The notes below the pieces were generated by a model. It was not told the origin of the DNA and searched no databases. It worked only from the letters and a program-made list of their open reading frames with translations. A DNA stretch of 33,508 bases from Sphingopyxis sp. (lineage in GTDB: Bacteria; Pseudomonadota; Alphaproteobacteria; Sphingomonadales; Sphingomonadaceae): the NCBI RefSeq assembly GCF_016793825.1, contig NZ_JAEULM010000012.1, forward strand, positions 1 to 33,508, in the 5' to 3' direction. Position 1 is the stretch's first letter. Every line of letters begins with the position of its first letter. Positions 1-33,508 of the stretch are shown piece by piece. The position numbers were made by a program, and so were the translations under genes.

Positions 1-2
1 TT

Positions 3-155
3 GGAACGATCGCTATCCCGATATGCTCTCCCCAAAGTGGTGCTCCAAATCGTCCGACATGCCGGGCGCAATGCCAAGGTCTAGTGCAGTACCGCCCACC
101 GCTTGATGCCGATGCGGACGGGATAGCTTGTGAGCCTTACCGCGGACGCTTCTAA
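3..155 (+). CDS. C-terminal end of an Excalibur-domain protein (partial, enters from outside the window)
   Basis: The frame is open from the first bases and ends at the TAA at 153-155. Its last 30 or so residues contain CRAQCQGLVQYRPPLDADAD followed by GIACEPY. This matches the Excalibur calcium-binding motif (conserved Cys, then D-x-D-x-D-G-x-x-C-E), which in the family sits at the extreme C-terminus of secreted or envelope proteins, often nucleases. Only the tail is visible, so the catalytic part, the start and the operon context are unknown. A minus-strand ORF over the same bases is treated as a shadow. The motif is seen directly; the family name is recognition from memory. Confidence 0.5.
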   Translation, partial: GTIAIPICSPQSGAPNRPTCRAQCQGLVQYRPPLDADADGIACEPYRGRF

Positions 156-227
156 GGAAAACAGTCGGATCAAGCACCAAGCGAGCACCAAGTGACGCTG
201 GGAGGGCGACGGGGCGCTGCTCTGCGA

Positions 228-395
228 TCATTGCGGCGAGCGTGATGGCGTCCGAGTGATCTGATCGAGTTTGTTGGCGATCGCCTGCCAGCGTTCTACC
301 CCGGCCATATCAGCGGCAAGCGTGAGTGCCAGGATCCGTTCCGCAATGACGCTCGGTGCATTTTGCCCATGCTGACGTTCTATGTGGTGACACGC
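228..395 (-). pseudogene. Relic of a small sphingomonad-type protein (DUF6961-like), cut at its N-terminus by IS21 debris
   Basis: On the minus strand, from about 395 down to the stop at 228-230, the frame reads [20 protein letters not shown] and then [17 protein letters not shown]. This is the pattern of short (about 70-90 aa) helical proteins common in sphingomonads, which I associate with DUF6961: an ERxHG motif, then xxxIAExI, then a D-x-x-G-xxxW-xxIAxxL-xxL tail. Upstream of about 395 the same frame runs into antisense of istB, so the real N-terminus is missing. Function is unknown for the family. The call is moderate because the match is by pattern memory only; alternatively this is a fortuitous antisense ORF. 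Confidence 0.4.
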
Positions 396-704
396 CTCGA
401 AGAGGAGACCCGGATCGGCAAGGGCGGGACCCTGGCGGCACAGCTGTCGCGGCTCGACCTGATCGTGCTCGACGAGCTTGGTTATCTGCCGTTCGCCCGT
501 TCGGGAGGGCAGTTGCTGTTCCACCTGGTCAGCAAGCTCTATGAGCGCACCAGCGTCATCATCACCACGAACCTAGCCTTCGGCGAGTGGCCTACCGTCT
601 TCGGCGATCCCAAGATGACTACGGCGCTGCTCGACCGCGTCACCCACCACTGCGATATCATCGAGACGGGCAACGACAGCTGGCGCTTCAAAAACCGCAG
701 CTGA
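363..704 (+). pseudogene. istB: Truncated IstB, ATPase helper of an IS21-family element
   Basis: The 113-residue product is the C-terminal half of IstB, the AAA+ ATPase that helps the IS21 transposase IstA choose and contact target DNA. Visible hallmarks are [20 protein letters not shown] (Walker B, D-E-L-G-Y), [20 protein letters not shown] (sensor region with the T-T-N), then the [19 protein letters not shown] block and the C-terminal [11 protein letters not shown]. Full IstB is about 240-260 aa, so the Walker A half is absent. The sequence before about 375 belongs to another gene relic, so this is a deletion remnant and no istA is present. The downstream hairpin and IS21 end repeats are retained. 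Confidence 0.88.
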
Positions 705-734
705 CCGCCACCTTCGGCGCCTTCAAAAATCTAT

Positions 735-793
735 CTTGCGCTGCGCGCGCCTCCGGTCGGGCTACGCCCGCCCTCCGCCGCACGCAGCGCAAG
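735..793 (+). terminator. Long imperfect hairpin after istB
   Basis: CTTGCGCTGCG at 735-745 is perfectly complementary to CGCAGCGCAAG at 783-793, and an inner GGGC-TAC-GCCC stem lies in the loop. It starts 30 bases after the istB stop. It probably ends the istAB transcript or insulates the element; there is no strong U tract, so factor-independent termination is uncertain. Confidence 0.5.
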
Positions 794-827
794 GCGACCT
801 TCAACTAACCGGCATCATATCCGAAAA

Positions 828-861
828 GGGGGTCCCTCTTCGACGCCGATCGGGGGTCCCT
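828..861 (+). repeat. IS21-type terminal repeats (two copies of GGGGGTCCCT)
   Basis: The 10-mer GGGGGTCCCT occurs at 828-837 and again at 852-861, start-to-start spacing 24 bases, followed by TTTTGAACACGATGAC. IS21-family ends carry repeated internal transposase-binding sites of this kind. This is therefore the surviving right end of the element whose istB remnant lies upstream; the outer boundary is probably near 876. Confidence 0.65.
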
Positions 862-953
862 TTTGAACACGATGACGTAATTGCTGCCGTTGTTCCCATT
901 GGGGCGCGACAGCTGCAGGATACGAGAAACCATCGTAACGGAGGAGCATCGCC

Positions 954-1979
954 ATGAAGCACTATGTCGGACTGGACGTGTCGCAAAAGGAAACGTCGAT
1001 TTGCATCGTCGATGAGACAGGACGGCCCATACACCAAGGCCGGGTGAAATCCGATCCGGGCGTACTGGCGGCCGTCATCGCCAAGAAAGCTCCCAATGCT
1101 GAACGCGTCGGCCTCGAGACGGGCGCCATGTCGAGTTGGCTCTGGCATGAACTCAAGCGCACCGGTTTGCCCGTGGTCTGCATCGATGCGCGTCACGCCC
1201 ACGCGGCCCTGTCCGTTCGCATGAACAAGAGCGACGAGAATGATGCTCGTGGCCTGGCGGAGCTGGTCCGGGTCGGCTGGTATAGAGAGGTTGCCGTCAA
1301 GAGCGAGGAAAGCCAGACCGCGCGATCCATCCTCGTGTGTCGATCCCGATTGGTGCGAGTCCGACGCGATCTGGAAAATCAGATGCGTTCCATGCTCAAG
1401 GAATGCGGCCTGCTCTTTCCACGCGCTGCCGGCGGGCAGTTTCAACGGCGGGTCAACGACCTCATCACCGATGGACATGCTCTCAGCACCATTCTTTGCC
1501 CGCTGCTATCCGTGCACCAACAGACTTGCAGCGAACTGGAAAAGATCGACCGAATCGTCCGCGACCTCGCGCGCGAGGATGAAACGACGCGGCGACTTAT
1601 GACGGTGCCGGGCATAGGCGTCGTCACGGCCCTGACATATCGTCACACGATCGACGACCCGACCCGCTTCCAGAATGCAGCAAAGGTCGGTGCCTATCTC
1701 GGGCTCACGCCCCGCCGAAAGCAATCAGGTGAAATGGACGTAACGGGAAAAATCTCGCGCTGGGGCGACAGGCTGTTACGCGCCTATCTGTTCGAGGCGG
1801 CCAGCGTGCTGCTCCATCGAACCAAGCGGTGGTGCTCGCTCAAGGCGTGGGGGCTGCGGCTTGCAAAGCGAAGTGGCATGAAGAAGGCGCAGGTCGCCGT
1901 CGCTCGAAAGCTCGCCATCATCCTCCATTGCATCTGGGTGGACGGAACCGAGTTCGAATGGGGAAAGCAGCCTGCCTGA
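954..1979 (+). CDS. IS110-family transposase (DEDD/serine recombinase), copy 1
   Basis: The 341-residue protein has the two IS110 domains. The N-terminal RuvC-like DEDD domain shows Asp8 (VGLDVS), Glu55 (GLETG), and Asp94 and Asp97 (NKSDENDA). The C-terminal Transposase_20 domain has the HhH-like [14 protein letters not shown] segment and the likely nucleophile Ser258 in [10 protein letters not shown] strong ribosome site (GGAGGAG) lies just before ATG 954. Length equals the family norm and no frame damage is seen, so it is probably active. Family members act with a bridge RNA from their own non-coding flank. Here the upstream flank is under 90 bases and the downstream flank is over 200 and structured. 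It shares architecture and exact length with the second copy at the right edge but is clearly divergent in sequence. Confidence 0.93.
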
Positions 1980-2205
1980 CTGTCATACCCACCCCGAGAT
2001 CGCGGGTCTGATATCAGATCTGCGTTGATCCACCGGGACGGTGGTTGCGGTGACCTCGTTCAAACGGCTGCGGACTTCCAGGACCGCGTTGCGCACGTTG
2101 AGGCACCCGACCCGGACATCATCATGAGGCCATGACCTCGAAAAGGACCATGACCCCGGTTCGGATCAACGATCAGGCTTGACAGAAACCCGCAATTAAA
2201 GGGCC
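1980..2205 (+). other. Structured non-coding flank of IS110 copy 1 (possible bridge-RNA region)
   Basis: No ORF is convincing here. Visible structure: the 12-bp palindrome TCTGATATCAGA (2007-2018), a hairpin CCACCG-GGA-CGGTGG (2030-2044), and a hairpin GAGG-CCATGA-CCTC (2126-2139). In the IS1111 branch of IS110 elements the guide RNA is encoded downstream of the recombinase, which would fit. RNA identity is inference. Confidence 0.35.
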
Positions 2206-2580
2206 GTTTGACACATAGCCCTGCATGTCGACACCGGGTGCGCCCGCCCGGACAAGTTCGATACGCTCAACGCGTGTCGCCGGGATGCGCTTAAGCACTT
2301 CCTCGAGAGTCTCTGCTTTCCCGGCGGGGCGTTGGCCGTCAACCAGAACATTGCCTGACGCTCCGGAGTAACCGCGAAGCTCGGTGTCGCCTTCAACGAG
2401 CCGGAAGCCCGGAAGCAAAACCACCATGTCATGGGCGCTGGTCGGCTGCGAGCGGGAAAAAAAGTCGGACGCATATGCGGTTCGCCCCTCTCCCGCTGCC
2501 TCCTGCGCCGCGGTCGGCACGGCAAGACACAGACCCTGGATGAGAGCGGCGGTCGAAAGAAGCTGGTTGACGATATGCAT
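2173..2580 (-). pseudogene. N-terminal stump of a TonB-dependent receptor, truncated by IS110
   Basis: The reading frame begins with a signal peptide (MHIVNQLLSTAALIQGLCLA, cleavage after TAA) and continues into a plug domain: SAHDMVVLLPGFRLVEGDTE, then GNVLVDGQRPAGKAETLEEV and IPATRVERIELVRAGAPGVD. This is the standard start of sphingomonad TonB receptors, in which the NVLV(D/N)GQRP block and the IPA-x-x-VERIEL-R-G-G-A-P-G-x-D-M-Q-G block are highly conserved. After DMQGY (about position 2205) the homology stops and a short foreign tail ends at 2173. The whole barrel is gone, so it is non-functional. Its position next to a porin suggests that another uptake locus was here before the insertion. 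Confidence 0.75.
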
Positions 2581-2713
2581 GTGACTCCCCTGCGGCCTGC
2601 GGATTTCGTGCCGCGGCAGTTGGCTCCATGCAGCAGGGTGGCTGACGCCATCCGGCCAGCCGATGTCAGCGCACTGTCAGACTCACTAAACGCCATCGGA
2701 CAGATACAGAAAG

Positions 2714-2739
2714 AGCGGCGGTGCCCATGCACTGCCGCT
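2714..2739 (-). terminator. Candidate terminator downstream of the porin gene
   Basis: An 11-bp stem (one G-U pair) formed by AGCGGCGGTGC and GCACTGCCGCT with a 4-base loop lies about 70 bases past the porin stop. On the minus strand it is followed by a short pyrimidine run (CTTTCT). Strong fold, weak U tract. Confidence 0.4.
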
Positions 2740-2809
2740 ATTTACTATCCTGCCATCTGATCGACAGGAGACGCGCCGTGGCCCGGCCCTTGGCGATATC
2801 TCAATCGCC

Positions 2810-4213
2810 CTAGAAGTTGACGAGCATATTGAGCCGAAGGCGGTCGATCCAGTCGGAGGGTGTATTTCCGGCGGCGTAGAGGGGATCCTTTGGCCGGTAG
2901 CGATAATAGGTGGCGTTGAAGATCAGATTGTCGATCGGAACGAAGTCCATCGACAGGCTATGCTGGCGGTAATTGGTCGCGATATTGGTGTTGTCGTGGC
3001 TGAAGGCAGCGAACACGGCGTCAACGCCGGTCTGGGCATAGCCGTAGCCGAACCGAAGATCGCCTTTCTTCGCGGCGCGGCCGACGAGAAGATCGACGCC
3101 GAAGCCATTGTCGCCGGGAACGGTGGCCCCGAAGTTATGAACATAGTCGCCAACGAGACGGACCGGCCACGCCGCGCCGAGACCGTTGTACTGAACCGCC
3201 GCGATCACATCGAGCAAGTCGAAGTCCGACAGGTAGCGGCCAGCGAGGAAGCGGTTCGACCGGAAGTCGCCCGCATCGCCGCCTGCGGTACTGCCGAGCT
3301 GATAGTCGTAATAGCCCGCCGCCAGTTCGAACTTGAACGGCGCCGACGGGGCGGTCTCGAACGCGACCTGTCCACCGACCATATCGCTATTCTTGCCCGC
3401 GACCGACTCGTCGATCAGAAAATAGAGACCGTTCGCCTTGATCGAGGCACCGCCGCCAATATCCAGTCTGTAGGAGGCACTCAGGCCCTGCGGGCTCACG
3501 TCGCCATCCCAGACGAGTTCGGTGCGGACGAACGGCTGCGGGATCTTCCCGCCATGGAGCGTCAGATTGCCGAGCGCGAACTTTGCATAAACCTGATCGA
3601 GGCTGACATCGAGATCGTCGTCGAAACTCGAAAGCGTGATGTCGGTGCTGTTGGGATCATCGGCATCGCCCGTCGAAAGCTGACCGCCCAACGTCAGCCA
3701 GGAGTTGACAGCATAGGCCGCACGAAGCCGCGCCCGCAGCACTCCCCGGTCACGATTCCGCGCGTCCGCATCTCCGAAATTCGATTCGTAGCGCAATCGG
3801 AAATCGCCGTTGAGCGTGAGCTTCGACGGCACCGAGGCTGGCGGTGTGCCCGGCGCAGACCCACCGGCCGGGTTCACCGCCGCCGCCGCCGAGCTATAGG
3901 ATGCCGGCTCGGGCGAACGCATGATGAAGGATCCATTGCTCACGGCCGCCGGTTGCAATTGCGCTGTCGTCGCGACGGGTTGCCCGGCGCTCTTGTCGGC
4001 CGCCGGCACGGAGCCCCCCCCCAATTGTGCTTTCAATCCGGCGATTTCCTCGTTCGACTTCGCCTGCGCTGCACGTAGCGCCTGGATTTCGGCCTTCATC
4101 GCCGCAAAGTCCTCGGCGGACTGCGCGATCGCGGGCGCTGGCCCAACAGCGATCATGAGCGCGAGCACCGATACCGCGCGCCGACGTCGCAGATTATAAA
4201 CCCTGTTACGCAT
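2810..4213 (-). CDS. Putative outer-membrane porin with N-terminal coiled coil
   Basis: The 467-residue product starts at ATG 4213, behind GGAAGGG. An earlier in-frame start at 4363 would add 50 implausible residues before the signal peptide. Order of parts: Arg-rich signal peptide ending PAPAIAQ (about residue 30); a predicted periplasmic coiled coil (AEDFAAMKAEIQALRAAQAK); a low-complexity Ala/Pro/Ser linker (residues 65-120); then a beta-barrel beginning SKLTLNGDFRLRYESNF and ending in the porin C-terminal signature, a strand finishing with Phe (LRLNMLVNF). This layout is typical of putative porins in sphingomonads and other proteobacteria. Substrate is unknown. It is monocistronic, separated by about 440 bases from the secreted hydrolase gene, and its proximity suggests a passive entry route serving the same locus. 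Confidence 0.75.
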   Translation of the reverse strand: MRNRVYNLRRRRAVSVLALMIAVGPAPAIAQSAEDFAAMKAEIQALRAAQAKSNEEIAGLKAQLGGGSVPAADKSAGQPVATTAQLQPAAVSNGSFIMRSPEPASYSSAAAAVNPAGGSAPGTPPASVPSKLTLNGDFRLRYESNFGDADARNRDRGVLRARLRAAYAVNSWLTLGGQLSTGDADDPNSTDITLSSFDDDLDVSLDQVYAKFALGNLTLHGGKIPQPFVRTELVWDGDVSPQGLSASYRLDIGGGASIKANGLYFLIDESVAGKNSDMVGGQVAFETAPSAPFKFELAAGYYDYQLGSTAGGDAGDFRSNRFLAGRYLSDFDLLDVIAAVQYNGLGAAWPVRLVGDYVHNFGATVPGDNGFGVDLLVGRAAKKGDLRFGYGYAQTGVDAVFAAFSHDNTNIATNYRQHSLSMDFVPIDNLIFNATYYRYRPKDPLYAAGNTPSDWIDRLRLNMLVNF

Positions 4214-4654
4214 TGCCAACCCTTCCTCTCTCCGCCAGGGAGCGCACGCCGTCTCGGCGGCTCTTCTCGTTGTCGATCCTGTGCGAAGCCCTGACGCGAC
4301 ACCGAAACTGAAATGCCAGCTTCGGCTCCTGCTCCCGCTCCTTTGCCCCAGGATATCTGACACAAGGCTGCTGCGACCTGTCAGAGTCCTGTCAGCTCGC
4401 TTTTCTTACAAAGAAAATCGGTTCGGTCCGTTTCCGGTCGGACGGGTACATGCTGGTTCACCGCCGAGAACAGCTCTCCGCTCGACCGGCGAAATTGGCC
4501 GATCTCGAAGAGACTGAATCGGCGACGATCAAATGGTCCTGATGGACATTAGTCGACGGTCGTCTTTTGCCCGCGCATATTCGGCCGACGCCCTATCCGC
4601 GAGACATCGAAGACGATGAGAAACCGGCCCGAACCCAGCCGGTCCAGCAACGCA
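4214..4654. other. Intergenic region between the porin and secreted-hydrolase genes
   Basis: This 441-base stretch should carry the porin promoter (minus strand). I see an A/T-richer patch around 4,395-4,425 and no convincing gene, operator palindrome or terminator. ORFs here are shadows. Confidence 0.4.
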
Positions 4655-5821
4655 TTACCGTGGTTTCAGGGCTCGCACCTGCTCACCGAAAATCCTGGCC
4701 ATCTCGAGGCTCGCAGTTTGCGCATCATCGACCGCGTAGCTGTGCTGGAGAAAGCCGTGAATCAGGCTCGGGAAGAGGAGGTAAGTGGCAGGGACGCCAT
4801 CGGCGCGAAGCCGGTTGGCAAGCTCCTTACCTTCATCGCGAAGCATGTCGAATCCCCCGACGCCGATCAGCGTCGGCGGCATATCGCGGAAGCTTTTGGC
4901 GAGCAGCGGCGAGGCATCGGGGTTCGCCCGCTGCTGCACATCCGGGAAATAGGTGCTGCGGATATAATCGGCGAAATGAATGTCGAGCCCGAAATTGCTG
5001 CCGAGCGATTTCAGCGACGCATAGCCCGAATTGGCGCGAATGTCGGCCGCCGGATAAAAAAGCAGCTGATAGGCAGGTCCTTTTTCGCCGAGATCGCGCA
5101 GCCGCAGCGAGGTCACGACAGACATTTGGCCCCCGGCGCTGTCGCCACCAATCGCAACCCGGCTCGGGTCGCCGCCAAGCTCGCCCGCATGGTCGCGGAC
5201 CCAGCGGAACAGCGCGAGCGCGTCGTCCTGCGCAGCCGGGAACCTGTTTTCAGGGGTAAGCCTGTAATTGCCCGACACGACAATCGCCTGTGCATGGTTC
5301 GCAATCATCCTCGCGGCGGGATCGAGGGCCTCAACGCTTCCAAACAACCAGCCGCCGCCGTGCAGATAGAGAAGCACCGGCAGCTTCTCGTCGCTCCGGC
5401 CCGTCACCTCGGGCCAGTAAATGCGGATGTCGAGCGGGCCGCCAGGCCCGGCGACAGTGCGATCCTCGGTCTTGCGCATCGGCGCCGACGCCATCGTCCG
5501 GCCTGCCCAGTTCGAATCGACCGACGCCCGCATCTTGGCGACCGCTTCGGGCGAAACAAGAACCTTGCCATAGTCGGGCTGCGGGCCGTTGCGGGTGAAT
5601 TTTTCCAGATGGTACTGGATCTTCGGGTGCAGCGTCATGCCATCGACGACGTCCTGCGGACCGCGCAAGCGTTCCTTGAACCATTCGTTCGAATGATTTT
5701 TTAGGTCATCATAATAGGCCTGCTCCTCCGCCGGCATCGGCTGCGGTGCCGCGGTTGCGACGACCGCTGGCAGCATCGCTGCCGCCAGCGCCGTCATCGA
5801 TCGCAGAAAATATCGTCGCAT
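4655..5821 (-). CDS. Secreted alpha/beta hydrolase of the hormone-sensitive-lipase (HSL) family
   Basis: A 388-residue esterase-type enzyme. The chosen ATG (5821) follows GGGAG and opens a signal peptide (MRRYFLRSMTALAAAMLPAV, cleavage near ATAA). Family marks are all present: the oxyanion motif HGGG (154-157), the nucleophile elbow GDSAGG with Ser228, the acid Asp325 (GGFDMLRDE) and His355 (LIHGF). These enzymes cut short-chain esters, and some relatives cut amides or lactones. Export to the periplasm, and a 35-base gap after the TonB receptor gene just upstream on the same strand, indicate that it acts on a compound which that receptor brings in. The specific ester is unknown. Confidence 0.85.
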   Translation of the reverse strand: MRRYFLRSMTALAAAMLPAVVATAAPQPMPAEEQAYYDDLKNHSNEWFKERLRGPQDVVDGMTLHPKIQYHLEKFTRNGPQPDYGKVLVSPEAVAKMRASVDSNWAGRTMASAPMRKTEDRTVAGPGGPLDIRIYWPEVTGRSDEKLPVLLYLHGGGWLFGSVEALDPAARMIANHAQAIVVSGNYRLTPENRFPAAQDDALALFRWVRDHAGELGGDPSRVAIGGDSAGGQMSVVTSLRLRDLGEKGPAYQLLFYPAADIRANSGYASLKSLGSNFGLDIHFADYIRSTYFPDVQQRANPDASPLLAKSFRDMPPTLIGVGGFDMLRDEGKELANRLRADGVPATYLLFPSLIHGFLQHSYAVDDAQTASLEMARIFGEQVRALKPR

Positions 5822-5856
5822 GTTATTCTCCCTGGCAGTTGGCCTGCCGTATTGCC

Positions 5857-8001
5857 TCAATAGGAAACACTGTACGACAACCGTGCCGTTGCACCCTGCC
5901 CCTTGGTGAAATAGTCATTTTCCGCGAGCCGGTAGGCGTCGGGCGTAAAATAATCCTCGTTGAGGATATTGTTCACGGCAAGCGTCAGGCGTCCCGGTCC
6001 GACCGGACCGCTGATCGACGCATCGAGTAGCGAAAAAGCATCGATATCGGCGCGGCCATAGCGCAGCGGATTGCCCGGGAAACGGCTCTGACGACCGGAA
6101 TAGATATTCTGGATCCGCACCAGCCAGTCGCCGGCAAAACGATGCTCGACAAAGGCAGTGAATTTGACCGGTGCGATGCGGGTTGTGTCGAGCTTTTGCC
6201 ATACACCGCCGACCTGCTGCTTTCCGTCGACCCAGCTAACCGAGCCCCCGAGCTTCCAGCCGTCGCCCGGCGTCACGTCGAGCGAACTTTCGATACCCCA
6301 CACCCGCTCCGGTGCGCGCAGCAGTTCGCGCGTCGAGGCATTGAAGGTCGAGCCGAATTCGGAGGTACTGAGAAAGGCGGCCACCGATGCATTCAGCGTC
6401 GACGACGTATAGCGAACGCCGGCCTCATAGCTGTCGATGATCTGCGCCTTGAACCCGAACGCTCCGATCGAAGGCGCATCGGTCGTGGCCAGCGCGCGTC
6501 CGAGATCGCCGACCGAGAAACCCTGCGAGAAGCCCGCAAAGAAGCCGACATTGGCCAGCTTGCCTTCGGAGAAGGGTGAGAGAACCGCGCCGAGGTTGAA
6601 CAACAGCTTTTCATATTTGAGCTTGCCGCCCTGAACCTGGCGCCCCCCCGGCAGCCATGCCGCGACGGCCTGGGTGGTGAAACCGTCTACCTTCACATCA
6701 GCATTTTCCCATCGCGCGCCCCCGCGCAACGTCAACCAGTTCGCCGGCACGAGGTGAAACTGTGCAAAGGGCGCGATCGATTTCTGCCGCATCCGCGGTA
6801 CGAAAAGCGCAGCCGGAAACGACGGGCGCTGCAGCAACTGATAGGTTGTGTCGTGCATGTAATCGACGCCCCACAGGACGTTCGACCCGCTGCCGATCCC
6901 GTCAAGCGGCGTCGTGACGTCGGATCGAACCCCCCACCGGCTCGCCCTGATTTCGGTCTGCCCGCCGGCAGGCGGATAATAAGGTAGGGGATAGAAGGAG
7001 AAGAGCGCAGCATATTTGCCGGTAAACGCCTGGATGTTGAGCGCACTCCCGGCAATGTCGTCATTCTCGTAGCTGGCGATGGCAACCCAGTTGCGGGTAT
7101 ATTCGTCGCGACCGGCCGGCTCGCCCTCACGCGACGGCGATTCAATCGACCCGACCCGACCAACGCCAAGGCGATTGGTGAAACCGGTATCCTGAAGGGT
7201 CTTGTAATAGTTTCCACTGACCGAAATCCGTTGTTCCGGCGTCAGGTTGAATACAAGTTTTCCGTACAGATTATATGAATCGGTATCGGCGATACCCCCT
7301 TGCAGCTGAGGATTGGGCAGAATCCGGTTTCCGTCGGCATTGAAGAGCGAATTATATTTCTCGTAGTAGCCGCTCAATACGAAGCCAACCGCGCCATACC
7401 GCCCCGACGCCGACTGATCGACGCTGAGGTTGAGGCTGTCGCCCGGATGGGTGAGCGAAAGCCCGGTCGCCACGTCGGTCTGGAAGCGGATTCCTTCCTT
7501 GTCGGGATCTTTGGTCGCGAAATTGATGATGCCGCCCGCGCCGCCGAGGCCGTAGAGCGCTGTAGCGCCGCGAATGATCTCGACGCGCGAAATCGCGCCC
7601 GGACTGATCAGGCGGAGGTCACGACCGCCATCGCGAAGCGGCGTCGTGGTCGGGACGCCATCGATGAAGACCGCCGGCTTGCGGCCGCGAAGCGTCTGGC
7701 CGAAATTCGAATAGCTGCCGCTCGACGCAACACCGAATCCCGGCACGGACCGCTGGAGTATCTCGCCGAGATCATTGCCGAACTTCGACTGCTTGGCGAT
7801 TTCCTCCGCCGAGACGATCGTGACCGAGCCCGGAGACGATTTCAGTTCCAGCGGGATGCGCGAATGGGTCGCGGTCACGACAATGTCCTGCGCTTCCGCT
7901 TCGTCCTCAGCCTCCTGACCGAAGGCCGGTGCCGCACCGCACAGCGCCGTCACCGCGCCCCCAACGATAAGGCCGCTCCGAATCACCGAATGCCCTTTCA
8001 T
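5857..8001 (-). CDS. TonB-dependent outer-membrane receptor
   Basis: The 714-residue protein has a signal peptide ending near APAFGQ (residue 29), a TonB box-like segment (DIVVTAT, about 39-45), a plug domain (SSPGSVTIVSAEEIAKQ, then AVFIDGVPTTTPLRDGGRDL and VEIIRGATALYGLGGAGGII), and a 22-strand-type barrel ending NDYFTKGQGATARLSYSVSY with the terminal aromatic. Start ATG 8001 follows GGGAGGGAG. It uses the proton-motive force, via TonB-ExbBD, to move a ligand across the outer membrane. The plug and barrel resemble siderophore/organic-ligand receptors, but I cannot name the ligand. It lies 122 bases downstream of the ABC-importer operon on the same strand and directly upstream of the secreted esterase, so the same substrate is likely. 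A palindrome (8017-8030) sits just before the start codon. Confidence 0.92.
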   Translation of the reverse strand: MKGHSVIRSGLIVGGAVTALCGAAPAFGQEAEDEAEAQDIVVTATHSRIPLELKSSPGSVTIVSAEEIAKQSKFGNDLGEILQRSVPGFGVASSGSYSNFGQTLRGRKPAVFIDGVPTTTPLRDGGRDLRLISPGAISRVEIIRGATALYGLGGAGGIINFATKDPDKEGIRFQTDVATGLSLTHPGDSLNLSVDQSASGRYGAVGFVLSGYYEKYNSLFNADGNRILPNPQLQGGIADTDSYNLYGKLVFNLTPEQRISVSGNYYKTLQDTGFTNRLGVGRVGSIESPSREGEPAGRDEYTRNWVAIASYENDDIAGSALNIQAFTGKYAALFSFYPLPYYPPAGGQTEIRASRWGVRSDVTTPLDGIGSGSNVLWGVDYMHDTTYQLLQRPSFPAALFVPRMRQKSIAPFAQFHLVPANWLTLRGGARWENADVKVDGFTTQAVAAWLPGGRQVQGGKLKYEKLLFNLGAVLSPFSEGKLANVGFFAGFSQGFSVGDLGRALATTDAPSIGAFGFKAQIIDSYEAGVRYTSSTLNASVAAFLSTSEFGSTFNASTRELLRAPERVWGIESSLDVTPGDGWKLGGSVSWVDGKQQVGGVWQKLDTTRIAPVKFTAFVEHRFAGDWLVRIQNIYSGRQSRFPGNPLRYGRADIDAFSLLDASISGPVGPGRLTLAVNNILNEDYFTPDAYRLAENDYFTKGQGATARLSYSVSY

Positions 8002-8016
8002 ACTCCCTCCCTATGA

Positions 8017-8030
8017 ATTGTTTTTACAAT
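8017..8030. promoter_or_regulatory. Palindrome ATTGT-N4-ACAAT before the TonB-receptor start
   Basis: ATTGTTTTTACAAT is a perfect inverted repeat (arms ATTGT/ACAAT, 4-base spacer) 16 bases upstream of the start codon, within an A/T-rich leader. Position suits a repressor site. It resembles, but is not identical to, the TTGTATT elements of the neighbouring catabolic promoters. Confidence 0.4.
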
Positions 8031-8123
8031 GAACAAAGTACATATTTTTCACAGGGAGGCAAATGAAAAAGCCAATTCTCCTTCAAGTTCGGCTGGAAAA
8101 TTACACTTCATTGCTCTGGAATG

Positions 8124-9704
8124 CTATTTTGCATCCATATCCCACATACGCGGAATGCCCATCGTCCAGCCGCGGTAACGCGCTAGCGCCGGCCCCACGG
8201 CATCGACCCGCACATAATTGCCGATCATGATGACAGGGTTCCATGCGATCGCCTTGCGATGCAGACGATCGAACAATTGCTGACGCGTCGCCGGATCGGC
8301 TTCGACCGCCGCCATATTGGTCAGCATGTCGGCCTCCTGATCCTCCCACAGATACCAGGCATGATCCCCCTTCTGGCCGACGATCGCGCTGTACATCAGG
8401 GCGGGATCAGTCCGCGCCGAGAAGATGATCGGCGTGATCTGGTAATTGTGCGAGCCGTAAGTCTCATATTGCGTCTGCCACGGCACCTCCTTCACTGCGG
8501 CGTTGAACCCGGCGGCGGCCATCTCCCCCTGCAACATCCTGGCGACGGCAAGATTGACCGGATAGACATCGCCGCTGGCAAGGATATCGATGCGCTCGCC
8601 CTTGTACCCCGCCTCGGCAAGCAGCGCCCGCGCGCGCGCCGGGTCGTGCGGCACCGCATCGGCGTGTATCGCGCTATATTGCGGAAGACCGCGCGCGATC
8701 ATCGAGGGATTGGCCCGGCCTTCGCGCCCGAGCACGGCATCGACGATCGCTTCACGGTCCATGGCGTGCGCAACCGCGAGGCGGATTCGGGGATCGCGCA
8801 TCACGGGATCGCGGGTCTGGATCGCGAGCATCAGGGCTTCAGCGGTTTCCTGCGGCACCATTCGGACACGGGCTGCGCCGCTGTAGAGCGCGCGGTTCGT
8901 CTCCTTGACGTCAGGCACGAGATCGAGTTCGCCCGCCTTGAGCATTCGGGCCGCGCGCGCAGCGTCGGTCACCACCCTGAATTCGACCCGGTCGGCGATC
9001 GCCTTGCGGCTGCCGGCAAGCCCGCTCGCCTGTCCGCGATCGGCGACATAGCCCTTGTAGCGCTCAAGGATGACGCCATCGCCCTTGCGCCATTCGACAA
9101 AGCGATAGGGGCCGGTGCCGACCGGCTTCGACCAACTGCCGTCGGCAGCCACCGAGTCGGGGTGGATGATGCCATAGATGCAGTGATTGCTCGCAAGATG
9201 GTGTGGAAACATCGCGCTCGGGCTCTGCAGCCGGATTTCGACCGTCCGCGTATCGGGCGCCGCAACCGAGACGATGTAGGACGGGCGGATATATTCCTCG
9301 AACCCGCCGTCGATTTGTGGACGGCAATTGGTGCCCCAGTTCCGCGAAGGGTCCATAAAGCGGTCGAAGTTCCACTTGACGATCTGCGCCGTGAGCGGCT
9401 GCCCGTTATGGAAAGTCACGCCATCGCGGATCGTGAAGCGATAAGTCTTGCCGTCGTCCGACACCGTCCAGCCCGATGCAAGGTTCGGGGCCAGTGTCAT
9501 GTCGTCGCGATAGGCGACCAGACTTTCCATGACATGGTGAAGGACCATCGTCGTATTGTCGTCGTTCTTCGTCGCAAATTCGGTGCTCGCGATATCGGAC
9601 GATATCGCGACGCGGATAACCTGCCGCGCATCGGCGGCCTGTGCCGCCGAAAAACTCGAAACGATCAGAAAAAGCGTACAAATCCTCAGGAAGAGAATGT
9701 TCAT
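8124..9704 (-). CDS. Periplasmic substrate-binding protein of an oligopeptide-type ABC importer (SBP family 5), copy A
   Basis: 526 residues from ATG 9704, which has GGGGGA six bases upstream; the earlier in-frame start is less likely. A type I signal peptide (MNILFLRICTLFLIVSSFSA, cleavage after AQA) is followed by the SBP_bac_5 layout: SDDGKTYRFTIRDGVTFHNG (the family signature), KPVGTGPYRFVEW, RLAVAHAMDREAIVDAVL and a C-terminal domain ending in PRMWDMDAK. The family binds peptides, opines, nickel chelates or glycosides in the periplasm and delivers them to DppBC-type permeases. It is the last gene of the minus-strand transport operon, 16 bases after the fused ATPase gene, and is paralogous to the lipoprotein-type SBP at the other end of the transporter genes. 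Confidence 0.93.
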   Translation of the reverse strand: MNILFLRICTLFLIVSSFSAAQAADARQVIRVAISSDIASTEFATKNDDNTTMVLHHVMESLVAYRDDMTLAPNLASGWTVSDDGKTYRFTIRDGVTFHNGQPLTAQIVKWNFDRFMDPSRNWGTNCRPQIDGGFEEYIRPSYIVSVAAPDTRTVEIRLQSPSAMFPHHLASNHCIYGIIHPDSVAADGSWSKPVGTGPYRFVEWRKGDGVILERYKGYVADRGQASGLAGSRKAIADRVEFRVVTDAARAARMLKAGELDLVPDVKETNRALYSGAARVRMVPQETAEALMLAIQTRDPVMRDPRIRLAVAHAMDREAIVDAVLGREGRANPSMIARGLPQYSAIHADAVPHDPARARALLAEAGYKGERIDILASGDVYPVNLAVARMLQGEMAAAGFNAAVKEVPWQTQYETYGSHNYQITPIIFSARTDPALMYSAIVGQKGDHAWYLWEDQEADMLTNMAAVEADPATRQQLFDRLHRKAIAWNPVIMIGNYVRVDAVGPALARYRGWTMGIPRMWDMDAK

Positions 9705-9720
9705 AATGTCCCCCAATCTG

Positions 9721-11310
9721 TTATTGGCTCAATGTCGGAAATGCTGAAACCAGCTTCTTCACATAGGGATTGCCGGAAGCCCCGAAGACCCGCCCGGTCT
9801 CGTCGAACGCTTCCAGCTTCCCGTTCTTCATGATCGCGACGCGGTCGCAGATCGACCGGACCACCGCGAGGTCGTGGCTGATAAAGAGGCAGGCGAACCC
9901 GCGCCGGCGCTGAAGCGCGGCCAGCAGGTCGAGGACTTGCGCCTGAACGGTCACGTCGAGCGCCGCCACCGCCTCGTCCGCGATCAGCAGGTCGGGATCG
10001 ACCGCGAGCGCGCGCGCGATGCAGACACGCTGCCGCTGCCCCCCCGACAATTGATGCGGCAGCCGGTCGGCAAAGGCCGCCTCGAGCCCGACGTCGACGA
10101 GCAGCTGCTCGACCTTGGCGCGGCGCGCCGCGCGGGGCAGCTCCGCAAGGCCTGCCGACACGATCGCTCCGATCGTCTGCCGCGGATTCAGCGACGAATA
10201 GGGATCCTGAAAGACATATTGTATCCGGTTGCGCGCCTGGTGCCGCGCCGGCCCCTCGGTCCCGGCGACATTGGTGCCGTCGAAAATAATCTGTCCTCCG
10301 GCGACATCGACCAAACCCGCGATCGCGCGGCCCGTCGTCGATTTTCCCGACCCCGACTCGCCGACCAGACCGACGAACTCACCGCGCCGCACGTCGAAGC
10401 TCAGCTGGTCGACGGCACGAAAAGACTTCGCGCGCGCGCCGAAAAATCCGCCTGATGCAGTATAATCGACGCACAGCCGATCGATCGCCAGCAGGACTTG
10501 CCCGGTACCCGTCGACCGGCGCGGCGCGCGCTTCGATGGCGCGGCGGCGAGCAGTGATCGGGTGTAGGCCGACGCCGGAGAGCGGAGGAGTTCTCCCGTC
10601 GGCCCGGCTTCTTCCATTTTCCCGCGGCGCAGCACCACCAGCTGGTCGGCGTAGCGTTCGACGAGACCAAGGTCGTGGGTGACAAAAAGGACGCCGGCAT
10701 TCATGTCCTTTGCGACGCGGACCATATCGTCCAGCACGTCCTTCTGGACGATCGCGTCGAGCGCGGTCGTCGGCTCGTCGGCGATCAGCAGCTTCGGCCG
10801 CAGCAGCATCACCGCCGCGAGCATGATCCGCTGCCGCAGGCCGCCGGAAAATTCATGCGGATATCTGTCGAGGCTCGTCGCCGCATTCGGGACGCGGAAC
10901 GCATCGAGCATCGCAACCGCCGCCGTGCGCGCATCGCCCGGCGACATATGGCGATGCCAGCACAGCGCCTCGGTCACCTGCGTGCCCACCGTCAGTGCCG
11001 GATTGAGCGACGACATCGGCTCCTGAAAGACCATGCCGATGCGCGCGCCGCAAACGCGTCGCAATTCAGCCGGCCCGAAATCGAGAAGATCCTCACCGCA
11101 AAAGCCGAGGGCGCCCGACTTCACCGCCAGATTTTCGGGCAACAGCCCCATCACCGCCCGCGACGTCAGCGTCTTGCCCGAACCCGATTCGCCCACCAGA
11201 GCGCACACGCTCGCGGGCAGCACATCGAAGGAGACCCGGTCGACAAGCGCCACCTCCCCCAATTGCGGCGCGATCACCAGTTCGCGCACGGACAGGATGA
11301 CGCCTTCCAT
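9721..11310 (-). CDS. Fused double ATPase (DppD-DppF type) of the peptide-type ABC importer
   Basis: 529 residues. The start at 11310 shares one base with the stop of the permease gene (TGATG); a longer upstream frame is an out-of-register extension over that gene. Two complete nucleotide-binding domains are visible in tandem. Domain 1: Walker A GESGSGKT (40-47), signature SGGLRQR, Walker B LLIADEPTTALD. Domain 2: Walker A GESGSGKST, signature LSGGQRQR, Walker B LLIADEAVAALD, H-loop ISHDLAVV. Both are of the oligopeptide class. In classical systems these are two genes (dppD, dppF); fused versions are known (for example GsiA, YejF-like). Domain 1 departs slightly in the signature (GGLRQR), domain 2 in the Walker B proline (A). 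It powers import of the substrate captured by the two SBPs. Confidence 0.95.
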   Translation of the reverse strand: MEGVILSVRELVIAPQLGEVALVDRVSFDVLPASVCALVGESGSGKTLTSRAVMGLLPENLAVKSGALGFCGEDLLDFGPAELRRVCGARIGMVFQEPMSSLNPALTVGTQVTEALCWHRHMSPGDARTAAVAMLDAFRVPNAATSLDRYPHEFSGGLRQRIMLAAVMLLRPKLLIADEPTTALDAIVQKDVLDDMVRVAKDMNAGVLFVTHDLGLVERYADQLVVLRRGKMEEAGPTGELLRSPASAYTRSLLAAAPSKRAPRRSTGTGQVLLAIDRLCVDYTASGGFFGARAKSFRAVDQLSFDVRRGEFVGLVGESGSGKSTTGRAIAGLVDVAGGQIIFDGTNVAGTEGPARHQARNRIQYVFQDPYSSLNPRQTIGAIVSAGLAELPRAARRAKVEQLLVDVGLEAAFADRLPHQLSGGQRQRVCIARALAVDPDLLIADEAVAALDVTVQAQVLDLLAALQRRRGFACLFISHDLAVVRSICDRVAIMKNGKLEAFDETGRVFGASGNPYVKKLVSAFPTLSQ

Positions 11311-12125
11311 CAGCCACGCTCCTGCATATGTGGATCGAGGCGGTCGCGCAGAAGATCGCCGGCGAGGTTGACGGCCAGCACGGTCAGCGTGATCGCGAGG
11401 CCGGGCCAGATACAAAGCCAGGGGGCGCTCGACAGGAAACGCCGCCCTTCGGCGAGCATATTGCCCCATGTCGGTTGCGGTGGCGACACACCGACGCCGA
11501 GGAAGCTGAGCGCGCTTTCCGCGAGCAGCGCGCCCGAGAGCAGCGACGCCGACAGGATGATGACCGGGCCGATACTGTTCGGAAGAATCTGCTCGCGGAA
11601 TATCCGCCAGCGCGAATGGCCAAAGAGGCGCCCGACTTCGACGAACTCGCGTTCGCGCACCGCCTGCACCGACGCGCGGAACTGGCGCGCGACCACGGGG
11701 GTCTGGGCGATACCCAGCGCCAAGATGACGCTCGCCGCCCCGCCCCCGAGCGCCGCAGACATGGCAAGCGCGAGCAGGAGCCCGGGGAATGCGAGGAGGG
11801 CGTCGATCAACAGCCCCGCGAGGCGATCGATCCATCCTCCGAAAAATCCGGCGATCCCGCCGAGCAACATTCCCGCGCCAAGCGACAGAAGCACGCTGGC
11901 GACCGCGATCGCCGCGCTGGTAACGGCACCCGCAGCGAGGCGGCCGAATATGTCGCGGCCATATCCGTCGGTTCCGAGCCAGTGGGCGGTGCCCGCCACG
12001 CCGAGCCGCTGATCGATATCGAGCATGTCGGGATCTCCGCCGATGCCGAGAAGGCCCGCAAGGACGAGCAACGCAAGCGCCGCGAGAAGGACGCCGACGA
12101 TCGATGCGCGCAGTGAAAGCCTCAT
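11310..12125 (-). CDS. ABC importer permease, DppC type
   Basis: 271 residues from ATG 12125, which overlaps the previous stop by ATGA. An N-terminal membrane helix (ASIVGVLLAALALLVLAGLL) is followed by a periplasmic stretch with HWLGTDGYGRDIFGRLAAGA, the hallmark of DppC-type subunits. Then come five more hydrophobic segments and the EAA coupling motif REREFVEVGRLFGHSRWRIF with the downstream ILPN. It forms the inner-membrane channel with the DppB-type subunit. Its end overlaps the ATPase gene by one base, indicating translational coupling. A frame that starts further upstream (12704) is rejected because it would read through the partner permease gene. Confidence 0.95.
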   Translation of the reverse strand: MRLSLRASIVGVLLAALALLVLAGLLGIGGDPDMLDIDQRLGVAGTAHWLGTDGYGRDIFGRLAAGAVTSAAIAVASVLLSLGAGMLLGGIAGFFGGWIDRLAGLLIDALLAFPGLLLALAMSAALGGGAASVILALGIAQTPVVARQFRASVQAVREREFVEVGRLFGHSRWRIFREQILPNSIGPVIILSASLLSGALLAESALSFLGVGVSPPQPTWGNMLAEGRRFLSSAPWLCIWPGLAITLTVLAVNLAGDLLRDRLDPHMQERG

Positions 12126-13069
12126 GGCTTCGTCCTCAGCTTCGGATCGAAGACCGGATAGAGGAGATCGACAAGAAGGTTCACCGCGATATAGACCAGC
12201 GAGATGAACAGGACCGCGCCCTGGATGACCGGATAGTCTCGCGACGTGATGCTCTCGACGAGCAGCCGCCCCAGCCCCGGCACGGTGAACACGGTCTCGA
12301 TGATCGCCGCGCCCGCGAGCAGATTGCCGAAGATCAGACCGACGATCGTCAGCACGGGCGAAAAGGCATTGGGCAGGACGTGGCGAAACAGGATGCGGCG
12401 ATCGCTCAGTCCCTTCGAGCGCGCGAAGGTCACATAATCCATGCGCATCACGTCGAGCGTCGCCGACCGCGCCATACGCAGCACGGTGCCCGCCTGAACG
12501 AAAGTCAGCGCAACCACGGGCAGCAGGATGAAGGCCAGCGACCGCAATCCGGCCGACGGCGGCAGATACCCCATCGTCGGCAGCCAGCCGAGTTCGACAC
12601 CGAACAGGAGGATCAACATGATCGCCATCCAGAAGCTCGGGACCGACAGCGCGAGAACCGACAGGAGTACGATCCCCGTGTCGAACCGCGACCGATGGCG
12701 CCATGCGGCGATCATGCCGAGCGGCACCGCAATCAAGGTACTGAGCGACGTCGCGATCGTCACCAGCCAGGCGGTCACTGAAAAACGCGACAGAACCAGC
12801 GGAAGCACTTCTTCCTGCGTCAGGAGCGACCGGCCGAAATCGAGCCGGACGATCCGACCGAGCCAGTCGGCATATTGCTCGATCAACGGCCGGCCCAGCC
12901 CGAGCTCGACGCGCACCCGTGCGAGAAGCTCGCTGTTGTTCGCATCGCCCACGATCAGGACCGCCGGGTCGCCCGGTACGAAATGGACAAGCAGGAACAC
13001 GACCACCGACACGATCAGGATAGTCGGAACCGCGAGCAGCAGTTTGCGGAAGATCAGGCGTCCAGTCAT
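12122..13069 (-). CDS. ABC importer permease, DppB type
   Basis: 315 residues from ATG 13069, chosen because it overlaps the preceding SBP stop as ATGA; an upstream start would add 14 residues inside that gene. Visible: a first transmembrane helix (LLLAVPTILIVSVVVFLLVH), the family motif VPGDPAVLIVG, the LGLGRPLIEQYADWLGRIVR-LDFGRSL block typical of DppB, five further helices and the EAA loop MRMDYVTFARSKGLSDRRIL with HVLPNAFSPVLT. It pairs with the DppC-type subunit encoded immediately downstream. Confidence 0.95.
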   Translation of the reverse strand: MTGRLIFRKLLLAVPTILIVSVVVFLLVHFVPGDPAVLIVGDANNSELLARVRVELGLGRPLIEQYADWLGRIVRLDFGRSLLTQEEVLPLVLSRFSVTAWLVTIATSLSTLIAVPLGMIAAWRHRSRFDTGIVLLSVLALSVPSFWMAIMLILLFGVELGWLPTMGYLPPSAGLRSLAFILLPVVALTFVQAGTVLRMARSATLDVMRMDYVTFARSKGLSDRRILFRHVLPNAFSPVLTIVGLIFGNLLAGAAIIETVFTVPGLGRLLVESITSRDYPVIQGAVLFISLVYIAVNLLVDLLYPVFDPKLRTKP

Positions 13070-14634
13070 TGCCGCGCGACTCCCCAGAGGCGGAGCTTGT
13101 TGAGTCCCCACGGCTGCACGCCCCGCAGATCAGTGCGATAGGCGTTGACGACCGGAATATTGTAGAGCTGGAGGATCGGAACGTCGCGGATCATCGCACG
13201 ATGGACGTCGACGAAAACCGCCCGGCGCTCACCTGGCTCTTGCTCGCCCGCTGCGGTTTCGAGCAGCGACGCCGCCGCGTCCGACTGCCATTGCACCCAG
13301 GCGTCGCGATCGAAATCGCCCAAAATGACACGATAACCAAGCACCGGATCCGGACGCCCCGAAAATTGCATCGTCATCAGCGAAAAATCACCGGCAAGAT
13401 AGCGGCTCATCATCCCGGTCCATTCGGTCGCCTCGATCCGGGCGTCGATGCCGACATTCTGCAGCATCGACTGGATATAGACGGCATTGTCGAACAACAT
13501 CGGGAAGGCGCGGCTGGTCTCGATCACCAGCGGCTCGCCGCGATAGGCCGAACGGACGAGATAGCGGCGCGCAAGCGCAGGATCGAACACATAACCCGCC
13601 GCATGTCCCGGCAACCAGTCCGGGCTGTCCAGCGGGACGATCGACGGATTCGCCTTCGACAGACCGAAGCTGGCGGCCTTCGCGAGACCGCGGTAGTCGA
13701 TGGCATGCGCAATCGCGAGGCGCAGGTTGCGATCGGCGAGCAGCCCCGACCGCGAGCGCATCAGCAGCGCGGTCCAGTCATAACCCGGCACCGAAACCAC
13801 ATGAATGCCGCGCTGCACCTTCAGCTCATCGACCGCGCCGACGTCGACATTGCCGACGATATCGACCTCTCCTGCCACCAGCGCAGCGCGCGCGCTCGCA
13901 GGGTCGGGAATGACCTGCCACCGGATACGGTCGACCAGCGCGCGGCGCGCGCCTGCATAGCCGTTGCGCGCCTCAGGGCGCGGCCGGTAAGCCGCGAACC
14001 GCTCGAGCATGACATATTCGCCCCGGCGATGACCGGCGAGGCGGAAAGGTCCGGTGCCCACCGGCCCCGCCCACGAACCGTCGCGCGCAACCGAAGCGGG
14101 ATGCATGATACCAACAAGGCATTGATGATTGGCCAATTTGGTCAGAAACATCGCGTCGGGCCGGTCGAGATTGACACGCAGCGTCAGCCGGTCGGGCGCT
14201 TCGATGCCAACGATGCGATGCCCTTGCGAACCATCGAACCAATAGCTGCACGAGAATTTGCTGCCGGGGTGAAAGGCCCGCTCAAGACTCCATTTCGCCT
14301 CGCGCGCGGTGACCGGTTCGCCATTGTGAAAGACGACGCCGGGTCGCAGATGAAAGCTGTAGCTGCGGCGGTCGGCGGACAGGTCGATGCGCTCGGCAAG
14401 CGCCAAACCCACCGTCATGTCTTCGCGGTAAGCGACGAGTCCCTCGACGACATGGTTCAGAATCTCGTCACTCACCGCATCGCGATTGACGCCGGGCTCG
14501 CTCGAGCGCAGATCGCTGCCGATCGCAACGCGCAGCTCGCGCGCGTCGTCGTCGGGCAGGTCCGATCCGCAGCCGCCGGCCAGCAGGACGACAGCGGCCA
14601 ACAACCCGCTAAACCGTCCTGCAATTCCCGTCAT
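13066..14634 (-). CDS. Lipoprotein substrate-binding protein of the ABC importer (SBP family 5), copy B
   Basis: 522 residues. The start (14634) overlaps the stop of the C45 gene by ATGA. The N-terminus is a lipoprotein-like signal (FSGLLAAVVLLAGGCGSD; lipobox LAGGC, slightly loose), so it is probably membrane-anchored. SBP_bac_5 landmarks follow: SYSFHLRPGVVFHNGEPVTA, WAGPVGTGPFRLAGH, RLAIAHAIDYRGLAKAASFG, and a C-terminal SRYLAGDFSLMTMQFSGRPD block. It parallels copy A domain by domain, including the NHQCLVGIMHPASVARDGSW region (copy A: NHCIYGIIHPDSVAADGSW). One transporter with two dissimilar binding proteins suggests either two ligands or sequential hand-over. Confidence 0.93.
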   Translation of the reverse strand: MTGIAGRFSGLLAAVVLLAGGCGSDLPDDDARELRVAIGSDLRSSEPGVNRDAVSDEILNHVVEGLVAYREDMTVGLALAERIDLSADRRSYSFHLRPGVVFHNGEPVTAREAKWSLERAFHPGSKFSCSYWFDGSQGHRIVGIEAPDRLTLRVNLDRPDAMFLTKLANHQCLVGIMHPASVARDGSWAGPVGTGPFRLAGHRRGEYVMLERFAAYRPRPEARNGYAGARRALVDRIRWQVIPDPASARAALVAGEVDIVGNVDVGAVDELKVQRGIHVVSVPGYDWTALLMRSRSGLLADRNLRLAIAHAIDYRGLAKAASFGLSKANPSIVPLDSPDWLPGHAAGYVFDPALARRYLVRSAYRGEPLVIETSRAFPMLFDNAVYIQSMLQNVGIDARIEATEWTGMMSRYLAGDFSLMTMQFSGRPDPVLGYRVILGDFDRDAWVQWQSDAAASLLETAAGEQEPGERRAVFVDVHRAMIRDVPILQLYNIPVVNAYRTDLRGVQPWGLNKLRLWGVARQ

Positions 14635-15731
14635 TGACCGGCCTGCAGCCGATATACCGAATAGTCGGCACCTTCATAGGGGGCCGCAGCGACGTGGAGT
14701 TCGCCGGCGCTCACGTTCATGATGACCGTCGCGACCGTCGACACCTCGGACTCGCCGACCCCGCCCGGCTCGGGCGGACGACAGACCGAATGCGGCCAGC
14801 CGTAGCGATCGGCGAAGGCCGATTTCAGATCCCCGATCTCCGCAGGGCGATTAAGATTGCGCAGATGCGTCTCGACGCGGCGACGGCGATAGAGCGTGTC
14901 CGGCGCCGTCGAGATGCTGAGTTCGCGAACCTTCGCCTTGGCGGCTGCGGAGAGAAAATGGTTCGAATGGACCAGCAGATCCTGTTCCGCTTCCACGAAG
15001 AAGGTCTCGACCGGAGTCTTTTCGAACGACAGCGCTTCGCCGGCGGACCAGCTCAGCATCACATTGTTCGAGAAGGACACGGGCGTATCGATGAGCGTGC
15101 GAACCGCATCGACGTAATGTTCGGCGCACAGCGTCTTGCGGCGAAGGATCGAGAGCGGAATGCCGTCGCGCCCGTCGTCATGCTCGGTACGCAGGAAATT
15201 CCCGGTGATCGCGATGCCTTTGCTGTTGAGGCCGCAACGCGCCAGCCCGCCAGCCTCGACCAGCGTCAGAATTTCAGGCCCCTTCTCGGGAAAGACATGC
15301 AGGACGATCGTCGAATCAAGGCATTCGTCGCGCCAGTCCCAATTCTGGCCGTGCAGGACATCCTCATGGAGCGAACGCCCCGGCAGAATGATCACGCCGG
15401 TGCATCCCTCATCGATCGAGCCATTCGCCGCGCCATAGAGCAATTCGGTGCGGGCGTTGAGAAAGATGATATCCTCGACCGGAAGCCCGGCGCCCTCGGC
15501 GATACCTTCCAGTTCGCCGACAATGTCATGGTCAAAGGCTTCGAGGCGCTTGCGAAACCCCGCCGCCGCGCGCCGGACCTCGCCCCATTCGAGCCCTTTG
15601 GCCCGGAGTGCGGGCGCATAGATTTCGAGACCCCGGTTGATCTGGGTACCTGCCGCAGCGCCATACTGGCGCCCGCGCTCATAGGGCCCGCCGCTGATGC
15701 AGATATAGGGAAAATGCCGCACCTCGCTCAT
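14631..15731 (-). CDS. C45-family N-terminal nucleophile amidohydrolase (acyl-CoA:6-APA acyltransferase / tan-like)
   Basis: 366 residues. The family signature is clear: SGGPYERGRQYG at the N-terminus, LPVEDIIFLNARTELLYG, then the autoprocessing site DEGCTG with the Gly109/Cys110 bond, at the same place as Gly102-Cys103 in penicillin acyltransferase. Next are GQNWDW, EAGGLARCGLNSKGIAIT and SNHFLS. C45 members cut and transfer N-acyl amides after self-cleavage exposes the nucleophilic Cys. Characterised examples include isopenicillin N acyltransferase and Drosophila Tan, which hydrolyses N-beta-alanyl-dopamine. No signal peptide is seen, so it works in the cytoplasm after import. It overlaps both neighbours by ATGA, placing it in the importer operon. 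Its amide substrate is presumably what the transporter brings in. Confidence 0.85.
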   Translation of the reverse strand: MSEVRHFPYICISGGPYERGRQYGAAAGTQINRGLEIYAPALRAKGLEWGEVRRAAAGFRKRLEAFDHDIVGELEGIAEGAGLPVEDIIFLNARTELLYGAANGSIDEGCTGVIILPGRSLHEDVLHGQNWDWRDECLDSTIVLHVFPEKGPEILTLVEAGGLARCGLNSKGIAITGNFLRTEHDDGRDGIPLSILRRKTLCAEHYVDAVRTLIDTPVSFSNNVMLSWSAGEALSFEKTPVETFFVEAEQDLLVHSNHFLSAAAKAKVRELSISTAPDTLYRRRRVETHLRNLNRPAEIGDLKSAFADRYGWPHSVCRPPEPGGVGESEVSTVATVIMNVSAGELHVAAAPYEGADYSVYRLQAGQ

Positions 15732-16579
15732 GCCGCAGCCTTCCCGCGTACCGCCAACAGCGTGTCGAGGAAGAAGGCACGGACGGTATCGAGCACCGCA
15801 ACGCCATCATGCGCAATGCCTTCGACGAAATCGAACCGTACAGCAATTCCGTTGTCTTCGAACGATTTCCGCAGCGAGGTCAGCCGGTCGATCCGCGTCA
15901 CGCCGCTGTCGTTGATCCCCGGTATCCACCAAGGCGTATCTTCGGCGACCGTGATTTCCCAGGTTTCGCGATCATTGGTGCCCACCACCATCTGGATCGG
16001 AACCTCCCTGATCCTTGTAATATCGATCTCCCGACCGAACACCGCGTCCATGCCGCCGGTGCCGACCCACCAGGGCAGGGTATCGTCGAGCAGCGTCACG
16101 ACCCCGGGCGCGCCGATCGAGGCGCCCGCGAGCAATTCGGGGTAAAGATAGAGGAAGCGGTGCGTGAAATGCCCGCCGCCGGAAAATCCCTGCATGAAGA
16201 ATTTGTCGCTGACGCGATATTTCTCGCGCACTTCCTCAATCATGTCGAGCAGCAGGAGGTCAAAGCGAACTCCGTTGCTGGCCAGCAGCTTGTAATTGTC
16301 GAGATCGCCGACCCCGAACAGGTTGCACGCAAAAAGCGGCGCCAGCACGATGCAGCGGTTGTCCTCGCAAAATTGCGAGAACAGGTTGCGATAGTCCGAA
16401 GCTCCGCGCTCGGTGCCATGGACGATCACGACCAGATCATAGCTGTCGTTCGCATCATCCGAATAGGAGGTCGGCACATAAAGGCAATAACTTACCCGCT
16501 GGTCGGAGCGCGAAGCGATGAACGGCGTCGCCCCCCGGTCATAATAGCCCAGCTTCGGCCGCCCGATATCGCCTGTCAT
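15728..16579 (-). CDS. Cytoplasmic alpha/beta hydrolase (esterase/peptidase-like), first gene of the importer operon
   Basis: 283 residues from ATG 16579 behind GGGAGGG. It has no signal peptide. The alpha/beta-hydrolase core is visible: VVIVHG (oxyanion loop, 50-55), nucleophile elbow GFSGGG with Ser133, acid Asp203 (VVGTNDRETWE), and His257 (VEGIAHDG). The overall shape recalls PHB-depolymerase/feruloyl-esterase-like (PHBdp/LpqC) hydrolases more than HSL enzymes. It is co-transcribed with the C45 amidohydrolase (ATGA overlap), so two cytosolic hydrolases of different chemistry may dismantle the imported molecule, one at an ester or second amide, one at the acyl-amide. Substrate is not predictable. 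Confidence 0.82.
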   Translation of the reverse strand: MTGDIGRPKLGYYDRGATPFIASRSDQRVSYCLYVPTSYSDDANDSYDLVVIVHGTERGASDYRNLFSQFCEDNRCIVLAPLFACNLFGVGDLDNYKLLASNGVRFDLLLLDMIEEVREKYRVSDKFFMQGFSGGGHFTHRFLYLYPELLAGASIGAPGVVTLLDDTLPWWVGTGGMDAVFGREIDITRIREVPIQMVVGTNDRETWEITVAEDTPWWIPGINDSGVTRIDRLTSLRKSFEDNGIAVRFDFVEGIAHDGVAVLDTVRAFFLDTLLAVRGKAAA

Positions 16580-16629
16580 GCAATCCCTCCCGTCTTCGAT
16601 TGAATCTTGATTGCACTTATATCAAACAG

Positions 16630-16636
16630 AATACAA
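16630..16636 (-). promoter_or_regulatory. TTGTATT element in the divergent hydrolase/GntR promoter
   Basis: AATACAA on the plus strand (TTGTATT on the minus) lies in an A/T-rich 190-base divergent intergenic region, about 50 bases from the hydrolase start. The same heptamer appears in the two other intergenic regions of the island (19,208-19,275 and 21,809), suggesting a common regulator. Confidence 0.4.
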
Positions 16637-16776
16637 CATAAAAATCAGATTGAGGCATGTTTGCAGGCTCAATCGTCTTTTCCCCGCTCACAGCACATAA
16701 TCTGGAACTTTTTTGAGTGGCCGCAGCCGGGCAGACGGGATAGGGTCTCCATCCCATTCCTCTACCGGTGCCAACA

Positions 16777-17694
16777 ATGCCAGACCAACCCCGCAAGATG
16801 AGCGCCCTCCAGTCGAAGATCGCACGGCAGATACTCGATTATATCCGTGACAATGAACTGAGCGTCGGGCACCATCTGACCGAGGAAAGTTTTGCCGCCC
16901 AGTTCGGTGTGTCGCGCACGCCGGTGCGGCACACCTTGAGCTTCCTCGCCGAAGCCGGCATCCTCGAACTCATCCCCAACCGGGGATTGTTTCTTGCCAG
17001 GCATTGGAGCGATATCGATGTGGGCGACCTCGATATCCCCGATTCCGCGGAAGACGAACTGCACGCGCAGATATTGCGCGACCGGATCGGCGGCAAGCTG
17101 AACGGCCAGCATACCGAGACCGAGTTGATGCGCGCCTATTCGGTGCAGCGCGGAACCCTGACCCGGGTCCTGTGGCGCCTCGCGAAAGAGGGCGTAATCG
17201 AGCGCAGCGCAGGTATCGGCTGGACCTTTCTCGAAAGCCTCGAAAGCCCGGAGGCCCATTCGGCCAGCTATCGCCTCCGGCTCCTCATCGAACCCGCAGC
17301 CTTTGCCGAACCCGATTACGCGCTCGACCGCGAGCGCCTCGCCGGTTGCCGGGCGCTGCACGAAAGCCTGCTGCGCAAGGGACTGGAACGTGCGACCGCC
17401 ATCGAATGGTTCGAGGCCAATTCGGAATTCCACGAAATGATCGCTTCCTTTTCACGCAATCCCCATTTTCTCGACATCATCCAGCAACAGAACCGGCTAC
17501 GCCGGATCCGCGAATATGATGTGCGCGACAATGACCGCATGGCGCATTCGTGCCGCGAGCATCTGTCGATCATGACTGCGATGGAATCCGACGACCGCCC
17601 ACTGGCGGCACTCATCCTGCGTCGCCACCTTGAGGAAGCCAGCGATTTTGTCGCTCGCGAATGGGAAGAACTGCCCGAAATCAACGGGGCCTGA
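16777..17694 (+). CDS. GntR-family regulator with two winged-helix segments and an FCD domain
   Basis: 305 residues from ATG 16777; GTG 16768 and ATG 16798 are alternatives, and none has a strong ribosome site. Residues 8-75 are a GntR winged helix (ARQILDYIRDNEL, then LTEESFAAQFGVSRTPVRHT, then ILELIPNRGLFLA). Residues about 90-155 look like a second, divergent winged helix (LHAQILRDRIGGKLNG, TETELMRAYSVQRGTLTRVL, GVIERSAGIGWTFLE). The remainder is an FCD ligand-binding bundle with conserved EFHEMIASFSRNPHF and EHLSIMTAM; the metal-type residues (Asp/His) are partly visible. Tandem winged helices are unusual but occur in this subfamily. It is divergent from the importer operon and convergent with the dehydrogenase gene, overlapping it by 14 bases. 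It probably represses both until an amine or amino-acid-like inducer binds. Confidence 0.88.
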   Translation: MPDQPRKMSALQSKIARQILDYIRDNELSVGHHLTEESFAAQFGVSRTPVRHTLSFLAEAGILELIPNRGLFLARHWSDIDVGDLDIPDSAEDELHAQILRDRIGGKLNGQHTETELMRAYSVQRGTLTRVLWRLAKEGVIERSAGIGWTFLESLESPEAHSASYRLRLLIEPAAFAEPDYALDRERLAGCRALHESLLRKGLERATAIEWFEANSEFHEMIASFSRNPHFLDIIQQQNRLRRIREYDVRDNDRMAHSCREHLSIMTAMESDDRPLAALILRRHLEEASDFVAREWEELPEINGA

Positions 17695-19153
17695 TGTACC
17701 AGCCCCAGGGCGTGTCGGAGCAATAGCGGGTGATTTGCTTGACCTCGCGATACTGGGCCAGCCCCCACGCACCAAGTTCGCGCCCGACGCCGCTACGCTT
17801 CAATCCACCCCACGGCGCCTCGCAGAAGGTCGGCTGCGAACAGTTGATCCAGACCACCCCGGCACGAAATGCGCGCGCAACGCGCTCGCACCGGGCGGCA
17901 TCGCGCGACAGGACGGCCGCGGCGAGCCCATAGTCGCTGCAATTGGCGAGCGCGACAGCCTCCTCTTCGGTCCGGAAGCAGCGCACGGCAAGCACCGGTC
18001 CGAACACCTCCTCGGTCCAGATTTCGGCATCGACCGGCGGCTGGAACAGGATCGTCGGCTCATAGAAAAAGCCCGCATCGAGATGGGGCGGAACGCCTCC
18101 GCCGGCGAGCAGTTCGACGCCCTGCTCGCGTGCGCGATCGACAAATCCCGCGACCCGGTCGCGCTGCGCTGCGCTGATCAGTGGCCCGAGCGTCACGTCG
18201 GGATCGAGCCCGCTGCCGATCCGGATCGCCGCCACTTCCGTCACCAGCCTAGCGAGCAGCCTGTCGGCGATGCTCTCGTCGACGAGCAACCGCGATGTGG
18301 CACTGCAGACCTGCCCCTGGTTCCAGAAAACCCCGAACATGATCCATTCGACCGCCACCTCGATATCCACGTCGTCGAATATGAGGATCGCCGATTTCCC
18401 GCCGAGTTCGAGACTGACATTCTTGATGTCGGGCGCCGCGGCGGCCATGATCTTCGCACCGGTCGCCGCCGACCCGGTAAAGGCAACCTTATCGACATCG
18501 CGGTGCTCGACGAGCGACATGCCCGCCTCGCCGCCATAGCCGGTGAGAATGTTAAATACGCCGCGCGGCAGCCCGGCATCCTGCGCGATCCGTCCCAGTT
18601 CGAGCGCAGTCAGTGACGTCAATTCCGAAGGCTTGAGGACCATCGTCGCCCCTGCCGCCAATGCCGGGGCGACCTTCCAAGCCGCCATGAGCAAGGGATA
18701 GTTCCACGGAATGATCTGCGCCGCGACACCCACGGCCATGGTTTCGACCGACGCCGAAAAGCGGCTGTCGGGAACGGCCAATACGGCCCGATCGCCGCCA
18801 TCCAGATCGTCGGCCAGCCCGGCGTAAAAGCGAAAACAGGCTATCGTGTCGTCGACATCGCCAAATGACTCGGCGAGCGGCTTGCCATTGTCTCGCGTCT
18901 CGAGCGCGGCAAGCGCATCGCGCCGAACCTCGACCCCGTCGGCGATCGCACGAAGCAAGGCAGCCCGCTCCCGACCCGGAACCGCCTCCCATCCCTCGAA
19001 CGCCCTGCGCGCCGCTGCAACTGCCAGCCGCACCTCCCCGGCGCCGGCAGCCGCGACGGAGCCGATCACCTTTCCATTGGCCGGATTCACGCTGTCGATC
19101 GACCGCCCGTCCGCAGACTCGATCCAGTGACCATCGATCAGGAGTCTCAACAT
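17681..19153 (-). CDS. NAD(P)-dependent aldehyde dehydrogenase (betaine/aminoaldehyde dehydrogenase-like)
   Basis: 490 residues from ATG 19153; the frame is open upstream, but the ALDH homology begins at MLRLLIDGHW. Conserved parts: cofactor and oxyanion Asn151 (IPWNYP), Lys174 (VLKPSE), FTGSAATG (225-232), general base Glu249 (LELGGKS), nucleophile Cys283 (NQGQVCSATSR), and the GPVLAV and WGGLKRSG motifs. Length is normal for the superfamily. The closest look is to betaine-aldehyde and omega-aminoaldehyde dehydrogenases. It is not the CoA-acylating malonate-semialdehyde type, which is a point to note because the adjacent aminotransferase looks like the beta-alanine enzyme. The product should be a carboxylic acid. 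It is divergent from the aminotransferase, sharing a 150-base promoter region. Confidence 0.92.
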   Translation of the reverse strand: MLRLLIDGHWIESADGRSIDSVNPANGKVIGSVAAAGAGEVRLAVAAARRAFEGWEAVPGRERAALLRAIADGVEVRRDALAALETRDNGKPLAESFGDVDDTIACFRFYAGLADDLDGGDRAVLAVPDSRFSASVETMAVGVAAQIIPWNYPLLMAAWKVAPALAAGATMVLKPSELTSLTALELGRIAQDAGLPRGVFNILTGYGGEAGMSLVEHRDVDKVAFTGSAATGAKIMAAAAPDIKNVSLELGGKSAILIFDDVDIEVAVEWIMFGVFWNQGQVCSATSRLLVDESIADRLLARLVTEVAAIRIGSGLDPDVTLGPLISAAQRDRVAGFVDRAREQGVELLAGGGVPPHLDAGFFYEPTILFQPPVDAEIWTEEVFGPVLAVRCFRTEEEAVALANCSDYGLAAAVLSRDAARCERVARAFRAGVVWINCSQPTFCEAPWGGLKRSGVGRELGAWGLAQYREVKQITRYCSDTPWGWYIRPR

Positions 19154-19207
19154 ACAAAGCCTTTCCCGGAAAGCCTCCGCCCGCAAATTGCTCGTGAAGC
19201 GAAGAAA

Positions 19208-19275
19208 AATACAATGATACGCTAAATTTCCCGAATTTTTGGCTATGTCAAATATGATTTTGTATTTTATACAAA
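19208..19275. promoter_or_regulatory. Divergent promoter with TTGTATT elements and a 17-bp palindrome
   Basis: This A/T-rich region between the aldehyde dehydrogenase and aminotransferase genes holds AATACAA at 19208-19214 and, at 19259-19275, the perfect inverted repeat TTTGTAT-TTT-ATACAAA. The palindrome lies 30 bases from the aminotransferase start. Such sites are the usual form of FCD/GntR operators, and the regulator gene is next door. Binding is inference. Confidence 0.55.
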
Positions 19276-19304
19276 CAAAAATCATTTCAACGTGGAGAGG
19301 ATCT

Positions 19305-20627
19305 ATGACACAAGCCAGCCCGACCCAGCGATCGCATTCCGCCTTCTGGATGCCCTTTACGCACAATCGCCATTTTCGCTCGGAACCACGAATCCTCGCC
19401 TCGGCGCTGGGCATGCACTACAAGACCGAAAGCGGGCGCGAGATACTCGACGGCACTGCGGGTCTCTGGTGCGTCAATGCTGGGCACGGCCGGCACGAAA
19501 TCGTCAACGCGATTCAGCGCCAGGCCGCTATCCTCGGCTTCGGGCCGACCTTCCAGCTCGGACATCCGCTCGCCTTCGCGTTCGCCGACAGGCTGGTAGA
19601 GATGATGCCCACAGGCCTCGATCGCATCTTCTTCACCAACTCGGGCTCCGAAGCGGTCGACAGCGCGCTCAAGATCGCGCTCGCCTATCAGCGCGCAATC
19701 GGACAAGGGACCCGAACCCGGCTCATCGGGCGCGAACGCGGCTATCACGGCACCGGCTTCGGCGGCCTGTCGGTCGGCGGCATCGCGACCGTCCGGCGTG
19801 ACTTTTCCCCCCACATTCCCGGCACCGATCATCTGCGCCATACGCTGGCCGGGGAGCCCCTGTTCGCGGTCGGCCAGCCTGCGGACGGCGCCGAACTCGC
19901 CGACGATCTCGAAAGGCTGGTCGCCCTGCACGGCGCCGAGACGATCGCCGCGGTCATCGTCGAGCCGGTCGCCGGCTCGACGGGTGTGATCGTGCCGCCG
20001 GTCGGCTATCTCGAACGGCTGCGCGAAATTGCGACGCGTCACGGCATTCTGCTCATCTTCGATGAAGTCATCACGGCTTTCGGACGGCTTGGCGCCGCAA
20101 CCGCGGCGCATCATTTCGGAGTTACACCCGACCTGATCACGATGGCGAAGGGCCTGACCAACGCCGCCGTGCCGATGGGCGCGGTCGCCGTCCGCACCGA
20201 TATCCAGGAAGCAATCCTCAACGCTGCGGGGTTCGGCATCGAACTTCACCACGGCTACACCTATTCGGGGCATCCGCTCGCCGCGGCGGCGGGCCTCGCC
20301 ACGCTCGACGTCTATCAGAAAGACGGGTTGTTCGAGCGCGCCGCCGGTATCAGCCCCTATTTCTCGGCGAAGGTCCATTCGCTGCGCGGCGCGCGCCACG
20401 TCCGCGACATCCGCAACCTCGGCCTCGTAGCGGGGATCGAACTCGATCCCCGCGAGGGCGAGCCGGCGCGGCGGGCGCTGGAGATATTCCACCGCTGCTT
20501 CGACAGCGGCCTGCTGATCCGGGTAACCGGCGACATCATCGCGCTCTCGCCGCCACTGATCGCCGAAGAGGGCCATATCAACGCGATGATCGACACCATC
20601 CGCGCAGCGCTCGAAGCCGTCGACTGA
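19305..20627 (+). CDS. Class III omega-aminotransferase, beta-alanine:pyruvate type
   Basis: 440 residues from ATG 19305, chosen for the GGAGAGG just upstream; a longer start would add 22 residues of promoter DNA. The N-terminus FWMPFTHNRHFRSEPRILAS and FQLGHPLAFAFADRLVEMMP follow the omega-amino-acid:pyruvate aminotransferase pattern. PLP site residues are in place: GSEA (114-117), YHG, Asp253 (LIFDEVI) and Lys282 (MAKGLTNAAVPMG). HHGYTYSGHPLAAAAG matches the family. These enzymes move the amino group of beta-alanine or other omega-amines to pyruvate, giving an aldehyde and alanine. The aldehyde would be the substrate for the dehydrogenase encoded divergently. Substrate choice within the class is inference. 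Confidence 0.9.
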   Translation: MTQASPTQRSHSAFWMPFTHNRHFRSEPRILASALGMHYKTESGREILDGTAGLWCVNAGHGRHEIVNAIQRQAAILGFGPTFQLGHPLAFAFADRLVEMMPTGLDRIFFTNSGSEAVDSALKIALAYQRAIGQGTRTRLIGRERGYHGTGFGGLSVGGIATVRRDFSPHIPGTDHLRHTLAGEPLFAVGQPADGAELADDLERLVALHGAETIAAVIVEPVAGSTGVIVPPVGYLERLREIATRHGILLIFDEVITAFGRLGAATAAHHFGVTPDLITMAKGLTNAAVPMGAVAVRTDIQEAILNAAGFGIELHHGYTYSGHPLAAAAGLATLDVYQKDGLFERAAGISPYFSAKVHSLRGARHVRDIRNLGLVAGIELDPREGEPARRALEIFHRCFDSGLLIRVTGDIIALSPPLIAEEGHINAMIDTIRAALEAVD

Positions 20628-20657
20628 AGGGCGGCAGCCGGGCCGGTATATTCGACC

Positions 20658-20683
20658 GCGGGGGCGGATCCGTCCACCCCCGC
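20658..20683. terminator. Candidate bidirectional terminator between convergent genes
   Basis: GCGGGGG (20658-20664) pairs with CCCCCGC (20677-20683) around a 12-base loop containing GGATCC. It lies between the aminotransferase stop and the cupin stop, which face each other. No U tract, so the strength is uncertain. Confidence 0.35.
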
Positions 20684-20690
20684 CCATGCT

Positions 20691-21047
20691 TCAGCCATGC
20701 ATCTCGACATAATATTTCCGCGTCGTCACCGGCATGCGCCACAGGCCGCGAAACCCCTTTCGGATGATGAAAGCGTCGCCCGGGCCAAAACCCCACGACC
20801 CGCCGCCTTCCTCGACAAGCTCGATCCGCCCTGAAACCACACTGCAGAATTCGTCGAACGGATAGGATGCAAAGTCGATCGCTCCCGCCTCGCTCTCCCA
20901 CAGCCCGACGCTGGCCCGCGATGCAGCATGGTCATGCACCGTCACCCCGGACTCCACCGGGTCGCCCTCGACCACCTGATCGGGAAAACTCAGCCCCAGA
21001 TGATCGAGCGCCGCGCTCGCCGGAATCGGTAGCACATAGTCAGTCAT
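20691..21047 (-). CDS. Small cupin-domain protein (DUF861/Cupin_3 type)
   Basis: 118 residues from ATG 21047, chosen because GGGAG lies nine bases upstream; the next start (21056) leaves no room for a ribosome site. The single cupin barrel shows ASVGLWESEAGAIDFASYPF, DEFCSVVSGRIELVEEGGG, FGPGDAFIIRKGFRGLWRMP and a C-terminal RKYYVEMHG. Cupin_3 proteins (relatives of ureidoglycine aminohydrolase) often accompany amine or amino-acid catabolic genes, where they act as small metal enzymes or binding proteins. The expected metal His residues are largely missing from the usual motif (no clear HxH), so catalysis is doubtful. It overlaps the end of the PaiB-like gene by 8 bases, so the two are co-translated. 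Function here unknown. Confidence 0.75.
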   Translation of the reverse strand: MTDYVLPIPASAALDHLGLSFPDQVVEGDPVESGVTVHDHAASRASVGLWESEAGAIDFASYPFDEFCSVVSGRIELVEEGGGSWGFGPGDAFIIRKGFRGLWRMPVTTRKYYVEMHG

Positions 21048-21666
21048 TTTTGACATCTCCCATTGAATTGCGCATCAGTTCGGCAAGCGCGATATCGGCG
21101 GGGCGCCCGCGCTCGTGCAGAAAATCCGCTACCCCGGCTTGTTGCGCCACATCCTTGTCCTGACTGAGCTTCAGCGCGCCCTTGAGTTCGGTCACCTCGA
21201 TCGAGAACACGATCACGCCCTTGCGGAATGCAGCCGGGATCGCCGGATCGATTTCGGCAAGCGACCAGGGCACAGGCTCGAAACTTTCATAATGATCGAC
21301 GATCGCCTCGAGGTGCCGGCCGATCGCCTCTTCGTCCGCCTCGCGCCGCCAGCGCCCGCGCGCCTGGACGACCCCGTAATTCCATGTCGGGACATCGGGC
21401 GCCCGATAACAGCGCGGCGAAACATAGGCGTTGGGCCCCATGAACGCCGCGAGCACTTCCGCACCGTCGCGCAAATGCCGCCAGTGCGGGTTCGCGCGTG
21501 CAAAATGGCCATGCAGCCGCAATCCGGCCACACCTTCCTCAACGAGCAACGGCACATGGGACATCGCGAGCTCGTCGCCGCCCGCCAGAGCCGCGAAGCT
21601 GTGCGCCCGCATGAAGTCGATCAATACGCGCGTCCGCTCTTCCCGCAGCCACTCCGCCAGAAACAT
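21040..21666 (-). CDS. PaiB-like FMN-binding split-barrel protein
   Basis: 208 residues from ATG 21666 (MFLAEWLREE); the family normally starts with MF/MYxPxxFRE, and GGGGG lies upstream. Conserved PaiB blocks: LAMSHVPLLVEEG, LRLHGHFARANPHWRHL, GAEVLAAFMGPNAYVSP, and the signature DVPTWNYGVVQARG. Then KGVIVFSIEVTELKGALKLSQ. The Bacillus prototype PaiB was described together with PaiA in polyamine/acetyl-amine-linked regulation; most homologues have a flavin-reductase-like fold with unknown activity. Its place beside an amine-catabolic island suggests a link to amine metabolism. It is followed directly by the cupin gene. Confidence 0.85.
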   Translation of the reverse strand: MFLAEWLREERTRVLIDFMRAHSFAALAGGDELAMSHVPLLVEEGVAGLRLHGHFARANPHWRHLRDGAEVLAAFMGPNAYVSPRCYRAPDVPTWNYGVVQARGRWRREADEEAIGRHLEAIVDHYESFEPVPWSLAEIDPAIPAAFRKGVIVFSIEVTELKGALKLSQDKDVAQQAGVADFLHERGRPADIALAELMRNSMGDVKND

Positions 21667-22823
21667 CGCCACCCCCACCAGTACCGCCATCGACACACCA
21701 CACAGCAAAGCTGCCCCGACCGATCACATTGATTTCATATATTACGAAGACCTATTTTCAAGTCCAGTTTGAACAGAAAGGCTGGTATTTGGTATATTTT
21801 TTATGATAAATACAATTTATGAGATCCGACAAGACCTTTGCCCCTTCGGCAAAAAGCTGGCCAACCCGCGTCAAGGTGAGGCGCAAATGGCCGACTGCGG
21901 CTAGGCCGCTTTTAGGCACACACCCAAGAAAGCGGACGTCGGAGAATAAAGTGCGCACGCCGTCGCCACCTGCGTCCCGCAAAGTCGCGGCGGGGGTGTG
22001 GTTCTGGCGCGAGTGATATCTGGACAAATATCACAGGCGTTGAACAGCAGACTCCCTGCCTTTTCTCGACCTATTACCCCCGCCACGTCGCGTCGCGTCG
22101 CGTCGGGAAAACGCTCCGCGAACCAAGAAGCGCGTTCAACTCGCGCACGTTGCGCTGGATACCCGACACAGCGATGATGGCAGGTGACGTGATGGAAAAT
22201 CTGGCGAAACTGATTGGTGCTGCTCACAAGCGGCTTCATGAGGTGGATGCGTCACCGCTTAAGCTGACGGCCCATCCGGACGTGAAGGCGCCTGCGACCG
22301 AATAGATACGACGCCGAACAACGGTCGGAATGCTGGCGGCGGATATCCAGCGGGCTCTGCGGACGGGCGGCGCGCCAGCCCATGTGACGACGAATGGATG
22401 CTCGCACAAAACTGGCCGTTCTACTGGGGTCGGCAGCGCGCCATGTTCAGGATCGCGGCATGAAACCCGAAAAGCTGGACTTCGCCCGCGGCTTCGAGCT
22501 CTCGGCACAAGCTGACATGATATGCGTGTGGACGCGGTGACGGCCCGCGAAAGGCTGGCACATGTTCGCTGACGGCTTGGTGAAATTCAGGCAGCTTCCG
22601 GCTCGATAAGGGCGCCGCTAGTTGTGGCCTAAGCGATTGTTGTGCGCTGGGACTGATATCGATATTGTTTTACCAGCGGCAGGTGTCGGCTTCGTGCTCT
22701 TTACCGCTATTCTGAGATATATCTACGGCAGCGAGCGTCGGTGCTTGCCTCGCGGATTTCGGAAACAACCCGTTTTTTTATAATATCAGTTGATGAGCTG
22801 TTGATACAAAATGACATCGGGTA
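21667..22823. other. 1.16-kb region without a convincing gene; decayed coding traces
   Basis: The first 170 bases are A/T-rich promoter DNA for the PaiB-cupin pair. Further on, plus-strand fragments in different frames look protein-like: MENLAKLIGAAHKRLHEVDA ending at a stop near 22,305; DDEWMLAQNWPFYWGRQRAM near 22,390-22,450; and MKPEKLDFARGFELSAQADM near 22,460-22,530. This pattern suggests a gene broken by frameshifts, but I do not recognise the family. A pentamer repeat (GTCGC, about four units) lies at 22,086-22,105. Bases 22,600-22,823 are A/T-richer, with a run of T near 22,770. Confidence 0.35.
21809..21815 (-). promoter_or_regulatory. TTGTATT element upstream of the PaiB-cupin pair
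   Basis: AATACAA on the plus strand lies in a 100-base A/T-rich patch 143 bases before the PaiB-like start. It is the same heptamer as in the two divergent promoters of the island. Confidence 0.35.
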
Positions 22824-23231
22824 TTAAGCTACCACGACACTCAATTGTAAAGATCCGGCCAAGCGGTACATATCCGCTGAGCTTGCATTTGCCGCCTTTA
22901 TGACGACATCGTCCGTCTGGTCATAATATCGCTCAGATTGATCCATCAACACTTGATCGCCAGCGACAGTTTCGAGTTCGCCATTATAGCTGACTGAAAC
23001 ATCGCCGAATTCATTGCTGTCGAGACCGGAAAGCACAACTTGGTGACCCGTGTTGCAATTACGATAAACCTGGAGCACCAGCCGATCTTCCAAGACGGTG
23101 CCGCCGACGACATCGAGCGTGCAATGGACGGGAATCCTCAGAACAAGCCGAAGCGTCGCCGAGCTGGCAAAGGCGGCCGTCGGTGCAGCAGTCAGCGCAG
23201 CTGCGGTCAAAACTGCAATCGTTCGTTTCAT
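22824..23231 (-). CDS. Small secreted protein at the end of the Csu pilus operon, possible extra pilin-like subunit
   Basis: 135 residues from ATG 23231. Signal peptide MKRTIAVLTAAALTAAPTAA, cleavage after AFA. The mature part is about 113 residues and predicted all-beta, with a Cys pair (VHCTLDV and RNCNTGHQVVLSGLD) in the relative position seen in SCPU/Csu subunits and a final hydrophobic strand (LAGSLQLSVVVA). I do not recognise a named family. It lies 90 bases after the tip-protein stop on the same strand, with its own possible leader, so it may be co-expressed or separately controlled. Possible roles are an additional pilus subunit, an anchor or terminator subunit, or a chaperone-independent secreted protein; none can be chosen from sequence. 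Confidence 0.65.
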   Translation of the reverse strand: MKRTIAVLTAAALTAAPTAAFASSATLRLVLRIPVHCTLDVVGGTVLEDRLVLQVYRNCNTGHQVVLSGLDSNEFGDVSVSYNGELETVAGDQVLMDQSERYYDQTDDVVIKAANASSADMYRLAGSLQLSVVVA

Positions 23232-23321
23232 CGTCTGTCACCCCTATGGATGACACGCTATTAACGATGAGCCGTTGCGGACGAGATAAGGTAAATGGTT
23301 AAGGCGGGATTATGAAAATGA

Positions 23322-24200
23322 TCAATTGGCATCGACATCGACGGTGATGCGGTCGCGGTAACGGCCGGCAAAATTGTGCGTCGTATCGCCCAGCGTGATC
23401 GCGAGTTCATAGCTGGCACCCAGTATGGACATCGGCGGGGTCCGGTTCAGCGTCTGGACATTGGCGAGCGATAGCGCGTTCCCGTCAAACGTCGCGCTAT
23501 AGCTGAGCGGAGTCAGCGAAGGACTTTGCAGGTTCCGCATGATGCCGCCATTTTCCGATGTCAGCCGCACCTGGACACTGGAGTTGGCCCAGACGTTGAT
23601 GAAAACCCTGCCGGTCTGTCCCGTTTGAGCATTGGGGAAGTTGATGGTGGCAGGCGCCATGCCGATCGAGGTGAGCGAGGGCGACGGAGCGCCCGAGATG
23701 CTGATTTCGGAACGTGCGGGAACCGCCATTGTGACGATCGGGATAGCGCCGCCAACCGGGACCGGCTCGTTGGCAGCTGTTTCGCCCCGCAGCGTCAGGC
23801 GGCCCGTGTAGAGGCCGACAGGGACGATCTGTTGTGCCTGGACGGTGAACCGGATAGAAAATTTCTCGGAGCCGCCAGCGGGCACGTTGACATTGAAGGG
23901 GCCGAATTCGTTCGGCAGCGCGCCACTGTTTGCACCTTCGATGCGGTAAGCAAGATACTGTCCACCTGCCGTCATGTTGAGCTGGCCGTCGAGCGGCGCG
24001 ATGTAGAAGCGCCCGAGGCAAGCTTCGTCGCCACTGTTGGTCACCGACACGCGCAAATCAACCACCGTATTCTGCGGAGCGAAGGGGTCGTAGACGGCCT
24101 GGAGCCCGCCGCCGCTCGTACTGGCCGACAGTTCGCAAGCCTGTGCGCCCGTAGAGAAGGTCAGCAGCGCCCACGCCAAGGTCATGGGAAGATATTTCAT
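23322..24200 (-). CDS. csuE: Csu-type pilus tip protein (two SCPU-like domains)
   Basis: 292 residues. Start 24200 overlaps the usher stop by ATGA. Signal peptide ends GAQA before CELSAS. The N-terminal half is a receptor-like domain (YDPFAPQNTVVDLRVSVTNS, FYIAPLDGQLNM, LAYRIEGANSGALPNEFGPF). The C-terminal half is a spore-coat-U/pilin domain (INVWANSSVQVRLTSENGGI, ending GRYRDRITVDVDAN). Two-domain tip adhesins with a C-terminal pilin domain are the CsuE class of archaic chaperone-usher pili, where hydrophobic tip fingers bind abiotic surfaces. The position after the usher gene matches the Acinetobacter csu order. The gene symbol is by analogy, not proven orthology. Confidence 0.8.
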   Translation of the reverse strand: MKYLPMTLAWALLTFSTGAQACELSASTSGGGLQAVYDPFAPQNTVVDLRVSVTNSGDEACLGRFYIAPLDGQLNMTAGGQYLAYRIEGANSGALPNEFGPFNVNVPAGGSEKFSIRFTVQAQQIVPVGLYTGRLTLRGETAANEPVPVGGAIPIVTMAVPARSEISISGAPSPSLTSIGMAPATINFPNAQTGQTGRVFINVWANSSVQVRLTSENGGIMRNLQSPSLTPLSYSATFDGNALSLANVQTLNRTPPMSILGASYELAITLGDTTHNFAGRYRDRITVDVDAN

Positions 24201-26644
24201 CGTGATACTCCACCCCGAAGTTCCCCGACATCGACCAAGCCCTCGGCTTCATCGGGAACGGTGATTTCGCCGATCGACGTCGTCTGTCCGGACAATATCA
24301 CCCGATAGCGGCCCGGCGCGACTTTCAGAACCGCCATACGCCCGGTGCGGTTGGTAAAGAATTGCACGGCCTTCGCTTCGCTGCCGGCAAGTGGTTCGAG
24401 CATGCCGGTCGCATAGGCCATCGGGTTCCCCGCATCATCGATCAGGCGGCCGAGGACGGTATTCGATGCCGCCGACCCGATGGTAATCGCATATCCGCTC
24501 GCTGCACCGGGCAGGATATCATAGCGGCCCGGGCCGATGTCGTAACCGATCGGAAGGTCGGCGATGTCGATATTCAGGGTCGAGGGCTGATAAGCGCGCC
24601 GAACGGGTACGAGCGCGGGCCCGAGCACCCCGGTCTTGGCCGTCGGGCCGATGCTGAAGGAATCGGAGACGACGACCTCGGCATCGCGCAGCGTCTTGTG
24701 GCGGTCGACGATGGCGAAGCCGCGCGCGGCGTCGCGGCCGATCGCAACCTTGCCGTCGGTGAAACCGATGCCAAAGCTGGCAGCGAGATCGGTCGACTGT
24801 TGCGTCATGCCGTCAAAGCGATCGTAATTGTGCCGAATGGCGGCGCGGAAACGATTCGAATAATGCTCGATGTCGACGTTGAAAGCTTCGCCGTTGTCGG
24901 CGCGAACGGCCCCGAGACGGACGTCGGTCTGGTCGAGACCTTCAAAGCCCAGCATCTGGAAATCGGCCGAGACGCGGTTGCGGCGCGTATCATAGCTTGC
25001 GCGCGCCGATTTGCGCGGGCCCAGCGGTATGCTGATCGAAAACAGCCCCCGATGCTCCGCCCCCCGCTCGTCGTGCCGATAGGAATAGTTGAAATTGGCA
25101 TTCACCGGGCCGATGCGGCGGTTGGCGGAGAGTCCGGCCGTCCATGTATCGGCCAGCGAAAAGCGACTCCAGCTATAGCCGGCGGTGGCGCTGACATAGG
25201 TGTCCTCGCCGATCGGGGTCTGGTAGCGGGCATTCAGATCCCAGCTGTACCGATTTGGCTGCCCCGATCGCTCCATCGGAGAAAAGCGGGCGCTCCGATA
25301 TTGCAGATCGACGTTGAAACCCGACGTACGGTTCCCGGTGGATCCCGATTCCATACGATAGCTGATCGTGAAGGCGGACTGCCTCGATTCGACGTCGCTG
25401 AGGTCGAATGCCGATTCGAGCCCGATGATTCCGATCGGCATGGCGACGATGGCCTGACCGCTAATCAGGGCATTGTCCTTGTCCACCTGAAACGCCCCGC
25501 CCAGCGTCAGGCGATCGGTGATGCCGCGCAGGTAGAAGCCCGAGAAGATCGGCGATTCATCATAGGCGGTGCTGACGAATTCGCCGAAGCGGTTGCGCCG
25601 GAACCCAACAGTCGCGGAGAAGATCGATACGTCGGCGTCGACCAGATCGATGTCCGAGAAAAAGGACAGGTTGATCGTTTCGGTCCGCCCGTTTTCTTCG
25701 CGAACGACGAGTTGGACATCGTTCAGCCCGTTCAACGACGGGAAGTCGCGGATATCATATTGTCCTGGCGCCAGGTCGAGCGAACGATAGATCGTACCAT
25801 TCACCAGCACGTCGACCCGCGAGGGACGTTCGATGATCAGCGCGCCGCGACCGGCCGGGCGCAGGTTGCGATAGGGCTGGATGGTCTGATAAAGGCGTTC
25901 GATGCCGGCGCCGACGACGCTGGCGGGGGCGGTGTAGGAACCAAAGACCTGCGGTTCGACGTCGCCCAGCGAATAGCGTATCGCGCGGCGGACATCGTCG
26001 TGAAACAGCGTAGTACGGCGGCGGGATATTTTCCCGCCTTCCTGATAGTCCCCCTGGAACGTCAGGTTGAAACCGTCGATGCCCCCGATGTTGGCAAAGC
26101 CGTCGGCTGCGATCTCGAAAGGCTGGCGATCGATGTCTCCGAAATTCGACCGATGTTCGAGACGCTGGCCGATCGAAAAGGTAATGCCGGCCGAGGCGCT
26201 TTCAGGCTGCGTCAATCCGCCGCGGCGGAACTGCGACTGATCGACGATGCTCAGCGCGTTGATCGCGCGCGCCTCAAGCGGCACGACGACATTGAGGCGC
26301 AGGCTCGCAAAATCGAAAGCGATGGTGATACCGCTGTCGTTCAACTCGGTCAGCGGCACCATATTCGCGCCCGAGCCTCGCGCTCGGAGCGCCTCGATCG
26401 TCCCGGGCGACGCCACCGGTTCCAGCATGACGAGCAATTGCACAAGGTCTATCGACGCCACGCCGTTAGTATCGGTTTCGACAGCGATGTCGCCCACAGG
26501 CGCGCCGTTGACCGTGGCGGCCACGTCGAGCCGAACGCGCCGCTCGGCGGCCGCGGTGGCCGTCGGCACCTCCAGCAGCGCCGAAGCTGCCGCCGACACT
26601 GGCGTCAGGCCGGTCGAGCAGGCCAAAAGGCAGACAAGTGACAT
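24197..26644 (-). CDS. csuD: Outer-membrane usher of a Csu-type chaperone-usher pilus
   Basis: 815 residues, normal for archaic ushers. A signal sequence is followed by an N-terminal domain (VRLDVAATVNGAPVGDIAVE), the barrel with typical usher blocks (SFSIGQRLEH..., GDVEPQVFGSYTAPASVVGA, RPAGRGALIIERPSRVDVLV, NGTIYRSLDLAPGQYDIRDF, NDVQLVVREENGRTETINL, FSDIDLVDAD), the plug in the SLDLAPGQYDI region, and two C-terminal domains ending GQTTSIGEITVPDEAEG. It forms the pore through which chaperone-subunit complexes are assembled. It starts 7 bases after the chaperone stop and overlaps the tip gene by 4 bases, so all three are co-translated. Confidence 0.92.
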   Translation of the reverse strand: MSLVCLLACSTGLTPVSAAASALLEVPTATAAAERRVRLDVAATVNGAPVGDIAVETDTNGVASIDLVQLLVMLEPVASPGTIEALRARGSGANMVPLTELNDSGITIAFDFASLRLNVVVPLEARAINALSIVDQSQFRRGGLTQPESASAGITFSIGQRLEHRSNFGDIDRQPFEIAADGFANIGGIDGFNLTFQGDYQEGGKISRRRTTLFHDDVRRAIRYSLGDVEPQVFGSYTAPASVVGAGIERLYQTIQPYRNLRPAGRGALIIERPSRVDVLVNGTIYRSLDLAPGQYDIRDFPSLNGLNDVQLVVREENGRTETINLSFFSDIDLVDADVSIFSATVGFRRNRFGEFVSTAYDESPIFSGFYLRGITDRLTLGGAFQVDKDNALISGQAIVAMPIGIIGLESAFDLSDVESRQSAFTISYRMESGSTGNRTSGFNVDLQYRSARFSPMERSGQPNRYSWDLNARYQTPIGEDTYVSATAGYSWSRFSLADTWTAGLSANRRIGPVNANFNYSYRHDERGAEHRGLFSISIPLGPRKSARASYDTRRNRVSADFQMLGFEGLDQTDVRLGAVRADNGEAFNVDIEHYSNRFRAAIRHNYDRFDGMTQQSTDLAASFGIGFTDGKVAIGRDAARGFAIVDRHKTLRDAEVVVSDSFSIGPTAKTGVLGPALVPVRRAYQPSTLNIDIADLPIGYDIGPGRYDILPGAASGYAITIGSAASNTVLGRLIDDAGNPMAYATGMLEPLAGSEAKAVQFFTNRTGRMAVLKVAPGRYRVILSGQTTSIGEITVPDEAEGLVDVGELRGGVSR

Positions 26645-26651
26645 CGCGGCT

Positions 26652-27392
26652 CTACTGTCCTGTAGAAGGCAACTCGTATTTCGCCGTCGCGCCCTCCCGG
26701 ACGAAGCTGGCGCTCACCGGAAGCTCGATCACCCGGCGGGTGCCGGGTTCGATCAGCGGCTGGGCAATGGCTTTTTGCAGCGCTTCGCCCTCCAGAATCT
26801 CGGATGCGCCATTGGCCGCGGTAAAGGTCCAGCGTCCGGTGCGAAGCCGCGTGTAGCGGCTGCCTTCATTCGACACCGTAACCGTCAGCTTGGCGGCTTC
26901 GGCGCTTGGAGCGACCGTCTCGACGACGACGTTCGGTTCCGAATTCGGCGGAGAGACCGCTGCGAGCGTCCCGAGATTGAACAATACCTGCACGCCGCTG
27001 TCGCCGGATCCCGACATGTCCACGGGCTGCTGGGCGATGGTCACCGAATAGAGCACCGTCCTGGTGATCGGGGCGCCGACATATTGGACGCGAAACGTCT
27101 GAAAGCCGTTGCCCGGCACGATACCCTGCGGCGGAAAGATCAGAAAGTCATCATCGGCGGGTGTCCGCTTTTCGCTGCCGTCCGGAAGGATTTCGCGCCG
27201 CTCGACAAAGACGTCGACCGGGGTCGGCTGCGCCGAGGTGTTTTCGACGCGCAGGTCCTGACGCGCACCAGTGCCGCTCGGCGACAGGTCATAGGACATC
27301 GGCTCGACGCGCACGCCAGCGTGCGCGGGACTTGCCGCGAACAACATTGCGGCGGCAATGCCGCGCAGCAGAAAAACCATCTTCAATTTCAT
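26652..27392 (-). CDS. csuC: Periplasmic pilus chaperone (PapD/CsuC type)
   Basis: 246 residues from ATG 27392 (MKLKMVFLLRG); the frame is open further upstream but only this start gives a clean signal peptide, ending PAHAG. The immunoglobulin-like chaperone fold is seen: GVRVEPMSYDLSPSG, LRVENTSAQPTPVDVFVERR, DDFLIFPPQGIVPGNGFQTF-RVQYVG (the conserved F-P-P-x-x-x-x-P-x-x-x-Q-x-x-R block), then a second domain ending LPVSASFVREGATAKYELPS. Such chaperones cap pilin subunits by donor-strand complementation and deliver them to the usher. It precedes the usher gene by 7 bases and follows the minor pilin gene by 34 bases. Confidence 0.9.
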   Translation of the reverse strand: MKLKMVFLLRGIAAAMLFAASPAHAGVRVEPMSYDLSPSGTGARQDLRVENTSAQPTPVDVFVERREILPDGSEKRTPADDDFLIFPPQGIVPGNGFQTFRVQYVGAPITRTVLYSVTIAQQPVDMSGSGDSGVQVLFNLGTLAAVSPPNSEPNVVVETVAPSAEAAKLTVTVSNEGSRYTRLRTGRWTFTAANGASEILEGEALQKAIAQPLIEPGTRRVIELPVSASFVREGATAKYELPSTGQ

Positions 27393-27426
27393 CCCCCCGC
27401 GCCCCCAAGCGCTTCGCACCCGACAT

Positions 27427-27924
27427 TTAGTTGGGCGTGATTTCTATCGTAACCGTATCGATATATTCGCCCGCGAGCAGGCGCGGCGGAATCGCCGGAA
27501 TCTCGACGCGCAGCACGCCGCTGCTGCCGATCGCCAGTTCGGGGAATGTCGCGACCTCGTCGCTCTGGAGATTTTGCAGGCTGATCGGGGCGAAGGCCAA
27601 GCCCGCAACGCCGCTCTGCGATAGCAGATAGGGGATGCCCTGCGTTCCGCGGACCAGCGCCCCGCCATTTTCCGAAGAGACACGACGCGTAAAGCCCTCG
27701 AGGTTGTTGCAGGTATAGGTAACATTCGACACGTCCTGCGCGCCGGTACCCATTTGCACAATCGCGAGCGGGGTATCGGTCTCTACGGTGCAAACCGGCA
27801 CGACCGTCCCGTAAATCAAAGTCGTCGCGCTATCCTCGGGTCCTTGCGGCACAGGCACAAGCTGCGCCGCCGCCGGTGCGGTGGACAGAAGGCAGGCCAG
27901 GCCAAAGAAGCGGATAAAGCGCAT
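27427..27924 (-). CDS. Minor pilin, spore coat U (SCPU) domain, CsuA/CsuB-like
   Basis: 165 residues from ATG 27924; longer in-frame starts lie inside the upstream gene's end. A signal peptide (MRFIRFFGLACLLSTAPAAA) precedes a mature SCPU-type domain: VPVCTVETDTPLAIVQMG, VTYTCNNLEGFTRRVSSENG (the second Cys of the conserved pair), and a C-terminal GEYIDTVTIEITPN. The last strand with the alternating hydrophobic pattern and terminal N is the classical Csu end. It is the second pilin-type gene of the operon. Its sequence is far from that of the first, so it is likely an adaptor or minor subunit rather than the rod. Confidence 0.85.
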   Translation of the reverse strand: MRFIRFFGLACLLSTAPAAAQLVPVPQGPEDSATTLIYGTVVPVCTVETDTPLAIVQMGTGAQDVSNVTYTCNNLEGFTRRVSSENGGALVRGTQGIPYLLSQSGVAGLAFAPISLQNLQSDEVATFPELAIGSSGVLRVEIPAIPPRLLAGEYIDTVTIEITPN

Positions 27925-27943
27925 CGAATATGCTGAAGTGCAG

Positions 27944-27969
27944 GGAGGGACGGCCGAAGCCGTCCCTCC
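27944..27969 (-). terminator. Perfect 11-bp hairpin with CGAA tetraloop after the major pilin gene
   Basis: GGAGGGACGGC (27944-27954) pairs perfectly with GCCGTCCCTCC (27959-27969) around CGAA, 8 bases after the major pilin stop and 20 before the next start. No U tract follows on the minus strand, so it may act as a partial terminator or as an mRNA 3' stabiliser, either of which would give more major pilin than downstream products. Confidence 0.65.
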
Positions 27970-27976
27970 ACCGAAC

Positions 27977-28444
27977 TTAGTTAGCGCTGATCGTCCAGGT
28001 GATGGTGTCCTGGTACGTGCCGGCATAGGCCGCACCGGTCGGACCCGAGGTCGTCACGCTGACGGCAGCCGACTGCGGCGTGATCAGGGCAGCGTTGGCG
28101 CCCAGTGCGTTCGAGTTGAACGACTGGTTCGACGTGAACGAGCCGGGGACGCCAGCGATCGCGAGCGAATAGGCATAGGTCGTGGCGTTGGCGCCATTGT
28201 CCTGGTCCTTCAGCTTGAAGCCGTTCAGCGACGTGATCGAGAAAGTGAAGCCGGCAGCATTGTTGCACTGTGCGGTGATGTCGCCGAGCGCGGTGGTGCC
28301 GTTGAGATTCACGCCGCCATTGCTTTCCGGACCGTCGACGTTGCAGACGAGCGGAACATTGGCATAGATGACCGTGGTGTCGGCGAACGCCGGCGTCGAA
28401 ATCATGGTAGCGGCGGCAACGGCCGCGAGAGCGAGCTTCTTCAT
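27977..28444 (-). CDS. csuA/B: Major pilin subunit of the Csu-type pilus (SCPU domain)
   Basis: 155 residues from ATG 28444, with AAGGAATTACC in front. Signal peptide MKKLALAAVAAATMISTPAF, cleavage after AFA. The mature protein starts DTTVIYANVPLVCNVDGPES and has the second Cys at ITAQCNNAAGF. It is rich in Asn, Ser, Thr and Ala and ends GTYQDTITWTISAN. This is the typical major subunit of archaic chaperone-usher pili, first gene of the operon. A hairpin follows the stop. Upstream, the 380-base region to the divergent LuxR-type gene must carry its promoter. The symbol is used by analogy with Acinetobacter. Confidence 0.87.
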   Translation of the reverse strand: MKKLALAAVAAATMISTPAFADTTVIYANVPLVCNVDGPESNGGVNLNGTTALGDITAQCNNAAGFTFSITSLNGFKLKDQDNGANATTYAYSLAIAGVPGSFTSNQSFNSNALGANAALITPQSAAVSVTTSGPTGAAYAGTYQDTITWTISAN

Positions 28445-28823
28445 CTGGTAATTCCTTACTACATTTGGGTTGAACGAAACGTCGCGCATTGCGCACCGCC
28501 TCAAGTTTCCCCTTCGAGAAGTCTGGAATGGCTCCGGATACGACCGGACCGCGACTCGATTCCCCCCATCCCCAAAAGGTAAACAAGGGGTTAAGATTTT
28601 CTTCCCGAGTCGTGCATCCCCAACATTGGTGAGAAATGGCCGGACTGCCATATCGGGCAAAAGTGTCCCGAAGCAGGACGTCTTCTTATTCAAATGGTTA
28701 AGCGAATTTCCGCTCAAATTAATCACTGCATCGCCGCGATTTGCGCCAAAATTCCCAAGAAACTTTACGGTAAATTCACCGTATGTTAGCGTGACATCGT
28801 CCAAGATCCGCGGACCGGGCGGA
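28445..28823. promoter_or_regulatory. Divergent control region between the pilus operon and LuxR-type gene
   Basis: About 380 bases. It contains an inverted repeat GCGCATTGCGC (28484-28494), an A/T-rich block near 28,690-28,780, and the palindrome detailed separately. Frames running through it from either gene lack a convincing start, so I treat it as regulatory. Confidence 0.55.
28766..28783. promoter_or_regulatory. Perfect palindrome TACGGT-N6-ACCGTA, candidate LuxR-type site
   Basis: TACGGTAAATTCACCGTA is an 18-base inverted repeat with 6-base arms, centred 49 bases before the predicted LuxR-type start. Size and shape suit a LuxR/NarL dimer. Candidate autoregulatory or divergent control site. 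Confidence 0.5.
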
Positions 28824-29438
28824 ATGGACGGGGGGGGGGATTTGGTCAGCGAAGCGGGGGCGCCTAGTCCACGGGTGCCAGAACAAGCACGCGATTTTTA
28901 CGCGGCAAGTCTCGGCTGGCTGGATAAGGAAGCTCAGCCCCGGGTAATGGTGGATTCGCGCTTGGAGATTCTGTGGCAGAACGACGCCGGCGCGAAATTG
29001 CTGGCTGCGCGCCATGAGCTGGAGGCGGTGAAAGGAATTCTCACCACAACCAAACGTGTCCAACAGCACATGCTTGCACAGTTTATTGGCGATGCACGCG
29101 ATGATCTGACGACCTTACAAATTCCTCGGAAGGATGAGCAGGGCTTCCTGCTGCTCCGCGCAGTTCGCCTGGACAGTGATATCGTCGGCTGCGTCGCAGT
29201 TCGAACCGGCACCGAATATAAACCAAATTTCCTCGATCTAGACCTCGCCTTCAATCTGACAACGTCGGAACATCGCGTCCTGATCGGGTTGCTTGATGGA
29301 AGAGATGCCGACAAGCTCGCGCGCCTTCACGGGGTTTCGCTGGATACGACGCGCACCCATATACGGAATTTATATGCGAAGATGGGAGTGAATAGCCGCG
29401 AAAGCATGTTCGCCCGCGCCCTTCCGTTCCGGATATGA
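28824..29438 (+). CDS. LuxR-type transcriptional regulator with PAS-like N-terminus
   Basis: 204 residues from ATG 28824. The frame extends upstream to 28470, but that part crosses the divergent promoter, and GTG and TTG alternatives exist nearby. Residues about 35-130 look like a PAS-type sensor (RVMVDSRLEILWQNDAGAKL, FLLLRAVRLDSDIVGCVAVR). The C-terminal 60 residues are a LuxR helix-turn-helix (LTTSEHRVLIGLLDGRDADK, LARLHGVSLDTTRTHIRNLY, AKMGVNSRESMFARA), with the recognition helix S-L-D-T-T-R-T-H-I-R-N-L-Y-A-K-M-G. A run of ten G follows the start directly. It overlaps the next gene by ATGA and diverges from the pilus operon, which it probably controls. Confidence 0.8.
   Translation: MDGGGDLVSEAGAPSPRVPEQARDFYAASLGWLDKEAQPRVMVDSRLEILWQNDAGAKLLAARHELEAVKGILTTTKRVQQHMLAQFIGDARDDLTTLQIPRKDEQGFLLLRAVRLDSDIVGCVAVRTGTEYKPNFLDLDLAFNLTTSEHRVLIGLLDGRDADKLARLHGVSLDTTRTHIRNLYAKMGVNSRESMFARALPFRI
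28830..28839 (+). repeat. Homopolymer run of ten G at the 5' end of the LuxR-type gene
   Basis: The run encodes three Gly codons in MDGGGDLV if ATG 28824 is the start. Length change by replication slippage would shift the frame; if translation begins at TTG 28842 or later, the run would be in the leader or ribosome site instead. Either way it could act as a switch. Confidence 0.8.
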
Positions 29439-30220
29439 AATCTTCCGCCGACCGATCGCCGTCGCCTGACTCGATTAGCAGGGCGGCAATTGCCCCATCA
29501 TCGGGCCGATCATTGTTGAAAACGACATCCCAAAGATATGTCATCAACGGCCCGGGCTGGCTTCCAGCACTCGCAGCGCTAGTCTTAGCCGACCGCTTCC
29601 CGAGACATCATATCGCTGTGGCCTACGACGCAACCGGCGCCAGCCAAGACTTAGAGCCTTTCATATTTGACGAATTGTCAGACGATATAAAACGGATCAT
29701 TGCCGACGCTGTAGTTCGGCAATGGGACGACTTTGTAATCGCGGGAAGTGGGCAGATAAAAACGGTGTGTAAGGCGGCGGGATTGTTCGATCCCGCGCAA
29801 CTCATAGTAGATGCTATGCGCCGACTGCCCTCAGTCCCAGTGGAGATCGCGCAAACGCCGCAATCCTCGTCGGTCTGGATTGACTTACGAACATTTGCCG
29901 AAAGCTGTTCTTACGTCCATGTCTTTTCGACGACGAACTCGCGGTGGGTGGAATGGGACGGATCCCTTCACCTGCCTTGCCCAGTGTTCGCCGATTTTGA
30001 CGATGGCAACCTTGACTGGCACCGACAATATCTACCTTTGGCCCCAAACCGGATATTAGTCCGACGCGTGGATCACATCGCGCCGTCGCGACCTTTGGAC
30101 TTCTCACAGACGCCGACAGATCTGGCAACCCAATACCAGCGACAATACCCTTCCACTCTTCATTACTTGGAAGTTTTAATTGTCACTTTGGTAGACAAGT
30201 TGTCTGCGGCAGGATCGTAA
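29435..30220 (+). CDS. Unrecognised protein resembling a degenerate lycopene-cyclase (CrtY-like) fold
   Basis: 261 residues. The start overlaps the LuxR-type stop by ATGA, so the two are translated together. Residues 34-65 (RYVINGPGWLPALAALVLAD, then HHIAVAY) resemble the N-terminal nucleotide-binding strand-helix-strand of CrtY, but the usual GxGxxG is reduced to NGPGW. Residues 77-131 (IFDELSD, then VVRQWDDFVI, then AGLFDPAQLIVDAMRRL) follow the order of CrtY (HVWSFxD; V-x-x-x-W-x-x-Y; xxIxSxxLxxxL). Residues 182-222 (PVFADFDDGN, then YLPLAPNRILVRRVDHIA, then LD) parallel CrtY's PVxMDAT...LPxxPxRxLIEDTYYSD...LD. The key E-D/T of the catalytic segment is replaced. I infer a non-carotenoid relative, perhaps a ligand-binding partner of the regulator. 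The resemblance is by eye and unproven. Confidence 0.5.
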   Translation: MKSSADRSPSPDSISRAAIAPSSGRSLLKTTSQRYVINGPGWLPALAALVLADRFPRHHIAVAYDATGASQDLEPFIFDELSDDIKRIIADAVVRQWDDFVIAGSGQIKTVCKAAGLFDPAQLIVDAMRRLPSVPVEIAQTPQSSSVWIDLRTFAESCSYVHVFSTTNSRWVEWDGSLHLPCPVFADFDDGNLDWHRQYLPLAPNRILVRRVDHIAPSRPLDFSQTPTDLATQYQRQYPSTLHYLEVLIVTLVDKLSAAGS

Positions 30221-30253
30221 AAAAGCTAAGGATTAATTAGGAGCGATCATATT

Positions 30254-30592
30254 GTGGAACCGCCGAACGACATTTGTATAGCTGAGGATAAAATGGATAC
30301 ATTTGGTGAGCGTCTTCGACGCTTGCGCATTAGAAAAGGTCTAAGCGCTACTGAGTTTGCCGCCGCTATGAAGGTTAGCGTAACGGCAGTTTGCAATTGG
30401 GAAAATGACGGCGCCCGGCCGAAACCGAACCGCATGGCAAGTATAGCCAAGACGCTCGGCGTCGATCCCCATTACCTCCTTGGCGGAGCTGTGTCGGAAA
30501 CGTTTTCTGAGGAAATTGACCGCCTTCGCGGCGAGATTGCCGCTTTAGCAGGCGTCTCAAAAAAGCAAGTTAGAATCACCTTAGAGCTATAG
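30254..30592 (+). CDS. XRE-family helix-turn-helix regulator
   Basis: 112 residues from GTG 30254 (TAGGAG ten bases upstream), or 99 residues from ATG 30293, which has GAGG at good spacing and begins directly at the domain (MDTFGERLRRLRIRKGLSAT). The XRE helix-turn-helix is plain: EFAAAMKVSVTAVCNWENDG, then KPNRMASIAKTLGVDPHYLL. The C-terminal 30 residues (EEIDRLRGEIAALAGVSKKQ) look helical and end in VRITLEL. Base composition is lower in GC than the rest of the window, as is the preceding gene, hinting at acquired DNA. No neighbour shows what it controls. Confidence 0.85.
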   Translation: MEPPNDICIAEDKMDTFGERLRRLRIRKGLSATEFAAAMKVSVTAVCNWENDGARPKPNRMASIAKTLGVDPHYLLGGAVSETFSEEIDRLRGEIAALAGVSKKQVRITLEL

Positions 30593-30671
30593 GATGCCCC
30601 AGCGTATAAAATGACCGAAATGATGCTCGCTCAGGAATAGGTATTCGGCGCGCGCTGAGAGTGACAGGCTA

Positions 30672-30764
30672 TTACTTGCGCGGACGGCGGCCAGGCTGCG
30701 GGCCGCCTTTGCCTTGCGTCCCGAGGCCGAGCTGGATCGCAAGTTCCTTGCGCTTTTCCGAATA
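30672..30764 (-). pseudogene. C-terminal fragment of a MucR/Ros-family regulator, cut by IS5-type element
   Basis: On the minus strand, running from the IS boundary to TAA at 30672-30674, the frame reads YSEKRKELAIQLGLGTQGKG followed by a basic GPQPGRRPRK tail. This resembles the end of MucR regulators (Y-x-x-x-R-x-x-L-A-x-x-x-G-L-G, then a basic tail). The other side of the IS does not restore the zinc-finger part when joined in frame, so more than a simple insertion has occurred. Identity is by pattern memory. Confidence 0.45.
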
Positions 30765-30767
30765 GCT

Positions 30768-31611
30768 AGGGTCAGGACCCATTGATTTGCGGAGATGGCT
30801 GTGATTCAGGCGACCACGAAGGAGCCTGAATTTGAGCGATTTATTCTGGCTGACGGACGAGCAGATGGCTCGGCTTCAGCCCTATTTTCCGAAGAGCCAT
30901 GGCCGCAAGCGTGTCGACGACCGGCGGGTTTTGAGCGGCATTATCTTCGTCAACCGCAATAGGCTGAGGTGGCGAGATGCGCCGAGGGAGTATGGCCCGG
31001 CGAAGACACTCTATAATCGCTGGAAGCGGTGGAGCGACAAAGGCATCTTCATCCGCATGATGGAAGGCCTGGCTGCACCTCAGGCGCCAGAGCGCAAGAC
31101 GATCATGATCGACGCGACCTATTTGAAGGCCCACCGCACGGCGTCGAGCCTTGGGGTAAAAAAGGGGGTCAGGGACGCCTGATCGGCCGTACGAAGGGCG
31201 GCATGAACACCAAGCTTCATGCCGTAAGCGATGCAAATGGCCGCCCGATCAGCTTCTTCATGACCGCCGGGCAGGTCAGCGATTACACGGGCGCGGCCGC
31301 TTTGCTCGACAGTCTGCCCAAAGCACAATGGATGCTGGCCGACCGAGGCTATGACGCCGACTGGTTCCGCGACGCCTTGCAGGAAAAGGGGATCACGTCC
31401 TGCATCCCGGGCCGGAAAATACGCAGCAAGACCGTCAAATATGACAAGCGCCGCTACAAACGCCGCAACCGCATCGAGATCATGTTCGGCCGTCTGAAGG
31501 ACTGGAGACGCGTCGCGACGCGCTACGATCGGTGCCCGAAGGCCTTCTTCTCTGCCGTGGCTCTCGCCGCAACCGTCATCTTCTGGCTCTGATCAATGAG
31601 TCCTGACCCTA
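30768..31611 (+). mobile_element. Complete IS5-family (IS427-type) insertion sequence, about 844 bp
   Basis: Imperfect inverted repeats at the ends (30766-30786 and 31592-31612) match at 20 of 21 positions, beginning CTAGGGTCAGGAC. TA duplication inside CTAG on both sides is the usual IS427 target. One frameshifted transposase gene fills the interior. Both ends and the gene are intact, so recent insertion is likely. Confidence 0.88.
30832..31592 (+). CDS. IS5/IS427-type transposase made by programmed -1 frameshift
   Basis: The first frame (30832-31182) encodes the N-terminal DUF4096-like part and the first catalytic Asp (IMIDATYLKAHR). The second, -1 frame continues to 31592 with GRLIGRTKGGMNTKLHAV, the second Asp (WMLADRGYDADWF) and the Glu (RRNRIEIMFGRLKDWRR). 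The switch point is the slippery heptamer A AAA AAG at 31158-31164, after which the -1 frame reads KKGGQGRLIG. The fused DDE protein is about 253 residues, the norm for this group. The first start may be TTG/ATG around 30832. The frame change is the family's regulated mechanism, not damage. Confidence 0.9.
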
Positions 31612-31764
31612 GGCCCGGACACGAAATTTGCGATTCTCAAACCGTGAGGCGAGCAAGCATGAGTGGCCGGTGCACGAACCGCTGCGCGGATTGGTGCTAG
31701 CCTCGATGTAAAGCGGCCCAGCGATCGCCGCACCTGATTGAACGCGGGCTGCCGCAGGCGGACC

Positions 31765-31926
31765 CTTTCGGCTCCTTTACCTGAGGAGTCGAAAGATGAA
31801 CATAGAGTAATCGCGGGGCGTGATCACCTTCTCAGGCGATCTGCGTGGGAATGGTGGTTGCCCCCCGATAGGTTGAAAAACGGGCTCACGATGGACACCG
31901 GGCCCAGCAACAAACGGGAGACAACC
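31765..31926 (+). ncRNA. Candidate bridge RNA in the leader of IS110 copy 2
   Basis: The 313-base leader before the recombinase gene folds strongly. At 31765-31795, CTTTCGGCTCCT pairs with AGGAGTCGAAAG (12-bp stem, one G-U) around a 7-base loop. It is followed by an ATCGC/GCGAT stem (31810-31814 with 31836-31840) enclosing a 21-base internal loop, then further G/C-rich segments up to the start codon. In IS110-group elements such as IS621, the bridge RNA lies in this place, about 160-180 nt long, beginning with a 5' stem-loop and followed by guide loops. Exact ends and guides are not assigned. Confidence 0.5.
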
Positions 31927-32952
31927 ATGGACCAATTTATCGGCCTCGACGTGTCTTTGAAAGATACTTTCATATCGGTCCGCGAAGGCGGCAATCGGAT
32001 ATGGCGCGGCAAGTGCCCATCGGATCCTGCGCTGATAGGAGAGACCATCCGAAAACGCGCACCGAACGTAAAACGAGTTGTTTTTGAGACGGGGCCGCTG
32101 TCGATCTGGTTCTATCACGCCATGAAGCAGGACGGTTTGCCCGCGATCTGTATTGATGCTCGCCACGCCAAGGCAGCACTCGATATGGCGCCGAACAAGA
32201 CCGATGCAAACGACGCGGACGGCCTTGCGCGTCTTGCCGAAGTCGGCTTCTACCGCGAGGTACGTGTGAAGACCTTCGACAGCATGCTGATCCGGACGCT
32301 TGTCGCAGCGCGCACTCAGATGCTCAGAACGACAACACAGATGTCGAACCAGATCCGCGGTTTGATGAAGACGTTCGGCCTGGTCGTTCCCGCTGGTGCC
32401 GGTCGCGTTTTTGAGGGTCACGTGCGCCGCCTTCTGGCGAGCAACGCCGGCCTCGAAAAGATCATTCTGCCAGTGCTAGAGGCGTGGCGCGGTATGCGCG
32501 CCCGTGCTGCAGAGTTGAGCAGGCAGCTCATCGCCTCGGCGCGTGCGAGCACGCAGTGCCAATTGCTTTCCTCGATTCCAGGCGTCGGCGCGGTAACTGC
32601 CTCGTCCTTCGTGGCGGCGATCGAGGACCCGAAAAACTTTCCGAAGTCGCGTGCGGTTGGCGCTTGGATCGGATTGACAACCCGGCGTTATCAGTCGGGC
32701 GAAGTCGATTGCGATGGTCATATATCCCGGCGCGGCGACAACCATTTGCGCGGTCTGCTATATGAAGCGGCAGTCGTGATACTCACGCGCGCCACGGCTG
32801 ACAGTGCGCTCCGGACCTGGGGTCTCAAGCTCAGGGAGAAGATCGGCTTCAAGCGAGCCGCAGTTGCGGTCGCGCGCAAGCTCGCTGTCATAATGCATGC
32901 CATGCTCAAGACAGGCGAACTATTCGATCAGTCGATCGCTGCCAAAGCATGA
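31927..32952 (+). CDS. IS110-family transposase (DEDD/serine recombinase), copy 2
   Basis: 341 residues from ATG 31927 behind GGGAG; the longer upstream frame (31738) crosses the structured leader and is rejected. DEDD domain: Asp8 (FIGLDVS), Glu54 (VFETG), Asp93 and Asp96 (NKTDANDADG). Transposase_20 domain: SSIPGVGAVTASSFVAAIED and nucleophile Ser257 in RRYQSGEVD. It has the same length and architecture as copy 1 but is only distantly similar, so the two are separate elements. Full length suggests activity, with the leader RNA as guide. Confidence 0.92.
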   Translation: MDQFIGLDVSLKDTFISVREGGNRIWRGKCPSDPALIGETIRKRAPNVKRVVFETGPLSIWFYHAMKQDGLPAICIDARHAKAALDMAPNKTDANDADGLARLAEVGFYREVRVKTFDSMLIRTLVAARTQMLRTTTQMSNQIRGLMKTFGLVVPAGAGRVFEGHVRRLLASNAGLEKIILPVLEAWRGMRARAAELSRQLIASARASTQCQLLSSIPGVGAVTASSFVAAIEDPKNFPKSRAVGAWIGLTTRRYQSGEVDCDGHISRRGDNHLRGLLYEAAVVILTRATADSALRTWGLKLREKIGFKRAAVAVARKLAVIMHAMLKTGELFDQSIAAKA

Positions 32953-32992
32953 GATGCAAGGTGAAGGGACCATACGTCTGCTGATTTAACCT

Positions 32993-33010
32993 TCTCTCTC
33001 TCTCTCTCTC
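32993..33010 (+). repeat. Dinucleotide repeat (TC)9
   Basis: Nine TC units lie 41 bases after the IS110 stop, probably within the element's right end or at its junction. It may vary in length between isolates. No coding role is seen. Confidence 0.85.
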
Positions 33011-33296
33011 CCGTTTGCTTCCCTGCTGGACGCGCCGAGCCGTCCCCGTCGGGACGAGGACAGGATCATTCCGTTAAGCTCGTTGCATGTGCCACTATCC
33101 CGGCAGATGCGTGATGAACATTGGAAGGTCCCATCCACGAAGACCTATCCTGCGGCAGGCATGTCCCGACCGCGTAAACGACCATGTACCCGACAAGCGG
33201 CATTGCTGGCACGTGTAAGCACAAGAAGCAGACGGCCTCACCTTGTTCCATCTGCGATACGCAATCGTAGATCAAAGACGTTCGCCAAAAGCTCGC
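33011..33296. other. Non-coding stretch between IS110 copy 2 and the integrase gene
   Basis: A hairpin CGTCCC-CGTC-GGGACG (33041-33056) is the only strong structure. The right boundary of the IS110 element and the left boundary of the IS91-associated unit must lie here. No convincing gene is seen; a minus-strand ORF across it lacks any recognisable motif. Confidence 0.4.
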
Positions 33297-33508
33297 TTGA
33301 CGAGGCCACGATTAAACGACGAGCTTATCCAGATTGGCCCGATCAGCCCGCTGCGCCAGCGCCTGATCGACGACATGACCATGCGCCGCTTCTCGAAGGA
33401 GACGCAGCGCAACTATCTTCGCGATGTCGGACGGTTCGCGACCTGGCTCGGACGCTCGCCCCACACCGCGAGCGCCGAGGATGTCCGGCAGTTCCAGATC
33501 GAGCAGCA
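33297..33508 (+). CDS. Tyrosine recombinase/integrase N-terminus (IS91-associated type), runs off the window
   Basis: The frame is open to the window end and reads IGPISPLRQRLIDDMTMRRF, then SKETQRNYLRDVGRFATWLG, then RSPHTASAEDVRQFQIEQ. This is the SAM-like core-binding domain of the phage-integrase type found next to IS91-family transposases in alphaproteobacteria (PLRQRxIDDMxxRxF...TQRxYxRxVxxFAxxLGRSPxTA). The catalytic R-H-R-Y domain is beyond the window. The start is uncertain: TTG 33297 would keep the conserved NDELIQIGPISPLRQR region, while ATG 33375 would lose it. Confidence 0.72.
   Translation, partial: MTRPRLNDELIQIGPISPLRQRLIDDMTMRRFSKETQRNYLRDVGRFATWLGRSPHTASAEDVRQFQIEQ

Follow-up and report, generated by a model that had tools for sequence, protein, structure and literature searches.

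Amide hydrolases that degrade siderophores have been described biochemically in soil bacteria. In the peptide-binding protein HbpA, the first aspartate of the SGDNGDP motif holds the amino end of the bound peptide in place. According to an excerpt of PMC10194958, the insect enzyme Tan, a C45 relative, degrades N-beta-alanyl dopamine, and Gly-Cys cleavage is documented there for the fungal enzyme. An omega-transaminase from Caulobacter is active on beta-alanine and beta-aminobutyrate (excerpt of PMC3281772), and PepSY systems have been implicated in periplasmic ferric reduction (excerpt of PMC12004947).

We analysed a window of 33,508 nucleotides from Sphingopyxis sp. (the whole stretch, GCF_016793825.1, contig NZ_JAEULM010000012.1) with an ORF listing, Pfam and NCBIfam. 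Sequence comparison reveals a gene set, a core of it that is conserved elsewhere, and one candidate operator present four times. Together they quite probably make up a substrate-induced uptake-and-catabolism regulon.

Import operon and hydrolases

Seven genes on the minus strand form an operon, whose order, strands and families we verified by ORF listing, Pfam and NCBIfam. The one-direction run of hydrolase, C45 enzyme, solute-binding protein (SBP), two permeases, fused ATPase and second SBP given in the original prediction is thus borne out. So are its junctions: the coordinates and translations give four ATGA overlaps and one TGATG at the first five, while at the last 16 bases separate the stop of the ATPase gene (9721) from the SBP2 ATG (9704).

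The C45 gene (14631-15731, minus strand) encodes an Ntn-type amide hydrolase/acyltransferase, scoring 254.5 bits for NF040521 against the curated cut-off of 85 and matching PF03417 at E 2.2e-12 (47.6 against a cut-off of 23.2). It can be aligned to isopenicillin N acyltransferase (2x1d, E 1.1e-23) with the cleavage cysteine retained. The predicted self-cleavage site, Gly109-Cys110, with the cysteine as nucleophile, is conserved at both positions in 90% or more of 49 sequences. By profile and cleavage site the protein is a member of the autoproteolytic C45 family, predicted to cleave itself and to hydrolyse amides. Bacterial C45 enzymes, for which the NCBIfam model offers no name beyond acyltransferase/hydrolase, thus gain a specific genomic context in this operon.

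The adjacent alpha/beta-hydrolase (15728-16579, minus strand) gives no Pfam hit at an E threshold of 0.001, and its resemblance to PHB-depolymerase-type esterases is weak by sequence (NCBIfam) but clear by predicted fold (pLDDT 91.3). The best PDB match, 6ve6 (E 3.7e-18, TM-score 0.70 by model length), places it in the PahZ1 fold, at about 19% identity to PahZ1 and with LpqC nearly as close by fold. Ser133, Asp203 and His257 are invariant in 13 sequences and are presumably catalytic.

The importer genes, all on the minus strand, encode SBP1 (13066-14634; SBP_bac_5, PF00496 E 1.2e-70) with a lipoprotein-like signal by eye and an S-x-R-x-DP signature, a B-type permease (12122-13069; PF00528 and PF19300), a C-type permease of peptide/nickel importers (11310-12125; PF00528), a fused double ABC ATPase with two ABC_tran stretches by Pfam (9721-11310) and SBP2 (8124-9704; SBP_bac_5, PF00496 E 8.6e-81). 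The best NCBIfam models of the two permeases are B-type and C-type permeases, respectively. An SBP_bac_5 protein, two permeases and two ATPase domains are the components of a Dpp/Opp importer (Pfam), and NCBIfam assigns the Dpp/Opp/Nik class. By alignment with HbpA (3m8u), SBP1 lacks the first aspartate of SGDNGDP, and the window SBPs carry a conserved arginine there. Among 44 SBPs with letters at that site, 34 have S-x-R-x-DP and 43 the arginine. Since the SBPs lack the aspartate-holding residues of HbpA and have arginine instead, a plain peptide substrate, as the original prediction had allowed, is disfavoured. The best PDB match of SBP1 is AapF (7kz8), whose ligand is reportedly an ethanolamine amide; we draw no conclusion from this match.

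Neighbouring genes and a candidate operator

The neighbouring families, namely GntR with FCD, Aldedh, omega-aminotransferase, Cupin_3 and PaiB-like FMN_bind_2, were all confirmed by Pfam and NCBIfam. The aminotransferase (19305-20627, plus strand) reaches 684.6 bits in the equivalog profile NF052567, 'omega-aminotransferase AptA', over a cut-off of 500. It has a 68% paralogue elsewhere in the genome, and AptA-type aminotransferases also occur at one Tistrella and one Rhizobium locus. The aldehyde dehydrogenase (17681-19153, minus strand; Aldedh E 2.3e-167) is of the betaine/aminoaldehyde type, with 539 bits for BADH, below the cut-off of 668.6. A small cupin (20691-21056; Cupin_3 E 2.8e-15) and a PaiB-like FMN-binding protein (21040-21666; FMN_bind_2 E 1.2e-38), both on the minus strand, lie beyond the aminotransferase; of 48 further C45 loci, 4 have a gene similar to the latter. 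We are aware of no demonstrated function in amide or amine metabolism for a cupin or PaiB-like protein of this kind; the original prediction, which had every family acting on amides, amines or their aldehydes, went too far here.

On the other side, the TonB-dependent receptor (5857-8001, minus strand) falls outside the borders drawn originally (8124-21666); we count it in the gene set because a candidate operator precedes it. The secreted hormone-sensitive-lipase type esterase (4655-5821, minus strand; Abhydrolase_3 E 1.9e-61; LipP1 NF058653 272.5 bits, below the cut-off of 350), with a signal peptide by eye, is included for its position, 35 bases after the receptor on the same strand.

The GntR regulator (16777-17694, plus strand) shows two GntR stretches and an FCD domain by Pfam, and its predicted structure (pLDDT 90.2) places winged helices at residues 10-73 and 91-151, before FCD. 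It thus has the GntR helix and FCD domain of the FadR type, with two winged helices in place of a single N-terminal one. None of the 50 PDB matches listed spans the whole model, the TM-score by model length being at most 0.48. On this modelled structure, a repressor with two winged helices before FCD and a 30-bp palindrome looks unusual. Full-text searches with few terms, limited to open-licence PubMed Central, found no description of such a regulator or of the gene set.

We trained an operator model, a 30-bp palindrome, on GntR-gene promoters of 23 other loci, excluding the window; profiles were built from hand-picked sites from a list, 27 of them from other loci. Candidate operators in the window lie before the TonB receptor (8016-8045, score 23.0), between the hydrolase operon and the GntR gene (16609-16638, 18.8), between the dehydrogenase and aminotransferase genes (19258-19287, the strongest at 29.5) and before the PaiB-cupin genes (21788-21817, 23.4). 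These four promoters rank at the top across the 33.5 kb, and the next non-overlapping site scores 6.5. Composition-matched first-order Markov simulations, 2000 per region, reached the first three scores in none and the fourth in one; no score stood out against such simulations in 10 other regions of the window. The motif fit amounted to 198 log units, compared with 53-69 when motifs were fitted to unrelated upstream regions in six sets. A point against the operator is that AT-rich sites of this kind can coincide with -10 boxes.

The other loci, 1.17 Mb in all, contain 62 sites with a score of at least 15, of which 20 had served for training; by our count, 55 lie in module promoters and 7 outside. 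Common ancestry of close relatives (L046/L017, L024/L018, L050-L051/L041) accounts for part of the operator sites at these loci. Untrained sites elsewhere precede aminotransferase, TonB receptor, PepSY and PaiB/amidase genes. The operator stands before aminotransferases at L017, L018, L027 and L041. Genome-wide at E 10, the model without window sites finds a single site, 19258-19287, and misses the other three. With window sites included, a scan of eight other genomes gave one site away from C45 loci in each of two genomes, with no module gene recognised close by, and no site in G555. The four operator copies link the TonB receptor, importer operon, GntR, dehydrogenase, aminotransferase and PaiB-cupin genes.

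Distribution, proposed pathway and substrate

A core of GntR, hydrolase, C45, SBP, two permeases and ATPase recurs in Proteobacteria, and the gene arrangement is therefore more than chance. A full importer (two permeases and ATPase) accompanies 34 of 48 close C45 loci and 1 of 12 distant ones, the latter a core fragment. GntR is found beside 31 and the hydrolase beside 22 of the 48, which include 6 of 54 plasmid records; later-read plasmid loci fall outside the count, duplicates (L047, L048, L052, L055) were excluded, and the blast search employed found no C45 at L038. At 14 loci the two permeases plus ATPase are not present within 9 kb (L025, L026, L030, L049, L057, L060, L061, L063, L064, L065, L067, L068, L070, L081). 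Of these, L049 is truncated where its contig stops. L026 breaks off within C45, and its final 141 bases are identical to the start of importer-bearing L037 (compared, not joined). One copy of the core resides on a Klebsiella plasmid. Hydroxycinnamate genes adjoin the Rhizobium etli locus, for which reason hydroxycinnamic acid amides were considered as a substrate.

As a check, the original prediction named a search for co-conservation of C45 with importer and aminotransferase. The former association is common, whereas the aminotransferase (16/48) is optional, as is the dehydrogenase (9/48); with the cupin beside none of the 48 by the blast used, the 14 genes do not travel as one co-conserved block. 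Independent occurrence, named there together with lack of co-regulation as refuting evidence, is indeed seen in part: 22 of the 34 full-importer loci have no aminotransferase within 9 kb, some being cut by contig ends. The idea that capture, import, hydrolysis, transamination and aldehyde oxidation form one pathway gains from the four operator copies, which suggest one regulated unit, and from operators before aminotransferase, receptor and PepSY genes in other genomes, but does not extend to the full block elsewhere.

The window receptor (PF00593 and Plug) is closest to the NCBIfam model RhtA; at 188.4 bits for NF052649 against a cut-off of 1100 it is a relative rather than a member, although it is the best RhtA match of its genome, the next having 93 bits. 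It scores 129 bits for the siderophore-receptor model TIGR01783, below the cut-off of 223.5. Siderophore-receptor models are the best match for all ten TonB receptors tested, four over a cut-off, namely the 4 of 9 beside other C45 loci (8 of 11 receptor loci, plus L131) that pass TIGR01783. In four whole genomes with 320 receptor domains, at least 25 pass, one of them a module receptor. Within 9 kb of C45, a receptor gene occurs at 11 and a PepSY (PepSY_TM) gene at 10 of the 48 loci. With 37 lacking the receptor and 38 PepSY over that distance, uptake of a chelate is not shared by these loci in general. The island itself has no PepSY gene, and PepSY is not rare in the host genome (8 match rows, 5 strong). 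On the strength of the siderophore-type receptors and of the PepSY genes at 10/48 loci, our lead is that the system hydrolyses an amide siderophore, or a chelate of similar kind, after import; we hold it tentatively, at somewhat below even confidence.

In the proposed mechanism, the tandem-winged-helix FCD repressor would shut the four promoter regions until a breakdown product binds its FCD domain. The TonB receptor would import the amide compound, for which an iron-chelating siderophore or a related chelate is the likeliest candidate. The secreted esterase may trim it, and the SBP5-type ABC importer would carry it, whole or in pieces, to the cytosol, where the PahZ1/LpqC-like hydrolase and a C45 enzyme that activates itself could cleave ester or amide bonds, yielding a free amine or omega-amino acid. 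AptA would use pyruvate as acceptor of the amino group, and the aldehyde could then be oxidised by the dehydrogenase. What began as a guess from gene order is now a defined regulon that lends itself to testing, and its operator model is applicable to any genome.

The main rival substrate, a non-chelating small amide of a beta- or omega-amino acid such as beta-alanyl or beta-aspartyl amides, is a serious minority reading. The hydrolase and C45 would cut beta- or omega-amide bonds, and AptA would transaminate the freed beta-amino acid. Consistent with this are the hydrolase fold closest to PahZ1, a cleaver of beta-amide bonds (excerpt of PMC4456602), the activities of Tan and of the Caulobacter omega-transaminase noted above, diaminopropionate ammonia-lyase-like genes adjoining L027 and L029, and the SBP arginine replacing the HbpA aspartate. 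However, the PahZ1 likeness is a fold match at low identity with LpqC almost equally near, and such amides alone do not explain why receptors of siderophore type and PepSY genes share this operator. Generic oligopeptide uptake and use would suit the importer class and the M13-type peptidase gene (Pfam, L018) with two relatives near the module at L018, L019 and L024; the SBP signature speaks against ordinary peptide import, and the dedicated regulator and rarity (matches in 9 of 396 genomes of the host's order at E 1e-10, its own included) argue for a special compound, leaving this reading unlikely.

That two separate systems, one for import and one for amine catabolism (AptA, dehydrogenase, cupin, PaiB), are chance neighbours might be suspected because most other loci are devoid of aminotransferase and of dehydrogenase, yet the top-scoring operator in the window sits between these two genes, and aminotransferases at four other loci stand under the same operator; we regard coincidence as very improbable. 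Scarcely more probable is a protective instead of a nutritional function, the breakdown of an antibiotic or toxin, to which the relation of C45 to penicillin acyltransferase and the Klebsiella plasmid copy would point, since active import, transamination and oxidation appear to follow the logic of food use. Returning to the siderophore or chelate, it is possible, if rather doubtful, that the locus represents a widespread regulon for eating foreign siderophores, in which GntR senses a fragment and induces receptor, importer, C45/PahZ1-like hydrolases and diamine/omega-amino-acid catabolism, with the chelator serving as carbon and nitrogen. Genes could then be assigned to the siderophore-degrading amide hydrolases of soil bacteria. 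A siderophore substrate would give soil and water bacteria a route to consume public iron carriers, bearing on iron competition.

Comparison with known systems

The fumonisin cluster of Sphingopyxis sp. MTA144 reportedly contains no C45 enzyme or SBP5 importer. Its catabolic order, carboxylesterase FumD and then aminotransferase FumI (excerpt of PMC2933618), is parallel to the island in layout only. The window C45 belongs to the same Ntn family as acyl-CoA:isopenicillin N acyltransferase and Tan and retains the Gly-Cys self-cleavage site, but it is bacterial and lies within an importer operon. Poly(aspartic acid) hydrolase PahZ1 and LpqC are the closest folds to the modelled hydrolase, which differs from them by its low identity, the absence of a signal peptide by eye and its place in an import operon. 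FadR-type repressors of the FCD family share the GntR winged helix and FCD domain, and FCD GntR proteins are among the best PDB folds, whereas the window regulator combines tandem winged helices with a 30-bp palindrome. As in siderophore uptake by FoxA/FoxB, RhtA and FhuA, the receptors beside C45 loci match siderophore-receptor models; unlike those systems, as far as is known, this locus adds a GntR candidate operator, cytosolic hydrolases and amine catabolism.

Gene content of the island and its conservation

The window is the complete contig C18 of a 3.86 Mb genome in 52 contigs, and its gene families were named by Pfam and NCBIfam. The minus-strand seven-gene operon (16579-8124) encodes an alpha/beta-hydrolase, a C45 protein of the Ntn-type amide hydrolases/acyltransferases, the solute-binding protein SBP1, two permeases, a double ATPase, and a second solute-binding protein, SBP2. 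A GntR gene diverges from the operon (16777-17694, plus strand), followed by genes for an aldehyde dehydrogenase (17681-19153, minus strand), an omega-aminotransferase (19305-20627, plus strand), and a cupin and PaiB-like pair (20691-21666, minus strand). Left of the operon come the genes of a TonB receptor (5857-8001) and, beyond it, of a secreted esterase (4655-5821). The gene set, order, families, and gene junctions of the original prediction are thereby borne out. A 68% paralogue of the aminotransferase is encoded elsewhere in the same genome, making the island gene a second copy.

Outside the island, a minus-strand cluster (22824-28453) contains an outer-membrane usher gene (24197-26644), whose neighbours look by eye like chaperone and fimbrial-subunit genes, with no Pfam match at E 0.001. 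A putative porin (2810-4213) to the left of the esterase has a 41% relative at the C45 locus L019, and the operator scan of the window found no copy upstream of it. A short TonB-receptor plug fragment (2173-2580), with no barrel match, is perhaps a remnant. Transposition genes lie at the two ends of the contig (363-704, 954-1979, 30832-31592, and 31738-32952): a remnant of IS21 IstB, a pair of IS110-type transposases that are 43% alike, and one transposase of IS4/5 type.

At E 1e-10, 9 of the 396 genomes searched from the order had C45 matches, and none of the 18 other same-genus genomes listed had one. At E 1e-40, the class gave 27 of 385 genomes with a match and the phylum 9 of 398. All three counts include the source genome. 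Nine loci came from a scan of GTDB contigs; by title, seven belong to Alpha-, Rhodospirillales or Gammaproteobacteria (one of these as Woeseiaceae) and two are given only as proteobacterium. A plasmid collection yielded 54 C45 records, six of which were mapped. Neighbourhoods were mapped against the window proteins, taking C45 proteins as close at 230 bits or more and as distant under 180 bits, with no locus between; removal of four duplicates left 48 close loci.

The full importer lies within 9 kb at 34 of these 48 loci, GntR at 31, and the hydrolase at 22. Accessory genes comprise the aminotransferase (16/48), TonB receptor (11), PepSY_TM (10 at the blast cut used, and also at L019 by Pfam), aldehyde dehydrogenase (9), amidase (9), and PaiB (4), with the cupin gene beside none of the 48. 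Among the 12 distant loci an importer occurs once, at L037, and the C45 there is the cut end of an operon of this type. Because of these counts at close and distant loci, the conserved unit is GntR, hydrolase, C45, and importer, and the amine-handling genes are add-ons. The proposed co-conservation thus holds between C45 and the importer but not with the aminotransferase, present at only 12 of the 34 importer loci, and the 14-gene set as a whole was not found to be conserved.

L026 and L037 are two contigs of one genome, each ending inside C45 and sharing 141 identical bases at the ends (not joined); together they hold much of the window gene set, plus PepSY and amidase. A conjugative Klebsiella plasmid (L040, 10243-18071) carries GntR, hydrolase, C45, SBP, permeases, and ATPase with an adjoining IS110 gene; its GntR is shorter (10243-10878) and had no match to the window GntR in the neighbourhood search. 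A second C45 gene is close to the first at L064, L077, L078, and L132. Diaminopropionate ammonia-lyase-like genes adjoin the module at L027 and L029, as does a glutamine-synthetase-like gene at L027, and related large genes occur near it at L018 (2607-4715, M13 peptidase by Pfam), L019 (1061-3145), and L024 (594-2600).

A common operator and a tandem GntR regulator

A palindromic fit to the sequence preceding the GntR gene (230 bases at most) at 23 non-redundant loci, with the window left out, gave as best motif the 30-bp palindrome taTTGTATTTTaT.at.AtAAAATACAAta. Its log-likelihood is 198; six control sets, taken from other upstream regions with comparable AT content, gave 53-69. The four best distinct window sites lie between the dehydrogenase and aminotransferase genes (19258, score 29.5), before the PaiB-cupin pair (21788, 23.4), before the TonB receptor (8016, 23.0), and between the hydrolase and GntR genes (16609, 18.8), and the fifth-ranked non-overlapping site scores 6.5. 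First-order Markov simulations of each region reached the site score once in 2000 for 21788 and in 0/2000 for each of the other three; ten other window regions gave p between 0.16 and 0.61. A second profile, built from 27 sites hand-picked from other loci, each on both strands, ranked the same four first in the window and kept only 19258 genome-wide at E 10. A profile including the window sites found only the four island sites genome-wide, partly by construction. It returned sites from all of eight other genomes except G555, for which none was listed; almost all of these sites are at the C45 loci from which it was built. Genomes G540 and G014 each have one site away from C45 loci, with no module gene recognised close by.

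In 1.17 Mb of other loci, 62 sites score at least 15, of which 20 are training sites and others are in loci closely related to the training ones; by our count, 55 of the 62 lie in module promoters. Untrained sites occur before aminotransferase genes (L017, L018, L027, L041) and before TonB receptors (L027, and L017 if the reading frame begins at a later codon). Further ones precede a PepSY gene at L028 and a second SBP at L037, and one lies between the PaiB and amidase genes of L026. Since such sites precede them, optional genes, where present, can on sequence grounds share the operator control of the module. This is our main ground for calling the set one pathway, and the reading of the set as one regulon gains support from it and from the single operator at four island promoters.

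In Pfam the regulator matches GntR in two stretches and FCD in one. In its predicted structure (from 20 sequences, pLDDT 90.2), the FCD helices come after two complete winged helices (residues 10-73 and 91-151), and the 30-bp palindrome would fit two winged helices per subunit. None of the 50 PDB matches listed, among them the GntR-family proteins Lar, PmiR, VanR, and FadR, spans the full model (TM-score at most 0.48 by model length). A few search terms in open-licence PubMed Central full text retrieved nothing clear on tandem GntR proteins.

Enzymes and the possible substrate

The fungal isopenicillin N acyltransferase frees an amino-acyl group. The C45 protein aligns with this enzyme (2x1d, E 1.1e-23) and keeps Gly109-Cys110; the fungal enzyme is described as self-cleaving at Gly102-Cys103, and the insect relative Tan as degrading N-beta-alanyl dopamine (PMC10194958). 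The hydrolase keeps Ser133, Asp203, and His257. Among PDB structures its predicted fold most resembles PahZ1 (6ve6, E 3.7e-18, TM 0.70), described as cleaving beta-amide bonds (PMC4456602), followed by LpqC. The Tistrella (L041) and Rhizobium (L042) aminotransferases are AptA-type, over the cut-off; L018 and L027 have aminotransferases from other subfamilies of class III; a Caulobacter omega-transaminase is described as acting on beta-alanine and beta-aminobutyrate (PMC3281772).

The signature S-x-R-x-DP is found in 34 of the 44 SBPs with letters at that place, with Arg in 43 of 44. The aligned HbpA (3m8u) reads SGDNGDP, whose first Asp we take to be the anchor of the peptide amino end. A plain peptide substrate is disfavoured. 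We lean tentatively, at somewhat less than even probability, towards a siderophore or similar chelate. The best NCBIfam model for the window receptor is the siderophore-receptor model RhtA, at 188 bits far below cut-off, and the receptor is by far the top RhtA match of its genome (184 versus 93 bits). Nine receptors beside other C45 loci were tested (8 of the 11 receptor loci in the 48-locus count, plus L131): four (L017, L020, L022, L131) pass the siderophore-receptor model TIGR01783, and the remaining five match RhtA or TIGR01783 best without reaching the cut-offs. As background, four whole genomes with 320 receptor domains have at least 25 matches that pass TIGR01783, one of them being a module receptor itself. 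A further sign is PepSY_TM at 10 of the 48 loci; PepSY systems have been implicated in periplasmic ferric reduction, as described in PMC12004947. Against a chelate, most of the 48 loci lack both a receptor and a PepSY gene in their vicinity, and PepSY is absent from the island itself; a non-chelating beta/omega-amino-acyl amide is a possible, only slightly less probable substrate. The chelate and amide readings overlap in chemistry. On two Rhizobium plasmids, siderophore-type transport genes are neighbours: an iron-siderophore ABC system adjoins the module at L042, and a sigma-70/FecR/TonB receptor set at L131.

As far as searches of open-licence PubMed Central full text with a few terms reach, the gene combination is undescribed. 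The proposed system would be an inducible regulon for import and catabolism, a familiar type, and its predicted repressor looks unusual.
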